A stretch of DNA of 64,000 bases from Terriglobales bacterium (GTDB lineage Bacteria > Acidobacteriota > Terriglobia > Terriglobales > Acidobacteriaceae). Below the pieces are notes generated by a model, which was given only the letters and a program-made list of their open reading frames with translations, made no database searches and was not told where the DNA came from. Positions 1 through 64,000 of the stretch are shown piece by piece; within the stretch, counting starts at the first letter, position 1; every line of letters begins with the position of its first letter. The position numbers and the translations under genes were made by a program. The stretch lies in assembly GCA_035651995.1 (NCBI GenBank), contig DASRER010000002.1, forward strand, positions 372,001-436,000, written 5' to 3'.

Positions 1-692
1 TCGTGTTCTACGCCTTCGACCTCATCTACCTCGATGGCTACAACCTGATGAAGGTGGACTGCGAAAAGCGCAAAGACCTGCTGCGCCAGGTCCTGAAGAC
101 CACCGACCGCGTGCGCTACTCGGAGCACTTCGTCGGGCGCGGGCGCGACCTGTACAACGCCGCGGGGCAGCAGGGGCTCGAGGGCATCGTCGCCAAGCGG
201 CGGCGGAGCTGCTACGAGCAGAAGCGCTCGCGCGACTGGCTGAAGATGAAGATCACGCGCGAGCAGGAGTGCGTGGTCGGCGGATACACCGATCCGCAGG
301 GCTCGCGCCCGTACTTCGGTTCGCTCGTCCTTGGCCTCTACGGCGACAAGAAACACCTGCTGCACGTTGGGCAGGTGGGCAGCGGGTTCGACCAGCGCAC
401 CCAGCAAGACGTCTGGGAAAAACTTCAGAAACTCAAAACAGCACATTCGCCGTTCTATGGCGCGCGCGACAGCGTGAAGGGCGTCCACTGGTTGAGGCCC
501 AAGCTCGTCGCGCAGGTGAGGTTCACCGAGTGGACACACACGCTCGAACTCGGCCCCCTCGGCGGCGGCCCGAAGATGCGCGCTCCCGTTTTCCTCGGCC
601 TGCGCGCTGACAAGCGGCCGGAAGACTGCGTCTTCGAGCTGGAGAAGCCGGCGACAGAAGAAAAACGCAAGGCCGAGCGCGGCGACTCTTAG
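1..692 (+). CDS. ligD: DNA ligase D, ATP-dependent ligase domain (3' part only)
   Basis: C-terminal 229 residues of an ATP-dependent DNA ligase of the LigD type, which seals breaks in bacterial non-homologous end joining with Ku. The frame is open at the left edge, so the 5' part with the catalytic lysine lies outside the window. Visible nucleotidyltransferase motifs are YAFDLIYLDG near the start, EGIVAKR (motif IV, about residue 60) and WLKMK (motif V, about residue 79). They are followed by the OB-fold region beginning around VGGYTDPQGSR. The polymerase and nuclease domains found in some LigD proteins cannot be seen here, so a stand-alone ligase is possible. The frame ends at TAG 690-692. 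Confidence 0.88.
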   Translation, partial: VFYAFDLIYLDGYNLMKVDCEKRKDLLRQVLKTTDRVRYSEHFVGRGRDLYNAAGQQGLEGIVAKRRRSCYEQKRSRDWLKMKITREQECVVGGYTDPQGSRPYFGSLVLGLYGDKKHLLHVGQVGSGFDQRTQQDVWEKLQKLKTAHSPFYGARDSVKGVHWLRPKLVAQVRFTEWTHTLELGPLGGGPKMRAPVFLGLRADKRPEDCVFELEKPATEEKRKAERGDS

Positions 693-744
693 CTCGCCCC
701 CACTACTTTTTCTTCCATCAACCGCCGTCCACGCCGCGCAAATT

Positions 745-783
745 GTCATCCCGGGAGCGCGCTTCAGCGCGACGAGGGACCTG
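745..783. repeat. GTCATCC-type intergenic element
   Basis: The stretch begins gtcatcccgggagcgc and continues into gacgaggga. It resembles, in degenerate form, the arms of the paired element at 40519-40649. It contains a small inner self-complementary part (gcgc, short loop, gcgc). It lies between ligD and the hydrolase gene. The function is unknown. Confidence 0.5.
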
Positions 784-803
784 GGTTTGATCACACGCAA
801 AAC

Positions 804-834
804 TTGAAACATGAAACCTGCCTTTTGCTACACT
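804..834 (+). promoter_or_regulatory. Putative sigma70 promoter of the hydrolase gene
   Basis: TTGAAA at 804-809 and TACACT at 829-834 are separated by 19 nt, and an upstream TG at 826-827 gives an extended -10. The expected transcription start is at or next to the ATG at 843, which would make the message nearly leaderless. Confidence 0.45.
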
Positions 835-842
835 CCCCCGCC

Positions 843-1733
843 ATGCGCGCACTCCTTCATGTCCTTCGTGCGGCCTCCGTGTCTTTTGTGGTTGGCTTTT
901 TGTTCGCTGCGAACGCGTTTGCCGCCGGTCCCAACGTCATTCCCGTATGGCCCGGCGCGGCGCCGGGTTCGGAGAGCTGGAAATACGACGAGACGACCAG
1001 CGTCGGGCCCAGCGATGGCCTGCGGCGGGTGGGCAACGTTACGCGTCCGACGCTGACGGTGTTTCTGCCCGACAAGACGCTTGCCAACGGCACGGCGGTG
1101 ATCGTCTGCCCCGGCGGCGGATTCCGCTGGCTGTCGGTGGACCACGAAGGCGCGGCTGTCGCGCAGTGGCTGAACTCGATCGGCGTTACCGCGTTCGTCC
1201 TCAAGTACAGGCTGATGCACCAGGGGGGGCCCGGAGAAGACGACCAGGCCTGGATCCTGGAGCAGCGCAAGACCGTCATTCCCCTGGCAGTCGCCGACGG
1301 CCAGCAGGCGATGAAGCTCGTCCGCGCCCACGCGGCCGACTACGGCATTGCTCCCGATCGCATCGGCATCATGGGATTCTCCGCCGGCGGACACGTGGCC
1401 GCCCAGGTCGCGCTGAAGCACGACGCGCAAAGCCGCCCGGCATTCGTCGCGCCGATTTATCCCGGTCCGCCCATCGAGCCGGTCGTCCCCGCCGACGCGC
1501 CGCCGCTGTTCATGGTGCACGCCGACGATGACAAGGGCGTCTCCACCGCCGACAACAGCATCCCGCTGTACCTGGCGTGGAAGAAGGCGGGAATCCCCGC
1601 CGAGTACCACATCTACTCGCAGGGCGGACACGGCTTCGGCATGCGCAAGCGCGGCCTCCCCGTGGACTCATGGACGGATCGGCTGAAGGATTGGCTTGAC
1701 GCGCAGGGGCTTTTGAAGAAATCGGCCAATTGA
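843..1733 (+). CDS. Secreted alpha/beta hydrolase (acetylxylan esterase-like)
   Basis: A 296-residue exported esterase of the BD-FAE/acetylxylan esterase type, likely to deacylate polysaccharide-linked esters outside the cytoplasm. The ATG at 843 begins a signal peptide that ends near ANAFA-A. The frame is also open from a TTG at 804, but that would put 13 polar residues before the signal sequence. The nucleophile motif is GFSAGG, the oxyanion-hole strand is CPGGGF, an acidic residue lies in HADDD and the catalytic histidine in GGHGF. The signal-peptide codons overlap a dispersed intergenic repeat also seen at 51383-51443. The substrate is inferred from the family only. Confidence 0.8.
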   Translation: MRALLHVLRAASVSFVVGFLFAANAFAAGPNVIPVWPGAAPGSESWKYDETTSVGPSDGLRRVGNVTRPTLTVFLPDKTLANGTAVIVCPGGGFRWLSVDHEGAAVAQWLNSIGVTAFVLKYRLMHQGGPGEDDQAWILEQRKTVIPLAVADGQQAMKLVRAHAADYGIAPDRIGIMGFSAGGHVAAQVALKHDAQSRPAFVAPIYPGPPIEPVVPADAPPLFMVHADDDKGVSTADNSIPLYLAWKKAGIPAEYHIYSQGGHGFGMRKRGLPVDSWTDRLKDWLDAQGLLKKSAN

Positions 1734-1799
1734 GGAATCGGGTAAGTGAGTAGACCACACCCCCACCCCGGGCGCCTATTATTCGTTTCAAGCACTAGC

Positions 1800-1855
1800 G
1801 GGCGCTATTTCGGCAAAGTATCGAGCGCCCGGAGTTTAAGACCGAGGTCTTAAAC
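1800..1855. repeat. Two adjacent inverted repeats between convergent genes
   Basis: The first stem is gggcgct (1800-1806) with agcgccc (1824-1830). The second is a perfect 10-bp palindrome, gtttaagacc (1834-1843) with ggtcttaaac (1846-1855), and a 2-nt centre. No T tract follows. The pair lies between the hydrolase stop and the end of the minus-strand gene. It may act as a bidirectional terminator or as an operator-like site. Confidence 0.6.
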
Positions 1856-1869
1856 CTAAGCGGTTGGGC

Positions 1870-3018
1870 CTATTTCGGAGCAGCGGCGGCGCTCCGGTTC
1901 ACTTCGCCGACAAGCAATTGGATTCCGTTGTCAGTTGCCTTCAAGAAAATGAAACGGTCGTCAGCTGGGCAGCCCCATCCCAGCCCGATTGGGGCTGAAA
2001 CGCTATATCGGCTGACCGATTTGCCACTGCTGCGATCAACGAGGGCGTTGTATATCTGGAAACCCTGCTCCGGGCTGCGACCTTGCTTTGTAAACTGGAC
2101 TAGCCATCCGGCCGGTGTCGAACGGACGGAGTTGATATACGCCCCTTTCACGAGTGGCTTGACCGCAATTTGGCGGACGTCACCAGATGGGTCAACCTCG
2201 AAGATTGGTGCATCTTGCTGCCTTCGCACCAGCAACAGGTCAGGTCCATCGGCTACGATCTCACTGGTTGCTAATGCTGACTCGAGAGAAGGGCTGGCCG
2301 TCATTCTTGAAATCTGAATCGGATTGCCAGAACGTATGGAGCTAGCCGTGATGTCATTCGTAACAGTGACGTATCTTTCCAGTTGCCCATTCGGTCGGAG
2401 CAGCGCGATTACCGGCTCGTTCTTGTCTCGATCTATTCCGCTAACAAGGAAATAGCCGTCGGCGAACTCCCCGAATTGAAATATATGAAAGGGTACATCT
2501 AATCTAACCATGCCCACAAACTGCCCATTCCAGTCGAAGCGGGTGATGTACTGTCTTTCATCACCTACTTCCTGAAGCACCTCCTGCTCCTCACCGTTCT
2601 GTTTGTGTATCTTCAATCTCTGCGAACGAACATTGACAGTCGTGCGAGCTAAAATCAAGACGGCCTTGTCCGTCGGAAAGAATGAGCCGGCCCTCGGCAT
2701 ATGCAAATCGCTAATCCGGTCCATGCCAAATCTTGTGACACTTCCGTCGACTTTAACCGCAGCGACATCCATTACAGACATCGCTGTCGCGAATCGCAGC
2801 ACAATGGTTCCGTTCGGTGAGCACTTCAGAGGTAAAGCAAAGGCCGGCCCAAGCGCGCCCACTACACTTAGACTAGAAGTAATCGTGATCGGAATCGTAG
2901 GCAGCTCCTCCGACGCGGCCGACCTCAGATCGGAATTGGGGTCTGCCAACTCTTGCTGCGCCGACAAGTTCGTCAGCACCAGAGAGAGTGCGACCGCCAC
3001 GCCTACGAGCCGCTGCAT
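1870..3018 (-). CDS. Exported protein of unknown function
   Basis: A 382-residue protein starting with a signal peptide (MQRLVGVAVALSLVLTNLSA-QQ). I do not recognise a family. The body consists of short beta-rich segments with recurring patterns such as DRDKNEPVIALLRPNGQL and VRSTPAGWLVQFTKQG, which would suit a beta-propeller built from about 50-residue blades. No catalytic motif or lipobox is visible. Base composition is lower in GC than in the neighbouring genes, which may indicate recent acquisition. It is monocistronic and convergent with the hydrolase gene. The start is the first ATG before the hydrophobic stretch. Confidence 0.7.
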   Translation of the reverse strand: MQRLVGVAVALSLVLTNLSAQQELADPNSDLRSAASEELPTIPITITSSLSVVGALGPAFALPLKCSPNGTIVLRFATAMSVMDVAAVKVDGSVTRFGMDRISDLHMPRAGSFFPTDKAVLILARTTVNVRSQRLKIHKQNGEEQEVLQEVGDERQYITRFDWNGQFVGMVRLDVPFHIFQFGEFADGYFLVSGIDRDKNEPVIALLRPNGQLERYVTVTNDITASSIRSGNPIQISRMTASPSLESALATSEIVADGPDLLLVRRQQDAPIFEVDPSGDVRQIAVKPLVKGAYINSVRSTPAGWLVQFTKQGRSPEQGFQIYNALVDRSSGKSVSRYSVSAPIGLGWGCPADDRFIFLKATDNGIQLLVGEVNRSAAAAPK

Positions 3019-3419
3019 ATCTCAACCCCGCTTTCGTATGTTTCTGCTGCTTGGCATATTCAAGAGATAGCCAGCCGGAAGATATACGCCGGAGCAAGTT
3101 GGAATCACCAGCTCTTCATGCTCCGCTAGCCGTGCGAATCTCTTCCTCGTCTTCTCATTGCGTAACATGCCGCTGAGGCAGCTTCCGTTACCTACATAGG
3201 TTGTCCTGCTATCATTGTTCGCCTCCTTTGGACTTTCAGTCGGCTAACTTTAAACCAGATTACGATTTCCGCCGATCAGATCCGGCGTGACATGGCGTGT
3301 TTTTGTCACTTGACCTGCCAACATGCGTCAGAACACCGAATCGCAAAACCGCCTGTCGTGCTCTCGCCCGTTGAGAACAGGATCTCAGCGTCACGCAGGA
3401 CTCTGTTCCTCGTGTGCGC
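3019..3419. other. Intergenic gap, nothing recognised
   Basis: About 400 nt upstream of the exported protein. It is noticeably AT-richer than the flanks. I see no credible coding frame, no tRNA and no strong hairpin with a T tract. Confidence 0.4.
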
Positions 3420-4424
3420 CTACTTCACGTCCTTCATCGCCAGCATCGAGCCGTAGTCTTCACCCGCCGGCGGAACCGCGCGCGCCACGACGCCACTGAA
3501 CGCCGCACGGAACTCGGGGTACTTCGCGACGATCGCCTTGATCACCGCCATGGTGTCGGCAAAGGCCTGGCCGCGATCGGCGACGCTGGGCACCTGAAAG
3601 CGCGCCACCACGTCGAGCCCGTCGCCGACGGGCGCGGCGGAGATGTCGGTCACGCGATAGGTTTTGCCGGCCGCGAGCAGGTCCATGGGCGCGGCGCGCG
3701 TGGGCAGGTCAGCCGGACGCGCCTGCTGCAACTCGCCGCTGAGCTGGTCGAGCTGCGCCGTGCTCATGAAATCCACGGGCGCGAGCAGCGTCCAGGCTGT
3801 CAGGTAATACAGCCAGGCGTTATGCGCCTGGCCCTGCTGCTTGTAGTTGCGCGCCTGGCGGAAATACCAAATGCCGTCGTGTCCGCCAATCTGCTGCGGA
3901 CGGATGTAGAGCCCGCCCAGCTTCCAGCTCGCGCCCTGCTGCTGCAAAACTTCGGTTACGGTGAGGGGCATCTTGCCGCCGCGGGCGTCGAGGATGGCAA
4001 TGGCGTAGTTGCCCGGCGAGAGATTGGGAATGAGGAAGCCGGCGCTGTTAGCCGTGTGGCCGTTGGCCCCGAAGACGCCGCAGAAAAACTCGGCCCGCGC
4101 AATGGGTGCGTTGCCTTCAGCCGAAAGCACGTAGAGCGACCTGGTGGCGGACTGCGCGCCCTGCAGGCCCTCGCGATTTTCCGCGATGGCGCCTTCGACC
4201 GATCCGAAGCTCGACGCCAGCGACGGAATCGCGCTGGCCCGCAGGCTCGCGTAATCGGCGGCCGAGGTCATGCGAAAGAACTGCTGTACGGCGGCTTCGA
4301 CCGACTGCCGCGCGGCCGGATCCAGGTCGGCGGCGGTGGAGCAGGTTTGCGCCGCGGCTGCGCCTGAGCAAGCCAGCGCCACCGCCAGCGCCAGGGGGAT
4401 CCAAAGTCTAGAACTCCGTTGCAT
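3420..4424 (-). CDS. Exported protein of unknown function
   Basis: A 334-residue protein with a signal peptide ending near GAAAAQ. After it comes TCSTAADLDPAARQSVE, a helical segment of a kind common in acidobacterial secreted proteins. The middle holds a beta-sandwich-like part (FLIPNLSPGNYAIAILDARG) that recalls carboxypeptidase-regulatory or DUF4864-like folds, but I cannot assign one. There are two cysteines in the mature part and no transmembrane segment after the signal. It is expressed alone. The start is well supported by the position of the signal peptide. Confidence 0.7.
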   Translation of the reverse strand: MQRSSRLWIPLALAVALACSGAAAAQTCSTAADLDPAARQSVEAAVQQFFRMTSAADYASLRASAIPSLASSFGSVEGAIAENREGLQGAQSATRSLYVLSAEGNAPIARAEFFCGVFGANGHTANSAGFLIPNLSPGNYAIAILDARGGKMPLTVTEVLQQQGASWKLGGLYIRPQQIGGHDGIWYFRQARNYKQQGQAHNAWLYYLTAWTLLAPVDFMSTAQLDQLSGELQQARPADLPTRAAPMDLLAAGKTYRVTDISAAPVGDGLDVVARFQVPSVADRGQAFADTMAVIKAIVAKYPEFRAAFSGVVARAVPPAGEDYGSMLAMKDVK

Positions 4425-4656
4425 GACAGTTCTTTCTCCAGACTGCGATCAAAGGTCCCAGGACGATTGGAGTCGGGGTCGCGCCTTTATAGGATGCTCC
4501 TAACCCGGTGCTCAGATGCAAGTGCCGCCAAGGCGCGGCTGGCTGCCGGCTGCTGGCCCGACAACCTTCCTCCTAACGCGAAAAGCGGCGGTGCCTTGAA
4601 GGGCTTAGGGGCGTCGGCCAGCAGCACGTAACTGGACGCGGCAGCCGGGCTTTCAA

Positions 4657-4665
4657 TGCTAGAAT
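4657..4665 (+). promoter_or_regulatory. Putative extended -10 element
   Basis: TGCTAGAAT, an extended -10 (TGn plus TAGAAT), lies 24 nt before the ATG at 4690. No good -35 hexamer is visible at the usual distance, which is normal for extended -10 promoters. The rest of the 265-nt gap (4425-4689) shows no gene. Confidence 0.45.
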
Positions 4666-4689
4666 TTTTGCATCAGACGTTGTGTCGGT

Positions 4690-5679
4690 ATGACGCGGTA
4701 TTTCTTCAGGTTTCTGGTCTACGTTGTTTTTGCGGGCATGCCTGGCACGCTCACGCTGCAGGCGCAGACCCCCGAGTTTCCTCCTGACATCCAGGCGCCG
4801 GCCAGTGCGAACGCTCCGGCAACGCAGCAGGCTCCGCCGCAAGCCGCGCCACCGGCCGCGAACACGCCCGCGGCTGAGCCCTCGCACACTGCGCCGGCGG
4901 CGGCAGCGGGCGAGCGTGCAAACCCGAAGCCGAATGCTCTGCCGCGCGCAACCGCGCACGCCACCACGCGGAAGGGCAAAGCGAAAACGCAGTCGGGAGC
5001 AGCCTCCACCGCGGCCCTCGACGTCCCGCCACCGCCTCCGCCGACACCGGCGCAGATGCCGCCCACGCGGCCGCAGGTGAGCTACCGCGATGGCCTGCTC
5101 TTCATCGACGCGCAGAATTCCACGATGGCGGACGTACTTTCCGCGGTCCGCAACCGCACGGGCGTAGCGATTGACGTGCCTCCGGTGGCGGCCGGCGAGC
5201 GCGTGTTCTTCCACGCCGCTCCCGGCAGCGTGCGCGACGTTCTTGCGTCCCTGCTGACCGGATCGCGGTTCAACTTCGTGATCCTGGGATCGGAGCGCTC
5301 GGCCGACGCGGTGCAGCGCGTGATCGTGACCCAGCGCGCTCCGGAAGGCGGCGCGCAGCAGCCGCTGCCTGCCTTCGGCGACGGCAGCGCGCAGGGCGAC
5401 AACCAGGACGCGGAAATTCCGGACCGCGAAATCGAGGACAATGCGCCCCAACCGCAGCCGGCGGCGCCGGCCGGAGCGAACGCCGATCGTCCGCAGTTTC
5501 CGCCTATGCCGTTGGGCCAGTCGCAGGGCGGTCAGCAGCCCAACGCGCAGCAACCCGGCGCCCAGACGCCCACCAACACACCACAGCAGCCAAAGACGCC
5601 GGAACAGTTGCTGGAAGAGCTGAAGAAGATGCAGCAGCAGCAGCAGCAGCAGCAGAATCAGCAGAAGCCGCCACAGTAA
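4690..5679 (+). CDS. Secreted Pro/Ala-rich protein with STN-like domain and poly-Gln tail
   Basis: A 329-residue protein. Residues 1-26 form a signal peptide (ending TLQAQ). Residues about 30-125 are a low-complexity Ala/Pro/Lys region. Residues about 130-215 resemble the STN (secretin/TonB short N-terminal) fold, with LLFIDAQNSTMADVLSAVRN followed by a short beta-alpha-beta pattern ending VIVTQRAPE. The C-terminal third is Pro/Gln-rich and ends with a run of eight glutamines from cag/cagcag iteration. STN domains occur in secretin and TonB-receptor periplasmic regions, and a stand-alone copy could be a pilus or secretion accessory. Function is inferred only from this fold impression. Confidence 0.7.
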   Translation: MTRYFFRFLVYVVFAGMPGTLTLQAQTPEFPPDIQAPASANAPATQQAPPQAAPPAANTPAAEPSHTAPAAAAGERANPKPNALPRATAHATTRKGKAKTQSGAASTAALDVPPPPPPTPAQMPPTRPQVSYRDGLLFIDAQNSTMADVLSAVRNRTGVAIDVPPVAAGERVFFHAAPGSVRDVLASLLTGSRFNFVILGSERSADAVQRVIVTQRAPEGGAQQPLPAFGDGSAQGDNQDAEIPDREIEDNAPQPQPAAPAGANADRPQFPPMPLGQSQGGQQPNAQQPGAQTPTNTPQQPKTPEQLLEELKKMQQQQQQQQNQQKPPQ

Positions 5680-5699
5680 GGCACCTTTGAATCCTGCTC

Positions 5700-5882
5700 T
5701 TAGTCCACGCTGGCAGCGAGCGGCGCGAGGACCTGCGTGGCGCTGGCGCTGCGCAGGCGGCGAGGACGCTGGCCGAAGAGCTTGAGGATGCCGACGATGG
5801 CGCCGTAGCCGACGGCGATGCCGAAGGCCACGGCGAGCAGGATTGTGAGAAGCAGTACGGCTGACGCCAGCAGCGTCCACAT
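5700..5882 (-). CDS. Small membrane protein
   Basis: A 60-residue frame starting at MWTLLASAVLLL with one long hydrophobic stretch of about 33 residues (one or two membrane passes) and a basic tail. The frame remains open to 5996, but the extra 38 residues are polar and unlike an export signal. An aggtg sequence about 6 nt before the ATG at 5882 favours the shorter form. It is convergent with the STN-like gene and ends 20 nt from it. I recognise no family. Confidence 0.5.
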   Translation of the reverse strand: MWTLLASAVLLLTILLAVAFGIAVGYGAIVGILKLFGQRPRRLRSASATQVLAPLAASVD

Positions 5883-6014
5883 GCGAATCACCTGGTTTGA
5901 TGCGGGTCCGGCCTCGGGGATGCTGGCTGCCGCAAGTTCTGGCCCAACAGCGACGTGGCCCAAGTCCCGGCCGACCAAATTCATCTTCGGCCGCAACCCC
6001 TGAATTTACTCGCG

Positions 6015-6044
6015 TTGACGCGTGGCGCAATTGCCAACTAAGAT
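6015..6044 (+). promoter_or_regulatory. Putative sigma70 promoter of uvrA
   Basis: TTGACG at 6015-6020 and TAAGAT at 6039-6044 are separated by 18 nt. The distance to the uvrA ATG would leave a leader of roughly 165 nt. I could not identify a LexA box in the leader. Confidence 0.5.
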
Positions 6045-6215
6045 ACGTGAGTAGAGTTGCGTTCCCTCACTCTCGGACTTTTCCGTGGCCCTGTCCACGT
6101 CACCCAAGGCCACGTCCTTCGGCGAGGGCAGCGGCAACGCTGGATTCGGGCGCGTGAGGCTGGCCGGAAACTGCTGTCCGGCAGGCACTTAGGGGCGGCC
6201 AGCAGAACTGTTCCC

Positions 6216-9065
6216 ATGGCGATTTCCAAGATTTCGGTCCGCGGCGCGCGCCAGCACAACCTGAAGAACATTGACGTTGAAATCCCCCGCAACACGCTGA
6301 CCGTCATTACCGGGCTGAGCGGATCGGGCAAATCGTCGCTGGCTTTCGACACGATCTACGCCGAGGGACAGCGCCGCTACGTGGAGACCCTTTCGGCCTA
6401 CGCGCGCCAGTTCCTCGACCAGATGGAGCGCCCCGATGTGGACGCCATCGACGGGCTGAGCCCCTCGATCGCCATCGAGCAGAAGACCACCAGCCGCTCC
6501 CCGCGCTCCACGGTGGGCACCATCACCGAAATCTACGATTATCTGCGGCTGCTGTATGCCAACGTGGGCGTGCCGCACTGCCCCAAGTGCGGGCGCGAGA
6601 TCTCGCGGCAATCGGCCGACCAGATCGTGGCGCAGGTGATGGAGCACGTGCGCGGCGAAGCCACAAAAGAAGAAGAGCGCGTCATGGTACTGGCGCCCAT
6701 CATTCGCGGGCGCAAGGGCGAGTTCAAAAAAGAGCTGGAGAAGCTGGCGCAGCATGGCTTCACGCGCGCGCGCATTGACGGCGAGCTGCGCAACCTGGTG
6801 GACGACGAGATCAACCTCAACAAGCGCAAGAACCACACCATCGAAGTCGTGGTGGACCGGCTGCTGCTGAAGTCCGGCATCGAGAAGCGGCTGGAGAACT
6901 CGGTCGCCATCGCGATGAAGCTGGCCGGCGGGCTGGTGACGATCTCGTACGTCGGCGGAAAGGCGAGCCAGGAGCGCGTGTTCTCGGCGCGGCTCGCGTG
7001 CCCGGTGTGCGGCATCAACGTGCCGCAACTGGAGCCGCGCTCGTTCTCGTTCAACAGCGCTTACGGCGCGTGTCCCGAGTGCCAGGGGCTGGGCAGCCGC
7101 TATGACTTCGATCCGGCGAAGGTGATCGTGGACTGGTCGAAGCCGCTGCTGGAAGGCGGGCTGGGGCCCGGGTCGGCGTCAGGAAACCTGATTAACAGCC
7201 TGCAGATCGCGGCTGAAGCCTACGGCTTCGACCTGGCGACACCGTTCGAGCAGCTTCCCGGGAAAATTCAAAACCTGGTGTTGTACGGACCCGACGGAAA
7301 AGAGAAAAGCAAACTCGGATTCCGCGGCGTGCTCGCGTACCTGAAGAACAATCTGGAGGACGCGACCTCGGAAGGTTACCGCGAGTGGCTGCTGGGCTAT
7401 ATGTCGGCCACCAAGTGCCCGGTGTGCCACGGGCAGCGGCTGCGGCCGGAAAGCCTGGCGGTGAAGGTGAACGGACGCAGCATCGCCGAGTTCACTGCGC
7501 TGCCGGTCTCGCGCGCGGTGGAAGCCGTGAAGGCAATCAAGCTCAGCGAGCGCGAGGAGAAAATCGCCGGGCGCGTGGTGCGCGAGATCGCCGAGCGGCT
7601 GCAGTTCCTGAATGCCGTTGGATTGAACTATATCTCGCTCGACCGCTCGGCGGCGACGCTGAGCGGCGGCGAAGGCCAGCGCATCCGGCTGGCCACGCAG
7701 ATCGGCTCACGGCTGCGCGGCGTCCTGTACGTGCTCGACGAGCCTTCCATCGGGCTGCATCACCGCGACAACGGACGCCTGCTTGCCGCGCTGGAATCGC
7801 TGCGCGACCTGGGAAACACGGTGCTCGTAGTCGAGCACGATGAAGAAACCATCCGCCGCGCCGACTACGTGATCGATCTCGGCCCCGGCGCCGGCCGCCA
7901 CGGCGGCCACCTGGTTGCCCAAGGCACGCCGACGCAGATAACCGAAAGCGACAAATCGCTGACCGGCGCGTATATCTCCGGCAAAGCGCGCATCGGGCTG
8001 CGGCACGCGCGGCGCGAGCCGCAGGCGTGGCTCACCGTGCTCGGCGCGCACGAAAACAACCTGAAACACCTCGACGTGGCGTTTCCGCTCGGGGTGATGA
8101 CGGTCGTGACCGGCGTCTCCGGCTCGGGAAAATCAACCCTGGTCAACGACATTCTTTATCGCGCCCTGGCGAAGAAGCTCTACCGCTCGCGCGAGGAACC
8201 GGGCGGGCACAAGTCGATCAGCGGCGTGGAAGCGGTGGACAAGGTCATCCGCATTGACCAGTCGCCGATTGGGCGCACGCCGCGTTCGAATCCGGCCACG
8301 TACACCGGCGTGTTCACGCACATCCGCGACCTGTTCGCGATGCTGCCCGAGTCGCGCGAGCGCGGCTACAAGGCGGGACGCTTCTCATTCAACGTGGCCG
8401 GCGGACGCTGCGAGGCGTGCCAGGGCGAGGGCCAGCGGCGCATCGAAATGAACTTCCTGCCCGACGTGTACGTGCAGTGCGAAGTGTGCGGCGGGCATCG
8501 CTACAACCACGAGACGCTGGCGGTGCGCTACAAGGGCCACTCGATCGCCGACCTGCTGGAGATGCCCGCGTCCGACGCGCTGGCCATCCTGGAAAACATT
8601 CCGCAGATCAGGCAGAAGCTGCAAACCGTCGTCGACGTGGGGCTCGGATACATCCACCTGGGACAGTCGGCAGTCACGCTCTCGGGCGGCGAAGCGCAGC
8701 GCATCAAGCTGGCGCGCGAACTGAGCAAGCGCCAGACCGGCAAAACACTCTACCTGCTCGACGAGCCCACTACGGGCCTGCACTTCGACGACGTCAACAA
8801 GCTGCTCGACGTGCTGCACCGGCTGACCGACCTGGGCAACAGCATCATCATCATCGAGCACAACCTCGACGTGATCCGCAATGCCGACTGGATCGTGGAC
8901 CTTGGGCCGGAGGGCGGCGACGATGGCGGCCGCATCGTCGCCCAGGGAACGCCCGAGCAGGTGGCGCGCACGAAGAAGTCGTACACCGGCCAGGCTCTGG
9001 CGACGGCGCTCGCGCCGGACGGCAACGGCGCAGCGCGTCCGCGTCAGAAAACCGGGCCGGCGTAG
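6216..9065 (+). CDS. uvrA: Excinuclease ABC subunit A
   Basis: Damage-recognition ATPase of nucleotide excision repair, which loads UvrB on distorted DNA. It has 949 residues, the usual UvrA length. Two ABC modules are complete. Walker A is [13 protein letters not shown] in the first and [13 protein letters not shown] in the second. Signatures are [12 protein letters not shown] and [12 protein letters not shown]. Walker B sequences are [12 protein letters not shown] and [12 protein letters not shown]. Zinc-binding cysteines are visible at CPKCG, CPVCG with CPECQ, and CEACQ with CEVCG. The ATG at 6216 ([20 protein letters not shown]) matches the family N-terminus; the frame is open from 6057, but the extra residues are not UvrA-like. 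Confidence 0.97.
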
Positions 9066-9077
9066 GTCTTCCCTGCT

Positions 9078-9296
9078 TCACTGCTTCCCCGCCGCTCGCC
9101 ACACCGCAAACGACATTCCCTGCGGGTCGAGCAGGACGGCCATCGCGTCGCCTTCGGGCAGGACGGTGGCGGGGACGAGCACGCGCGCGCCCGTCCGCTC
9201 GGCTTTCTGCGCGGCCGCCTTGACGTCCTTCACCGCGGTGAACTCGGCAACCGGTGTAAGCTCAAAGCAGTGGATCCCGACCTCAATCCGCCGCAT
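9078..9296 (-). pseudogene. C-terminal remnant of a VOC/glyoxalase-family gene
   Basis: A 72-residue frame whose last 55 residues look like the second beta-alpha-beta module of a vicinal oxygen chelate protein (AEFTAVKDVKAAAQKAERTG, then LLDPQGMSFAVW). A complete VOC protein would be about 115-130 residues and carry a first module, which is missing. The 5' end overlaps the start of the divergent CPBP protease gene, so the gene was probably truncated there. It could still be translated as a short protein. Confidence 0.5.
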
Positions 9297-10115
9297 GACA
9301 CGTCTCTGGCCGAAGCGCGCGAGGCGTCACCGATCGCGCCGGGCAAGCTGTTGCCCGAGCGAAACCGTTCAGCGGCTTTCACCGGCGAATCGCCGGCCTG
9401 GGGCGTGGGAGACGTTCTCGGATTGGCGGGGGTTGCGCTGCTGGCGATCGTGTTCTTTTCCACCGTGGCAGTCGTGCTGGCACAGCTGTTCCAGCACGGC
9501 ACGCCGGTCAGCGAGATCGTGAAGGACGTTCGCGTGATCCTGGGAGCGCAGGCGGCTGCATACCTGGTGCTGCTGCTGTTCATGCACATGCTGATCGCGC
9601 GGCGCGATGATGCGCCGTTCCCAGTCGCGGTGAAGTGGAACTGGCCGGAGACCAGGTGGGCAGCCTGGATCGTGCTCGGCGTGCTGCTGGCGATCGTGAC
9701 GCAAACCGTTTCGTCGCTGCTGCCGATTCCCAAGTCACTGCCCATCGACAGCTACTTTCACGATCAGGCGTCGGCGTGGGCGATGGCCGCCTTCGGAACG
9801 CTGCTCGCGCCCCTGGTGGAGGAGCTGTTCTTTCGCGGATTCCTGTATCCAGTGCTGGCGCGGGGCCTGGGCGTGATCGCGGGCGTGGCAATTACGGCGG
9901 CGCTGTTTGCCGTGGTCCACTCGGCGCAACTGGCGCACGCGTGGGCGCCGCTGCTGGTGCTGTTCGCGGTCGGCGTGGCGCTCACCCTGGTGCGTGCGCG
10001 TACCGGATCGGTGGCAACCAGCCTGTTGGTACACATGGGCTACAACGCCACGCTGTTCACCCTGGTTTACTTCGCGACGGACCGGTTCCAACACCTGGAG
10101 CGGATGACGCAATGA
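9270..10115 (+). CDS. CPBP-family intramembrane metalloprotease
   Basis: A 281-residue membrane protein of the CAAX-protease/bacteriocin-processing (Abi) family. After a polar N-terminus of about 45 residues there are about seven hydrophobic segments. The family's metal-binding and catalytic motifs are complete: EELFFRG around residue 186, a histidine in FAVVHSAQ, and LVHMGYN near the C-terminus. Members cleave prenylated or other membrane peptides; the substrate here is unknown. The first 27 nt overlap the divergent VOC remnant. The start is the first ATG. A later start is possible because the N-terminus is low in conserved sequence. Confidence 0.85.
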   Translation: MDPDLNPPHDTSLAEAREASPIAPGKLLPERNRSAAFTGESPAWGVGDVLGLAGVALLAIVFFSTVAVVLAQLFQHGTPVSEIVKDVRVILGAQAAAYLVLLLFMHMLIARRDDAPFPVAVKWNWPETRWAAWIVLGVLLAIVTQTVSSLLPIPKSLPIDSYFHDQASAWAMAAFGTLLAPLVEELFFRGFLYPVLARGLGVIAGVAITAALFAVVHSAQLAHAWAPLLVLFAVGVALTLVRARTGSVATSLLVHMGYNATLFTLVYFATDRFQHLERMTQ

Positions 10116-10124
10116 GGCCATTTC

Positions 10125-10299
10125 GTGATTTGGTGATTTGGTGATTTGGTGATTTGGTGAGTTCGTGATTGGCGATTTCGCAGTCGGCCCTCGGCGCCGG
10201 GATTTCGCCGGCACAGCACGGACATTCACGGCCAAATGCCAAGCGCTCATTGCTAAGTGCCGGATTGCGCAATCACCAACTCAGCAAATCACCAAATCC
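10125..10299. repeat. Paired oligo-repeat hairpin with a tandem 8-mer
   Basis: The left arm starts with four perfect tandem copies of gtgatttg (10125-10156), then degenerate copies to about 10178. The right arm at 10262-10299 is the reverse complement of the left (for example tttggtgattt against aaatcaccaaa). About 35 bp of imperfect stem could form around a loop of about 85 nt. It fills the gap between the CPBP protease and pyrE and also supplies an apparent N-terminal extension of the pyrE frame. Confidence 0.8.
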
Positions 10300-10325
10300 A
10301 CGCGGCTCTGGTATCGTTGAGAGCG

Positions 10326-10919
10326 ATGTCTCCGCGTGACCAGCTTCTGCGTCTGCTCGCTGAGAAATCGTTCCGCCTGGGCGAGTTCACGCTCTCGTCG
10401 GGCGCAAAGAGCGACTACTACGTGGACTGCCGCACCACGACGCTCGATGCCGAAGGCGCGAAGCTGGTGGGCGCGGCGTTTCTGGACGAAATACGCGCGC
10501 GCGGCTGGCATCCGGAGGCGGTCGGCGGGATGACGCTGGGCGCCGATCCCATCGCGGTGGCGGTGGCGGTGCTGGCGGCGGAAAGCAACGCGCCGATTCA
10601 CGCTTTCCTCGTGCGCAAGGCGGAGAAGAAACACGGGACGGCGCAGCGCATCGAAGGATTCAGGCGGCGTGGCGCGCGGGTGGTCATCGTGGACGACGTG
10701 TGCACCACGGGCACGTCAATCCTGGAGTCGATCGCGGCCGCGCGCGAGGCGGGCTTCCAGATCGCCGGCGTCATGTGCCTGGTGGAGCGTGAGGAAGCCG
10801 GCGGACGCGAAGCGGTGGAGCGGGCCGCCGCGCCGGCGCCGTTTCTGGCCCTGTTCCGCGCGGCGGAAGTGCGCAATCGTCGCGTACTGCTGGAGTCGCA
10901 GCAGGCGGGCATCCGCTGA
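10326..10919 (+). CDS. pyrE: Orotate phosphoribosyltransferase
   Basis: Transfers the phosphoribosyl group of PRPP to orotate in UMP synthesis. It has 197 residues. The PRPP-binding signature is VVIVDDVCTTGTSI (about residues 116-129), and the flexible-loop region contains RKAEKKHGT. The ATG at 10326 gives the normal N-terminus MSPRDQLLRLLAEKSF with a substrate-binding FTLSSGAKSDYYVD motif. Upstream in-frame codons to 10257 belong to the repeat arm and are unlikely to be translated. A possible extended -10 (TGGTATCGT) lies 9 nt before the ATG. Confidence 0.93.
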   Translation: MSPRDQLLRLLAEKSFRLGEFTLSSGAKSDYYVDCRTTTLDAEGAKLVGAAFLDEIRARGWHPEAVGGMTLGADPIAVAVAVLAAESNAPIHAFLVRKAEKKHGTAQRIEGFRRRGARVVIVDDVCTTGTSILESIAAAREAGFQIAGVMCLVEREEAGGREAVERAAAPAPFLALFRAAEVRNRRVLLESQQAGIR

Positions 10920-10957
10920 GCGCGAAGAGCAAGGAACGTCACAAAGGAGGTCGTCAC

Positions 10958-11308
10958 ATGATCGGCAAACTCGGCCTCATCATGGTGGTGGTAAAAGACA
11001 TGAAGCGCAGCACCGCGTTCTATCGCGACGTGCTCGGCCTCAGCGTACGCTTCGAGAGCCCTGAGTGGACGCAGCTCGACGCCGGCAATATCGGCGTCGG
11101 TCTGCACGGGCAGAGCCAGCAGCTGCACTCCGACAAGACCAACGCCGTGCAGTTCGGCTTCTACGTGGACGACGTGCAGAAGACCGTCGCCGACCTGAAG
11201 AAGAAGGGCGTGCACGTTGTGATGGAACCGAAGAAAGAAGATTTCGGCTGGCTGGCCATCATCGCCGACCCGGACGGCTATCACATTCAGCTGGGGCAGA
11301 CACGCTGA
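10958..11308 (+). CDS. VOC-family (glyoxalase-like) protein
   Basis: A 116-residue protein with both VOC modules: MVVVKDMKRSTAFYRDVLGL at the N-terminus and FYVDDVQKTVADLKKKG followed by IIADPDGYHIQLGQ. Such proteins bind a divalent metal and act as lyases, dioxygenases or resistance proteins. The metal-ligand pattern here (a late Q in IQLG, no clear first His) does not identify a reaction. A strong ribosome site (aaaggaggt) precedes the ATG by 7 nt. It lies 38 nt after pyrE and may be cotranscribed with it. Confidence 0.85.
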   Translation: MIGKLGLIMVVVKDMKRSTAFYRDVLGLSVRFESPEWTQLDAGNIGVGLHGQSQQLHSDKTNAVQFGFYVDDVQKTVADLKKKGVHVVMEPKKEDFGWLAIIADPDGYHIQLGQTR

Positions 11309-11317
11309 ACCGCCGCT

Positions 11318-11403
11318 AGCTGCTGGCGACTGGCTGCCAGCTGATTTTTTGCGGAATTCGAAGTCATGTTTGGCCAGCTGCCAGTGGCTGGCAGCGCTTT
11401 TTT
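11318..11403 (+). terminator. Two tandem terminator-like hairpins, the second touching the mtnA start
   Basis: The first hairpin is agctgctggc (11318-11327) with gctgccagct (11333-11342), with one mismatch and two wobbles, followed by T6 at 11345-11350. The second is gccagc (11373-11378) with gctggc (11387-11392), then agcgc and T6 at 11398-11403, ending directly at the mtnA ATG (11404). The two hairpins share the word ctggc and belong to the oligo-repeat class seen elsewhere in the window. Confidence 0.65.
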
Positions 11404-12462
11404 ATGATCCACACTCTCCAATGGACCGACGCCGGCGTGGTCTTCATCGACCAGACCCGGCTGCCCACCGAAGAGGTGTACGTCACCTGCCGCACGCACG
11501 AGGAAGTGGCGGATGCGATCCGCACCATGATCGTGCGTGGCGCGCCCGCCATTGGCGTGGCGGCGGCGATGGGCATCGCGCTCGGCGTGCGGAACTCGAA
11601 GGCGCGCAGCGTGCTGGAAATCGGTCCGGAGTTCGATCGCATTTGCCAGACGCTTCGCTCGACGCGGCCGACGGCGGTGAATCTGTTCTGGGCGATCGAG
11701 CGCATGCGCCGCGTATTCGCGGAGGCCTCGGCGAAGTCGCAGTCGCTCACAGACCTCCAGCGGGTCTTGATTCACGAAGCGCAGACCATGCACGCCGAAG
11801 ACGTGGCCGCCTGCGTGGCCATCGGCAAGCATGGCGCGGCGCTGATGCCTGCCTCCGGCGGCGTGCTTACGCACTGCAACGCCGGTGCGCTGGCCACCTG
11901 CGGCTATGGCACGGCGCTGGGCGTGGTCCGCGCGGCGGTGGAAGCCGGCAAGAAGATCCACGTTTTCGCCGACGAGACGCGTCCGTTTCTGCAAGGCTCG
12001 CGCCTCACAGCGTGGGAGCTGATGAAAGACGGCATCCCGGCCACCGTCATCTCCGACAACATGGCCGGCGCCATGATGCGCCAGCAGAAGATTGGCGCCG
12101 TGGTGGTGGGCGCCGATCGCATCGCTGCGAACGGCGATGTGGCCAACAAGATCGGCACCTACAGCGTGGCCGTGCTCGCCAGGGAACACGGCATTCCCTT
12201 TTACGTCGCCGCGCCCTGGTCGACGATTGACCTGGAAACGCCGACCGGCGCCGAAATCCCCATCGAACAGCGCTCGCCGCGCGAGGTAACGCACCTGGCG
12301 GGCAAGCAGATTGCGCCTGATGGCGTCCACGTGGAGAACCCCGCGTTCGACGTGACGCCGGCGCGCTACGTGGCCGCAATCGTGACCGAGCGCGGCGTCG
12401 CCCGCGCGCCGTACGGCGAGTCGCTGAAGCAACTGGCGGAAGCAACCGCTGCGACGGTCTGA
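11404..12462 (+). CDS. mtnA: S-methyl-5-thioribose-1-phosphate isomerase
   Basis: Isomerises methylthioribose-1-phosphate to methylthioribulose-1-phosphate in methionine salvage. Its 352 residues match the family. Seen: [20 protein letters not shown] at the start, the [13 protein letters not shown] loop, the catalytic-cysteine region [15 protein letters not shown], and the aspartate motif [12 protein letters not shown] followed by NKIGTYSVA. It is related to eIF2B-like proteins, but the motifs favour MtnA. No ribosome-binding site is visible because a terminator-like T6 tract lies immediately before the ATG, so initiation may be leaderless or unusual. No other mtn gene is in the window. Confidence 0.92.
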
Positions 12463-12534
12463 CGCGGGAGACCTGGCAAGCTGCGTCTCTGCAGCTCTCG
12501 CGGGAGCGGTGGCGGCGCGGGTTTGGCCCCGCCG

Positions 12535-12951
12535 TCACTTCTTGTCCACGAACCCGCGCAGCACCTCTGTACCCGAGGGATGGTCCACGTTGGCGTTGTC
12601 CTCGGCGGTCACCAACACGTCGAACTTCTTATACGGAACAGTTGCCTTGACGGTGGCGGCCATGTCTTCGGGGTTCACCCGGACGACGCCCAGCTTCTCG
12701 GGCGGGCGATCTTCGCTTGGCTTGGCCCAGACGACATAAGTGGTCTTGGCCGGATTCAGCCGGTCGGGCGGAGCCAGGTGCTCGAACTTGAGCTCCAGGG
12801 CGGTGTTCCCGTTGCGATCGGTGTCCGCTTTGATTTTTCCGGTTGCGGCGGGAACTGCATCGCTGGCCTTCATGGGAAACTCGTCGGCCGCGGCAACGGC
12901 CAGCAGCGCGAGGACGACGAGGCTGGTGACAGCAAGTGCACGGAATCTCAT
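12535..12951 (-). CDS. Exported protein of unknown function
   Basis: A 138-residue protein with a signal peptide (MRFRALAVTSLVVLALLAVA-AAD). The mature part contains TTYVVWAKP and VPYKKFDVLVTAEDN, a beta-sandwich pattern that recalls the extracytoplasmic half of anti-sigma-K-like proteins and DUF4397-like proteins. There is no membrane anchor. It is convergent with mtnA. Function cannot be assigned. Confidence 0.65.
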   Translation of the reverse strand: MRFRALAVTSLVVLALLAVAAADEFPMKASDAVPAATGKIKADTDRNGNTALELKFEHLAPPDRLNPAKTTYVVWAKPSEDRPPEKLGVVRVNPEDMAATVKATVPYKKFDVLVTAEDNANVDHPSGTEVLRGFVDKK

Positions 12952-13109
12952 AGAACTCTCCCCTGCGGAGCTTCGAGGTTGCGCTTTCTTTTCTTGTGAA
13001 GGATGCGGCTTCAGCGGACTTTGTTGCTATCGCGTGAGAGCAGTCGAGAGGGGCTGGCTCGGGCTGGCGCCGCCGCGGGCTGCGCTCCGCGGCCGAGAGA
13101 GAAATCAGC

Positions 13110-13847
13110 TCACGGCTTCAACCGGCGGAGAACCGCCGGGCTGGTGAGTTCCTTCACCGCGCCCTTGCCGATCCAACGTGCGCTGGCGCCGGGAGAGGCG
13201 GCGAGTCGCTGCGCCAGCTTCACGGCAGCTGAATTCAGAGCGCGATTGCGCCGGCCGATCAGCCGCAGCGCCCAGCTCACGCCCTTCTTCACGAAGTTGC
13301 GCTCGTCGGTCGCGGCCCCTTCGATCAGGGCCAGGCCGCGGATGAAGTGTTCGTCGGGCGCCTGCTTGTCGTGCAGCGCGAGGCAGGCCAGCAGCGCGAA
13401 CGCAGCGCGCTTCTGGAACTCGCCGCTCTTCTTCGACCACTGCGTAACTCTGGCAAACGCGTGCGGCGTGCAATCGAACAGGTGGAAGCACACGGTGTCG
13501 CAGATGCCCCAGTTGTCGAAGTCGCGGCACCAGCGGTCCATCTGCGCGGGCGTGACTTGCGCGGGATCGTCAACGAACGCGGCAAGCATGCGCGCTTCGT
13601 GCCAGCCGGTCTGCCACAAATCAGCGGCGAGTTGGTGGTTGCGCCCGAGACGCTTGCCAAGCGCCTGGATCTTGTTGACCGGCACGCCGAACGCCTTGTC
13701 TGACGGCAGGCCGTAGCGCGCCATGCCCGTGAGGGTTTTCTTGTCGGCAAGGCGCTTCAGTTCAGCGACAACCTGCTTCGCGCTCTTCGCGAGCGCGCCG
13801 GCCGCTTTCGGTTTGGAGCGTGCAGACTTTGCCGCGGTTGCGGGCAT
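13110..13847 (-). CDS. DNA alkylation repair protein (AlkD-like)
   Basis: A 245-residue HEAT-repeat-like glycosylase related to AlkD. It would excise positively charged alkylated bases without base flipping. Seen: LKRLADKKTLTGMARYGLPSD then VPVNKIQALGKRLGRN, the conserved WxxGWHEAR region, an FDNWGICDTVCF motif typical of the family, and FVKKGVSWALRLIGRRN near the C-terminus. The ATG at 13847 was chosen; upstream in-frame codons to 14042 overlap scoB and are Arg/His-rich shadow sequence. It follows scoB by 8 nt on the same strand and is probably cotranscribed. Confidence 0.85.
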   Translation of the reverse strand: MPATAAKSARSKPKAAGALAKSAKQVVAELKRLADKKTLTGMARYGLPSDKAFGVPVNKIQALGKRLGRNHQLAADLWQTGWHEARMLAAFVDDPAQVTPAQMDRWCRDFDNWGICDTVCFHLFDCTPHAFARVTQWSKKSGEFQKRAAFALLACLALHDKQAPDEHFIRGLALIEGAATDERNFVKKGVSWALRLIGRRNRALNSAAVKLAQRLAASPGASARWIGKGAVKELTSPAVLRRLKP

Positions 13848-13855
13848 CGCTCGAC

Positions 13856-14551
13856 TCAGCTCTCCATCACTTTCAGCGCGGGGCTGAGGATCAGCGTGGG
13901 CTCGGTGGCGCGCTGCACATCGTCGGCGGTGAGGCCCGGCGCGACTTCTTCCAGCACGAGCCCGGCGGGCGTGACGCGGATATAGGCCATCTCGGTGACG
14001 ATCGTGTCCACAACCTTGACCCCGGTGAGCGGCAGCGAGCATTTCTTCAGGATTTTCGGCTTGCCCTCGCGCGTGGTGTGCTCCATGGCGATGACCACGC
14101 GCCGCGCGCCGGCCACCAGGTCCATGGCGCCGCCCATGCCCTTCACCATTTTGCCGGGAATCATCCAGTTGGCCAAGTTCCCTTCTTCGTCCACTTCCAT
14201 GGCGCCGAGCACGCTCAGGTCAACGTGGCGCCCGCGGATCATGGCGAACGAATCGGCGCTGGAGAAATATGCGGTGCCGGGAATTTCCGTGACCGTTTCC
14301 TTGCCGGCGTTGATCAGGTCCGGATCTTCGGCGCCCTCGAGCGGATACGGCCCGACGCCGAGCATGCCGTTTTCGCTTTGCAGCACCACATCGATGCCGG
14401 CGGGCACGAAGTTCGCCACCAGCGTCGGCACGCCAATGCCGAGGTTGACGTAGAAGCCGTCGCGCAGCTCGCGCGCGATGCGGCGCACGATCCTATCCCT
14501 TTTCTCGGCGTCTTTCTGTTTCGAAACGGGCGTGGCGGGTATCGTCGTCAT
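13856..14551 (-). CDS. scoB: 3-oxoacid (succinyl/acetoacetate) CoA-transferase subunit B
   Basis: Beta subunit of a class I CoA-transferase that moves CoA between succinate or acetate and a 3-oxoacid such as acetoacetate. It has 231 residues, the usual length. The catalytic-glutamate motif is [12 protein letters not shown], preceded by [29 protein letters not shown] matches the family. The partner subunit lies 71 nt upstream, and the AlkD-like gene follows. Whether the preferred donor is succinyl-CoA or acetyl-CoA cannot be read from the sequence. Confidence 0.92.
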
Positions 14552-14555
14552 GAAG

Positions 14556-14578
14556 AGTTCTCAATTCTCGGTTCTCGG
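14556..14578. repeat. Single-arm oligo-repeat (ttctcgg words)
   Basis: Degenerate tandem copies of the word gttctc(gg) lie in the 71-nt gap between scoA and scoB. The same words recur in the paired element at 17794-17870. No complementary arm is seen here. Confidence 0.5.
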
Positions 14579-14622
14579 AAGAAGTTTTCCCTCTGCGTCC
14601 TCCGCGTCTCCTGCGGCGTGCC

Positions 14623-15318
14623 TTACGCCTTGCGCACGGTGTGTTTTTCGATGCGCTTCTCGTAATTCGTGCCCTGGAAGATGCGCTTCACGTACACACT
14701 CGGCGTGTGGACGTGGTCGGGATCGAGCTGCCCGACTTCGACCAGTTCTTCCACTTCCGCAATCGTGACACGCGCGGCGGTGGCCATGACCGGATTGAAG
14801 TTGCGCGCCGTCTTGCGATAAACGAGGTTCCCCCACTTGTCGCCCTTCCAGGCCTTGATGAAGGCGAAGTCGGCGACCAGGCCGCGTTCGAGGATGCAGC
14901 GCTGCCCGTCGAAACTGCGCTCTTCCTTGCCCTCAGCGATCATGGTGCCCACGCCGGTCGGCGTGAAGAAAGCGCGGATCCCGGCGCCGCCGGCGCGAAT
15001 GCGCTCGGCCAGCGTGCCCTGCGGGTTCAGTTCCAGCTCGAGTTCGCCGGAGAGCACCATCTGCTCGAGCAGCTTGTTCTCCCCCACGTAGCTGCCGATG
15101 TGCCGGCGGATCTGCTTGCTGCGCAGCAGCAGGCCCAGGCCGAAGTCGTCAGTGCCGGCGTTGTTGCTTATGGTGGTCAGGTTCTTCACGCCTTTCTTGA
15201 CGATGGCGCGAATGAGGTTCTCGGGATTGCCGCACAGTCCGAAGCCGCCGAACATGATGGTGGCGCCGTCGGTTACGTCGAAGATGGCTTCGTCGGCGCC
15301 GGGGAAAACCTTGTGCAT
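14623..15318 (-). CDS. scoA: 3-oxoacid CoA-transferase subunit A
   Basis: Alpha subunit of the CoA-transferase, 231 residues. It begins MHKVFPGADEAIFDVTDGAT and contains the glycine-rich FGGFGLCGNPENLI motif and SNNAGTDDFGLG, both typical of the CoA-binding subunit. It lies immediately upstream of scoB in the same direction, and the two would form the heteromeric enzyme that feeds ketone bodies or short acyl groups into the CoA pool. The ATG at 15318 fits the family start. Confidence 0.92.
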   Translation of the reverse strand: MHKVFPGADEAIFDVTDGATIMFGGFGLCGNPENLIRAIVKKGVKNLTTISNNAGTDDFGLGLLLRSKQIRRHIGSYVGENKLLEQMVLSGELELELNPQGTLAERIRAGGAGIRAFFTPTGVGTMIAEGKEERSFDGQRCILERGLVADFAFIKAWKGDKWGNLVYRKTARNFNPVMATAARVTIAEVEELVEVGQLDPDHVHTPSVYVKRIFQGTNYEKRIEKHTVRKA

Positions 15319-15410
15319 GCGTCTGCTCCGAGTGGAACAGGTGATTTTATACCGGCGAACAATTCTTACTGCGGATTGACGCGGAACGCGGAGGGTCCAA
15401 TCGCTCGCCG

Positions 15411-15863
15411 TTAGATGTCAATGAAACGCGCGCGCTCTTCCGAAGAGGGGATGGGGCACGTTTCGTACCTTCCGAAGACGCGGTAGCGCCAGCGGGCGAC
15501 CAGGTCGTAGAGCGCATCGCGGATTGCGCGCGGCACGGCGCCAGCGAGTGAGGCGAGCGCCTTCCAGAATCCGCCCAGCTGCCGGCCGATGTAAATCGCA
15601 GCCTCCGAGCGCGTCAGTAGCGCTTCCGTGGCAGCGCCGGGGTCCAGGACGACGACGACCGTGCTCAACTCTTTTGGATCGCGTTGATGCCTGCTCAGAA
15701 CGGACGCGGCAAATCCGCTCTGCAGCGCGGCGAAGCGAAACATGCGGCGGCGGTCGCGCCGGAGCACGGACCGAACCGTGCGATTGCAGAGCGCGCACAC
15801 GCCGTCGTAGAGCAGCACCGGACTTGATACGCTGCTGCTCCCGCCTTCGGCGCCGGGACTCAC
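15411..15863 (-). CDS. DCC-family thiol-disulfide oxidoreductase-like protein (DUF393)
   Basis: A 150-residue protein. YDGVCALCNRTVRSVLRRD carries the DxxCxxC signature of the DUF393 (DCC) family near the N-terminus, followed by FAALQS and a later RSEAAIYIGRQLGG region. The proteins are thioredoxin-like; substrates are not established. The GTG at 15863 is preferred because it overlaps the tyrA stop codon (GTGA), suggesting translational coupling. The longer frame to 16208 is shadow of tyrA. It is the last gene of the aromatic amino acid run. Confidence 0.8.
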   Translation of the reverse strand: MSPGAEGGSSSVSSPVLLYDGVCALCNRTVRSVLRRDRRRMFRFAALQSGFAASVLSRHQRDPKELSTVVVVLDPGAATEALLTRSEAAIYIGRQLGGFWKALASLAGAVPRAIRDALYDLVARWRYRVFGRYETCPIPSSEERARFIDI

Positions 15864-16753
15864 TTCTGCTTCTGATTCCGCGCCTGGGGCTTCTCGTCGT
15901 GGAAGCGGTTGCCCTGCTCGAACTCCCGGCGCAACTCGGGTGAGCGCAGGTTCTCCCGCAGGTGCGCGAGGCGCTGTTCGAGGGCGAGCAGGGCGTCGGC
16001 AATGTTCTCGGAGTTGGTGAGCGCGATGTCGCGCCACATGGAGTACGGGCTGGAGGCGATGCGCGTCATTTCGCGCAGCGCGCGCCCACCCACGGCGTGG
16101 ACATCGTCGAGCGTGGCGCCCTCCGGACCGCTCGCGGTGAATTCGTCGAGCAGAGTTCCCGCGAGCGCGGTGGAAAGCATTTGCGGCAGGTGGCTCACCC
16201 AGGCGCACACCCGGTCGTGGCGCTCGGCGTCCATCGCGATCACGCGCGCTCCGATCTTGGCGAGGAAGGCGGTGTAGTCGCCGGCGCGGCCGAAATCGAG
16301 CGTCTGCACTTCCAGCGGTGTGACCAGCCAGACGGCATCGCGGAACAGGTCGGCATCGGCGTTCTCCACGCCTGAGTGCTCCTTGCCGGCCATCGGGTGG
16401 CCAGGCAGAAAGCGTGAGGCCGCTGCGTCACCAAAGAGTTCGTAAGCGCGAGCGACAATCGCCGACTTAGTACTGCCGACATCGGTGAGCAAAGTGCCGG
16501 GCGACAGAGCCGGCGCTAGCTTTTCCATCAGCTCGAGAATTGCGCCCACCGGCATGGCAAGCACAACCACGTCACTGCCTTTGCTTGCCGCGACGGGATC
16601 GGCGACGGCGGTGTCGATCACACCGCGACGCTTGGCTTCGTCGAGTATCGACGGGCGGTCGGAGCCGATGACGCGAATTCCCTCGCGCTTGGCGGCGAGC
16701 GCCAGTGAGCCGCCGATGAGGCCCGTGCCGAGAATCGTTATCTGTCGCAACAT
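15860..16753 (-). CDS. tyrA: Prephenate dehydrogenase
   Basis: Oxidatively decarboxylates prephenate to 4-hydroxyphenylpyruvate for tyrosine. It has 297 residues. The Rossmann motif is ILGTGLIGGSLA at the N-terminus, followed by LTDVGSTKS, the active-site HPMAGKEHSGVENA and a helical dimer domain with SHLPQMLSTAL. No chorismate mutase or ACT domain is fused; the mutase is encoded separately (aroQ). Arogenate specificity cannot be excluded. It lies 15 nt after aroF in the same direction and overlaps the next gene by 4 nt. Confidence 0.92.
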   Translation of the reverse strand: MLRQITILGTGLIGGSLALAAKREGIRVIGSDRPSILDEAKRRGVIDTAVADPVAASKGSDVVVLAMPVGAILELMEKLAPALSPGTLLTDVGSTKSAIVARAYELFGDAAASRFLPGHPMAGKEHSGVENADADLFRDAVWLVTPLEVQTLDFGRAGDYTAFLAKIGARVIAMDAERHDRVCAWVSHLPQMLSTALAGTLLDEFTASGPEGATLDDVHAVGGRALREMTRIASSPYSMWRDIALTNSENIADALLALEQRLAHLRENLRSPELRREFEQGNRFHDEKPQARNQKQK

Positions 16754-16768
16754 GGATGACCCCGATCG

Positions 16769-17785
16769 TCAGATGGTCCGTCCCACCGCCGGCGCAATCA
16801 TCCTCAGCTCGTCCATGAGCTTCGAAAACTGTTCGGGAAAGAGCGACTGCGCGCCGTCGGAGAGCGCCTTGTCGGGGTCGGGGTGCACCTCGATGAGCAG
16901 CGCGTCGGCGCCGGCGGCGACGGCGGCGCGCGCCATGGGAGCAACCTTGTCGCGGCGTCCGGTGCCGTGCGACGGGTCGGCGGTCATGGGCAGGTGCGAG
17001 AGTTTCTTGATGATGGGAATGGCGGAAATGTCGAGCGTGTTGCGGGTGTAGGTCTCGAACGTGCGAATGCCGCGCTCGCACAGCACCACGTCGTAATTGC
17101 CGCCGGCCATGATGTACTCGGCCGAGAGCAGCAGCTCTTCCAGTGTTGCGGCGATGCCCCGCTTGAGCAGCACCGGCTTGCGCACCTTGCCGAGTTCGCG
17201 CAGCAGGTTGAAGTTCTGCATGTTGCGCGCGCCCACTTGCAGGATGTCCACGTAGGGCAGCATGAGCTGGATCTGCGAAATCTCCATGACCTCGCTGATC
17301 ACCAGCATGTTGAACTTCTCGCCGGCTTCGCGCAGCAGCTTGAGTGCTTCTTCGCCGAGTCCCTGGAAGGAATACGGCGACGTGCGCGGCTTGAAGGCGC
17401 CGCCGCGCAGCACGCGCGCGCCCGCCTTCGACGTTTGCTCGGCAACGCGGAACAGTTGCTCGCGCGACTCGACCGAGCATGGACCGGCCATGACCACGAC
17501 CTGGTCGGCGCCGATGGTCACGCCGCGCGCAAGTTTGAGCACCGTGCCTTCGGGGCGAAACGCCTTCCCTGCCAGCTTGTAGGGCGCGCTGATGCGGTGT
17601 ACCTGCTCGACGCCGGGAAGGACTTCGACGTCGCGGACGTCGAAATCTGTGCGCGAGCCGACAGCGGCGAGCACCGTCTGCCGCTCACCGGTGGTGCGGT
17701 GCACGTCGAAACCCATCTGCGTGAGCCGCTCGATCACGCGCTGGATCTGCGTGTCGGACGCCGTCTCTTGCATTGCCACAATCAT
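16769..17785 (-). CDS. aroF: 3-deoxy-7-phosphoheptulonate synthase (AroA-beta type)
   Basis: First enzyme of the shikimate pathway, joining phosphoenolpyruvate and erythrose-4-phosphate. It has 338 residues. Residues about 1-70 form a ferredoxin-like regulatory domain (IQRVIERLTQMGFDVHRTTG), and the TIM barrel follows with AGPCSVES, the KPRTSPYSFQG motif and DPSHGTGRRDKV. This layout is that of the type I-beta enzymes regulated through the N-terminal domain, which suggests feedback control by an aromatic product. The gap to aroQ holds a paired repeat element. Confidence 0.93.
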   Translation of the reverse strand: MIVAMQETASDTQIQRVIERLTQMGFDVHRTTGERQTVLAAVGSRTDFDVRDVEVLPGVEQVHRISAPYKLAGKAFRPEGTVLKLARGVTIGADQVVVMAGPCSVESREQLFRVAEQTSKAGARVLRGGAFKPRTSPYSFQGLGEEALKLLREAGEKFNMLVISEVMEISQIQLMLPYVDILQVGARNMQNFNLLRELGKVRKPVLLKRGIAATLEELLLSAEYIMAGGNYDVVLCERGIRTFETYTRNTLDISAIPIIKKLSHLPMTADPSHGTGRRDKVAPMARAAVAAGADALLIEVHPDPDKALSDGAQSLFPEQFSKLMDELRMIAPAVGRTI

Positions 17786-17793
17786 TGCAGGAT

Positions 17794-17870
17794 CAGTTCT
17801 CGGTTCTCAGTTCTCGGTTTGTCCGTCTCAATGTTCGCGACTGGGACCGAAAACGGAGAACTGAAAAACT
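17794..17870. repeat. Paired oligo-repeat hairpin (ttctcgg words)
   Basis: The left arm, 17794-17820, repeats cagttctcggttctcag. The right arm, 17846-17870, reads accgaaaacggagaactg and is its complement. The spacer is about 25 nt. The right arm reaches the aroQ stop codon (17869-17871). Confidence 0.7.
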
Positions 17871-18189
17871 ATTCATTCACTTCCGCGTCGAATTCGGTGT
17901 CGTGACTGGCGCCTTCCTGCTCCGGATGGATCTCTTCCTTCTGCAGCTTGCGCATCACGTCGATGATTCGCTCGTAAATGTGCCTGAGCTCCAGGTCGGG
18001 CAGCGGGCCTTTGTTTTCGCGCTGCGCGTTTTCGTAGATGATGCGCTCGCGCTCGGGCTCGTAAATCGGCATGTCGGTGTGGCGCTTCAGCTTGCCGATT
18101 TCCTTGGCGGCATGCGCGCGCTCGTTGAGCAGCGCAATCAGCTTGCGGTCAATCTCGTCGATTTTGCGCCGCCAGTCCGCGATGTCCAT
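17869..18189 (-). CDS. aroQ: Chorismate mutase (AroQ type)
   Basis: Converts chorismate to prephenate. It has 106 residues in the all-helical AroQ fold: WRRKIDEIDRKLIALLNERA, then IGKLKR and the active-site region YEPERERIIYENAQ. The ATG at 18189 gives the usual N-terminus; the six further codons upstream lie in repeat sequence. The tail is acidic and Glu-rich. It lies between trpA and aroF in a single direction and supplies TyrA with prephenate. Confidence 0.9.
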   Translation of the reverse strand: MDIADWRRKIDEIDRKLIALLNERAHAAKEIGKLKRHTDMPIYEPERERIIYENAQRENKGPLPDLELRHIYERIIDVMRKLQKEEIHPEQEGASHDTEFDAEVNE

Positions 18190-18192
18190 AAG

Positions 18193-18311
18193 AGCAGCAG
18201 TCAGCACTCAGCAGTCAGCAGTCAGCACTCAGCCCCTGAGCGGTTCCAAGCGCCCACAGAAAGCGCGATGGCTCAGCCGGCTGAATGCCGCCTGCTGGCT
18301 GCTGAATGCTC
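18193..18311. repeat. Paired heptamer-repeat hairpin overlapping the trpA 3' end
   Basis: The left arm at 18193-18235 is a tandem of the 7-nt words cagcagt and cagcact. The right arm at 18279-18311 is its complement in register, with a few mismatches and wobbles. A stem of about 33 bp around a 43-nt loop is possible. The right arm lies wholly inside the last codons of trpA (stop at 18273-18275). Confidence 0.8.
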
Positions 18312-19067
18312 GCCTTTGAGCTTGCCCACCAATTCTGCCACAGCGCGCGCCGCGCCCGCTTTTCCGGCGGACTCGATGGCCTGCACCAATGCGCTGCCGA
18401 CAACGACGGCGTCGGCAAATCTGCCCGCTTGAGCAAACTGCTCCGGCGTCGAGATGCCGAAACCGACCGCGATCGGCAGCCTGGAGAAGCGTCGCAGGCG
18501 GGCGACCAGCTCGCGCGCGTCGGAGGCGAGCTGCTTCTGCTGCCCGGTGACGCCGGTGCGCGAGACGGCATAGATGAATCCGCTGGAGGCCTTCGCGATG
18601 GCGCGCAGCCGGGCGTCGGTGCTGGTGGGCGCGGCGAGAAACACAGTGGTCAGATTGCGAGAGCGCATGGTGCGCAGATAGTCGTCCGCTTCCTCGACCG
18701 TCAAATCGGTGATGAGCGCGCCGTCGACGCCGGCCGCTTGCGCGGTTGCCGCGAAGCGCTCTACGCCGAAGCGCAGCACCGGGTTGAAGTAGGAAAAGAT
18801 GATGAGCCCGGCATCGCTCTGGCGGCGGACGTCGCACGCGAGGTCGAGCACGTCGCCAAGGCGCGTTCCGTTTTCCAGCGCGCGCTGGCTGGCCCGCTGA
18901 ATCACCGGGCCATCGGCGACGGGATCGGAGAACGGCACGCCAAGCTCGACCACGTCGGCGCCCGCGTTGACCGCCGCGAGCACGACCTCACCGGTGGCGC
19001 CGAGGTCGGGATCGCCGCAGGTGACGTAGGCGATCAGCGCAGGCCGCGCGTGAAATCGCAGCGTCAT
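18273..19067 (-). CDS. trpA: Tryptophan synthase alpha chain
   Basis: Cleaves indole-3-glycerol phosphate to indole and glyceraldehyde-3-phosphate, in complex with TrpB. It has 264 residues. Seen: PALIAYVTCGDPDLGAT, the catalytic glutamate in ELGVPFSDPVADGP, VDGALITDLTVEEADDY with the second catalytic aspartate, and GFGISTPEQ. The last eleven or so residues (EHSAASRRHSA) are encoded by the right arm of a repeat hairpin and are not expected to be conserved. The start overlaps the previous gene's stop (ATGA). Confidence 0.95.
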   Translation of the reverse strand: MTLRFHARPALIAYVTCGDPDLGATGEVVLAAVNAGADVVELGVPFSDPVADGPVIQRASQRALENGTRLGDVLDLACDVRRQSDAGLIIFSYFNPVLRFGVERFAATAQAAGVDGALITDLTVEEADDYLRTMRSRNLTTVFLAAPTSTDARLRAIAKASSGFIYAVSRTGVTGQQKQLASDARELVARLRRFSRLPIAVGFGISTPEQFAQAGRFADAVVVGSALVQAIESAGKAGAARAVAELVGKLKGEHSAASRRHSAG

Positions 19068-19807
19068 GGCGCGGCGGTCTTGCCCCGGAACATTTTGCGG
19101 CGCGCGTCGGGCCAGAATTCGTGTCCCAGGTTGGCGGCGGCGGCGCCCAGGAGTCCAAATCCGAACCGCGAGAAGGTAAGGCCCGCGCCCCGGCTCTGGT
19201 CGGGATAGTAGGCGTTCGAAAGCGCGCCGCTGAAAAGCGCGCCCCCGAGCAGCGAGTAGTTGGACTGCCGCTTGCCGTCGTCGGAGCGGGTGATCAGCAC
19301 GCGCGACAGCGCGTAGCCTGTCCTGCTGCCAAAGCTGCCGCCGGCGCGGCGGAAGTAGCGTGGATCCTGGCGCAGCAGCGTGGCGAGCATAAAGCGGCCG
19401 AAGAACACGGCGGAACTTTGGTCGGCCAGCGAGGCGCCGAAGCGTTTGCCGAAGCCCTCACCCCCCTGTCCGTACGGTTCGGGAGAGTTCCTTGCCTGTC
19501 CAATCCCCGCGTCAAGGCCTGCGACGGCCCAGTTCAGCGGGTTGTAAGCGTACCCGGAGAAGATGCGGAACTTGCCGGCGGCAGAAATCGGCGTGGCCGC
19601 GTCGGCGGTTTCGTAACTGCGGCCCGTCCCGAAGATGCGTTTGGGCTTCTTCTCTGCGGCGCTCGACGGAGCGCTGGGCGCCCCAGCCGGGGCAGGGTCC
19701 TGATCGCGAACCGGCAACTCCGCCTGAGCTGGCTGCCACAGCGTGCTCAGGCAAAACGCGAGCACGCAAGGTCCCAGCCGCGATGTAGATTTTCCGCCGA
19801 CGTTCAT
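19064..19807 (-). CDS. Exported protein of unknown function between trpB and trpA
   Basis: A 247-residue protein with an N-terminal signal peptide ([17 protein letters not shown]). The mature part has a Pro/Ala linker, then a Gly/aromatic-rich region ([40 protein letters not shown]). I know this pattern only as an uncharacterised acidobacterial family. It overlaps trpB by 4 nt and trpA by 4 nt (both ATGA), so it is translated as part of the operon even though it has no obvious role in tryptophan synthesis. The Gly/aromatic content would suit an outer-membrane or surface protein. Confidence 0.8.
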
Positions 19808-21027
19808 AGCTTCAGCTCCTCGCGCAGGATGCCCATGTCTTTGTCGCCGCGGCCGCTGATGTTGACGATTACCGTCTCGCTCTTCTTCATGCGCGCAGCG
19901 CGCTTAACGCATTCGGCCACTGCGTGCGCCGCCTCCAGCGCGGGAATAATGCCCTCGCTGCGCCCCAGAAGCGTGCAGGCTTCCAGCGCCTCGGCGTCGG
20001 AGGCGGCGGTGTACTCAGCGCGGCCCGACTCAGCCAAGTAGGCGTGCTCGGGACCGATGGCGGGGTAGTCGAGGCCGGCGGAGACCGAGTGCGTCGGAGC
20101 GATCTGCCCGGCGTCGTCTTGCAAGACGTACGAATACGTTCCCTGCAGCACGCCGGGCGAGCCGCCTGGCTTTTTCGCGGTGCCCATGAGGGCCATGCGC
20201 GCGGCGTGCGCGCCGAGTTCGGGGCCGCGCCCGCCGGCTTCAACTCCGACCAGACGCACGCGCTTGTCCTTCAGGAAGCCGCTGAAGATGCCGATCGCGT
20301 TCGACCCGCCGCCTACGCAGGCGATCACCGCCGAAGGCAGTTTCCCCGCCTGCTTCATGATTTGCGCGCGCGCTTCGCGCCCGATGACGGTGTGGAAGTC
20401 GCGCACCATCGCCGGGTAAGGATGCGCGCCCAAAACGCTGCCGAGCAGATAGTGCGTGGTGCGCACGTTGGTGACCCAATCACGCATGGCTTCGTTGATG
20501 GCGTCTTTCAGCGTACGCGAGCCCGAGTTCACGCCGCGCACTTCGGCGCCGAGCAGCCGCATGCGAAACACGTTGAGTTCCTGGCGGCGCATGTCCTCCG
20601 TGCCCATGTAGACCACGCACTCCATGCCCATGAGCGCGCACACCGTGGCGGTGGCCACGCCGTGCTGGCCGGCGCCGGTTTCCGCGATGATGCGCCGCTT
20701 GCCCATGCGCCGCGCCAGCAGCGCCTGTCCGATGCAGTTGTTGATCTTGTGCGCGCCGGTGTGCAGCAGGTCTTCGCGCTTCAGGTAGATCCCGGCGCCG
20801 CCAAGTTTTTTCGTGAGACGCCGCGCAAAAAACAGCGGCGTGGGACGTCCGGCGTAGTTGCGCAGCAAGTCGGCGAATTCGCGCTGAAAGGCGCGTTCGC
20901 GCCGCGCCTTCGCGTAGGCCGCCTCCAGCTCCTCGAGCGCCGCCATCAGCGTTTCCGGAACGTAGCGGCCGCCGAACCGGCCAAAGCGTCCGGGCTGCGG
21001 CGGCGTTTGTTTGGCGGAGGCGGACAT
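19804..21027 (-). CDS. trpB: Tryptophan synthase beta chain
   Basis: PLP enzyme condensing indole with serine to give tryptophan. It has 407 residues (TrpB1 type). The PLP-lysine motif is [13 protein letters not shown], preceded by KREDL. The phosphate-binding glycine loop is GGGSNAIG, and [13 protein letters not shown] stands at the N-terminus. The C-terminus has NISGRGDKD. The following gene starts inside its stop codon. trpF precedes it by 15 nt. Confidence 0.96.
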
Positions 21028-21042
21028 AGAGGCTGCTTGGCG

Positions 21043-21753
21043 TTACTTCTTGCCTTTCGCGGTTCGCGCCGCCTTTTCCTTTTCCTTGGCCCTGGCCTCG
21101 CGCGCGGCCTTGATGAAGGCGCGCAGCTTGTCGTGGTCCTTTTTCCCCGGCGTTTTCTCGGTGCCGCTCACCACGTCGACGCCCCACGGACTCAGGATGC
21201 TGATCGCGGTTGCAACATTCTCGGCCGTAAGGCCGCCCGCCACGATGATGGGAAACGACCGCCCGAAGACCTTCACCTTGTGCTGCCAGCGCGTCCAGTC
21301 GAACGTTTCGCCGGTGCCGCCGCGCACCTGGCCAATGATGGAGTCGAGCAGGAGCGCGTCAATCTGCAGGCGCTCGCGCGTTGTCGGATGGCCGCTGGCC
21401 TCTTCCCACTCTTCGCCGCTGGCCGGGACCATGAGGATAACCCGGCGTCCCGGCGCTGATTTGCGCCACTCGGCCAGCTCGGGAACGATGGCGCGGTCAC
21501 CCTCGCCGCTGAGCTGGATGCCGGTCAGGCCGGCCTGCTCGGCGATCTCGCGGATGCGCCCCGGCGATTCGTTCACAAACACGCCGATCTTCTCCACCTC
21601 AGGCGGCAATCCGGCAACGACCTTGCGCGCCGCCTCGGGCTCGATGCGCCGCGGGCTGGGCGCGAAGATGAATCCCAGCGCGTCAGCGCCGGCGCTGGCG
21701 CCGGCCAGCGCGTCTTCCAGGTTCGTGTTGCCGCAAATCTTGATCCAGGGCAT
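21043..21753 (-). CDS. trpF: Phosphoribosylanthranilate isomerase
   Basis: Amadori rearrangement of phosphoribosylanthranilate in tryptophan synthesis. It has 236 residues. It begins MPWIKICGNTNLEDAL with the catalytic cysteine in KICG; GIQLSGEGD and the glycine-rich IIVAGGLTAENV are phosphate-binding parts, and GVDVVSGTEKTPGKKD carries the catalytic aspartate region. The tail is Lys/Ala-rich. The ATG at 21753 is the family start; codons upstream to 21930 translate the repeat element and should be ignored. Confidence 0.94.
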   Translation of the reverse strand: MPWIKICGNTNLEDALAGASAGADALGFIFAPSPRRIEPEAARKVVAGLPPEVEKIGVFVNESPGRIREIAEQAGLTGIQLSGEGDRAIVPELAEWRKSAPGRRVILMVPASGEEWEEASGHPTTRERLQIDALLLDSIIGQVRGGTGETFDWTRWQHKVKVFGRSFPIIVAGGLTAENVATAISILSPWGVDVVSGTEKTPGKKDHDKLRAFIKAAREARAKEKEKAARTAKGKK

Positions 21754-21760
21754 AAGGGCG

Positions 21761-21884
21761 GTTTCTAGTTTCTGGTTTCCGGTTTCTGCGTTTTCGTCTT
21801 CGTCTTCTCGTGCTCCTTGCTTGCTGGTTGGAGCTGGCGCATTGATCCATGCGCGAAACACTGGAAACGAGAAACTAGAAACTG
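21761..21884. repeat. Paired oligo-repeat hairpin (tttctagtttctgg words)
   Basis: The left arm at 21761-21790 iterates gtttctagtttctgg. The right arm at 21855-21884 (gaaactagaaactg) is the complement in register over about 28 nt. The spacer is about 64 nt. The right arm covers the trpC stop codon (21875-21877) and its last codons. The element fills the gap between trpC and trpF. Confidence 0.8.
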
Positions 21885-22684
21885 GGAACGTTGGTTCTTG
21901 AAGGCGACAGCAGCTCCCGCAGCGCCTCACCGGGATGCTGCGCCGCCATCAACGACTCGCCGACCAAAAACGCGTCATACCCGGCTTCCCGCAGCGCGGC
22001 AATATCACTCGCATGGCCGAGGCCGCTCTCGGCGACGCGCACCGCATCACGCGGAATCTGCGGCGCCAGCCGCAGCGCCGTGTTCAGGTCCACGCGAAAC
22101 GTGCGCAGGTCGCGATTGTTGACGCCGATCAGATCACATCCCGCGGCGACGGCGCGCTCCAGTTCACGTTCGTCGTGCACCTCGCAGAGGACATCCAGAC
22201 TCAGGCCGCGGGCAGCATCAGCCAGGCGGCGCATGGCGGCATCGGCGAGCCCTGCGGCGATGAGCAACACAGCATCCGCATGGTGCGCGCGCGCTTCGAG
22301 CAACTGGAATTCGTCAACCATGAAGTCCTTGCGCAGGCACGGCAGATGAGTCGCCTGGGAAGCGGCCCTCAGGTTCTGCAGCGAGCCCTGGAAGAATTCC
22401 TCGTCGGTGAGCACGCTGAGGGCGGCGGCGCCGGCCTGCTCCAGTTCGCGTGCCAGCGCTGCCGGATCGAGCTCCCGCCGGATGAGCCCGCGCGAGGGCG
22501 ACGCCTTCTTGAGCTCGGCGATCACCGCCGGCCCGCGCTCCGAGCGGTCTTTCAGCGTTCGCCGAAAGCCGCGCGGGACGTGGCTTTCCGCCTGGCGCTC
22601 GAGCGCGCGCACGTCGGCACGGCCGCGGTCTCGCTCGACGTGCCGCCGCGTTGCGGCGATGATTTCTTGCAGCCCGATTGGCAT
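21875..22684 (-). CDS. trpC: Indole-3-glycerol phosphate synthase
   Basis: Ring closure of carboxyphenylaminodeoxyribulose phosphate in tryptophan synthesis. It has 269 residues. Seen: the AELKKASPSRG substrate loop, the catalytic-lysine region CLRKDFMVDEFQLLEARAHH, GVNNRDLRTFRVDL and ESGLGHASDIAALREAGYDA. The ATG at 22684 (MPIGLQEIIAATRRHVERD) is chosen because the frame upstream is not IGPS-like and the promoter lies at 22702-22707. The last few residues come from a repeat arm. It is first in the trp run. Confidence 0.95.
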   Translation of the reverse strand: MPIGLQEIIAATRRHVERDRGRADVRALERQAESHVPRGFRRTLKDRSERGPAVIAELKKASPSRGLIRRELDPAALARELEQAGAAALSVLTDEEFFQGSLQNLRAASQATHLPCLRKDFMVDEFQLLEARAHHADAVLLIAAGLADAAMRRLADAARGLSLDVLCEVHDERELERAVAAGCDLIGVNNRDLRTFRVDLNTALRLAPQIPRDAVRVAESGLGHASDIAALREAGYDAFLVGESLMAAQHPGEALRELLSPSRTNVPSF

Positions 22685-22701
22685 GCGCGCGTGGATCTTT
22701 G

Positions 22702-22730
22702 AGTATACCTGCCCCGCCGCGAGTTGACAG
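22702..22730 (-). promoter_or_regulatory. Putative promoter of the trpC-to-tyrA operon
   Basis: On the minus strand a TATACT -10 (22707 to 22702) lies 17 nt from CTGTCA (22730 to 22725), a 4-of-6 match to the -35. The leader would be only about 11 nt before trpC, leaving no room for a leader peptide or attenuator. The -35 overlaps that of the divergent cupin promoter. Confidence 0.5.
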
Positions 22731-22752
22731 CGCGTCTCCCGCGGAGTAGCTT
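22724..22752 (+). promoter_or_regulatory. Putative promoter of the exported cupin gene
   Basis: A perfect TTGACA (22724-22729), a spacer of exactly 17 nt, then TAGCTT (22747-22752). It overlaps the -35 region of the divergent trpC promoter, so the two may compete for RNA polymerase. Confidence 0.5.
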
Positions 22753-22801
22753 CCCTCCGCCTTTCAAGCCATTCCAAACTGAATTCTCAAGGAGGGAACT
22801 T

Positions 22802-23200
22802 ATGAGAGCACGAGTCGTGGTCTGCCTCGTCATGGCGGCCATTCTCTTGACCGCAGCCGCCGTGGCACAGGACGCCGTGAAGGCTGATCCCAAGCACTAC
22901 ACGGTGGTCAGCGAGAACGCGAAGGTCAGGATCCTGAAGATCCACTACGGACCGCACGAAAAGTCGGTCATGCACAGCCATCCCGACAGTGTGGTCATTC
23001 CGCTCAGCGACCTGAACGCCAAGTTCACCATGCCGGACGGCAAGACCGAGACGCGGGCGATGAAGCACGGCGAGGCGCAATTTACGCCCGCGGTGACCCA
23101 CCTGCCCGAGGACACCTCGGACAAGCCGTTCGAGGCCATCCTGGTCGAGTTAAAGGGCAGCTCTGCCAGGGCAGCCGCCGCCGCGCCGGCCAAGAAGTAG
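22802..23200 (+). CDS. Exported small cupin-domain protein
   Basis: A 132-residue protein with a signal peptide (VVVCLVMAAILLTAAAVAQ). The mature part is a single cupin barrel: KVRILKIHYGPHEKSVMHSH with the metal-ligand histidines, then an acidic strand and FEAILVELKG. An Ala-rich tail follows. Its reaction is unknown. A ribosome site (aaggaggga) sits 5 nt before the ATG at 22802, which settles the start against the longer frame from 22724. It is divergent from trpC. Confidence 0.8.
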   Translation: MRARVVVCLVMAAILLTAAAVAQDAVKADPKHYTVVSENAKVRILKIHYGPHEKSVMHSHPDSVVIPLSDLNAKFTMPDGKTETRAMKHGEAQFTPAVTHLPEDTSDKPFEAILVELKGSSARAAAAAPAKK

Positions 23201-23223
23201 TCTCGGGTTCGTCTGCGCCAGAC

Positions 23224-23254
23224 GCCCGCCCGCGGAACAACGCGCGTGGCGGGC
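23224..23254 (+). terminator. Hairpin after the cupin gene
   Basis: The stem is gcccgcc (23224-23230) with ggcgggc (23248-23254) around a 17-nt loop, followed by a weak pyrimidine tract (acttccttt). It lies 23 nt after the cupin stop. Confidence 0.5.
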
Positions 23255-23276
23255 ACTTCCTTTCAGCAACCCGACC

Positions 23277-23304
23277 TTGTCAGTCAAGCCCGCCCATGTA
23301 CACT
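23277..23304 (+). promoter_or_regulatory. Putative promoter overlapping the annotated 5' end of the second cupin
   Basis: TTGTCA (23277-23282) and TACACT (23299-23304) are separated by 16 nt. The -10 lies over the first in-frame ATG (23296). Transcription should start near 23311, where a GTG stands. Confidence 0.45.
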
Positions 23305-23310
23305 GCCGGC

Positions 23311-23673
23311 GTGCCAACCCTGATCGCATCGCCAACGCGCATCACCGCCGCCGGCAACAAGCCCAAGCTGATTGATGAATACGTCGGTCGCGTAAATTCA
23401 CAGTCGCAGCAGGTCAGCGTGGCGCACATGCGCAGTCCGGGCGGATGGCGGGAACCGGGGCAGCGTCCCGAGTTCGATGAGTACACGCTGGTGCTGCGCG
23501 GCCTCCTGCGCGTGGAGCACGACGGCGGTTACCTCGACATCCGCGCGGGACAAGCCGTGATCGCGCACAAAGGCGAATGGGTGCGCTACTCGACGCCGGA
23601 AGCCGAAGGCGCGGAGTACGTGGCCATCTGCCTGCCCGCGTTCTCGATGCAAACGGTGCACCGCGACCACTAG
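23311..23673 (+). CDS. Cupin-domain protein
   Basis: A 120-residue cytoplasmic cupin. The barrel runs from SVAHMRSPGGWREPGQRPEF, through YTLVLRGLLRVEHDGG, to VIAHKGEWVRYSTPE. The set of metal ligands is reduced compared with classical cupins (E and H only partly present). The ATG at 23296 is in frame but is covered by the promoter -10, so the GTG at 23311 at the expected transcription start is preferred and would be leaderless. No substrate can be assigned. Confidence 0.7.
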   Translation: MPTLIASPTRITAAGNKPKLIDEYVGRVNSQSQQVSVAHMRSPGGWREPGQRPEFDEYTLVLRGLLRVEHDGGYLDIRAGQAVIAHKGEWVRYSTPEAEGAEYVAICLPAFSMQTVHRDH

Positions 23674-23752
23674 CGGGCGAATCGGCCTTCTGCGCAATTC
23701 CCGTCGCGAACGCATGTAGAATACCTCCCGCTCCCGACCGGAGGAAACCCGC

Positions 23753-24571
23753 ATGCGCCTCGCGCTCGTTCTCGCGTTGATGCTCTCCACAACCGGATGC
23801 GGATGGATCAAAGGCTTCTTTGAGCAACAGGCCGAAAAAGCCAAGGCCAAAGCTACCGAAGCCGCCAAGAACGCGCTCGCCGAGGCGCAGAAGCAGGCGC
23901 AGCAGCAAGGGCAGGCGAACCCGAATGTCGAACGGAAAGAAGCGCCGACACCCGAGGTGCGCGGCGCCGCGCCGCGCGGCATCACCACCGGGCAGAGCGC
24001 CGACATCGTTCTCACCGGCGCATTCGGCGACGTGAAGGACGTGACGGCGGGCGAGATATGCCACGTGGAGCAGTGGAAGGCGGTGTCGGCGACCGAGATC
24101 CACCTGACGGTGAACGCCGACGACCGCGTGGGCGATTGTCCGATCACGCTGAACACCGGCGGCGGCCGCGGCGCCAGCGTTTACCTGGAAGTGCAGGCCA
24201 GCGCCGCCGCCAAGGCGCAGCGCGAGCGGGAGCAACAGCAGGAAGCCCAGGAACAACAGGCCAGGGCGGAAAAGGACGTCCAGCAGCGGCTGGAGATGGC
24301 GGGCACGAAGTGGTCTGTGAAACTGCCTTCCGGCAAGACCGATGAGTGGACGCGCTACGAAACGCTGCCCGGCGGGATCACGCGGTTCAAGTCAAGGAAC
24401 GGCGTGAATTTCATGATCGTCGCCAATCCCGATGGCACCGTGGCGGCGCAGAGCGAAGACGGCAGCTGCCTGTTCAGCGGCAACGTGGAGAACGGCCGCG
24501 TGACCGGGCAGTCGCTCATGCCCAGGTGCTCGCTGGGCTCGGGCGCGTTCACTGCCACAGTCAGCAAGTAG
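23753..24571 (+). CDS. Lipoprotein of unknown function with coiled-coil region
   Basis: A 272-residue protein. The N-terminus is a lipoprotein signal with lipobox LSTTGC (Cys 16). Next is a charged Ala/Lys/Gln helical region (EKAKAKATEAAKNALAEAQK), then a beta-domain (VTAGEICHVEQWKAVSATEI), a second Gln-rich coiled coil (about residues 150-185) and a C-terminal beta-domain ending GSGAFTATVSK. The ribosome site is ggaggaaa. A TAGAAT -10 lies about 30 nt upstream. It is expected to sit at the outer or inner membrane facing the periplasm. No family recognised. Confidence 0.75.
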   Translation: MRLALVLALMLSTTGCGWIKGFFEQQAEKAKAKATEAAKNALAEAQKQAQQQGQANPNVERKEAPTPEVRGAAPRGITTGQSADIVLTGAFGDVKDVTAGEICHVEQWKAVSATEIHLTVNADDRVGDCPITLNTGGGRGASVYLEVQASAAAKAQREREQQQEAQEQQARAEKDVQQRLEMAGTKWSVKLPSGKTDEWTRYETLPGGITRFKSRNGVNFMIVANPDGTVAAQSEDGSCLFSGNVENGRVTGQSLMPRCSLGSGAFTATVSK

Positions 24572-24681
24572 AACGCTAAGCCTTCCCTGCGCGACCTGCG
24601 GCGCCCGCGTTGCCGAGCCGCGCAATCAATGGTCTTCCGAGTTTCTCCCGGAGAAAGGCCCACCAGCTATTTTCAAAAAAA

Positions 24682-24768
24682 TGGTGCCGAAGAAGGGACT
24701 CGAACCCCCACGCCCTTGCGGGCACATGGACCTGAACCATGCGCGTCTGCCAATTCCGCCACTTCGGC
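24682..24768 (-). tRNA. tRNA-Leu (CAG)
   Basis: Read on the minus strand, the acceptor stem GCCGAAG pairs with CTTCGGC and a CCA end is encoded. The anticodon stem catgg/ccatg encloses the loop ttcaggt, giving anticodon CAG. The long variable arm (tgcccgcaagggcg) is class II and fits leucine. The T arm contains GGTTCGAGTCC. The length is 87 nt including CCA. A T7 run follows the 3' end directly and a small palindrome (tttctcc/ggagaaa) lies further down. Confidence 0.95.
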
Positions 24769-24963
24769 TTCGGTGTGCGGAGCGCAACCTCACGGTCACG
24801 CCGTCAGGAAGGAGACAACTTTCTTATTTTACAAGCCGCGGTGGTTCTGTCAAACCCGGCGGTCGCCACTCTGCATTCAGCCGTCGGCCTTCAGTCCGCA
24901 AGCGGGCGGAGGCGAAAGCGGGCCTCGTCTCCACCCGCGACCGAATCCGCGCACATCAAGCGA

Positions 24964-24994
24964 CTCCGGGAGACGCGAGAAGCGCCTCCCGGAG
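24964..24994. repeat. Perfect 9-bp hairpin downstream of the phosphoesterase gene
   Basis: The arms ctccgggag (24964-24972) and ctcccggag (24986-24994) enclose a 13-nt loop that can add three further pairs. It lies about 20 nt beyond the stop of the minus-strand phosphoesterase gene and may end its transcript, although no T run follows. Confidence 0.55.
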
Positions 24995-25012
24995 ATCAAC
25001 CAGCCAATTCAG

Positions 25013-26176
25013 CTACTTCACAGTTGTGTACACCGTGGCCTTGAATACAGATCCGGCCATTGTGTAAGCCTGCACGCTCACGCGGTGCGTGCCTGTGGAG
25101 AGTGGGAGGGACGTGTCGAGCCGGCCGCCGGAGACCTGGTATGTCTTGGCCCCGTCGATGTAGATCTGCAGGATGCGTACCCCTTCGGACGAAGTCGCGC
25201 CCGCCACAACTCGCACCGGCGAGGAAGAAGTTCCGTTGTTCGCCGGAGAGCAGATGGTGACGGTGTTGTTCACCGTGCTCAGCGTGCAGCCGGCGGTTGT
25301 GGGCGGTGGGGGCGTGCCTGTCGTGGTGAAGAACTCCGCCATCGAGCGCGCGCTGGCCGCGGCCCCCAGTTGCGGGTTGAGTCCCAGCGCCTCGAGAAAT
25401 GTGCGCAGCAGGTTCTGGTGCTGATAGAAGCTCGTGGAGCGATACCCGCGTTTGCCGTACTTCGGGCTCACCACAACCGTCGCAATGTGCCCGCCGCCGT
25501 GCGCCGTGTCGCTGCTGTACGACTCATCGAACGCGATCACCAGCAGCCCGTCCTTCTGAAATTGCGCATTGGCCAGCAATGGCGCGACCTGCGCCTTCAG
25601 CCATGCGTCGGCTGCGCTCAGCGATCCATCGTGCGCGTTGTGGAGCTGGTTGGGCACGACGAACGAGAAGTCGGGCAGGGTTCCGTTCGCCAGATCGGCG
25701 GCGAATTGCGTGAACGGCACGATGAATGGGCGCTGGTTGCTGCTGTTCACCACGTCGGAGAAATACGCGAACGGATTGTGGTGCTTGATGTAGGGATACT
25801 GGTCACCGCCGGTGTAGCCGGCATAGGGCAAGCTTTCGGCGTAGACCTTCCATGTCTTCCCCGCCAGCATCAGGTGGCGCACGATGTTGTCGCCGCTGAA
25901 CGTGCCGCCGTAGCCGTCGCTGTTGGTGACGATCTGGCCGGTGGTCATCATGAAGTAATTGCCGATCGAGGGATGCGTGTTGGCGTAGAACTGCGTCGCC
26001 AGTCCGCATTGGTTGGCGAGCGCATTCCCGTACGGCATGCTGCTCTTCCCGATCACGCTCGAGTAGCTGTGGTTTTCTTCCATCACCACGACCACGTGTC
26101 CCGCCGCCGGGACCGGAGCGCACACCGCCGAGAGTGAAAGCGAACTCAAAAACAGGGGGAGGAGGAACCTACGCAA
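25013..26176 (-). CDS. Secreted phosphoesterase (acid phosphatase/phospholipase C-like) with C-terminal Ig-like module
   Basis: A 387-residue protein. Residues 1-25 form a signal peptide. The catalytic part is of the phosphoesterase superfamily (AcpA/PLC): HVVVVMEENHSYSSVIG at the N-terminus, NTHPSIGNYFMMTTG with the nucleophile region, HHNPFAYF, and IAFDESYSSDTAHGGGHIAT with the metal-ligand Asp/His. A Pro/Thr linker near residue 297 leads to a module of about 80 residues, also found at the end of the neighbouring GH71/GH99-like protein. The substrate (phosphate monoester or phospholipid) is not decidable. Confidence 0.85.
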   Translation of the reverse strand: MRRFLLPLFLSSLSLSAVCAPVPAAGHVVVVMEENHSYSSVIGKSSMPYGNALANQCGLATQFYANTHPSIGNYFMMTTGQIVTNSDGYGGTFSGDNIVRHLMLAGKTWKVYAESLPYAGYTGGDQYPYIKHHNPFAYFSDVVNSSNQRPFIVPFTQFAADLANGTLPDFSFVVPNQLHNAHDGSLSAADAWLKAQVAPLLANAQFQKDGLLVIAFDESYSSDTAHGGGHIATVVVSPKYGKRGYRSTSFYQHQNLLRTFLEALGLNPQLGAAASARSMAEFFTTTGTPPPPTTAGCTLSTVNNTVTICSPANNGTSSSPVRVVAGATSSEGVRILQIYIDGAKTYQVSGGRLDTSLPLSTGTHRVSVQAYTMAGSVFKATVYTTVK

Positions 26177-26346
26177 ATGCTCACCTCGCTCGAGGAGTTG
26201 CCCCGGAGGGGAGCAGCGAGGTTACAGGCCGCCGGCGGCGGTGAACATCGGCGGTTGACCACAACCGGCGCGCGATTACGAACCTACGGCCACCGGATAC
26301 CGGCCCGAGGCGAGTTAAGGCCTTCCCCCGGACCGGGCCCGGCGAT

Positions 26347-28674
26347 TCACCGCACCGTAAGCAGAACGGTCGTCTTGAACACCGCGCCGGTCGAGTCCCA
26401 GGCCTGCACCACCACCCGGTGCGAGCCCTTGCTCATCGTGACGGGCGTGTCGAGACTGGCGGCTTTCAGGGTGTAGACGCTCGCGTTGTCGAGATAAATG
26501 CGGATCGTGGTGATGGGATTCGCCGAGCAGGCGGTGGCGGCCACGCGGACCGGCGAGGTCACCGTCGCGCCCGAGAGCGGCGTGGCCACGCTGACGCCCG
26601 ATGCGGTCACGACTTTGGTCGCCGAAGACGACCCGCCCGCGTTGTCTGTGACCGTGGCCTTCACTGTGTATTTGCCGGCGCCGCTGTAGGTGTGGCTGAC
26701 CGCGGTGCCGCTCACAATTACGCCGTCGCCGAAGTCGATTTTCGATGCGACGATCTGCCCGTCACGATCGAGCGATGCGGCGGTCGAAGCCACCACCGGA
26801 AGTGGCGCGGGCCCCGATGCGGGCGTCACGCTTAGCGCTGCGGCCGGCGGCTGGTTGGGCGCGATCACCGAAACCGACGCGGTCGCCGTCGCGGTTGCGC
26901 CGAAGTTGTCCACCACCGTTGCCTTCACCGTGTAAACACCGGGAACGGCGTACGTGTGTGCCGCGACCGGGCCGGCGGTGACTGTGCCATCGCCAAACTC
27001 GATGCTCGAAGACGCGATGCTCCCATCAGGATCGGCCGACGACGCCGTCGAGGCGGTCACCATTAGCGGCGAAAGGCCGGTCAACGGTGTGAGCGCCAGA
27101 GCGGCGACCGGAGGCTGGTTGATTGCACTCACTGCAGCGGTGGCGCTTGCCGTGGCGCCCAGATCATCGGTGACGGTCGCGCTCACCGTGTAGGCGCCAG
27201 GTTGCGTGTAGGTGTGCGTCGCCACCGGGCCGGGCAGCACCGTGCCGTCGCCAAAATCAATGCTCGATGAAGCGATGGCGCCGTCCGCATCGCTCGAGGT
27301 TGTCGTTGAGGCGGTCACGGCCAGCGGCGCCGATCCGGAAGCGGGCGTCACGGTCAGCGCCGCCAGAGGTGGCTGGTTAGGAACGCTGTAGCTCACGCCG
27401 CCGGACATTTTGTTCACGATGCTCGGCTTGCCCACAGCTTTCACATAGAGCGTGTAGCTGCCGGGCGCCAGCGCGAATGAGCTCAGCTCCAGCGACGCGT
27501 TGCCGGTGGCGACGTCGGCGAGCGGCATCAGGTTTTGGCCGTCGCGCGACACAAAGACGGTGTAGTGGTCGAGCGTGTTCTCGTTCCCAGTGATGGTCCA
27601 GCCGAGGCTCGTTCCGCTCAGCGAGGCCGAGATGGCGACGCAGTTGTCGACGCCGGTTTCAATTTCGCTGCCCTCTTCGTAGTCGTTCCAGGTGACGAGC
27701 TGGAACATGGGGAGCTGCCGCGAGGCGCTGTAGTACTTCCCTGCCTCGGCGATGCTGGCGAGCCAGGTCTGGCCGCAATTCTGGTTCATGATGCGCCTGG
27801 AACCCCATGCGGCCAATGTGTCATTGAACCCCTTGTAGGAGGCCCCAAAGGGCGTCTCGCCCGGATTCTTCAGCGCGGTGGCGTAGAAATTGTCGAGATA
27901 GCCGAGGCCGATGTCGTTCGGATTGCCAGTATTGAGGTTGACCCAGGCGAAACCACCGTCGCTTTGCGCTTTGGAGAAGGCGCCGGAGTTGCGGAAAATG
28001 AACATCGGGTTGCCGTTTACGCCTGCCCGCGCGCGGTTCCAGTCAATGGCGTACTTCTCCACGCCGAAAAAGAAGACCACCGGGCGTCCGTTGACGCGCA
28101 TGTACGCTGGCGAGCCTTCGAAATTCACCCAGGCGTAGTTGAGGTCGTCGATGAGCCGCTGCGTGACGTCGCAGCCGGCGGTGGCGGCACAGGCGTTCAG
28201 CGCGCCCACGTCTTCGGTGACGGCGAACTCGAAGGCGCCGCCGCGGGTCTCGGCCTCGCGCATCACCAGGAATGTGGTGGCATTGGGGCGCGTGTTGTTC
28301 GGCCCGTACCAGTCGATGATCGCGCCCGCCAGGCCGCGGCTCATCATGTCGTCCACCTGCCGCCGCACCTGCACGGCATCGTCGGAGCGATAGCCGACGT
28401 TCATGTGGTTCGTCCCGCCGAACCACGGCATGAAGTGGGCGTAGATCTTCGTCGTCGCTCCCAGGTACAGCAGCGACGACGTGGGCGCCTTGCTTACGTT
28501 GGCGGCCGCGATGTTGCCGTTGGTTTGCGCTACGAAAGAAGAAGCGGCGCTGGTGTTGTTGCCGGTTTCGGCGGCCAGGGTCGTCGTCGGATGGAAGTCC
28601 AGGTTGGCGGCGAACGCCACGCTTCCGGCGAAAACAATCGTTGTCGCAAGGGTGAATGCAGTGATCGCGCGCAC
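26347..28674 (-). CDS. Secreted GH71/GH99-like glycoside hydrolase with three PKD domains
   Basis: A 775-residue protein. Signal peptide 1-22. The catalytic TIM-barrel-like part covers about residues 25-345, with KIYAHFMPWFGG, GAIIDWYGP and the glutamate-bearing LVTWNDYEEGSEIE near the end; these resemble GH71/GH99-type enzymes acting on alpha-linked glycans. A beta-module follows, then three PKD domains (about 433-518, 519-606, 607-692; each with FGDG and HTY) and a C-terminal Ig-like module (693-775) shared with the phosphoesterase. The start is a GTG preceded by ggaggag. The paralogue lies directly upstream. Confidence 0.8.
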   Translation of the reverse strand: MRAITAFTLATTIVFAGSVAFAANLDFHPTTTLAAETGNNTSAASSFVAQTNGNIAAANVSKAPTSSLLYLGATTKIYAHFMPWFGGTNHMNVGYRSDDAVQVRRQVDDMMSRGLAGAIIDWYGPNNTRPNATTFLVMREAETRGGAFEFAVTEDVGALNACAATAGCDVTQRLIDDLNYAWVNFEGSPAYMRVNGRPVVFFFGVEKYAIDWNRARAGVNGNPMFIFRNSGAFSKAQSDGGFAWVNLNTGNPNDIGLGYLDNFYATALKNPGETPFGASYKGFNDTLAAWGSRRIMNQNCGQTWLASIAEAGKYYSASRQLPMFQLVTWNDYEEGSEIETGVDNCVAISASLSGTSLGWTITGNENTLDHYTVFVSRDGQNLMPLADVATGNASLELSSFALAPGSYTLYVKAVGKPSIVNKMSGGVSYSVPNQPPLAALTVTPASGSAPLAVTASTTTSSDADGAIASSSIDFGDGTVLPGPVATHTYTQPGAYTVSATVTDDLGATASATAAVSAINQPPVAALALTPLTGLSPLMVTASTASSADPDGSIASSSIEFGDGTVTAGPVAAHTYAVPGVYTVKATVVDNFGATATATASVSVIAPNQPPAAALSVTPASGPAPLPVVASTAASLDRDGQIVASKIDFGDGVIVSGTAVSHTYSGAGKYTVKATVTDNAGGSSSATKVVTASGVSVATPLSGATVTSPVRVAATACSANPITTIRIYLDNASVYTLKAASLDTPVTMSKGSHRVVVQAWDSTGAVFKTTVLLTVR

Positions 28675-28810
28675 CGATCTCCTCCGGGCGTTCTCGTGAA
28701 ACGGGGGAAACGCTCCGGCGTTACAAAATGTGGCGTGGATTCTAAGAACAGTGGAACGCCCTAGTACTCAGGCGAATGACGTAATCCCTTCAGGGAATTG
28801 CCTTAGTGAA

Positions 28811-28961
28811 AGCAGTCAGCAGTCAGCAGTCAGCAGTCAGCACTCAGCAGTCAGCACTCATCCGCAAACGGTTGATTGGTCCGAGCGGCCCGGGTGCTCA
28901 TGGGGCTACCGCGTGTTCGTTTGCTGAAGCGATGCCGTGCAAGGGCTGAGTGCTGACTGCC
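28811..28961. repeat. Paired heptamer-repeat hairpin (gtcagca words)
   Basis: The left arm, 28811-28862, has at least six consecutive 7-nt copies of gtcagca/ctcagca. The right arm, 28943-28961 (gggctgagtgctgactgcc), is the complement. The spacer is about 80 nt. The words are the same as at 18193-18311. The right arm ends 3 nt from the stop of the next minus-strand gene. It lies between the two GH paralogues. Confidence 0.8.
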
Positions 28962-28964
28962 GCT

Positions 28965-30875
28965 TCACTGCACCGTCAGCCTCACCGCCGTCGTGCGTTG
29001 CAACGAGCCCGCAGTCGCGGTCACGGTGATCGTGTACGTTCCCGGCGGCGTTGTGCTGGCGCTCACCGTGCCTCCGCCGGTGGTTTGCGTCGTCTGCATG
29101 GCGCCCCCGCATCCGGCAAGACAAAGCAGCGCGACCATAGCCAGCACGATCCAGAGCATGCGGCGGCGCCGGCGCTTTCCGCCTGCGAACACCAATCCGG
29201 CCAAGCCGAACCCAGGCGATGCGCTCAACCAGATCGCAAGTACCGGGTCGCGGCGCTCATGAAGAGGGTGATCGCGCAATTCGGAATGGGCGCCGGCGGA
29301 AGTCACGGCGGTGGTGATCACCAGCGCCGAGGTCGCGGCAACAGCTGCGGGCGTCACCGACGCGGGAGAGAACGAGCAGGCCGCCATCGGCGGAAGGTTC
29401 AAGCACGTGAGCGTGACCGCGCTGCTGAAGCCGCCCGATGGCGCCACGCTCACATTGACGCTGGCCGGCTGGCCGGACGCCACGACCACCGCCGCGGGCG
29501 AAGCAGCAACGCTCACATCAGGCGGCGGCTGAACCACAGGCGGAGGAGGCGGTGGTGGCGGCGGAGGCGGTGGCGGGGCCACGGTGTACGTCACCTGGCC
29601 TGACATCTGGTTCATCATCGTGGGGCGGCCAATCGCCTTCACGAAGAACGTGTACGTGCCCGGATCGAGCGCTAGCGTGCTCAGGTCCATCGAGCGCGCG
29701 CCGGCCGGCAGGTCGGGGAGCGGCATCAGATTCGTGCCGTCGGTGGAAATGAAAACGCCGAAGTGGTCAACGGTGCTGGGATCGCCGGTGAGCGTCCAGG
29801 TGAGCTGGCCATTGCTCACCGCGGCGGTGATGGACACGCAGTTGTCGATGCCGCTCTCGATCTCGGTTCCCTCTTCGTAGTCGTTCCAGGTGACCAGTTG
29901 CAGCGACTCCAGCGGCGAGCTCGCGTTGTAGTGGTTGCCGACTTCGGCGAACGTCGAAAGCCACACCTTGCCGCATTGCTGGCTCATGATGCGCGGCGGC
30001 GTGGGCGCCCACGACGCGAGCGAGTCGTTGAAGCCCTTGTAGGTGGAGCCGAAGGTCTTCAGCGCCGGCTGCTTGAGCGCAGCGTTGTAAAAGTTCGCCA
30101 GGTATCCCAGACCCATGTCGAGCTGATTGGAGCTGGGCGCGACCCAGGAGAATCCTCCGTTGGTCTGCGGCCGGGTGAACGCCCCCGAATTGCGAAAGAT
30201 GAACAGCGGGTTGCCGGGGACACCGCCGCGTATGACCGTCCAGTCAAGCGTGTAAGCCTCGAGCCCGAAGAAAAACACGACCGGCCGTCCGTCCATGCGC
30301 ATGTAGCTGGGCGAACTCTGGTAGGTGTTGAAGACGTAAGTCAGGTCACTGATCACCTTCTGATTGAGGTCGCAACCAATGGTGGCCGCGCAGGACCGCA
30401 GCGAACCGGCGTCTTCCATGATCGCCAGTTCGAAGTTCCCCCGCGCCTCGGCCTCGGCCTTCATGAGCAGCGACGTGCGGTCTTCGCGATTGCCCGGGCC
30501 GTACCAGTCGATGATCACGCCCTGGATGCCGCGGCTGATCATGTCGTCAACCTGGCGCTTCACCTGGGCAGCGTCGTCGGAGCGGTAGCCTACATTCATG
30601 TGGTTCGTGCCGCCGAACCAGGCCATGAAGTGGGCGTAGATGCGCGTCTGCGCGCCCGGATACAGCAGCGAGCCGAGGGGCGCCTTGCTGATGTTGCCGG
30701 CGCCGGCATTGCCGTTGGTCTGCGCCACAAAGACGTCGGCGGCGCTGGTGTTGTTGCCGGTCTCCGCCGCAAGCGTCGTGGTGGGCGTGATGGCCAGGTT
30801 GGCGGCGCGGGCTGTCCCGCTCAGCCATGTGACGACCAGCAGCGCGACGGCAAAGCGCGCAACGGCACGGCGCAC
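28965..30875 (-). CDS. Secreted GH71/GH99-like paralogue with polyproline linker
   Basis: A 636-residue paralogue of the neighbouring enzyme; TTTLAAETGNNTSAA, NHMNVGYRSDD and LVTWNDYEEGTEIESG are nearly the same in both. A run of about 13 prolines (near residue 435) replaces the PKD array. It is followed by an Ig-like region, a basic patch RRRRR, a hydrophobic segment ending in a lipobox-like LAGC, and a final Ig-like strand set. The GTG at 30875 with ggaggag upstream was chosen over the longer frame. It probably works on the same type of glycan but is anchored differently. Confidence 0.8.
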   Translation of the reverse strand: MRRAVARFAVALLVVTWLSGTARAANLAITPTTTLAAETGNNTSAADVFVAQTNGNAGAGNISKAPLGSLLYPGAQTRIYAHFMAWFGGTNHMNVGYRSDDAAQVKRQVDDMISRGIQGVIIDWYGPGNREDRTSLLMKAEAEARGNFELAIMEDAGSLRSCAATIGCDLNQKVISDLTYVFNTYQSSPSYMRMDGRPVVFFFGLEAYTLDWTVIRGGVPGNPLFIFRNSGAFTRPQTNGGFSWVAPSSNQLDMGLGYLANFYNAALKQPALKTFGSTYKGFNDSLASWAPTPPRIMSQQCGKVWLSTFAEVGNHYNASSPLESLQLVTWNDYEEGTEIESGIDNCVSITAAVSNGQLTWTLTGDPSTVDHFGVFISTDGTNLMPLPDLPAGARSMDLSTLALDPGTYTFFVKAIGRPTMMNQMSGQVTYTVAPPPPPPPPPPPPPVVQPPPDVSVAASPAAVVVASGQPASVNVSVAPSGGFSSAVTLTCLNLPPMAACSFSPASVTPAAVAATSALVITTAVTSAGAHSELRDHPLHERRDPVLAIWLSASPGFGLAGLVFAGGKRRRRRMLWIVLAMVALLCLAGCGGAMQTTQTTGGGTVSASTTPPGTYTITVTATAGSLQRTTAVRLTVQ

Positions 30876-30911
30876 GTCTCCTCCAGCGTCTTGGGGGAAA
30901 CGCGTGTGGGG

Positions 30912-30946
30912 GCCGGCGCAAAACACCTGCCGGCGCTGCTTTTTTT
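30912..30946 (+). terminator. Terminator-like hairpin with T7 upstream of the GH paralogue
   Basis: gccggc (30912-30917) pairs with gccggc (30929-30934) around an 11-nt loop, followed a few bases later by T7 (30940-30946). It is oriented to stop plus-strand transcription although no plus-strand gene precedes it; it could limit antisense transcription of the GH gene. The remaining gap to 31213 has only the promoter below. Confidence 0.4.
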
Positions 30947-31161
30947 AGTGGCGCGATTGCCCCGAGTTTAGGGCGAGAGGGTTAAGTGTGGATTAAGCAA
31001 GAAGTTCTAGGCCGCCGGGCGATTTTGCCTTAGTACGGCACACGCGGTCCCACCCTGGGTTGAGGCCGCAAAGCGCTGAACAGAAACCGTTTCGGCCGCA
31101 CAACGTTCTCAAGCGAATACGCGTCGAATGCGTTGTTAGCCTTTGTCCCCTCGATCTGCAC

Positions 31162-31189
31162 TTGACCCGGCCCCGCGGTAGGCTTTAGA
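31162..31189 (+). promoter_or_regulatory. Putative promoter of the DHp-like gene
   Basis: TTGACC (31162-31167), a 16-nt spacer and TTTAGA (31184-31189). The ATG follows 24 nt later, with a caggag ribosome site. Confidence 0.45.
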
Positions 31190-31213
31190 GAAGCTTGGCA
31201 GGAGCTCGAGCGA

Positions 31214-31453
31214 ATGGCTCAACCAGGAATGGAACCGGCCTCCAAGATCGCCCCGGAGTTGAACACCAAACTCCGTTCACTCGCCCACGACCTGAGCAAC
31301 TCGCTGGAAACCATCATGCAGGCCTCTTACCTGCTTGGCCAGGCGCAGCTCGACGACAACGCGCGCAAGTGGGCTTCCCTGATCGACAATGCCGTGCGCG
31401 ACGCCGCCAAGATCAACCGCGAGATTCGCGACATATTGAGAAGTCAGAGCTGA
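31214..31453 (+). CDS. Small protein resembling a stand-alone histidine-kinase DHp domain
   Basis: A 79-residue helical protein. LAHDLSNSLETIMQASYLL looks like the H-box helix of a HisKA/DHp domain (HDLSN in place of HExxN), and the second helix KWASLIDNAVRDAAKINREI resembles the return helix of the dimer. There is no ATPase domain, receiver domain or membrane segment. It could be a phosphotransfer or dimerisation partner, or simply a decayed kinase fragment. Upstream caggag supports the ATG at 31214. Confidence 0.6.
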   Translation: MAQPGMEPASKIAPELNTKLRSLAHDLSNSLETIMQASYLLGQAQLDDNARKWASLIDNAVRDAAKINREIRDILRSQS

Positions 31454-31458
31454 CTGTC

Positions 31459-31559
31459 ATTGCCCAATTGCGCAATTGCCGAACTGCCGAAGTGAAAACC
31501 AACGCAGCGCGGCGAATTTGCAGTTCGGCGATTCCGCACTTTGGCAGTTCGGCAATTTT
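31459..31559. repeat. Paired oligo-repeat hairpin between convergent genes
   Basis: The left arm 31459-31494 contains caattgccgaactgccgaag. The right arm 31521-31559 contains its complement (ttggcagttcggcaatttt). A stem of about 22 bp with one or two mismatches can form. The left arm begins 5 nt after one stop codon and the right arm ends against the next stop (31560-31562). The words recur at 47523-47644. Confidence 0.8.
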
Positions 31560-32315
31560 CTACGCTGCCTCGTCCATCCTGGTACCCGCTGCATTCCGCA
31601 AAAAGTCCTGTGCAGCGCGGTATCCCGCCAGCGTGCCCACGTCCATGTAGATTTCCCCGGAATGTACGGCCTGCACGGCGTTGCCGGCGGCGATGTACGC
31701 GTTCAGCAGGTGGCCGAGGTATTCATCCTTGCGATGCCGCGCCTCCCATAGCAGCTTGAGCGCGTGAAAAGCGGCGCCGCTGGCGGTGACCGCGCCCCAG
31801 ACCCAGCAGGAATGCGCGTCCGCCTGCTTTACCTCGACGCGCCGCACGCTGCCGGTTTCCTCGGTCAGGACGGCGTCGAATACCTCCGGATTCGTGACCG
31901 GAAACAGCACTAGGTTGACGCCGGCGCCGCGCTCGATGGCGGGACGGTAGGCGTTCTCGGGAAACCAGATGGTGTCGGGCAGCCCGATGAGCACGTGATC
32001 GTGGCCGCGCGTGAACGGCTCGGCGCGGAAAAGCGCGTCACACAGCCCCTGCGGCTGGCGCTGCACCACGTAGAAAATGTCGGCCGCGTAATCGCGCCCG
32101 GCGAAGTAGCGCACAATGTCGCTCTTCTCGGCCGAGATCACCATGCAGATCTGCTCCGCCCCGGCGGCGATCATGCGCTCCACCAGGTACTCGGCCACCG
32201 CCTTGGGCCGCTCGCCGCCGCGCTCGCCGCGTGACCCGACGGGCAGCAATTCCTTGGAACAGCCCAGCGGCTGGATGCGCTGTCCGGCGCCGGCGGCCGG
32301 CACAATGCCGATCAC
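31560..32315 (-). CDS. Nucleotidyltransferase (sugar-1-phosphate NTP transferase type)
   Basis: A 251-residue protein of the RfbA/GlmU-N-terminal fold that activates a sugar phosphate with an NTP. Seen: IVPAAGAGQRIQPLGCSKEL, the nucleotide-binding glycine-rich start with the Lys of SKELLPV, QPQGLCDALFRAE, the metal-binding aspartate in IGLPDTIWF, and YMDVGTLAGYRAAQDFL at the C-terminus. It follows the glycosyltransferase-like gene by 37 nt, so both may contribute to a surface glycan. Which sugar is used is not visible. Confidence 0.88.
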   Translation of the reverse strand: MIGIVPAAGAGQRIQPLGCSKELLPVGSRGERGGERPKAVAEYLVERMIAAGAEQICMVISAEKSDIVRYFAGRDYAADIFYVVQRQPQGLCDALFRAEPFTRGHDHVLIGLPDTIWFPENAYRPAIERGAGVNLVLFPVTNPEVFDAVLTEETGSVRRVEVKQADAHSCWVWGAVTASGAAFHALKLLWEARHRKDEYLGHLLNAYIAAGNAVQAVHSGEIYMDVGTLAGYRAAQDFLRNAAGTRMDEAA

Positions 32316-32327
32316 GGGGCCTCCATT

Positions 32328-32416
32328 GAATATCGGGTCATCGGATCATGGATCATTGGGCCCCTTGGTTCACGGCAATCGGTTCAATGGCACGATGGCC
32401 CGACGACCCGATATTC
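32328..32416. repeat. Paired oligo-repeat hairpin reaching into the glycosyltransferase 3' end
   Basis: The left arm, 32328-32360, begins gaatatcgggtcatcgg. The right arm, 32381-32416, ends cgacccgatattc and is the complement. The spacer is about 20 nt. The stop codon (32353-32355) lies in the left arm, so the last 20 or so codons of the glycosyltransferase-like gene are repeat sequence. Confidence 0.75.
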
Positions 32417-33471
32417 ACTTCCTCGCAGTACGCCACCAACTGCTGGGCACGACGCGCTCCGGTGTGCTCATCGAGCGTGCGCTGGCGGGCGCGAGCGGCC
32501 ATGGGCGCCAGGTCCTCATCGTTGCGGCACAACACGCTCACCACGTCGGCGGTCCCTTCGGCAACCATGATTTCCTCCCCCGGTTCGAAAAAAGTCTCAA
32601 GTCCCGGAAACGCGTCGCTCACAATCGGCGTTCCGCAGGCCGCCGCTTCGAAGAAGCGCCCCGAGGGGCACCAGCCGCTGCGCGCCATCCCGCCCCGCGT
32701 GATGTTCAGCGTGATGCGCGAGGATGAATACAGCGCCGCGTGGTCCTGTGGCGCCACGTGCTCTATGCGGCGCACGTTCCCGGGCCACGCCCACTGCCGC
32801 GGATAGAGCGGGCCGGCGAGCAGGAATTGGAGCTGGGGCAGGCGCCGCGCCGGCTCGAGGAAAAGCGATTCGAGCTTCTGCTGCCGGTCGGCGGCGTATG
32901 TGCCCATGTAGCTGAGCTCGGAGTCGAACTCATGGCGCGGCGCTGTGCGCGCGTGCACGTCAGGATCGACGCAGCCGTAGAGCGGGCGCGCGTGCCGCGC
33001 TCCCCAGCGCGTCTCCAGTTCGCGCAGCACATCGCCGCCGGTGAACGACAGGTAGAGATCGAAACCGGGGATCTGCCCTGCGCGCAGATAGCCGGGGCCG
33101 TCGCCGTCGAGTTGCGACAGCGTGATGGGCGTGTCCAGGTCGTAGAAGACGCGGAGCGGACCTTCGACGGTCGCGGCGTCGTCCACGATGTGGGCGCCGC
33201 AGGGACAGTAGCTGGTGTGGATCACCACGTCGGAGTCGCGCACGTCGGCGAGAGCGCGATCGCGCACGTCGTCCCACTCCCCGTAGAGCTCCAGCCGGCA
33301 GTACTCGGGACGCCGCAGGTCGCGGCGCTGGGCGTAGAAGGGCGCGTCCTTTTCGTAAAAGACCGCCGTGTGCCCCATCGCGTGGAGCGCCCGAACGATG
33401 GCGCGGCAAGGGGTGGCGTGTCCATTGCCCCACGATGAGGAAAGAGTCAGGCCAAAAAACGTGATCTTCAC
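32353..33471 (-). CDS. Glycosyltransferase-like protein (CgeB/GT4-like)
   Basis: A 372-residue protein with two Rossmann-like halves. The N-terminus ([20 protein letters not shown]) and the C-terminal half ([20 protein letters not shown], then [20 protein letters not shown]) match glycosyltransferases of the CgeB/DUF3880 type. The GTG at 33471 gives the family start; an ATG at 33507 is possible but lacks a ribosome site. The C-terminal 20 residues derive from a repeat arm. The acceptor is unknown. It is divergent from trpG and precedes the nucleotidyltransferase gene. Confidence 0.82.
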
Positions 33472-33607
33472 CGCGACAGCGCTCCACGCGGAAAAATGCG
33501 TGCTCACCATGAGGATGAATCGGCGTACACGCGAGTTGTCCTCGGGAGCTGGGCCGCGGCGCGTGGCGCGTGACCGCTGCCGCAGGTACACTGATGGTTC
33601 GGTCGCT

Positions 33608-34183
33608 ATGGTCCTGGTTCTCGACAACTACGATTCCTTCACCTACAACCTCGTCCAGTACCTGGGCGAGTTGGGGCGCCAGGTCGAGGTGCGGCGCAAC
33701 GACCAGATCACCGCGGCCGAGGTGGAGCGCATGCGCCCGGAGCGGATCGTGATCTCACCCGGACCGTGCACACCGCACGAGGCGGGCATCAGCGTCGAGC
33801 TCATACGCCGCATGGCCGGCAAAGCGCCCATCCTGGGCGTCTGCCTGGGACACCAGGCGATCGGCGCGGCCTTCGGCGGCGAGATTGTTCGCGCGAAGCA
33901 CGTCATGCACGGCAAGACCAGCAGCGTGGAGCATGACGGCAAGACCGTGTTTCGCGGGCTTTCCAGCCCGATGACCGCCACGCGCTATCACTCCCTGATC
34001 GTCGAGGAAGAAACCCTGCCCAAAGAGCTCCAGGTCTCCGCCTGGACGACCGAGCCCGACGGCGCCCGCGTCATCATGGGCCTGCGCCACAGGAACTTTG
34101 CGGTCGAGGGCGTGCAGTTCCATCCCGAGAGCGTGCTCACCGAAGACGGCAAGGGCCTCATCCGCAATTTCCTGGGGCTCTAG
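33608..34183 (+). CDS. trpG: Anthranilate synthase component II (glutamine amidotransferase)
   Basis: Supplies ammonia from glutamine to TrpE (or PabB). It has 191 residues. The N-terminus is [20 protein letters not shown], the oxyanion loop is ISPGPCTP, the nucleophile cysteine is in [10 protein letters not shown], and the His-Glu pair is in [13 protein letters not shown]. The ATG at 33608 is chosen because TACACT (33587-33592) lies just upstream. It is convergent with trpE, unlike the usual trpEG arrangement, and may also serve p-aminobenzoate synthesis. Confidence 0.93.
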
Positions 34184-34333
34184 AACCGCTTGTTGACTGG
34201 CCGGCGCGCGGCTATCCTGCATCTGAATTTGTTAAGGACGGGCGGTGGAGCAGGTTTTTGCCGTTTCCCTGCCTGGCGTCGGCCGAAGCGCAACGGCAGA
34301 CAGGCCGCGCACGCTGCCCGCCCAATCTTCCAC

Positions 34334-34495
34334 GTGGAGCAGCAGCCACCACCTCCGAAGCAGAACGAGCGCCGCGCCGCAGCGGTGGACGCCTCGCAGG
34401 TCTGTCCCAATTGCTCCACCCGCCTTCAGGACAAGGGCTGCAAAATGAACTGTCCCAAGTGCGGCTTCTTCCTGAGCTGTTCGGATTTCTACTGA
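34334..34495 (+). CDS. Small zinc-ribbon protein
   Basis: About 53 residues from a GTG at 34334, ending with a four-cysteine ribbon: [20 protein letters not shown], then [10 protein letters not shown]. The frame is open from 34190, but the region before VEQQPPPP is Arg-rich and unlike a real N-terminus, so the start is uncertain. The CxxC...CxxC spacing (with an extra Cys) suits one zinc ion. It stands between the convergent trpG and trpE. The role is unknown; I remember similar short proteins in Acidobacteriota. Confidence 0.6.
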
Positions 34496-34498
34496 GAA

Positions 34499-34706
34499 AG
34501 TGGTTAGTGGCTCGTGGTTAAGGAAAGGCCTTTGTGGCCTCGTAAACCATTGCGACGAGATCAATGGACTTCTGCCATGCGATCAAATCTTGGCAGGACT
34601 TCACTGGTTTACTGCTCACGCCTCACCCCCACACTGCGAATCTCGGGCCCCTGGGGCTTTGCTAGCCGCTCACCACTGGCCACCAGCCCCTGATCCTAGC
34701 CACCAC
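34499..34706. repeat. Paired oligo-repeat element reaching the trpE stop codon
   Basis: The left arm, 34499-34523, is agtggttagtggctcgtgg. The right arm, 34662-34706, holds several complementary words (ccaccagcccc, caccactggcc, ctagccaccac). The spacer is about 138 nt. The right arm covers the trpE stop codon (34696-34698) and its last codons. The match is looser than at other loci. Confidence 0.55.
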
Positions 34707-36273
34707 GTGCGATTGCTACCGCCCGCACGAGCGCCTGCGCCTTGTTCGCACACTCCTGATGCTCGCTGGCGGGATCGGAGTCGGCCACGATTCCCGCGCC
34801 CGCTTGCAGGTAAGCGTGGGTTGCGCCGCTGCCCGGTTTCTTCCGCATGGCCTTGTCTGCTGAAACGCCTTTGGGCAGCGTCAGCATGGTGCGGATCGCG
34901 ATGCACGAATCCAGGTTCCCCGCGAAATCGGCGTAGAGCACCGATCCGCCATAAACGCCGCGGCGCACCGGCTCCAGCTCCTCAATGATCTCCATGGCGC
35001 GCACTTTCGGCGCGCCGCTGAGAGTGCCGGCGGGAAAGCACGACGCGAGCGCGTCGAAGGCGTCCAGCTCTGGCCGCAGCCTGCCTTCGATGGCCGAGAC
35101 CAGGTGCATTACGTGCGAGTAGCGTTCAACGTACATCAGGTCGCGCACCTTGACCGAGCCGTATTCGCTTACGCGGCCGATGTCGTTGCGGCCCAGGTCC
35201 ACCAGCATCACGTGCTCGGCGCGCTCTTTCGCGTCGCAGCGCAAGTGCTGCTCGAGCTGCTGATCGTCGGCTTCATTGCGGCCGCGCGGCATCGTGCCGG
35301 CGATGGGCCGGTATTCGAGGTGGCGGCCGTTGACCTTCACCAGCATCTCGGGCGAGGAGCCCAGCACGTGCATGCCGCCCATGCGCAGCAGATACATGTA
35401 GGGCGAAGGGTTCACCCGGCGCAGCGCGCGGTAAATGGCCAGCGGCTCGGCCTTGGGCTCCAGGTCGAAGCGCTGCGAGAGCACGACCTGGAAGGCGTCC
35501 CCGGCGGCGATGTACTCCTTCGCGCGCTTCACGGCGGCGATGAAGTCGTCGCGCCGCGTGCGCGAGTTCAGCTTCACCGGGCCGCGCACCGGCTTGGGCG
35601 GACGCAGGTCGCGCGCCGGCGGCCCGGCCAGCAGCTTGCGCTCGATGGCCGCGATGTCGCGCAGCGCGCGCGCATGGGCCCGCCGCGGCGGTTCGCGCTT
35701 CACGTTGGCTGCGGCCATGATGTGCAACTCGTGGCGCAGATGGTCGAACGCCAGCAGCCGGTCGAAAAACATGAAGACGCCGTCGGGGACGCCGAGGTCG
35801 TCTTTGGCTCTTTCCGGGATGCGCTCCAGCTGGCGCACGGCGTCGTAGGAGAGGAAGCCGACAGCGCCGGCCGTGAACGGCGGCAGGCCTTCGACCTGGG
35901 CCGGCTTGTGCTGTCGCAGCAAATCGCGCAGAACACGGAAGACGTGGGCATCGCTGGGGCGCTGGAGCGGACCCGCGCGCGCCGCGTCCGCGGAAATCAC
36001 TTCCGCCTGGCGCCGGTTGCCGGGATACTCGATCCGCACCTCCTCCCCGCGCGCCGTCACGATCATGTAAGGCCGCGCGCCCAGGAAGGTGTATCGCCCG
36101 ATCTTTTCGCCGCCCTCCACCGACTCCAGCAGAAAAGCATGCGGCTCGCCCGCCGCAAGGGCAAGAAAGGCCGAGACCGGCGTCAGCAGATCGGCGCTGA
36201 TGCTCTTGCTCACCGGCACCAGCGTGGCGTCACCGGCGAGCGCGAGAAACTCTTTGGCGTCAGGTCGCAACAT
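34696..36273 (-). CDS. trpE: Anthranilate synthase component I
   Basis: Chorismate-binding subunit that makes anthranilate using ammonia from TrpG. It has 525 residues, including the N-terminal regulatory domain: LTPVSAFLALAAGEPHAFLLES and GRYTFLGARP, where tryptophan feedback sites lie. The catalytic part has GDAFQVVLSQRFD, NPSPYMYLLRMGG, PIAGTMPRGR, LVDLGRNDIGRVS and FPAGTLSGAPKVRAMEII. The final residues (ARGG) fall in a repeat arm. It lies in its own unit on the minus strand, convergent with trpG. Confidence 0.95.
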   Translation of the reverse strand: MLRPDAKEFLALAGDATLVPVSKSISADLLTPVSAFLALAAGEPHAFLLESVEGGEKIGRYTFLGARPYMIVTARGEEVRIEYPGNRRQAEVISADAARAGPLQRPSDAHVFRVLRDLLRQHKPAQVEGLPPFTAGAVGFLSYDAVRQLERIPERAKDDLGVPDGVFMFFDRLLAFDHLRHELHIMAAANVKREPPRRAHARALRDIAAIERKLLAGPPARDLRPPKPVRGPVKLNSRTRRDDFIAAVKRAKEYIAAGDAFQVVLSQRFDLEPKAEPLAIYRALRRVNPSPYMYLLRMGGMHVLGSSPEMLVKVNGRHLEYRPIAGTMPRGRNEADDQQLEQHLRCDAKERAEHVMLVDLGRNDIGRVSEYGSVKVRDLMYVERYSHVMHLVSAIEGRLRPELDAFDALASCFPAGTLSGAPKVRAMEIIEELEPVRRGVYGGSVLYADFAGNLDSCIAIRTMLTLPKGVSADKAMRKKPGSGATHAYLQAGAGIVADSDPASEHQECANKAQALVRAVAIARGG

Positions 36274-36296
36274 GCAAAATGGGGGTCGAATCGGGG

Positions 36297-36302
36297 ATTA
36301 TA
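36297..36302 (-). promoter_or_regulatory. Putative -10 of trpE
   Basis: A perfect TATAAT on the minus strand (36302 to 36297), 24 nt upstream of the trpE ATG. No convincing -35 hexamer. The leader would be about 17 nt, too short for an attenuator. Confidence 0.4.
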
Positions 36303-36360
36303 GATGGCGGCGATTCCGTCCCGGCCATGGCCGGGGAGCCTCTCTCATCACCCGCCCTAA

Positions 36361-36391
36361 TTGACGTATTTTGTGAAGATTGGCTTATACT
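36361..36391 (+). promoter_or_regulatory. Putative sigma70 promoter of the MBL-fold gene
   Basis: TTGACG (36361-36366) and TATACT (36386-36391), spacing 19 nt (18 nt if TTATAC is taken as the -10). The MBL gene starts at 36486. Confidence 0.55.
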
Positions 36392-36485
36392 CAAGCCGAT
36401 TATCAGCACTTTTGGGCAGATTCGCCTCCGCACTCGGGCCCCGGCGTTCTGACCCGTGCGCGCGGCGGCGCGCAGAGGCGGCTCG

Positions 36486-37304
<819 letters not shown>

Positions 37305-37511
37305 CGACCAACCCCGATCTGTGCTGCTCGGCCAGCTGGAACGAGACCCTCGCAGCCACTCAGGCGTCGCAGGAGCAGGGGCGTCCCTAAGGGCGCTCCA
37401 ATGGAAGACAAAAGCGGCAAAGCAGCAGCCTGGAAGAGGTCGGCCCGGAAGCTTCAGGTCCAGCGCTCGGGCCGCTCATCCGCCGGGCCGAATCCGGTCT
37501 AGAATGGGGGC

Positions 37512-37709
37512 ATGCGCCGGCCCGATCTGTTCGGACTCAGCAAGCTTCCCCTCGACAGCTTCCCGGGAATGGTTTCTGTCCTTGGATTCCTGACTCTGCT
37601 CGTCATCGCCCTGCCGCCGATCCGCGCATTTTTCATTCTCAGCGCCGGCCTCGGACTGGTGATCGGGTTCTTCTTCTGGCTGGCGCGCAAGATGGACATC
37701 TGGCACTGA
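37512..37709 (+). CDS. Small membrane protein
   Basis: A 65-residue protein with two hydrophobic segments (VSVLGFLTLLVIALPP and FFILSAGLGLVIGFFFWLA) and a short polar start. Not assigned to a family. The -10-like TAGAAT at 37500-37505 ends 6 nt before the ATG, so the message may be leaderless. The region 37305-37499 before it shows nothing else that I can identify. Confidence 0.55.
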   Translation: MRRPDLFGLSKLPLDSFPGMVSVLGFLTLLVIALPPIRAFFILSAGLGLVIGFFFWLARKMDIWH

Positions 37710-37741
37710 CCGGCTGGCGCTGACCGGTTCGGCTTGTCTCC

Positions 37742-37770
37742 TTGCCTCGCCGCCAGGCCGCTTCTATACT
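37742..37770 (+). promoter_or_regulatory. Putative sigma70 promoter of gdhA
   Basis: TTGCCT (37742-37747), a 17-nt spacer and TATACT (37765-37770), with the ATG 63 nt downstream. Confidence 0.55.
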
Positions 37771-37832
37771 CTCCGCTTGCCCACGAACACCGCCCCCAGC
37801 CTCTATCCGCGCCTGGGCGCCGCAGGAGACCT

Positions 37833-39101
37833 ATGAGCACCATCTCGCTCGAACAGGAAATCAATCCCTGGGAATCCCAGGCAGCGCGCTTTGACCTGGC
37901 CGCCCAGAAGCTGAACCTCGACGAAGGCATCTGGAAGATCATGCGCTATCCCAGCCGCGAGATCATCGTGCACATCCCGGTGGGCATGGACAACGGCCAG
38001 ATCGAGGTCTTCACCGGCTTCCGCGTGCAGCACTCCATTGCCCGCGGTCCCGCCAAGGGCGGCGTGCGCTACTCGCCCGACGTTACGCTCGACGAAGTCC
38101 GCGCCCTGGCCAGTTGGATGACCTGGAAGTGCGCCGTGGTGAACATTCCCTTCGGCGGCGCCAAGGGCGGCGTGATCTGCGATCCCAAGAAACTTTCGCT
38201 CGGTGAACTGGAGCGCATTACGCGGCGCTACACGGCCGAGCTGATCGAATTCATCGGCCCCGAGAAAGACGTCCCCGCGCCCGACATGAACACCAACGAG
38301 CAGGTGATGGCGTGGATGATGGACACCTACTCCATGCACATGCGCCAGACCGTGACCGCCGTCGTCACCGGCAAGCCCATCAACATTGGCGGATCGCGCG
38401 GACGCCGCGAGGCCACCGGCCGCGGCGTGATGGTTGTCTGCGACGAGGCGCTCAAAAAGCTCGAGATGACCCGCGAGCAGACGCGCGTCATCGTGCAGGG
38501 CTTCGGCAACGTGGGTTCCAACGCCGCGCAGCTCATGTCCCAGGCCGGCTACAAGATCATCGGCGTCATCGAGGTGGATGGCGCGCTCTACAACCCCACC
38601 GGCCTCGACATCAACGCCCTCATCCAGTACCGCGACCGCAACAAGACCATCCAGGGCTTCTCCAACGCTGAATGGGTAGCGCGCGGCGCCGACCTGCTGG
38701 TGGCCGATTGCGACATCCTCATCCCGGCCGCCACCGAGAACGTCATCACCAGCCAGAACGCCTCGCGGATCAAGGCCAGGGTGCTGTGCGAGGGCGCCAA
38801 CGGCCCCACCACCGCCGCAGCCGACGAAATCCTGGCGGAGAAAAAAGTCTTTGTCATTCCCGACATTCTGGCCAACGCGGGCGGCGTTACTGCCAGCTAT
38901 TTCGAGTGGGTGCAGGACCGCCAGGGCTACTTCTGGAAGGAATCGGTCGTGAACGAGCAGCTGGAGCACATCATGCGCTCCTCGTTCCAGGACGTGGTGC
39001 GCTACGCCGAGACCCACAACGTGAACAACCGCATCGCCGCCTACATGCTGGCGATCGACCGCGTCGCGTACACCATCCGGCAGCGCGGGATCTACGCATA
39101 A
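37833..39101 (+). CDS. gdhA: Glutamate dehydrogenase
   Basis: Interconverts glutamate and 2-oxoglutarate plus ammonium. It has 422 residues, the length of hexameric short-form enzymes. Seen: [11 protein letters not shown] with the substrate lysine, [20 protein letters not shown] with the catalytic lysine, [19 protein letters not shown], and the cofactor site [14 protein letters not shown]. The C-terminus contains [13 protein letters not shown]. The ATG at 37833 follows a caggag ribosome site; the frame extends further upstream but without conserved residues. NAD or NADP preference cannot be told. Confidence 0.95.
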
Positions 39102-39112
39102 GGCATCCGGCG

Positions 39113-39210
39113 GCCTGGCGAGCTGGCCATCTGGTCATCTGCCGATCGGAAGCGCGCTCCGGAGGGGAACCCGATCGCCAGATGATCAGGTCATCAGACC
39201 GCCAGATTGA
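39113..39210. repeat. Paired oligo-repeat hairpin (gatcatctgg words)
   Basis: The left arm is 39113-39150 (containing tggtcatctgccgatcgg). The right arm is 39171-39210 (containing cccgatcgccagatgatc). The spacer is about 20 nt and the stem can be about 18 bp or more. It lies between gdhA and pgsA, 12 nt after the gdhA stop. Confidence 0.7.
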
Positions 39211-39281
39211 TTGCCCCACCCAGCGGCCCGGCCTGATAATCAAAGCATGCCCCGCGGGTGTACCCTTCCCTTCGGCAACTG

Positions 39282-39935
39282 GTGAACCTGCCTAACTACA
39301 TCACGCTCAGCCGCATTGCCGCTATTCCGGTGCTGCTGTGGGTGTTGCGTACCCATCTGCTGGCCGGCGGCGACGGCCGGCGGGAGCTGGTGGCGGCCGC
39401 CATCTTCATTGCCGCCTCGGCCACCGACGGCCTTGACGGCTGGCTCGCCCGCAAACGCAACCAGATCACCCCGCTCGGCATGCTCCTCGATCCGCTGGCT
39501 GACAAGTTGTGGATTGCCGCCGCCTTCATCTCGCTGGTGCAGTTCAACCCGGCGATGGTGCCGGCCTGGATCGCGGTGCTGATCATCGCGCGCGAGTTCC
39601 TGGTCAGCGGCCTGCGCTCCATCGCGGCGCAGCAGGGCTTCACCATCGAAGCCAGCGACCTGGGCAAGTTCAAGATGCTGGTCCAGATCGTCACGGTCGT
39701 GGGCGCGCTGCTCGACCGCCGCTGGTTCCAGTGGGAGTTTGGGCCGGTGATCGTGCCGATCCACTGGATCGCCAAGGTCACCATCTGGATCATGGTGGTG
39801 CTCTCGCTGTGGTCCGCCGCCGATTACTTCTACGCCTTCTGGTCGCGGATTTCGCAGAGCGTGGAAAAGCGCCGGCGCCGCCGGGCGTTTGTCCTGAGCC
39901 GCCGCCGGAAAACCGACGATGTCGCTGCCACCTGA
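39282..39935 (+). CDS. pgsA: CDP-diacylglycerol--glycerol-3-phosphate 3-phosphatidyltransferase
   Basis: Makes phosphatidylglycerophosphate, the precursor of phosphatidylglycerol and cardiolipin, in the inner membrane. It has 217 residues with about five or six membrane segments. The CDP-alcohol phosphatidyltransferase signature is present: DG at the start of DGLDGWLAR, a conserved G further on, then the D of LLDPLADK. A GTG at 39282 gives the typical VNLPNYITLSRI start; another GTG at 39258 is in frame. No ribosome site is visible for either. amrA follows after 3 nt. Confidence 0.88.
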   Translation: MNLPNYITLSRIAAIPVLLWVLRTHLLAGGDGRRELVAAAIFIAASATDGLDGWLARKRNQITPLGMLLDPLADKLWIAAAFISLVQFNPAMVPAWIAVLIIAREFLVSGLRSIAAQQGFTIEASDLGKFKMLVQIVTVVGALLDRRWFQWEFGPVIVPIHWIAKVTIWIMVVLSLWSAADYFYAFWSRISQSVEKRRRRRAFVLSRRRKTDDVAAT

Positions 39936-39938
39936 AGC

Positions 39939-40514
39939 ATGAGCGCCGGCGCGGAGTTCTCGTCCCCGCGGTCCTCGCCTGCGGGGTTTTCGCCTGAAGA
40001 GCGCGCCTTCCTGCTCACCGTCGCGCGCCGCGCCATCCAGGCGCGGCTCGAAGAACGCGATTACGATCCTGAACCGCTGACGCCGCGCCTGGGCGAGCCG
40101 CGCGCCGTCTTTACCACGCTGCGCATCAACGGCGCGCTGCGCGGCTGCGTGGGACACGTGGTCGCTGCCGAACCGCTGGCGCGCGCCGTGGCCTCGACCG
40201 CCGTTTCCGCCGCCTTCGCCGACCCGCGCTTCCCGCCTGTGAGCCGCGAAGAGTTCCTTGCGCTGCAAGTCCACTTGAGCGTGCTTTCGCCGCTCATGCC
40301 CGCCGAAGCACATCAGATCGAGCTCGGCAAACACGGCCTGCTGGTCATGCAGGGCCGGTCGCGCGGACTGCTGCTGCCCGAGGTCCCGCTCGACCTGAAG
40401 TGGGACTTGCCGACCTTCCTCGCCCAGACCTGCCTGAAGGCCGGGCTGCCGCCGGACGCCTGGCAGCGCGGCGCGCAGTTGTTCGTGTTTACGACCGAAT
40501 CGTTCGGTGAGTGA
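39939..40514 (+). CDS. amrA: AMMECR1-family protein (AmrA)
   Basis: A 191-residue protein of the AMMECR1 family, the A component of the AmmeMemoRadiSam system. Visible are FLLTVARRAIQARLE, the family motif LRGCVGHV, ADPRFPPVS and the glycine-leucine stretch of RGLLLPEVPLDLKWDLPTFL. Function of the family is not settled; it is often linked to radical-SAM methyl transfer. No AmrB or radical-SAM partner is in the window. The start lies 3 nt after pgsA, suggesting coupling. Confidence 0.88.
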   Translation: MSAGAEFSSPRSSPAGFSPEERAFLLTVARRAIQARLEERDYDPEPLTPRLGEPRAVFTTLRINGALRGCVGHVVAAEPLARAVASTAVSAAFADPRFPPVSREEFLALQVHLSVLSPLMPAEAHQIELGKHGLLVMQGRSRGLLLPEVPLDLKWDLPTFLAQTCLKAGLPPDAWQRGAQLFVFTTESFGE

Positions 40515-40518
40515 CCGC

Positions 40519-40649
40519 CGTCATGCTGAGCGGAGCTGACGGAGCGCAGAGCGCCGCGTCAGCCGAGTCGAAGCATCCCTACTCGCGTTAAACATTCGGG
40601 TGCGAGCAGGGATCCTTCGACTCGGCCGTTCCCGCCGCTCAGGATGACG
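40519..40649. repeat. Paired GTCATCCTGAGCGG-type hairpin
   Basis: The left arm, 40519-40585, begins cgtcatgctgagcgg and ends gaagcatccctactcg. The right arm, 40603-40649, reads cgagcagggatccttcgac through to ctcaggatgacg, its complement with one indel of about 20 nt. The spacer is 17 nt. It lies between convergent amrA and the M20 hydrolase gene. The related single copy is at 745-783. Confidence 0.8.
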
Positions 40650-40658
40650 TTGGCAAAG

Positions 40659-41975
40659 CTACTTTTTTCCCATCAGCTCCCGCAGCACCGCCACCTCTGC
40701 CGCGATGCTGGTCTTCAGCGTGGGCTCGCGATCGGGTAGAAACAACGCTGAGTGCAGCGAGGGCAGCTTCGTCTTGTCGCCCTTCACCTCGGCGAACTTC
40801 GCCGGGTTGACCGCGCCGGCGTTCATCATGAAACCCGGCACGCCCGCGCGAACGAACTCAGAGAAATCTTCCGACGCCATCTTGGGCGGCGCCGGGTCCA
40901 CCACGTTTTGCTGCCCGAGCGCTTTCACCAGTGCGGCAGCGGCCCGCCTGGTCAGCGCCGGGTCGTTGTAGGTGGCGTGCGTGCTCTCAATCAGCTCCAC
41001 CAGCGGCGGCTTGGGCGCGCCCGCGGCGGCCGCTTCGGCCTTCACGATGCGTTCGATGCCGCTCAGCAGCAGGTTGCGCGTCTCATCGGTGAACGACCGC
41101 ACCGAAAGCTGCATCTTCACTTCGTCGGGAATGATGTTGTTCTTCGTCCCGCCATGGATGGCGCCCACCGTGACTACGCCCGGGTCCTGCGGGTCTTTTT
41201 CGCGCGCGATCAGCGCCTGGAAGCCCACGATGCTTTTGGCGGCGATCACGATCGGGTCGATCGCGGCCTGTGGCGCCGAGCCGTGCGCCCCGCGGCCGTA
41301 GATGGTGATGTTGACCGCATCGGAATTGGAGAGCAGATAACCCGGCGTGACGCCGACCTTGCCCGCAGGCAGCCACGCATCGTCATGCAGGGCGATGGCG
41401 AAATCGGGCCTGGGAAAGCGCGTGTACAGGCCGTCCGCCAGCATGGCCGACGCGCCCTTGACGCGCTCTTCGGCGGGCTGCGCCAGCATGATGAGGGTGC
41501 CGCTCCAGCGGTCGCGCGTTGCCGCCATGATGCGCGCCGTCCCGACCCACGACGACATGTGCACGTCGTGCCCGCACGCGTGCATCACCGCCACATCGTC
41601 GCCGGTGATGTCGCGCATGCGGACCTTGCTGGCGTAAGCCGCGCCCGTCTTCTCTTCCACCGGCAGCGCGTCGAGTTCGGTCCGCAGCATCACCGTCGGG
41701 CCGGCCCCGTTGCGCAGAATGCCGACCACCCCGTTGCCGCCCACTCCCGCCGTCACTTCGTAGCCGGCCGAACGCAGGAAGTCGGCCATCTTCGCCGACG
41801 TCTTCACCTCTAGCGTTGACAGCTCCGGCGTCTGGTGCAGGTCGAGGTAGATCTTGTCAATTTCCGGATAGATGCGTGCCACTTCGCCGGCCAGCGCGAT
41901 ATCGCCGGACTGGGCCGCCGCCATGCCGGTAAACGCGGCAACGCACAGCAGACACAACACGACTCTGGTTCGCAT
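40659..41975 (-). CDS. Exported M20-family amidohydrolase/peptidase
   Basis: A 438-residue zinc amidohydrolase. Signal peptide: MRTRVVLCLLCVAAFTGMAAA-Q. The catalytic domain has MHACGHDVHM with metal ligands, ELDALPVEE, AEERVKGA, the dimer domain with GRGAHGSAPQAAIDP, and ASEDFSEF near the C-terminus. It resembles the hippurate hydrolase/aminoacylase (AbgA-like) branch, so it likely removes an acyl or amide group from an amino-acid conjugate outside the cytoplasm. The ATG at 41975 has gaggg upstream; the longer frame to 42062 is not signal-like. Confidence 0.9.
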   Translation of the reverse strand: MRTRVVLCLLCVAAFTGMAAAQSGDIALAGEVARIYPEIDKIYLDLHQTPELSTLEVKTSAKMADFLRSAGYEVTAGVGGNGVVGILRNGAGPTVMLRTELDALPVEEKTGAAYASKVRMRDITGDDVAVMHACGHDVHMSSWVGTARIMAATRDRWSGTLIMLAQPAEERVKGASAMLADGLYTRFPRPDFAIALHDDAWLPAGKVGVTPGYLLSNSDAVNITIYGRGAHGSAPQAAIDPIVIAAKSIVGFQALIAREKDPQDPGVVTVGAIHGGTKNNIIPDEVKMQLSVRSFTDETRNLLLSGIERIVKAEAAAAGAPKPPLVELIESTHATYNDPALTRRAAAALVKALGQQNVVDPAPPKMASEDFSEFVRAGVPGFMMNAGAVNPAKFAEVKGDKTKLPSLHSALFLPDREPTLKTSIAAEVAVLRELMGKK

Positions 41976-42090
41976 GAGGCCCTCGCGGATTTCGGTGTGC
42001 GGGAGTTGTATCAGAGAGCGTGCCGCGGCGCAAAACAGCATCGCCTTTCCCGCGAAGGACACCAGGGCGGCTCAAGGGCCTTTGGCAGAG

Positions 42091-42126
42091 CCCTTCGTGC
42101 GCCCTTCCGGTCCTTCGTGCGAAAGG
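42091..42126. repeat. Intergenic ccttcgtgc repeat
   Basis: Degenerate copies of ccttcgtgc lie between the M20 hydrolase start and the LolA-like gene. The same words occur at 855-905, 48366-48416 and 51383-51443. Confidence 0.5.
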
Positions 42127-42129
42127 TTT

Positions 42130-43041
42130 CTACTTCGGCGGCGGAGGCGATTGCGGTTGCGGCGCCTCGCCCGCCGGCTTGTCGGTCCCCTTCTTCACTT
42201 CTTCGCCTTCGTAGGTGATGCGGCTCGAGGAACCGAAGCGCCGGTAGTTGGTGTATTTCACGATGATGCGGATGTGCACGTCGCGGGCAAACTGGTTCTT
42301 GCCGCCGGAAAAGTGCAGCACGTCGTCGGCGCGGGTGTAGGTGGGAAACCAGTACTTGCCGTCAATCTGCTCGCGCCACGTGGTGAAGCGCGGGAACAGG
42401 TTTTCTTCCTTCTTCGTGCGCGTCTCGGGCACCGATTTTCCGCTGGCTTTCACGATCTGCAGGTCGCGCGTCTCCACCCAGATCCGTCCGTCGAAGTAGC
42501 GCCGGTCTTTCAGGATCTGCTTCGGCGCCACGTCGAACACGTATGTGTCAAGTTCGTCCACGTGCTGCTGGCCGACGTACGTAATGTTGTAATCGCCCAA
42601 TTCGTCGATGGTGAGCACGAAGGGCAGCGTGTTGCGGATGTCTTCGAAATCCTCGCGCGACATGCTGATCCCGCCCTGCTCCAGCGTGCTCTGCGGCGCA
42701 TAGACCACGTTTTCCAGCCGGCGGCCGCGCGAGTCGTAGTTCACGTCAAAGACGAGCTGATATTCGCCGCTCACCGTATCGCCATCGAGGGTCTGCACTT
42801 TGGTCGACTGCCGATAGGTGTAGTTGTCGCGCGCTTCCTTGAACTCTTTCTCCTTGCTGGCAAAGCGGCGAATGATATCGGGAACGCTGACGCCGGCCGG
42901 CGGATTTGGATTGATCGGCCCTTCCTCGTCCTGCGCCCGCAAAAGCGGCGCTCCCAGCGCAAGCGCCAGCAATGTGAGGGTTGCGGCCCGCCGGACGATC
43001 GCGTTCGGCGGATTGAATAGGGCGCCCATGTCTCGGCTCAT
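42130..43041 (-). CDS. Exported protein with LolA/MucB-like fold
   Basis: A 303-residue secreted or periplasmic protein. Residues 1-36 contain the signal (TLLALALGAPLLRAQ). The beta-rich part runs from about residue 75 (YQLVFDVNYDSRGRRLENVV) to YTNYRRFGSSSRITYEGEEV, and the motif of VETRDLQIVKASGKSVPE recalls LolA and MucB-type lipoprotein-binding folds. It may carry lipids or lipoproteins to the outer membrane; this is inferred. A Pro-rich tail follows. The ATG at 43041 has aaagga 8 nt upstream. Confidence 0.75.
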   Translation of the reverse strand: MSRDMGALFNPPNAIVRRAATLTLLALALGAPLLRAQDEEGPINPNPPAGVSVPDIIRRFASKEKEFKEARDNYTYRQSTKVQTLDGDTVSGEYQLVFDVNYDSRGRRLENVVYAPQSTLEQGGISMSREDFEDIRNTLPFVLTIDELGDYNITYVGQQHVDELDTYVFDVAPKQILKDRRYFDGRIWVETRDLQIVKASGKSVPETRTKKEENLFPRFTTWREQIDGKYWFPTYTRADDVLHFSGGKNQFARDVHIRIIVKYTNYRRFGSSSRITYEGEEVKKGTDKPAGEAPQPQSPPPPK

Positions 43042-43236
43042 CGAAACGTCCTTTCTAGTTTAGACGGTGGCGGTCCGTCCCGGTTGCGCGAAAACCGCCG
43101 GGCGCCGGCAAATTTGCCCCTCATCCGGTGCAGGTCAAGGTTGCCCGGGAAGCGAACTTCGGTAACCCCGCCCGGCTGCGCTTTCCGCGACCATTTCCGC
43201 TCCGGGCCGGTACAATGGAATGCGTTCTCCCCACCT

Positions 43237-45291
43237 ATGGCGGAACTGCTTCCCGGCATACCAACCCTGCTCATCCTGGCGGTGCTGGTGGCGATCTTTT
43301 TGTGGATCGAGCGCCAGCGCAAGTCGGGCCGGACTGCCCTGTGGGTGGCCGGATGGGGGCTGTACTTCGTGCATGCGCTGCTCGAACTGTGGCGCCCGGC
43401 ATCGCCGGCGGCAGCCACCCTCGTGGCGGCGATCAACTACTCCGCCTGGCAGTTCGCCGGCATCGCCTTCGTGGTGTCGGTTTCCACGGTCAGCGAAGTG
43501 CCGCGAATGCGCCAGCTGGTCGCCGCGACCCTGGGACTCCCGGCGCTGGCTTACGCCCTTGGCCTGGCGTTCCGCGTGACGTCGCCGTGGATTTTCGCGC
43601 TCGCCATCAGCGCGGCATTGCTCGGCGGCGCAGCCTGGGGCCTGGTGCTCCAGCGCCGCCTCGATGCTTTTTCCCTTCTCGCGACCGGCAGCCTGCTGGT
43701 GCTTTGGGCAACGTCGGTAACACGCGTCTTCCAGGGCGCGCTGCTTGACGGGTTCTACATCACCCTCACCACCATTTACGCCTTCGCCGGACTGATGTTT
43801 GGCCGGCGCTACCGGCGCGTGTCACCCGGCGTCGTCACGACGGTGGTCGGGTTCTTCTCCTGGGCGGCCCTCTACCCGATGTCGCGTTGGTGGCTGCAAT
43901 GGACGTCGGACCCGCTCATCCAGCACGACGTTTGGCAATTCCCCAAGTACCTGGTTGCGACCGGCATGATCGTGATCCTGCTGGAGGATGAGTCGCGCGC
44001 CGCCCGCGATGCCGGCCTGCGCGAACGCAACTTCAGCCGCCAGATGCAACGCTTCGCCTCACTCACCACGCGCCTGCTGAGCGGCGCGGACGCACGCTCG
44101 CTGTGCCCGGAGATCGCCGCCGCCATCCGCGACGTCACCACCTTCGACCGCGTCGCCGTGCTGGCGGTGGAAGAAGACCGCCGCGTGACGCTCGCCGGGA
44201 CCGCCAACGTCGCGCCCGACGCGCTGGAGCAGTTGCTGCCATTCGTCAGCCGGCTCACGCCCGCGGCAATGGAATCTCATTTTGCCAAGGCGCGGCTGCT
44301 GGGAAGCAACTCCTATCGCACCTATCGCGCCGAAGCCGACCGCTTCGGCGGCGCTCACGGCGTACGCCGCTATGAGGGCAGCGCATTCTGGGCGACGGGT
44401 GACGCGCTGCTGGTGCCGCTGCGCTCCCAGCGCGGCGCGTTTGTGGGCTGCATCGCGGCCGATGAGCCCCGCGAACCCGAGCGCGTGACCGCCCAGGAGC
44501 TTCACGCTTTGGAAATGCTGGCCGCCGACCTGGCAGCCGCGCTGGAGAACGCGCGCCTGCAGCGGCAGCTTCTGCAGTCGGAAAAGCTCGCCGGCCTCGG
44601 CCAACTCGTCGCCGGCGTGGCCCACGAGCTCAACAATCCCCTGACGGCGGTGCTGGGATACGCCGAAATCATCGCCGACCGCGCCACCGATGAAAACACG
44701 CGCCGCGAACTTGGCATTGTGGTGCGCGAGGCCGCGCGCATGAAGCGCACCATCCAGAACCTGGTGCGGTTCGCGCAGCAGGCCCGCAGCGAGACCCGCA
44801 ACGTGGACCTGCGCCCCCTGCTCGACGAAGTCCTCAGCCTGCGCGCCTACGAAGGCAGTACCCGCAATGTGGAGATCGTGACCGAAATCGAGGGCGGACT
44901 GCCCCACGTCGCCGTCGACGCCGAAGAGCTCAAGCAGGTCCTGTTCAACGTCTTCAACAATGCGCTCGATGCCGTGCAAAGCTCGCTGCAGAAAAAGATC
45001 ACCATCCAGGTCCGCCGCGCCGGCGATCGCGTGATGATGCGCGTGTTCGACACCGGTCCGGGCTTCGCCGACCTCGACCACGTCTTCGACCCGTTCTTCA
45101 CCAGCAAGCGGCTGGGCGTGGGCAGCATGGGCCTGAGCATCTGCTACGGCATCGTGAAGCAGCACGGCGGCGACATCTACGCCTACAACGTCCACCCGCG
45201 CGGCGCATGCGTCGTGCTGGAGCTGCCCATGGCCGCCACCGCCGAAGCCACGGCCTTCACCGCCAAAGGAAGCACCGGAACGAACGGGTAA
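43237..45291 (+). CDS. Membrane-bound sensor histidine kinase
   Basis: A 684-residue two-component sensor. Residues 1-245 contain seven or eight hydrophobic segments with no large periplasmic loop. A GAF-like cytoplasmic sensor domain covers about 280-440. The DHp helix follows with GVAHELNNPLTAVLGYAEII (H-box), and the ATPase has the N-box FNVFNNALDAVQ, FDTGPGF and GVGSMGLSICYGIVKQHGG. No receiver domain or response regulator gene lies next to it, so the partner is unknown. The ATG at 43237 lies 20 nt after a TACAAT -10 (43211-43216). Confidence 0.9.
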   Translation: MAELLPGIPTLLILAVLVAIFLWIERQRKSGRTALWVAGWGLYFVHALLELWRPASPAAATLVAAINYSAWQFAGIAFVVSVSTVSEVPRMRQLVAATLGLPALAYALGLAFRVTSPWIFALAISAALLGGAAWGLVLQRRLDAFSLLATGSLLVLWATSVTRVFQGALLDGFYITLTTIYAFAGLMFGRRYRRVSPGVVTTVVGFFSWAALYPMSRWWLQWTSDPLIQHDVWQFPKYLVATGMIVILLEDESRAARDAGLRERNFSRQMQRFASLTTRLLSGADARSLCPEIAAAIRDVTTFDRVAVLAVEEDRRVTLAGTANVAPDALEQLLPFVSRLTPAAMESHFAKARLLGSNSYRTYRAEADRFGGAHGVRRYEGSAFWATGDALLVPLRSQRGAFVGCIAADEPREPERVTAQELHALEMLAADLAAALENARLQRQLLQSEKLAGLGQLVAGVAHELNNPLTAVLGYAEIIADRATDENTRRELGIVVREAARMKRTIQNLVRFAQQARSETRNVDLRPLLDEVLSLRAYEGSTRNVEIVTEIEGGLPHVAVDAEELKQVLFNVFNNALDAVQSSLQKKITIQVRRAGDRVMMRVFDTGPGFADLDHVFDPFFTSKRLGVGSMGLSICYGIVKQHGGDIYAYNVHPRGACVVLELPMAATAEATAFTAKGSTGTNG

Positions 45292-45293
45292 AG

Positions 45294-45391
45294 CAATTCA
45301 AAATCAAAATTGCAAAATGAAGGATGGACCGTGGATCGGCGTCCTGATGCCGTGCTTTTCATTTTGCATTTTTCATTTTTCATTTTGCATT
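45294..45391. repeat. Paired AT-rich oligo-repeat hairpin
   Basis: The left arm is 45294-45323 (attcaaaatcaaaattgc). The right arm is 45355-45391, a tandem of cattttgcatttttcatt. The arms are complementary with small gaps. The spacer is 31 nt. It is far more AT-rich than the surroundings and precedes the S9 peptidase gene, whose frame it artificially extends. Confidence 0.7.
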
Positions 45392-45433
45392 GATTTACAC
45401 TTCCCTGTTTGCCCGCGTCACCCAGGAGGCTCC

Positions 45434-47518
45434 ATGCGTCGTCTCGCCATTGTCGTGGCCTTGTTCGCCGCCACGCTCGTCTCCGCGCAGTCCAGGCGCC
45501 CGTTCACCTTTGAAGACATGATGGCGCTCAAGCGCGTGGGCGGGCCTGTGCCCTCGCCCAACGGCAAGTGGGTGCTGTTCGCCGCGGTGGACGTAAGCCT
45601 GGAGGCGAACACGCGCATTCCGCACATCTGGGCGGTGCCGGTGGCGGGCGGCGACGCCAAACAGATCACCGCCGGACCGCGCGGCGAAGACCGCCCGCGC
45701 TGGTCGCCCGACGGCAAGCGCTTCTCGTTTACCTCAGCCCGCGACGGCAGCTCACAGATCTGGGTCTATGACTTCGACGATGCGGCCGGCACGGTGAGCG
45801 GTGAACCCCGCAAAGTCACCAGCATCTCGACCGAAGCCGGCGGCAACCTGTGGTCGCCCGACGGCAAGCACATCCTGTTCACCTCGGAAGTCTGGCCCGA
45901 GTGCAACGGCAAGCCGGATGAGGATGCTTGCAACAAGGAAAAAGACGAAGCCCGCGCCAAGTCGAAGGTGAAGGCGCTCATCTTCACGCGCTTGCTCTAT
46001 CGCCACTGGAACCACTACAACGAAGGCAAGCGCTCGCACCTGTTCGCGCAGCCGGTGAATCCCGATGGCTCGCCCGCCGGCGTCGCGCGCGACCTCACGC
46101 CCGGCGACTACGAAACGCCGCCCTTCTCCCTCGGCGGGCCCGACGATTACGCCGTTTCGCCTGACGGGAAGGAAGTCGCCTACACCAGCAATCACGATCC
46201 GGTGGAGGCGATCAGCACAAACAACGACATCTGGCTCGTGCCCATCGCCGGCGGCGCGGCAAAAAAAATCAGCTCCAGTCCCGGCAGCGACAGCTCGCCC
46301 CAGTACTCGCCCGACGGAAAATTTATCGCCTGGCGCATGCAGGAGCGCGCCGGATACGAGAGCGACCGCTTTCGGCTGGTGAAGTACGACCGCGCCTCGG
46401 GCGCGATTACAAACCTCACACCTGACTTCGACGCCTGGGTGAACGGCTTCACCTGGTCGCCCGACTCGAAGAACTTTTTCTTTGTCGCCGAGGACAAGGG
46501 CGAGCAACCCATCTACATCCTGAGCGCGGGTGGAGGAAAGCCGGGCGAGCTGGCGCGCGGGCACAACGACGACGTCGCCGTCGCCGCCGACGGACGCACC
46601 CTGCTGTTCACGCGCATGTCGGTGCAGGCGCCGAATGAAATCTATCGCGCGAAGCTGGTCACGGTTTCCGGGCCCTCGTCAACGCTCACCGCCGAGCCCC
46701 TCACTCACCTCAACGATGCCGTGCTCTCGCAGGTCGCGATGCAGCCCCTCGAGCCCTTCTGGTTCACCGGTTCGGAGAAGGCCAGGGTGCAGGGCTTCAT
46801 CGTGAAGCCGCCGAACTTCGACCCGGCAAGAAAGTATCCCGTGAAGTTCCTCATCCACGGCGGACCGCAGGGCGCGTGGGGCGATTCCTGGTCGTTCCGC
46901 TGGAATCCGGAGCTGATGGCCGCATCCGGCTACGTCGTCGTCATGGTCAATCCGCGCGGATCGACGGGCTACGGCCAGAAGTTCATTGACGACATCAACG
47001 GCGACTGGGGCGGCCGCGTCTACCAGGACCTGATGCTCGGCCTCGACTACGCCGAGAATACGTACAGCTACATCGCCAGGGACCGTGAGTGCGCGCTGGG
47101 CGCCAGCTACGGCGGCTACATGATCAACTGGATCGCCGGGCGCAACACGCGCTTCAGGTGCCTGGTCTCGCACGACGGCATGTTCAACACCGTCTCCGCC
47201 TACGGCGCCACCGAAGAGCTCTGGTTCAACGAGTGGGAGTTCAAAGGCGCCCCGTGGACGAACCCGGCAATGTACGAGAAGTGGTCGCCCAACCGCGCCG
47301 CGCCCAACTTCAAGACCCCGACGCTGGTCGTGCACGGCCAACTCGACTACCGGCTCGACGTGAGCGAGGGCTTCCAGTTCTACACCTGCCTCCAGCGCCT
47401 CAACGTCCCTTCCAAGATGCTCTACTTCCCCGACGAAGGCCACTGGGTTCTGAAGCCGCAGAACTCGCGGCTCTGGTACAAGACGGTGGGCGATTGGGTG
47501 GACCAGTGGACGAAATAG
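45434..47518 (+). CDS. S9-family (prolyl oligopeptidase/dipeptidyl peptidase) secreted peptidase
   Basis: A 694-residue serine peptidase. Signal peptide: MRRLAIVVALFAATLVSA-Q. About 420 residues of TolB/WD40-like beta-propeller follow, with recurring SPDGK motifs. The C-terminal catalytic domain has HGGPQGAWGDSW, the nucleophile GASYGGYM, the aspartate in HGQLDYRL and the histidine in DEGHWVLKPQ. Such enzymes cut short peptides, often after proline. The ATG at 45434 is preceded by caggagg. Confidence 0.92.
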   Translation: MRRLAIVVALFAATLVSAQSRRPFTFEDMMALKRVGGPVPSPNGKWVLFAAVDVSLEANTRIPHIWAVPVAGGDAKQITAGPRGEDRPRWSPDGKRFSFTSARDGSSQIWVYDFDDAAGTVSGEPRKVTSISTEAGGNLWSPDGKHILFTSEVWPECNGKPDEDACNKEKDEARAKSKVKALIFTRLLYRHWNHYNEGKRSHLFAQPVNPDGSPAGVARDLTPGDYETPPFSLGGPDDYAVSPDGKEVAYTSNHDPVEAISTNNDIWLVPIAGGAAKKISSSPGSDSSPQYSPDGKFIAWRMQERAGYESDRFRLVKYDRASGAITNLTPDFDAWVNGFTWSPDSKNFFFVAEDKGEQPIYILSAGGGKPGELARGHNDDVAVAADGRTLLFTRMSVQAPNEIYRAKLVTVSGPSSTLTAEPLTHLNDAVLSQVAMQPLEPFWFTGSEKARVQGFIVKPPNFDPARKYPVKFLIHGGPQGAWGDSWSFRWNPELMAASGYVVVMVNPRGSTGYGQKFIDDINGDWGGRVYQDLMLGLDYAENTYSYIARDRECALGASYGGYMINWIAGRNTRFRCLVSHDGMFNTVSAYGATEELWFNEWEFKGAPWTNPAMYEKWSPNRAAPNFKTPTLVVHGQLDYRLDVSEGFQFYTCLQRLNVPSKMLYFPDEGHWVLKPQNSRLWYKTVGDWVDQWTK

Positions 47519-47522
47519 GGCC

Positions 47523-47644
47523 CTTGCGGAATTGCCGAAGCGCCGAATGGCGGAATTGCCGTGCGGAGTATTCTGCTCTAGCGGCGATGCGCTCAGATTG
47601 GGCCGTTCAATTCGGCAATTCCGCAGTTCCGCAATTTTGCAATG
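47523..47644. repeat. Paired oligo-repeat hairpin (ggaattgcc words)
   Basis: The left arm is 47523-47561 (ttgcggaattgccgaagcg). The right arm is 47606-47644 (ttcggcaattccgcagttcc). The spacer is 44 nt. It lies between the convergent S9 peptidase and the small membrane-protein gene, whose stop is at 47648. Same words as at 31459-31559. Confidence 0.75.
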
Positions 47645-47647
47645 TGC

Positions 47648-47830
47648 TCAATGCCGTATCAGCCACATCACCCATCCCGCCAGGATGACGCCGCCCACGA
47701 ACAGCGCGAAGCAATAGGCGCCGTAGCGCACCATCTCGCGCGTGGTGTTGCGCTGGGTGATGCCGAAGACGATGGAAGAAAAGAACGCAAAGATTACCGC
47801 GGCGCTGAAGTGCGAGAGCTGGATGGTCAC
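47648..47830 (-). CDS. Small membrane protein
   Basis: A 60-residue protein from a GTG at 47830 (VTIQLSHFSAAVIFAFFSSI) with two hydrophobic segments and an Arg-Asn-Thr linker (ITQRNTTREMVRYG). It is found downstream of the DUF6677-like gene. Upstream frame to 47974 is Pro/Arg-rich and overlaps that gene. I do not recognise a named family. Confidence 0.65.
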   Translation of the reverse strand: MTIQLSHFSAAVIFAFFSSIVFGITQRNTTREMVRYGAYCFALFVGGVILAGWVMWLIRH

Positions 47831-47939
47831 TTTTTCTTTCCGACTCCGGTGTGGCCGCGCTTGCGCGGGCGTCTGGGCCCGCGGCGGCCATCCTGGGCCA
47901 AGCGAAGGGTCCCTTGGGTCATGAATCGGTTCCCGTTCG

Positions 47940-48362
47940 TCACTTCTTTTTCCCGACCCCGATATTGTAGGCATCCACGGCGGCGATGATGTTCAGCAGG
48001 CCGGCCACGATGATGTACTTCGTCCCGTAGTCGGCCACTGCAATCTGGATGGCGCCCTGTCCCCAGTCGTTGATCCGCGTCAGCAGGTAAAGGCCGCCCG
48101 CGCCCAGGTCGCCGACAAAGCCCAGCATGTCGAGGATGTCGCCGGTATTGAACTCGTAGACCTTCCCCTCCATCAGCACGCCCAGCGTGAACATGGCCAC
48201 GACCGAGAGGAAGATGAGCCCGGCGCGCCCCCAGCGCCCGAGCAGCGCGTGGCCGCCCCCCGGAATCAGCCAGCCGAGGACCAGCGCGCCCACCGCGCGC
48301 GCATTGGGTGCGTGTTCGCCCGGCACAGCGGCGGCATTGGCGGTTTGCGTGTTACTCGGCAT
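47940..48362 (-). CDS. Membrane protein resembling DUF6677
   Basis: A 140-residue protein: a polar N-terminus, then VGALVLGWLIPGGGHALLGR, a TM2-like glycine-rich helix, a second segment (IFLSVVAMFTLGVLMEG), a small loop with FNTGDILDMLGFVGDLG, and a third segment near the C-terminus. From memory this pattern is that of DUF6677, common in acidobacterial genomes and of unknown function. It is the next-to-last gene in a minus-strand run. Confidence 0.7.
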   Translation of the reverse strand: MPSNTQTANAAAVPGEHAPNARAVGALVLGWLIPGGGHALLGRWGRAGLIFLSVVAMFTLGVLMEGKVYEFNTGDILDMLGFVGDLGAGGLYLLTRINDWGQGAIQIAVADYGTKYIIVAGLLNIIAAVDAYNIGVGKKK

Positions 48363-48365
48363 CTT

Positions 48366-48416
48366 CTCCGTCGTGCCTTCGTGGTCTTCGTGCGGCCTTG
48401 GTGTCCTTCGTGTGAA
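48366..48416. repeat. Intergenic cttcgtgcggcct repeat
   Basis: Copies of (c)cttcgtg(c/t) words lie just upstream of the DUF6677-like gene, with the shared 13-mer cttcgtgcggcct also at 863-875. No complementary partner arm is seen. Confidence 0.5.
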
Positions 48417-48428
48417 GGCCTTTGACTT

Positions 48429-49598
48429 TCAGATTTTCACCAGCTCCCGCTGGATCTTTCCCGTCACCTCGGCCGCGCCCTTGCGAACCAGCATGTTCAC
48501 CTCGCTGCGCACGCCGAACTCCGGCAGATAAACGCCCGGCTCAATGGAAAACGCCACGCCGGGAATGATCTCGCGCTCGTCTTTGGTTTCCAGGTTGTCC
48601 ATGTTCGGACCGTTGGCATGGACGGTGGTTCCGATGGAGTGTCCCGTACGGTGGACAAAGTACTCGCCGTATCCGGCTTGCGTGATGTGACTGCGCGCCG
48701 CGTCATCCACTTCCCAGCCGCACAATTTTTTTCCAGCCGCGATCGCGGACTTCACCTTCTCGATCGCCGCGTCGCGCCCGTCGCGCACAACCTCAAAGAC
48801 CTTCTGGTGCTTCTCGGTGGGCGACCCGCCGACGACGCCGCACCAGGTGATGTCGTAGTACACCGCCTCCGGGCGATCGAGCTTGGCCCAGATGTCGAGC
48901 AGCACGAAGTCGCCCCTGCGAATCGGTGACGAGCGCTGCGCGTTGGGCTCGTAGTGCGGATTTCCGCTGTTGGCGTTCACGCCCACGATGGGCAGGTCTT
49001 CGCCGGGTGTCAGGCCTTCGCGGCGAAACCCTTCCCTGATGAACTGCTGAATGGCGTACTCGTCGGTGCCGCCGTTGGCCACGCGGCGTCCGATTTCGGC
49101 GAAAGCGGCTTGCGTGATCGCGTCCACCTTGTCGCGCGCCGCGAAGTGCGACGCGATCTGCTCCTCGCTCCAGGTCGCTTCGAAGCGCGACACCAGGTCG
49201 CCCGAGCTGACAATTTCCTTGCCGAAGCTGCGCACCAGCTCGACCGTGCCGGCGTCCACCATGCCGAGCAGAAAAATCAAATTGTTCGGCGAGTACTGCA
49301 TGGCGATGCGCCTGTACGGCGCCAGCAGCTTCCTGAGCCCTTCAAACAGTTCCTGCCACGAGGAATATTTCGCTTTCGGGCCCGGCAGCGAATCCAGGTG
49401 TCCGGCCTCGATGCGATGCACCAGCTTTGCCGGCTCGCCCTGCGCCGGAATCACGTAGTACCAGCGCCGCGTGACCATCAGGTTCTCGGGAATGCCGAGC
49501 ACTCGGTAGGAGATCGGGTCGCGATGGTGATGGTCGTAGAAGAGCCACGCGTCGAGCTGGCGCTCGCGCAGCGCAGTCTGGATAGCGGCAAGGTCCAT
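48429..49598 (-). CDS. M24-family metallopeptidase (Xaa-Pro aminopeptidase-like)
   Basis: A 389-residue protein. The N-terminal creatinase-like domain (about residues 1-150) is followed by the pita-bread fold. Metal ligands are visible in LLDIWAKL, YYDITWCGV, HRTGHSIG, SIEPGVYLPEFGVRSE and the final Glu. This set suits an Xaa-Pro aminopeptidase or dipeptidase that would digest peptides imported by the neighbouring POT-like and OPT transporters; the link is inferred from gene order. Cytoplasmic, no signal. Confidence 0.88.
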   Translation of the reverse strand: MDLAAIQTALRERQLDAWLFYDHHHRDPISYRVLGIPENLMVTRRWYYVIPAQGEPAKLVHRIEAGHLDSLPGPKAKYSSWQELFEGLRKLLAPYRRIAMQYSPNNLIFLLGMVDAGTVELVRSFGKEIVSSGDLVSRFEATWSEEQIASHFAARDKVDAITQAAFAEIGRRVANGGTDEYAIQQFIREGFRREGLTPGEDLPIVGVNANSGNPHYEPNAQRSSPIRRGDFVLLDIWAKLDRPEAVYYDITWCGVVGGSPTEKHQKVFEVVRDGRDAAIEKVKSAIAAGKKLCGWEVDDAARSHITQAGYGEYFVHRTGHSIGTTVHANGPNMDNLETKDEREIIPGVAFSIEPGVYLPEFGVRSEVNMLVRKGAAEVTGKIQRELVKI

Positions 49599-49744
49599 GG
49601 TGAACTAGCTATTAAAACACAGCCTGGCGAGAGGCGCTCCCACTCGCGTGGCGCAAACGCCCTGGTCGGCGGCCTCGAGCAGCGCCGCCGGCCCGGGCTC
49701 GCGCAGGATTGCGCGCCTTCGCCGGACCGGTTGCGCCCGCCAAG

Positions 49745-51025
49745 CTACGCCGCCTTCGCTTCCGCCGCCGGCGGCGGCTGCGCCACGCGGTGGTAGATGA
49801 ACAGCAGCAGAGCAGTGAGTACGCCAAGCCCCGTTGAGATCCACCACACCATTTCCGGCTGCTGACGCACCTCGCCGAACTCGTGCAGCAGCTTGCCCGA
49901 AAACCACCCGCCCACCAGCGAGCCGATGCCGATCGGCAGGAACGCGAACCCCATGTACGTTCCCTGCTGGCCCGGCGGCGCCAGCCGCGATATGTATTCG
50001 TAATACCGGGGCGACTGAATGATTTCGCCAAGGGCCACGAAAACCAGCGCGGCAACCGCCATCAGCACGCTCGAGTGCGCGGCAAGAAACACCCAGCCGA
50101 GCGCCGTGATCAGGGTTCCCAGGATGACGGCCCGGAACGCCTCGATCTTGCGGGTCGCGGCGCTGATCGCAACCGTGAATGCAATCACGATGATCGGGTC
50201 GGTGGCCAGGATGTAGCCGGTTTTCGCCTTCGCGTCCACGTACTTCACGATGTAGCTGGGCAAAGTTAGGTACTGCTGCCAGAAAACAATCCAATAACCC
50301 GAAAAGATGAGCAGGAAAAGAACGAAGCGGGCATTGCCCAGCACGGTCAGGAAATTTCGCCCTACGACTCCAAAACTCGGCGCCTTTTCTCCTTCCGAGG
50401 CACGTGGTTCGCGAAAGAAGATCAACACCGCCATGAACATGAGGAACACACTTCCCGCCGCGACGCGAAAGATGCTCTCCGGCCGCAGATGGTCCTGTCC
50501 CCAGCCGGCCAGCAGCGGCCCCAGCGTAGAGCCGATGTTCACCATCGTGTAGTAGATCGAATACCCAATCGAACGAACGCTCGGCTTTGACGCGCGCGCG
50601 ACGGTACCGACAACGCTGGGCTTCACCAGCGCAACGCCCAGCGCCGGCAGGAACAGAATCATGCCCGCGAGTAGCCCGAGCGGGACCACGTTGCGCACTG
50701 GCGCTAACCATGGCGCCGCAATCGAGCCAACCAGGAAGTACGCGATGGTGAGGATGAAGTACGCCAGCGAGAGCGCGCGGCGAAAGCCGATGCGGTCGGC
50801 CAAAGCGCCGCCGAAAAGGGCCATGATCCACACCCCGGTGCCGAACCATCCGCCCAGCTGCGCCGCCGTTTCAATTGGAAACTGGAGCGCCTCGTTCAGG
50901 TAGCGCACCAGCATCGCGAAAACGGCGTAATACGACAGCCGCTCGAAAATCTCGGTGACGTTCGCCACCCAGAACGGTGTCTCAAAACCCTCGCGGATTT
51001 CGCGGAATCGCTGCGCGACGCTCAA
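49745..51025 (-). CDS. MFS transporter of the POT/PTR type
   Basis: A 426-residue membrane protein with about twelve hydrophobic segments. The N-terminus (FWVANVTEIFERLSYYAVFA) carries the ExxERFxYY-like pattern typical of proton-dependent oligopeptide transporters, here VTEIFERLSYY, and TMVNIGSTLGPLLAG corresponds to the later family motif. It probably takes up di- or tripeptides with protons. It stands in the run with the OPT transporter and the M24 peptidase. Confidence 0.85.
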   Translation of the reverse strand: MSVAQRFREIREGFETPFWVANVTEIFERLSYYAVFAMLVRYLNEALQFPIETAAQLGGWFGTGVWIMALFGGALADRIGFRRALSLAYFILTIAYFLVGSIAAPWLAPVRNVVPLGLLAGMILFLPALGVALVKPSVVGTVARASKPSVRSIGYSIYYTMVNIGSTLGPLLAGWGQDHLRPESIFRVAAGSVFLMFMAVLIFFREPRASEGEKAPSFGVVGRNFLTVLGNARFVLFLLIFSGYWIVFWQQYLTLPSYIVKYVDAKAKTGYILATDPIIVIAFTVAISAATRKIEAFRAVILGTLITALGWVFLAAHSSVLMAVAALVFVALGEIIQSPRYYEYISRLAPPGQQGTYMGFAFLPIGIGSLVGGWFSGKLLHEFGEVRQQPEMVWWISTGLGVLTALLLFIYHRVAQPPPAAEAKAA

Positions 51026-51049
51026 ATGAAAACCGCTCCTGGCTGCTGG

Positions 51050-51343
51050 CTACTCGCCACTGGCCAAGACCTGACGCACAAACTGCGCGCTCACGCCCGC
51101 CACGCGAACCACTTTGGCGCGTCCCCTCTGGCCGGCGGCTATCGTAACCGACGACTTCGGCACGCTCAACAAATCGGCAAGAAAGGCGGCCAGCGCCTGG
51201 TTCGCCCGGCCCTCGACGGGCGGCGCGGTGAGCGAAATCTTGAGCGCGCCCCCGACCGCGCCGGTGACCGCATCCTTCTTCGCGCGCGGATGAAGCTTCA
51301 CGCTGAAAGTTGCGCCGGCGGATGTATCGCGGATGGAAATCAT
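51050..51343 (-). CDS. DUF167 (YggU-like) protein
   Basis: A 97-residue protein: VKLHPRAKKDAVTGAVGGAL then KISLTAPPVEGRANQALAAFLADL and VRVAGVSAQFVRQVL, which is the full DUF167 pattern. Function unknown; the fold is alpha/beta. yggS precedes it in the same direction, a frequent pairing. The stop overlaps a ctggc-word repeat. Confidence 0.85.
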   Translation of the reverse strand: MISIRDTSAGATFSVKLHPRAKKDAVTGAVGGALKISLTAPPVEGRANQALAAFLADLLSVPKSSVTIAAGQRGRAKVVRVAGVSAQFVRQVLASGE

Positions 51344-51382
51344 GTCCTGACCGCTGCGCGGGGCGACTTAGTTCAATCTGCG

Positions 51383-51443
51383 CTCGCTTGCTTTGTGCCC
51401 TTCGCGCAACCTTCGTGTCCTTTTGTGGTTGGCTTTGTTGGTT
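51383..51443. repeat. Intergenic ccttcgtgtccttttgtgg repeat
   Basis: Contains ttttgtggttggcttt, a 16-mer also found at 883-899 within the signal-peptide codons of the alpha/beta hydrolase. It lies between yggS and the DUF167 gene. Confidence 0.6.
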
Positions 51444-51463
51444 CTCCGCGCCTCCGCGGTTGA

Positions 51464-52171
51464 TCACCGTTGTAGCCGCGCGCCGAAAATCGCCGTTCCC
51501 ACGCGCACGCACGTCGCGCCTTCTTCGATGGCGACCTCGAAATCGTGCGACATGCCCATCGAAAGCTCGCGCAACTGCACGCCCGGCGGCACACGCGTTG
51601 CCATCGCGTCGCGCAATTCGCGCAGCCGCCGAAAGTGCGGACGCGCCTGCTCCGGGTCGGCAGTGAATGGCGGCACGGTCATCAGGCCGCTGAATCGCAG
51701 CGATTCGAGCCTTGCCGCCGCGCTCAGCAGCGCTTCAAGCTCCGCCGAATCAGGCGGCACGCCGCTCTTGGCGGCCTCGCCGCCCACGTTCACCTCGATC
51801 AGCACGTCGAGCCGGCGCTTCAGTTTGGCGCCCGCCTGGTTCAGTTTTTCGGCGAGGCGGAGTGAATCGAGAGAATCGACGGCGGAGAAAATCTCCGCCG
51901 CGCGCGCCGCCTTGTTGGTTTGCAGATGCCCGATCAGGTGGAAGCTCGAGCCCTCGAGGTCGCGCAGCAGGTTGATCTTCTCGCCAAACTCCTGCACCCG
52001 GTTTTCGCCGAACAGCCGGATGCCCGCGGCGTGCGCTTCGCGAATGCGGCGCGGCTCGACCGTCTTGGTGACGGCCATGAGCGCGATGGAGCCCGGATCG
52101 CGGCCGGCCCGCCGCGCGGCCGCCGCAATCCGCTCGCGGACGGCGGCCACGTTCTGCGCGATGTCAGCCAC
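51464..52171 (-). CDS. yggS: PLP homeostasis protein (YggS/PLPBP family)
   Basis: A 235-residue single-domain PLP-binding protein that keeps free pyridoxal phosphate and amino-acid pools balanced. Seen: [20 protein letters not shown] with the PLP lysine (AVTK), [20 protein letters not shown], and the glycine-rich [18 protein letters not shown]. The GTG at 52171 starts inside the DinB remnant's last codons (8-nt overlap), so the pair is probably coupled. Typical length for the family. Confidence 0.93.
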
Positions 52172-52343
52172 GGCTGGCCGGGCCCGCTCCTGCGCGCCCT
52201 TCGCTCAGGAAAACGTGAACATCGCGAAGGGCGCCGCCCAGGTCGCGAGTGGATTGCGCAGCGGTCAGCGCCGCCGCCTGCAAGGCGCGCTGGTTCGCCC
52301 AGCGGTCGTATTCGAACAGCAGATCAATGTCTTCCCGCGTCAT
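52164..52343 (-). pseudogene. N-terminal remnant of a DinB-family gene
   Basis: A 59-residue frame. [19 protein letters not shown] followed by [20 protein letters not shown] matches the first helices of DinB/DfsB-type four-helix proteins, but the chain then leaves the family and stops at 52164-52166; a full protein would be about 150-170 residues. It starts 3 nt after the OPT transporter stop and its end overlaps the yggS start. It was too short to be noticed by length filters. Confidence 0.55.
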
Positions 52344-52346
52344 GCA

Positions 52347-54572
52347 CTACTTCTTCTCGCCGCTGTTGATCGGCCTGCGCGCGAAGTAATACAGCGACGC
52401 CCCCAGCGCGCCGAACGCGACCACCGCGATGAGGTTGCTGCCGCCGATTGCCGGAAAGCGCGGCCCCAGCAGCAGCACGCCCTCCTTCAGCGTGCCCTGG
52501 TTTTCCAGCAGCTTCACCACGATGCCCAGCAGCCCCATCACGCCGCCGGCCGCGATCAATCCAGACGCGTAGAGCGAGCCGGGGCTGACCTCGCTCTCGT
52601 CGGCCCTTTCACCGGCTCGCTGCGCCGCCCGGTCCACCAGCCAGCGCACCACGCCGCCGCAGAAGATGGCAAGCGTTGTCGCGATCGAAAGATAGAACCC
52701 GACGGCGAACGAGAGCGAGCGTATGCCGAGCAGTTCGACCGCGATCACAATGAACACCCCGATCAGCACCAGGTTCCACGGCAGCCGATGATCGATGATG
52801 CCGTTGACGACGGTCGCCATCAGGTTCGCCTGCGGGGCCGCCGCTTTGTCGCTGCCGATCCCCTGTATCCACTGGCGCTCGATGCTGCCGGTCTGCGGAT
52901 TGTAGAGATACTGCCCGTTGGCCAGGTGCTGCGCGCCCAGCGCGGTAATGAGCTGGTACCTCTTCGGATCTTCCTGGCCGATGCTGTTGCCCTTGTCGTC
53001 GACAATGCGGATTTCGTTGCGCCCGAGCAGCGGGTTGTTGTTCGGCTCAACCACGCGCACGCCCTCTTCCAACTGGGTGGTATCAACTTTGATTGGCGGG
53101 ATGGCGCGTATCTGCTCCAGCCCGCGGTTCATCGCGTTGAGCGTGAGCCCGATGGCGAAAACCGACACCAGCACGCCGATGAGCAGCGCCTGCTGCTGGC
53201 GCTTGGGCGTCGCGCCCACCAGAAAGCCGGTCTTCAGGTCCTGCGAGGTGTTGCCGGCGTTGGCCGAAGCGATGCAAACCACGCCGCCAATCGAAATCAC
53301 CAGCGCCTTGTACGCGTTCGTCTTCCAGTCGGCGAGCAGGAACATGACCGACGTTGCCATCATGGTCGCGATGGCCATACCGGAGATCGGATTCGACGAG
53401 GTGCCGATCAGCCCTGCGATGCGCGAGGAAACCGTCACGAACAGGAATCCGAACACGACAACGAACACCGCGGCGAGCACGTCGGCGGTGAGCGACGTGT
53501 GCGTGCCCGGCACTGGCTTGAACATCAGCATCAGCACCATCATCACCAGCACCAGCGCCGTGCCGCCGAGCGCGATCTTCATGCTCATGTCGAGTTCGGT
53601 GCGCTTGGTGCCGGCAATCGCCGCCGCGCCCTTTTTCAGGTCACCCGCCCCGGCGCGCAGCGCGCCAACAATGGTGGGAACCGTCTTGAGCAGCGTGATC
53701 AGCCCGGCGGCGGCCACCGCGCCCGCGCCCATGGGGCGAATGTAGGCGCGGTAAATCTCATCCACCGACATCTGCGAAATCAGCTTCTGCGCCGGATACA
53801 GCGGCGCCGTCAGCGACGAGCCGAAGAACTTGATGGCCGGCATCACCACCAGCCACGCGAAGACGCCGCCGGCAAAAATCACCCCCGCGATGCGCGGCCC
53901 GATGATGTATCCCACGCCCAGATATTCGGTCGTGGTGTTGGCGCGAATGGCGCTGCCCGGATATCCCGAAGGCTGGAAGTCAGGCGTGCTCGGCCACAGG
54001 CCGAACAGGTTTTCGTTCTGGAAGGCGGTGTAGAGCCCGCCGAGCCCCAGTCCCATGAAGACCCTGCCGGCAAACGATCCGCCGCGGTCGCCGGCGATGA
54101 GCACGTCGCCGCAGGCCGTGCCTTCCGGATACAGCAGGTTGCCGTGCTCCTTCACGATCAGTTGCCGCCGCAGCGGGATCATGAAGAAGACGCCGAGCCA
54201 TCCGCCGATCAGCGCGAGCAGGAAGATGCGCGAGTACTCCAGCGGAAATCCCAGGAAGATGAGCGCGGGCAGCGTGAAGATGACGCCGCCGGCCACCGAC
54301 TCGCCCGCCGAACCGGTCGTCTGCACAATGTTGTTTTCCAGGATCGTGGCCTTGCCGAAGGCGCGCAGCAGCGAAATGGAAAGGACCGCGATGGGAATCG
54401 AGGCGGCCACGGTCAGGCCGGCGCGCAGGCCGACGTAAACCGTGACCGCGCCGAACACGATCCCGAAGAACGACCCCAGCAGGACCGCCCGCACCGTGAA
54501 CTCGGCGGGCGCCATCTCGGGCGGAATGTAGGGCTGAAATCGGCTCTGCTGCGGCAATGGCGCTTCGGCCAT
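52347..54572 (-). CDS. OPT-family oligopeptide transporter
   Basis: A 741-residue membrane protein with about fifteen hydrophobic segments. [20 protein letters not shown] near the N-terminus is the OPT motif; [20 protein letters not shown] and LVNALDG-like later helices support it. It imports oligopeptides or metal chelates, and its neighbours point towards peptides. The ATG at 54572 was chosen since ggaggag lies about 9 nt before it; the frame is open to 54608. Confidence 0.9.
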
Positions 54573-54667
54573 GGGGCGCACTCCTCCTTCGGGGGCAAAC
54601 CCGCGCAAGGTAGCACATGAGAGTGCCGAGTGGCGAGTTCCGAGGGGACGCGCCCCTTGCGCAACGC

Positions 54668-54700
54668 TGGTATACTTAGCAAAGCTCCCAGTCAGCTTTG
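54668..54700 (+). promoter_or_regulatory. comF extended -10 and start-codon hairpin
   Basis: TGGTATACT (54668-54676) is an extended -10. A perfect hairpin follows: caaagct (54680-54686) with agctttg (54694-54700), whose 3' arm covers the TTG start at 54698. Confidence 0.5.
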
Positions 54701-55660
54701 CGCTTGCGGTATCGCGCTCGGCGATGGAGGGTCGTCTTCAGCAGTAGCACGGACCCAACCCGCTCCCTGCCAGGGCCCCGAAGACCCAGCGGCTTTGGTG
54801 CGGCCTTCAACACCGCCGCCAACGGCCTGTTCAGCGCGCTGTTCCCCTCCGATTGCCGCCTGTGCGGCGCCCCCCTGACGACCATTTCGCGGCTCCCGGT
54901 ATGCGGCGCCTGCCTGGCGGGCATGCAGCGGCTGAATGTCCCGACTTGCGAGATCTGCGGCGAGCGCCTCTTCCACGCCCAGCTTCTCCATGGTGGCGAT
55001 GGCGCCGGCCTGATTTGCGGCCTCTGCCGCCGCCTGGAGCCGCCCTTCGCGCGCGCCGCCGCCTACGCCGAGTACACCGGCGGACTGCGCGAGCTGATTC
55101 AGCTGCTCAAGTACGACGGCGTGCGTCCCGCCGCCGACGTGCTCGGCCGCATGCTGGCGGAAGTCATCCAGACGCTGGCCGCCGATTTCGGCAAGCAGCC
55201 GCCGCTACTCGTCGTGGTCCCCTTGCACGCCGGCAAACAGCGGCAGCGCGGATTCAACCAGGCGGAGTTGATCGCCCGCGCCGCATCCCGCATCCTCCGG
55301 ACCGCCGGACGCGGCCTGGACTTCGCTCCCTGCACCCTGGCGCGCACGCGCGCCACCCAGTCGCAGACCGGCCTCACGCGGCATCAGCGGCGCGCCAACC
55401 TGCGCGGGGCTTTCGTTGTGAACAGCGGCGCCTCCGGCGCCATTCCGGGACGCGACGTCCTGCTGGTGGACGACGTCATGACCACCGGCGCGACCGCCGG
55501 CGAATGTGCCCGCGTGCTCCGCCGCGCCGGCGCCGGGCGCGTGCTGGTCGCTACCGTGGCGCGCGCCCTCAAGCCCGAGGTAACGCGCATGGCGCTTCCG
55601 CAGGAGATCGAGTCCGGCGAAATTTCATCGGAGGTTAAAGCTCGCGCCGCGCACGCGTAG
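54698..55660 (+). CDS. comF: ComF-family phosphoribosyltransferase-like protein
   Basis: A 320-residue protein at most. A zinc-ribbon N-terminal part has CRLCG, CGACL, CEICG and CGLC (about residues 52-110), then the phosphoribosyltransferase part with VVPLHAGKQRQRGFNQAELI and the PRPP motif VLLVDDVMTTGATA. ComF is needed for DNA uptake in transformable bacteria, probably in handling incoming single strands. The start is uncertain: only TTG codons are available upstream, at 54698 and 54704. No other competence gene is near. Confidence 0.85.
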   Translation: MRLRYRARRWRVVFSSSTDPTRSLPGPRRPSGFGAAFNTAANGLFSALFPSDCRLCGAPLTTISRLPVCGACLAGMQRLNVPTCEICGERLFHAQLLHGGDGAGLICGLCRRLEPPFARAAAYAEYTGGLRELIQLLKYDGVRPAADVLGRMLAEVIQTLAADFGKQPPLLVVVPLHAGKQRQRGFNQAELIARAASRILRTAGRGLDFAPCTLARTRATQSQTGLTRHQRRANLRGAFVVNSGASGAIPGRDVLLVDDVMTTGATAGECARVLRRAGAGRVLVATVARALKPEVTRMALPQEIESGEISSEVKARAAHA

Positions 55661-55675
55661 CACCATCCAACCGTC

Positions 55676-56269
55676 ATGTCGGGCCGCTCGGGCAATTCGG
55701 GTTCGCATCATCATCACGTCGCAGACGCCGTGCCGCTGGCTCCGCGTCCGCTCGGGGTAATGCACGCCCCGGTGCTGGTGCTGAACGCCAGCTATGAGCC
55801 CATCAATGTGTGCGCCGCGCGCCGCGCCATCGTGCTGGTGCTCAAAGGCGTGGCCATGACCGAGGAGGAGAACGGACACTACCTGCACGCGGCGCGCATC
55901 GCCATGCGCGTGCCCTCGGTGATCCGTCTGCTCGAATATCGCCGAATCCCCCACCAGACGCGCGCGCTCTCCCGCAAGAACATCCTGCTGCGCGACCGCA
56001 ACACCTGCCAGTACTGCGGCGCCGTCATGCCCTCGAGCGAACTCACGCTCGACCACGTGATACCGCGCTCCCGCGGCGGCCTCTCCACCTGGGAGAACCT
56101 GGTGGCTTGCTGCCATCCCTGCAACCGGCAGAAGGGAAACCAGCTCGTCGCCGAAGCCGGCTTGAAGCTGTTGCGCGAGCCGCGCTCGTTCAACCTGCAC
56201 ACCAGCCGGCACATCATCCGAATGATGGGCCGCTCCGACTCGAAGTGGCGGAAGTATCTTTTCTACTAG
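55676..56269 (+). CDS. HNH endonuclease with His-rich N-terminus
   Basis: A 197-residue HNH nuclease. The N-terminus is Ser/Gly/His-rich ([13 protein letters not shown]), then a domain with [20 protein letters not shown] and an HNH core: [18 protein letters not shown] (DH of the motif), [18 protein letters not shown] with CxxC. This two-part layout is common for small chromosomal HNH proteins in many phyla; their role is not established. It starts 15 nt after comF and may be cotranscribed. Confidence 0.88.
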
Positions 56270-56277
56270 CCGCCACG

Positions 56278-56368
56278 CTGCTCTCTACTCGCCTCTTTGT
56301 CCGCTTCTCCCGCTCGTCTCTCGGTGCTCGTCACTCGGTACCCGGTGCTCCTAATGTGGGCACCGTGG
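56278..56368. repeat. Intergenic ctcg/ctcgtc repeat with hairpin
   Basis: Degenerate short words (ctcgcctcttt, ctcgtctctcggtgctcg) recur through 56278-56345, followed by a hairpin cggtgc/gcaccg at about 56343-56365. It lies in the 269-nt gap between the HNH and kinase-like genes. No long complementary arm was found. Confidence 0.4.
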
Positions 56369-56538
56369 TTCTCAATCCCATCCCTGCCGGTTCGCGCAGG
56401 TTCTCCTTAGACTTGTTTTCTACGTGTTTTCAATCAGATAGCGCCTGCCCCCGCTCTCAATCGCTGGCAGGGAAACTGCTTGAATCCGTTTTGGACGCAT
56501 TCCGCGTTCGCGCGTTCGCACCCTTTCCAGTCGGAGCC

Positions 56539-57561
56539 ATGATGGCGGAGAACGTAGTCGACCAGATCATCGCGCAGTTGCGCGCTACAGCGGCGAGCAA
56601 CTATCCCGGGCGCCCAGAGCTGCGCAACATTCGCGTGGTCGGGCACACGCCCAAAACCGACCACTACATTTACGACATCGTCGCGGACTTCGCCGACGGC
56701 GGTGAGCGCGTGGCCGCCAAGGTTTACCGTCCCTCGAAGTGCGGCGCCCAGGGCGCGCGCGCGCTGGCGCGCATCGAGGAGCAGAACCTGGAGCATGCCT
56801 ACCGGGTCTTCCAGAAGCGCGGCTTGAGCGGCGTGCCCCGTCCGCTGGGCGATTTTGTGGACCTGGGCGCTGTGGTCGCAGAAAAGATCGCGGGCCTGCC
56901 GCTGCAATCGCTCATCATGAAGGCCGCGCTGTTGCCCGGGAACGGCAACCACGACGCGCTCCGCCTCGCCGCCCGCAAGGCCGGCGAGTGGCTGCGCTGT
57001 TTCCATAAGGCGACCGCCGAGTCGGCGGCGCCCTTCGACGGCAACCGCCTGATGAACGACCTGGAAGAGCTGTGCGCGAACTGCCGGTCCGAGGGACTCG
57101 ACGATGCTGCCATCCGCACCATCCTCACCGGGGCGCGCAACATTCTGTCGCGCGCGCGCAAGTCGCTGCCCTGCTCGGCCGTGCTCAACGACTTCACGCC
57201 GCTGAACGTCCTGATCGGCGAAAACGGTATCGGCATGGCCGACTACGCACGCATGACCCAGCGCGGCGTGAGCTTCCACGACGTGGCGCAGTTCCTCGCG
57301 TCGGTGGAGGCGCTGGAGAAGTATCCCTTCTGCAACCGGAACATCACGTCGGGCGTGCTGGAAGAGTTCGCCGAAGGCTACGGCATAACCGCAGGCGAGC
57401 AGGGCGTCCTGCGCGTCCTGCGCATGAAAGCGCTGCTGGCCATGTTCGCCCAGGGACGCACCGTAAAGGAAAGCGCCGTGCGCAAGAAGGTGATGTGGGC
57501 CACCGTGATGAAGCGCTTCATCCAGCAGGCCGCGCACCGCTCGCTGGCCCCCGCGGCGTAA
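56539..57561 (+). CDS. APH-like phosphotransferase of unknown substrate
   Basis: A 340-residue protein with a small-molecule kinase fold. N-terminal lobe: DHYIYDIVADFADGGERVAA with lysine in AAKVYRPS. The catalytic-loop equivalent is VLNDFTPLNVLIGENG, in which an Asn replaces the usual His before Asp (HxD to ND), and the metal-binding DFG-like site is MADYARM. The C-terminal lobe is helical. It may phosphorylate a small molecule or a lipid A-type sugar, but the altered loop leaves activity open. The long frame from 55810 is a shadow of the HNH gene. Start ATG at 56539 or 56542. Confidence 0.7.
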   Translation: MMAENVVDQIIAQLRATAASNYPGRPELRNIRVVGHTPKTDHYIYDIVADFADGGERVAAKVYRPSKCGAQGARALARIEEQNLEHAYRVFQKRGLSGVPRPLGDFVDLGAVVAEKIAGLPLQSLIMKAALLPGNGNHDALRLAARKAGEWLRCFHKATAESAAPFDGNRLMNDLEELCANCRSEGLDDAAIRTILTGARNILSRARKSLPCSAVLNDFTPLNVLIGENGIGMADYARMTQRGVSFHDVAQFLASVEALEKYPFCNRNITSGVLEEFAEGYGITAGEQGVLRVLRMKALLAMFAQGRTVKESAVRKKVMWATVMKRFIQQAAHRSLAPAA

Positions 57562-57562
57562 A

Positions 57563-57717
57563 GGCAGTTGGCGGTTGCCAGTTGTTTGCCAAGTCGAACG
57601 TTGGCAGCGTCACTCTGCCTGCGCAGCTTGGTGCGCGGCAACCAACGCCAGTACAGCGCGACCAAGGCCAGAACCGACCCAACCCAATTGCGCCAAACCG
57701 GCAACTGACAACTGCCG
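57563..57717. repeat. Paired oligo-repeat hairpin between convergent genes
   Basis: The left arm is 57563-57590 (ggcagttggcggttgcc). The right arm is 57698-57717 (ccggcaactgacaactgccg). About 17 bp are complementary. The spacer is 107 nt. The right arm abuts the stop codon of the OmpA-like gene (57718-57720). Confidence 0.65.
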
Positions 57718-59271
57718 TTACGGCATTTGCGCGCCGGCGGGCACCAGCCAGACTTCAGCCTTGTCGCCGTTGTCGCCCGTCTTCGTCGTAATGCGCTGCG
57801 GGTCGATGCCCTTGTCGCGCGTCAGGTACGTCCGCACGTTCTCGGCGCGTGCCATCGCCACGCGGTTGCCCGCCGGCGAGGTAAGGTGGCCCATGCCCAC
57901 CACGGTGGCACGCGAATCCGACTCGCGCTGCAGGCGCAGCGCGATGTCGTCGAGCACGGCCTTGGCGCGGTTATCGACGTAGGCCCCGTTGGGCTTGAAC
58001 ATCACGTCGGCCGCCTTGCTCGGGCTGGGCGGCGGCGGCGGCGCTTCCACGGAAACCATCGCGGTGGCGCTGGCGCTCATGTTGCGATCGTCAGTCGTGG
58101 TGGCGGTGATGGTCACCGGACCCGGTTCGATGCTCTGCGTGTTGAGCGTGGCGCGCGCGCCGGCGCCCGACACGCGCCCGCGGTCCGCGGCGTAGGCGAT
58201 GGTCACCGGACGGTTGTCCGGGCTCATCGCTTCACAATTCACGGTAGCGCTGTCGCCCACCCGGACACTGGCGGGCGAGGCGCTGCACGCAATCTGCGGA
58301 CCCTGCGGCGGCGGCGCGGCCGCCGCTGGCGCCGGCGGCGGCGGCTCTTCCATCTCCACCACGTCGCCCACGCGCATCTCTTCCAGCGCGAAGGTGATCA
58401 TCGCCGTCGATGTTTTCGGCGTCGTGTTGAGCACGATCATTTCGCCGATCGACTTGCGCGGATAGTCGGCGGGGTTGATCTTCAGCGCGCCCCCGTAAGC
58501 GCCCATCGAGGCCGGGTTCTTTTGCGTGTCTTCGGCGATGCTCGCCTTGTGGGTCAGCGAATCCAATGTGTCGCGCGACTCGGCCGAGTAGGTGCGCACG
58601 GCGCGGAAGTAATCGCCCGCCTTCACGCCCTGCTCCGAGCCCGCGTTCAGATAGACCTTCTGTCCGGTGGCCACGATCCAGTCAAAATCCTTGGCCATCA
58701 CGATGCGCGCCGTCAGCTTGCCGTTCGGCGCCGCGAAGCGATCGAAGGCCGCCGAACTCTTCAGCGTGAGTTTGGGGCGCTCGCTCCATGGCACCAGGAT
58801 GTCCCCCGGGACCATGCTGTCGCAGCTGAATTCCACCACGCCCACGTGCACGTTGCCCGCCTGCCGCAACACGCGGACGCGACCCAGTTCGGCGTAAGCG
58901 GCGCCCAGACCTGAGATCATGCCGCGCTGTCCGCGATAGGCTTCGGAATGGTTCGGGTCCTTCAGTTCGCGCACCACGCTGTATTGCGCGCCGTCCTGCA
59001 GTCCGCCGCCCGCCAGGTACACCAGGTCGCGATCGGCAAAGCGTGACTGCTCAGGAGACCGCCATCCGCCGGCGATGTAGTTCGTCGTCGGCAGCGAGCT
59101 GGTTACGAACCCGGCGCAATAAATGTCGGAATAGGTGGGCGCCTGCACTTTCTCCACCAGGTTGGTGGTGGCCGCCTGCTTGGCGGGCGCTCCGGGCTGG
59201 TCAGGCGGGCGCTGCTCCTGCGCATAGCACGCCACCGCCCACAACAGCATCACTGCCAGCAACTTTTTCAT
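57718..59271 (-). CDS. Exported OmpA-like protein with Ig-like module
   Basis: A 517-residue cell-envelope protein. Signal: MKKLLAVMLLWAVACYAQEQ. The N-terminal half contains a LysM-like or OmpA-linker type region of unclear fold (SVVRELKDPNHSEAYRGQRG), then an Ig-like module (around residues 320-410) and a Pro-rich hinge, and finally an OmpA/MotB peptidoglycan-binding domain with VMFKPNGAYVDNRAKAVLDD and NRVAMARAENVRTYL. It should tether the outer envelope to peptidoglycan. The ATG at 59271 has ggaggcg upstream. Confidence 0.85.
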   Translation of the reverse strand: MKKLLAVMLLWAVACYAQEQRPPDQPGAPAKQAATTNLVEKVQAPTYSDIYCAGFVTSSLPTTNYIAGGWRSPEQSRFADRDLVYLAGGGLQDGAQYSVVRELKDPNHSEAYRGQRGMISGLGAAYAELGRVRVLRQAGNVHVGVVEFSCDSMVPGDILVPWSERPKLTLKSSAAFDRFAAPNGKLTARIVMAKDFDWIVATGQKVYLNAGSEQGVKAGDYFRAVRTYSAESRDTLDSLTHKASIAEDTQKNPASMGAYGGALKINPADYPRKSIGEMIVLNTTPKTSTAMITFALEEMRVGDVVEMEEPPPPAPAAAAPPPQGPQIACSASPASVRVGDSATVNCEAMSPDNRPVTIAYAADRGRVSGAGARATLNTQSIEPGPVTITATTTDDRNMSASATAMVSVEAPPPPPSPSKAADVMFKPNGAYVDNRAKAVLDDIALRLQRESDSRATVVGMGHLTSPAGNRVAMARAENVRTYLTRDKGIDPQRITTKTGDNGDKAEVWLVPAGAQMP

Positions 59272-59659
59272 AACGCCTCCAGGCGCCGGGGGCCTTCCCC
59301 GCGCCGCTTGCCGGGGCCCATTTGCCACGTTTGCGGACCAGCACCGGCAACTCACCTAGCATGTAAGATGCCGACTCGGAAGGCCAAATCTCTAAGGTGC
59401 TGCGCCTCCCGTGAGACCTTGCACACACCGCCCTGCCCTGGCGGCGCAAAGGGTGGGCTGAACGCTAGCAAACAGAGCACCCGGAATCAAGCTGCGGGCT
59501 GTTGTCCAGAAGGGTACGGGAGCCTCCTCTCGCCCCGCGTTGGCGAAGGACAGGCGAACCGCGGGGCCGCTATGACCGCCGGAAACTCCTGGGTCTGCTG
59601 TTGCATACAAAGTGGTGCAACCTGTAAGATGGCGCGCCCCGGGATTTTTTCCACAGAAC
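59272..59659. other. Intergenic gap before aroDE with a putative promoter
   Basis: 388 nt between divergent genes. A promoter for aroDE is likely at TTGCAT (59601-59606) with TAAGAT (59625-59630), spacing 18 nt. The rest has GC-rich hairpins, for example ccgccctgccctggcggc (about 59428-59445), but no riboswitch or coding frame I can support. Confidence 0.45.
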
Positions 59660-61234
59660 ATGGCAGCGAGCCCCACAAACCGAATCCTCCCCCTGCGTCT
59701 GCCGCGCGTCTGCATCGCCATTGTGGGCGCTAGCGCCGCCGAGATGGTCGAGAAGGCCGAGGCGGTGGCCCGCGAGAACCCCTTGCTGGAGTTCAGGTTA
59801 GACTACCTCAAGCAGCCCGCCTCCGGCTTGGCGACCATCCGCCGCTTGCTCCAGTCTCGCTCCGACGTGGTGGCCATCGGCACCTGCCGCCGGGCGGCCA
59901 ATGGCGGCCGCTTCCGGGGATCGCTGGAAGCGCAGATTGACATCCTGGTAAAGGCCGGCGAATCCGGCTGCCAGTTGGTGGACCTCGAGCTGCAGAGCGC
60001 CTCGTCCATTAAACTTACTGATTTCAATCGTTTACGCTCAAAAGCGGCGGTCGTCCTCTCCTTCCACGACTTTAGGGCCACCCGGAAATTGGATGAGACC
60101 TTCCGCAAGATGCGCGCCTTCCCCGCCGACTTTTACAAGATAGTAACCACAGCGACGAACCTCCAGGACAACGTCACCATGATGAAGTTCCTCGAGGAGC
60201 AGAGCGCACACCACTCGATGGTCGGGCTGTGCATGGGCGAGCAGGGCACCATCAGCCGCGTGCTCGGCGTGCGCGCCGGCAGCGTGTTCACCTTCGCGGC
60301 GCTCGGCGAAGGCGAAGAAACGGCGCCGGGCCAGATCACCGCGCGCGCGCTGCGTGACGTTTTCCGCATCGACCAGGTGGACGCGGCCACCAAAGTTTAC
60401 GGCGTCGCCGGCGATCCGGTGGAGCACTCCCTCTCGCCGCTCATGATGAACGCGGCGTTCCGTCGCGAAAACGTCAACGCCGTTTATCTCGCGCTGCATG
60501 CCAAAGAGCTCGACGACCTGGTGCAGTGCATCCGGCAAATTCCCATTCACGGCGTGAGCATTACCATGCCGTATAAGGAAGAGGTCCTCGAGTACCTCGA
60601 CAACACCGACTCGCTCACCTCCAAGGTCGGCGCCTGCAACACCGTGGTGCGCGCCCACGACGGCAAGCTCTACGGCTTCAACACCGACATTGCCGGCGTG
60701 CTGCGCCCGCTGGAGCAGCGCATCAACATTCCCGGCGCCCGAGTGCTGGTTCTGGGCGCAGGCGGAGCGGCCCGCGCGGCCGTCTTCGGACTAAAGGAGC
60801 GCGGCGCCGAAGTCAGCATCCTGAACCGCACCACGTCTGTCGCGCGGAAGCTGGCCCGCAAGGCAAGAGCGAAGGTCATCAAGCGCAGCGATCTGAAGAA
60901 GCTCCAGTTCGACGTGATCATCAACGCCACGCCGGTCGGCATGGGCAGCCCGAAAACGTCGCCGCTGAAGGAAAACGAAATCCGCTGCCGCTACCTGCTC
61001 GACATGGTGTACGTGCCGATGGAAACCAGGCTGATGAAGCTGGCCCGCAGCAAGGGCGTGCAGGTCATCTCCGGCGCCGAGATGTTCACCCAGCAGGGCG
61101 CGCGGCAATTCGAAATCTGGACCGGCAAGCCGGCGCCGGTCGCCGACATGCAGTACGTGGTGCAGACCGCGCTCAGCGCCGCGGAAAAAGCAGAAGGCGG
61201 CGGCAAGAGCGGCAGGAAGAAGTCCAAGAAGTAG
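59660..61234 (+). CDS. aroDE: Fused 3-dehydroquinate dehydratase (type I) / shikimate dehydrogenase
   Basis: A 524-residue fusion. Residues about 15-230 are a type I DHQ dehydratase barrel: LEFRLDYLKQ, LSFHDFRATR with the catalytic histidine, and FYKIVTTATN with the Schiff-base lysine. Residues about 240-510 are shikimate dehydrogenase: YGVAGDPVEHSLSPLMMN, ITMPYKEEV with catalytic lysine, FNTDIAG, and the NADP motif LVLGAGGAARAA. It thus makes shikimate from dehydroquinate in two steps. The ATG at 59660 is preferred because the promoter lies just upstream. The C-terminal tail is Lys/Gly-rich. Confidence 0.93.
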   Translation: MAASPTNRILPLRLPRVCIAIVGASAAEMVEKAEAVARENPLLEFRLDYLKQPASGLATIRRLLQSRSDVVAIGTCRRAANGGRFRGSLEAQIDILVKAGESGCQLVDLELQSASSIKLTDFNRLRSKAAVVLSFHDFRATRKLDETFRKMRAFPADFYKIVTTATNLQDNVTMMKFLEEQSAHHSMVGLCMGEQGTISRVLGVRAGSVFTFAALGEGEETAPGQITARALRDVFRIDQVDAATKVYGVAGDPVEHSLSPLMMNAAFRRENVNAVYLALHAKELDDLVQCIRQIPIHGVSITMPYKEEVLEYLDNTDSLTSKVGACNTVVRAHDGKLYGFNTDIAGVLRPLEQRINIPGARVLVLGAGGAARAAVFGLKERGAEVSILNRTTSVARKLARKARAKVIKRSDLKKLQFDVIINATPVGMGSPKTSPLKENEIRCRYLLDMVYVPMETRLMKLARSKGVQVISGAEMFTQQGARQFEIWTGKPAPVADMQYVVQTALSAAEKAEGGGKSGRKKSKK

Positions 61235-61307
61235 CTCCTCGCCCGAGGGACGTCTCCCGCTTCACACTTGAAGACCGAATGACCGTGGGATAGTGTCCGC
61301 GCACGGC

Positions 61308-62234
61308 ATGGAATGTCCCAAGTGCCACTTCGATCATCCGCTGCAACCTGCCGACACCTGCCTGCGCTGCGGAATCGTCTTCTCCAGGTACGCTGCCACG
61401 GCGGCAGCAGCGGCTGCGGCGCCTTCGGGTGCCGGCGCGGCGCCGGCTGTGGCCCTGGAGCGACCGGAACCGCCGCTGAGCGCGGATGAACTTGCCGAGA
61501 TCCAGAAAAAGGCCCGGCATGAACTGACCTGCCGCGTCTTCGCTTTGCCCGGCGCGCTGCTCCTCGGATGGCTCACCGCCAGCGCCATGCCGATGCTCGC
61601 CGGCTTCCTGCGCATGTGGACGCATGAAAGCGGCCACGCCATCACCGCCTGGCTGTGCGGCTACGTCGCGATTCCCACCGCGTGGTTCACCATCATTTTT
61701 CCCGGGCGCCAGCGCGGCCTCAGCCTGCTGCTGGCGGCCGGACTCGCTTTCGGCGGGTACGTTGCCTGGCAGCGCAAACGCTGGTTCTGGGTCGCGACGA
61801 CCGCAGCCGCGCTCGTCCTGTTGCTGCTCGGCGGTACGCGCACCGACTATCGCGCCCAGGGCCTCATCACCTTCGGCGGCGACGCCGGATCGTTCTTCGT
61901 CTCCACCATCCTGATGGCAACCTTCTACGCGCGTCCGGAGAGCGCCATGGTCCGCCGCCAGTTGCGATGGGTCCTGCTGGTGTTCGGCGCCATCGCCTTC
62001 ATGGACGCCTACGCCACCTGGTCCGGCGGCTTCGAAAAAATCGCCGAGTGGCTGGAAGACGCCGAGCGCGGCCCGAGCGACCTGATGCAGCTCACCCAGT
62101 ACTACGGCTGGCCGATCGGCGAGATGCAGCGGCGCTTTCTCAGCGTCGCGCACTGGTGCTTCTTCGCGCTGGCGGCGATGTACGCGGCGGGCATCGTGCA
62201 GGCGCGGCAGCGGAAGTCGGCGGTTGCGCCCTGA
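61308..62234 (+). CDS. Zinc-ribbon membrane protein with an HExxH motif
   Basis: A 308-residue protein. The N-terminus is a zinc ribbon: MECPKCHFDHPLQPADTCLR with CxxC pairs, then an Ala/Pro linker (about residues 34-60). About seven membrane segments follow. The segment FLRMWTHESGHAITAWLCGY contains HESGH, a metalloprotease-type HExxH motif near the membrane, as in M50-like site-2 proteases. Whether the second metal ligand is present is unclear. Function unknown. The ATG at 61308 was chosen over a GTG at 61293. Confidence 0.7.
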   Translation: MECPKCHFDHPLQPADTCLRCGIVFSRYAATAAAAAAAPSGAGAAPAVALERPEPPLSADELAEIQKKARHELTCRVFALPGALLLGWLTASAMPMLAGFLRMWTHESGHAITAWLCGYVAIPTAWFTIIFPGRQRGLSLLLAAGLAFGGYVAWQRKRWFWVATTAAALVLLLLGGTRTDYRAQGLITFGGDAGSFFVSTILMATFYARPESAMVRRQLRWVLLVFGAIAFMDAYATWSGGFEKIAEWLEDAERGPSDLMQLTQYYGWPIGEMQRRFLSVAHWCFFALAAMYAAGIVQARQRKSAVAP

Positions 62235-62630
62235 CGCACATATACCCCTCCCCCTCGCTTCTAATGGAATCTTCAGGTTAGCGAAGGGGATCCGTTGGTG
62301 ATCCGTTCATCCAAAGGACTTACACGTAAGATCCGTTGCCTAAAGGAGTTAGCGGGGCGAGATTGTCAAAGAACAAGACCCGCACGTGTGCGCGGGCCTG
62401 CTTCCAGGGTAGCAGTTTGGGTGGGAAGAATGGGAAGGCGCGGTAAGAATTTAGTGTGAGTGTTTGGAGTGGGTTGCGGCAGAAGTGGCTTCAATGGGGG
62501 CTTGACAGCAGATTAGACGGGTTTGCGCTCGCCCGGGTATGCAAGGCGGAAGGAGCGGCGCCCACCCTTCGCGGAGCGAAGACGCTCCGCGAAGAGTGCG
62601 GCACCCGGCGCTCCAGCGCTCACCGAAACC
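62235..62630. other. Intergenic gap with hairpins and direct repeats
   Basis: About 400 nt without a gene. It holds a near-palindrome cccctcgct/agcgaagggg (62251-62259, 62280-62289), three copies of gatccgtt (62289-62296, 62300-62307, 62330-62337), a hairpin cccgc/gcggg (62379-62396), and a perfect 12-bp hairpin cttcgcggagcg/cgctccgcgaag (62567-62594) some 36 nt beyond the rmuC stop, possibly its terminator. Confidence 0.6.
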
Positions 62631-64000
62631 CTACTCTCCCGCCCCGGCTCCCCTCGTCTCTTCCATCCCCGGCAGCGCCTTCTGCTTCACCGTGCGCGGC
62701 TCCTCGGTGATCTGCTCGATTTCCGGCAGCGGCTCCTGGGTGGCGGCGCCGAGCTCGTCGAAGCGCTCGGCCAGCGGCACAAGACGTGTTTGCAGCGAGG
62801 CGACGGAAGCGTTGTAGTGTTTCACCGTCTGGTGCAGGCTGTCACCTACCTTGTCCAGGTGCTTCAAGAAAATCACGATCCGTTCGTAAAGCTTGCGGCC
62901 GAGTTCCGACACCTTCTGGGCCGACTCGGCGATTTGCTCCTGCCGCCAGCCATACTCGACAGAGCGAAGGAACCCAACGAATGTGCTGGGCGTAGCAATG
63001 ATCACGCGATTAGCCAGCGCGTACTCGATCACGTCGGGATCGCGCTGGACCGCCGCAGCGTAGAACGAGTCGTTGGGGATGAACAGCACGGCCAGGTCGG
63101 GCGCCTTCTCGAACTGCTCCCAGTATTGCTTGGACGCCAGCTTGTCCACGTGCGTGCGGAGCTGTTTGGCGTGTTTGGTGATGGCGGCCTCGCGCTCGGC
63201 GTCGGTTGCGGCTTCGAGCGCCTCAAGGAACCCCGAGAGCGGGACCTTGGAGTCCACCACCACCTCGCGGCCGGCAGGCAGCTTGACGATCATGTCGGGA
63301 CGCAGGCGTCCGTCTTCGCTGGTCACCGTCACCTGCTCGATGAAGTCGCAGTGCGCCGCCATGCCGGCCAGTTCGGCGGCGCGGCGCAACTGCACTTCGC
63401 CCCAGCGCCCACGCACCTGCGGCGAGCGCAGCGCGTTGACCAGCCGCGATGTCTCCTGCTGCAGTGTGTTCTGCGCTTGCGCGACGGAGCGCAACTGCTC
63501 GCCCACGGCGCTCAGCTCGCGGACGCGCTGCTGCTCCAGCTCGCGCGCTTCTTTCTGGTAACTCGTAAGCGACTCAGCGATCGGCTTGACGAGCTGCTCG
63601 ATGGCCAGTTGCCGCGCCTGCAAGTCCGTGACGGCCGACTGCTTGAGCGCGCCAAATTTCTGCTCGGCCAGGGTGAGGAAGTCGGCGTTGTTGCGCGAGA
63701 GCGCTTCCGACGCCAGCGACTTGAACGTCTCCGCCAGCCGCTCGCGCGCGGCCTCCAGCTGGGCGCGCTGCTCGGCGACGCTGCGCTCGATCTCGGCGGC
63801 GCGCGCTTCGGCGGCGGCGCGTCCGCGCTCGGACTCGACCTGGGCACGCCGCGCCTGCTCCGTCTCGGCCCTTGCGGCGGCGATCTGCGCGCGCAGCTCC
63901 AGGGCCACGGCGTCAGACGCGCCCCCCGCGGCGGGCGGCTTCGTCGTGGCGGCGCGCGCCAGCCAGCCGAGTACGGCGCCGGCCAGAAACCCCAACAGCG
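62631..64000 (-). CDS. rmuC: DNA recombination protein RmuC (5' end outside the window)
   Basis: At least 454 residues. The visible part has a hydrophobic start region, a long coiled coil (about residues 28-180, Ala/Glu/Arg-rich), and the RmuC nuclease-like core: VRGRWGEVQLRRAAELAGM, LPAGREVVVDSKVPLSGFLE, VLFIPNDSFYAAAVQRDPDV and IIATPSTFVGFLRSVEYGWR. RmuC limits inversions at short inverted repeats in other bacteria, which is noteworthy in this repeat-rich window. The frame reaches the right edge, so the true start may lie beyond it. Confidence 0.92.
   Translation of the reverse strand, partial: LLGFLAGAVLGWLARAATTKPPAAGGASDAVALELRAQIAAARAETEQARRAQVESERGRAAAEARAAEIERSVAEQRAQLEAARERLAETFKSLASEALSRNNADFLTLAEQKFGALKQSAVTDLQARQLAIEQLVKPIAESLTSYQKEARELEQQRVRELSAVGEQLRSVAQAQNTLQQETSRLVNALRSPQVRGRWGEVQLRRAAELAGMAAHCDFIEQVTVTSEDGRLRPDMIVKLPAGREVVVDSKVPLSGFLEALEAATDAEREAAITKHAKQLRTHVDKLASKQYWEQFEKAPDLAVLFIPNDSFYAAAVQRDPDVIEYALANRVIIATPSTFVGFLRSVEYGWRQEQIAESAQKVSELGRKLYERIVIFLKHLDKVGDSLHQTVKHYNASVASLQTRLVPLAERFDELGAATQEPLPEIEQITEEPRTVKQKALPGMEETRGAGAGE

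Follow-up and report, generated by a model that had tools for sequence, protein, structure and literature searches.

A phosphoesterase and an enzyme resembling a glycoside hydrolase (GH), encoded by neighbouring genes of a soil bacterium of the Terriglobales, carry what looks like the same short module at their C-terminal ends, and the question raised by this locus is whether the common tail marks a bond between the two neighbours or belongs to something more general. An earlier note on this DNA had described the resemblance and proposed two explanations for it, module shuffling or a shared anchoring target. In this study, we follow the module from the window (the whole stretch of 64,000 nucleotides that was analysed) to the rest of the genome, to other genomes of the same acidobacterial family and to the varied proteins that carry it. 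We find that the shared tail is real, but that there is no special link between the neighbours. The tail itself is an ordinary, already known domain, Big_7, and the window tails are most likely one copy each of a lineage subfamily of Big_7 that is strongest in the organism's own acidobacterial family. Among the open-access papers searched, we found none on this Ig-like end module in Acidobacteria or on NF058595, the model that describes a second type of tail encountered here.

The gene row and its domains

Three genes, P0003, P0002 and P0001, follow one another in series on the minus strand (Table 1), and the open reading frames of P0001 and P0002 were confirmed at the positions listed there. 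The phosphoesterase domain of P0001 scores 104.1 bits over residues 46-261, well beyond the Pfam cut-off of 23 bits. The earlier note had omitted both the three PKD domains that lie N-terminal to the tail of P0002 and the third gene of the row, P0003, a GH-like paralogue that shares 60% identity with P0002 across 433 columns of their alignment and ends in a different tail. Judging only by their hydrophobic N-termini, P0001 and P0002 are probably exported.

Table 1. Positions in the window of the three genes and of the features discussed in the text
Feature	Residues	Position	Strand	Basis and remarks
P0001, PF04185 phosphoesterase (acid phosphatase / phospholipase C type) with Big_7 tail		25013..26176	-
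P0001, Ig-like (Big_7) tail	305-387	25016..25264	-	Pfam score, model, alignment
P0002, GH71-like enzyme (provisional) with three PKD domains and Big_7 tail		26347..28674	-
P0002, Ig-like (Big_7) tail	694-775	26350..26595	-	Alignment, Pfam score
P0002, three PKD domains	~433-690	26605..27378	-	PKD_4, 152 bits, three stretches; limits exact for the best stretch only (433-515), the remainder approximate
P0002, WNDYEE motif	329-334	27673..27690	-	D-x-x-E spacing as in the GH71 pair
P0003, paralogue adjoining P0002, with different tail		28965..30926	-
P0003, lipo-invert putative C-terminal anchor, NF058595	532-653	28968..29333	-	83.8 bits

The assignment of P0002 and P0003 to GH71 is provisional, because the Pfam cut-off was missed and the (beta/alpha)8 barrel was poorly modelled. 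The match to PF03659 over the catalytic part of P0002 is a weak one of 25.4 bits, and that of P0003 reaches 25.3 bits, both under the cut-off of 34; the catalytic part of P0002 was modelled with low confidence in places. A Foldseek search with the whole P0002 model gave a list filled by Ig repeats, with multi-Ig proteins in all the matches listed, and two sequence searches against solved structures gave nothing for the catalytic parts, one of them with a single row at E 0.86. The second point of likeness to GH71 is the spacing of two acidic residues. Passages of PMC12394665 give Asp265 and Glu268 as the catalytic pair of AnGH71C, a D-x-x-E spacing, and in both P0002 and P0003 an Asp and a Glu likewise stand three residues apart, within the motif WNDYEE. 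This motif is invariant in all 12 of the aligned proteins, which comprise the window and matches from an unseeded search; its presence in 74/74 of the seeded loci described below is not independent evidence, because the scan that found those loci was itself seeded on TWNDYEE.

The row lies within a region (16769-36273, minus strand) that holds genes for DAHP synthase, trpA, a trpB-like gene, trpF and trpC, with anthranilate synthase I about 12 kb off. These tryptophan and aromatic genes are split by the three putatively exported enzymes, a glycosyltransferase, a nucleotidyl transferase and a tRNA-Leu (24682-24768), and the G+C content gave no sign of an island.

Similarity of the tails and membership in Big_7

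That the last 80 or so residues of the two proteins align while their catalytic parts are unrelated, as the earlier note had it, is confirmed on both counts. Residues 306-387 of P0001 and 694-775 of P0002 align over 82 residues with 0 gaps and 35 identities (43%), and the similarity, which might have disappeared in a rigorous alignment, survives both this gapless comparison and a shuffle test, with a Smith-Waterman score of 179 against a maximum of 67 among 5000 shuffles. A whole-protein BLASTP comparison places its match in the tails (E 2.75e-17), and the similarity was reproduced with the isolated tails of P0001 and P0002. Outside the tails, no alignment between P0001 and P0002 was found (best E 0.24).

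The description of the tail as Ig-like is likewise upheld, by the Pfam scores of both proteins and by the structural model of the P0001 tail. Against Big_7 (PF17957; gathering cut-off 24.1 bits), the P0001 tail scores 30.7 bits and the P0002 tail 26.7 bits in a scan of the tail region by itself and 31.0 bits in a six-frame search; Big_7 is absent from the P0002 list when the whole protein is scanned against Pfam. The subfamily to which the window tails belong differs from generic Big_7 in three respects, namely a consensus of its own (LDT, GxH, VQAWD, FK), a position at protein termini, and a pair of Cys residues at the start of the module in 88 of 161 copies. The Cys pair is found in the P0001 tail, whereas the P0002 tail is without it.

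Predicted fold and ligand precedent

The tail of P0001 was modelled on an alignment of 127 module copies and that of P0002 only as part of the whole protein. The former is predicted as a confident Ig-like beta-sandwich (mean pLDDT 91.6, all beta strands), the fold expected of Big_7. Its top matches among solved structures, by Foldseek and a second aligner, are the B1 module of CelAly and the Fn3-like modules of CbhA. B1 (9kvu), itself a Big_7 domain, is the best or tied best fold match (Z 11.9) and is also found by a sequence-profile search (E 1.1e-5). The CbhA modules (3pdd, 3pe9 and 3pdg) share the beta-sandwich, with Z of 11.6-12.1 and the highest value for 3pdd, but differ from the tail in being only 17-20% identical to it and in belonging to other host enzymes.

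According to passages of PMC13235733, B1 binds alginate gel via Lys40, Arg49 and Arg75, and by analogy it may serve as a precedent for a binding role of a Big_7 module. This known binding site is not conserved in the window tails, since the aligned positions in P0001/P0002 are I/T, K/S and Q/Q, in a mapping that assumes a numbering offset of one, with which the distances between the three residues agree. On this mapping the tails do not qualify as alginate-binding Big_7 modules of the B1 kind. For FnIII-like domains of other enzymes, which are comparable, passages of PMC12394665 mention a possible role as spacers.

Copies of the module in the genome and in the family

A genome-wide profile search for the module, which the earlier note had recommended, found seven strong copies on six proteins, with profile scores of 113-135 bits. 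Two of these are the window tails, two are N-terminal, two lie in one calcineurin-like protein and the seventh forms the end of another calcineurin-like protein. In the gene of the calcineurin-like protein with two modules (L012:3034-5247), on contig C2 near 15.4 kb, an in-frame TAG splits the first module. The genome also encodes a protein of 2665 residues (L013:5529-13526) that contains internal repeats and four Big_7 domains of the generic kind.

The adjacency of P0001 and P0002 invites the explanation that a local duplication or gene conversion copied the tail from one gene into the other, and the phylogenetic tests leave it some room. An AU test on the careful tree of 56 tails, with the window tails forced together as sisters, found this arrangement less likely but did not reject it (p 0.119), and the quick tree of 161 rows was under-searched, because a tree in which the window tails were held together scored higher than the free tree, whose search had been short. 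The free trees nonetheless agree in placing the two tails in different parts, the quick tree as well as the careful one, whose 56 rows were hand-picked from the 161 and on which we rely. Sequence identity points the same way: with six of the seven copies compared, the P0001 tail shows 54% identity to a copy from contig C42 and 41% to the P0002 tail, and its identity to copies at other loci of the genome is 47-55% as against 41-43% to its neighbour. Moreover, of 20 GH71-like relatives fetched from other genera, 19 carry the Ig module. Because the C42 copy is closer to the P0001 tail and the two window tails stand apart in the tree, we regard copying between the neighbours as very unlikely rather than disproved, and the two enzymes most likely acquired their tails independently and not from each other.

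Beyond this genome, of 200 genomes sampled from the same family, 90 matched the module at 1e-6. When 297 genomes belonging to the phylum were searched with a profile, every match of at least 60 bits among those listed fell in that family, and the best match outside it, again among the matches listed, reached 56 bits. A module that is present in seven copies in one genome, where the window pair ranks among the least alike, and that is found in 90 of 200 genomes of the family argues against any private bond between the neighbours. P0001-like and GH71-like genes do lie within a few kb of each other in at least one other genome (G177, contig C381), in a stretch found among the matches listed (L167; L245 appears to be the same record); in that locus they are on opposite strands and the module is N-terminal on the phosphoesterase.

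Tail types of the GH71-like enzymes

The tail of P0003 belongs to NF058595, the lipo-invert putative C-terminal anchoring domain of NCBIfam, for which the cut-off is 37 bits. This is a separate module, not present on P0001 or P0002. Its layout in P0003 consists of Ig-like strands, a hydrophobic stretch, a run of Arg residues and a second hydrophobic stretch, with a conserved Cys at its end. The tail ends in a short strand-rich piece and its layout resembles an internal lipoprotein signal; only two matches to NF058595 over the cut-off occur in the organism's own genome.

Scanning named genomes with TWNDYEE and one further motif as seeds gave 80 GH71-like loci, whose record titles name Acidobacteria, Terriglobia, Candidatus Sulfotelmatobacter, Thermoanaerobaculia and similar; we take the genomes of all these loci to belong to Acidobacteriota. 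Tail types were surveyed in 84 uncut frames, including the window, each covering 300 or more residues of the catalytic domain, and were classified with our own profiles. Lipo-invert tails were found in 38 frames, the Ig module in 29 (a class that includes weak or non-terminal matches), no tail in 16 and another tail in 1, and the lipo-invert tail and the Ig module occur together in none of the 84. All 38 lipo-invert tails match NF058595, and when aligned every one of them (38/38) has the Cys that follows the second hydrophobic stretch.

On a careful tree of the catalytic domain, built from 74 of the 84 domains after removal of 10 divergent rows, tail type changes 11 times, compared with a mean of 30.9 for shuffled labels. 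The starred branches of this tree force at least five changes of the lipo-invert label, and a tree with all lipo-invert tails in one clade is rejected (p-AU 0.00041). The quick GH71-like tree has a supported group made up of L168 and the two GH71-like enzymes of the window, but the careful tree does not recover it. These changes of tail type are the firmest evidence for module exchange, which they support for the GH71-like family and not for P0001 and P0002. The idea of module shuffling thus stands for the family at large, where the module has varied hosts and GH71-like enzymes have changed tails, and is not supported for the two neighbours, given the closer match of the P0001 tail to the C42 copy. 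In genomes with two or more GH71-like copies, mixed tails occur in 13 of 17, with a shuffled mean of 12.7; because mixing is no commoner than chance, we do not claim a division of labour between paralogue tails.

Placement, hosts and possible role of the module

The placement of the module was read from 80 stretches chosen from the matches listed and five stretches of the organism's own genome, including the window, which together gave 95 frames with 166 modules; 18 frames cut by the fetched stretch were dropped, leaving 77. The module is C-terminal (the frame ending no more than 3 residues after the last module) in 53 of these, some of them short pieces beside a stop or frame break (e.g. L012 and L127), N-terminal (the first module no more than 110 residues from the start) in 22 and elsewhere in 2, figures that are no unbiased estimate because similarity to the P0001 tail and the GH71-like domain guided the sampling. 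The hosts include PF04185 and calcineurin-like phosphoesterases, GH71-like enzymes and beta-propellers. With the proteins that closely resemble the GH71-like enzymes or P0001 set aside, 56 hosts remain, of which 16 carry PF04185, 12 Metallophos, 5 SBBP propellers and 2 FG-GAP. Tandem arrays reach four copies, and four tandem modules are seen in P0001-type phosphoesterases of six stretches (L117, L119, L120, L121, L122 and L123). The four-module array looks old, since its modules group largely by array position.

Because the module occurs at both ends of proteins, and on proteins of varied kinds, it is most likely an exported accessory domain, for binding or as a spacer, and not a C-terminal sorting tag. 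The proposed shared anchoring target, in the form of a C-terminal signal for sorting or anchoring that takes both enzymes to one surface target, does accord with the 53 uncut frames in which the module lies within 3 residues of the stop, and with its replacement of the putative lipo-invert anchor on GH71-like paralogues, where none of the 84 frames has the two together. It is at odds, however, with the 22 frames in which the module is N-terminal, two of them from the organism's own genome, with a module that has no hydrophobic or membrane-like segment, and with NCBIfam, which lists no C-terminal signal for P0001 or P0002. Since the module is not confined to the C-terminus, we regard this role as improbable.

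On balance we favour the reading that this Big_7 subfamily is an end module of exported proteins, situated either at the C-terminal end or close to the N-terminus and independently acquired by P0001 and P0002, which would serve in holding off or weakly binding. P0001 and P0002 would be exported from the cytoplasm, the enzyme domain would act on a polymer or phosphoester outside it, and the Ig module, together with the PKD repeats in P0002, would keep the enzyme off a surface or matrix or bind it weakly. A lesser but real possibility is that the module has no ligand and acts passively, as a spacer or a stabiliser of exported enzymes. The presence of the CbhA Fn3-like modules among the closest fold matches, the tandem arrays and the restriction of nearly invariant positions to P, D and G are all consistent with such a role, but the module is terminal, not interdomain, in 75 of the 77 uncut frames, and at the end of a protein there is little to space; in addition, individual Y, H, F, K and W positions are retained in 53-89% of the 127 module copies.

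Conclusions

A broader view of the tails, which we put forward tentatively and consider rather unlikely as a whole, is that the Ig end module, the membrane-type lipo-invert tail and the lack of a tail are interchangeable localisation cassettes on one exported Terriglobia enzyme family, whose catalytic domain would have changed its tail often, with the tails leaving one of two adjacent paralogues, P0002 and P0003, free or matrix-bound and the other tethered to the envelope. Whatever the role of each tail, these two genes amount to a natural experiment, adjacent paralogues with 60% identity in their catalytic part of which one ends in an Ig tail and the other in a predicted anchor, and with this pair one could measure how each tail affects location on nearly the same enzyme.
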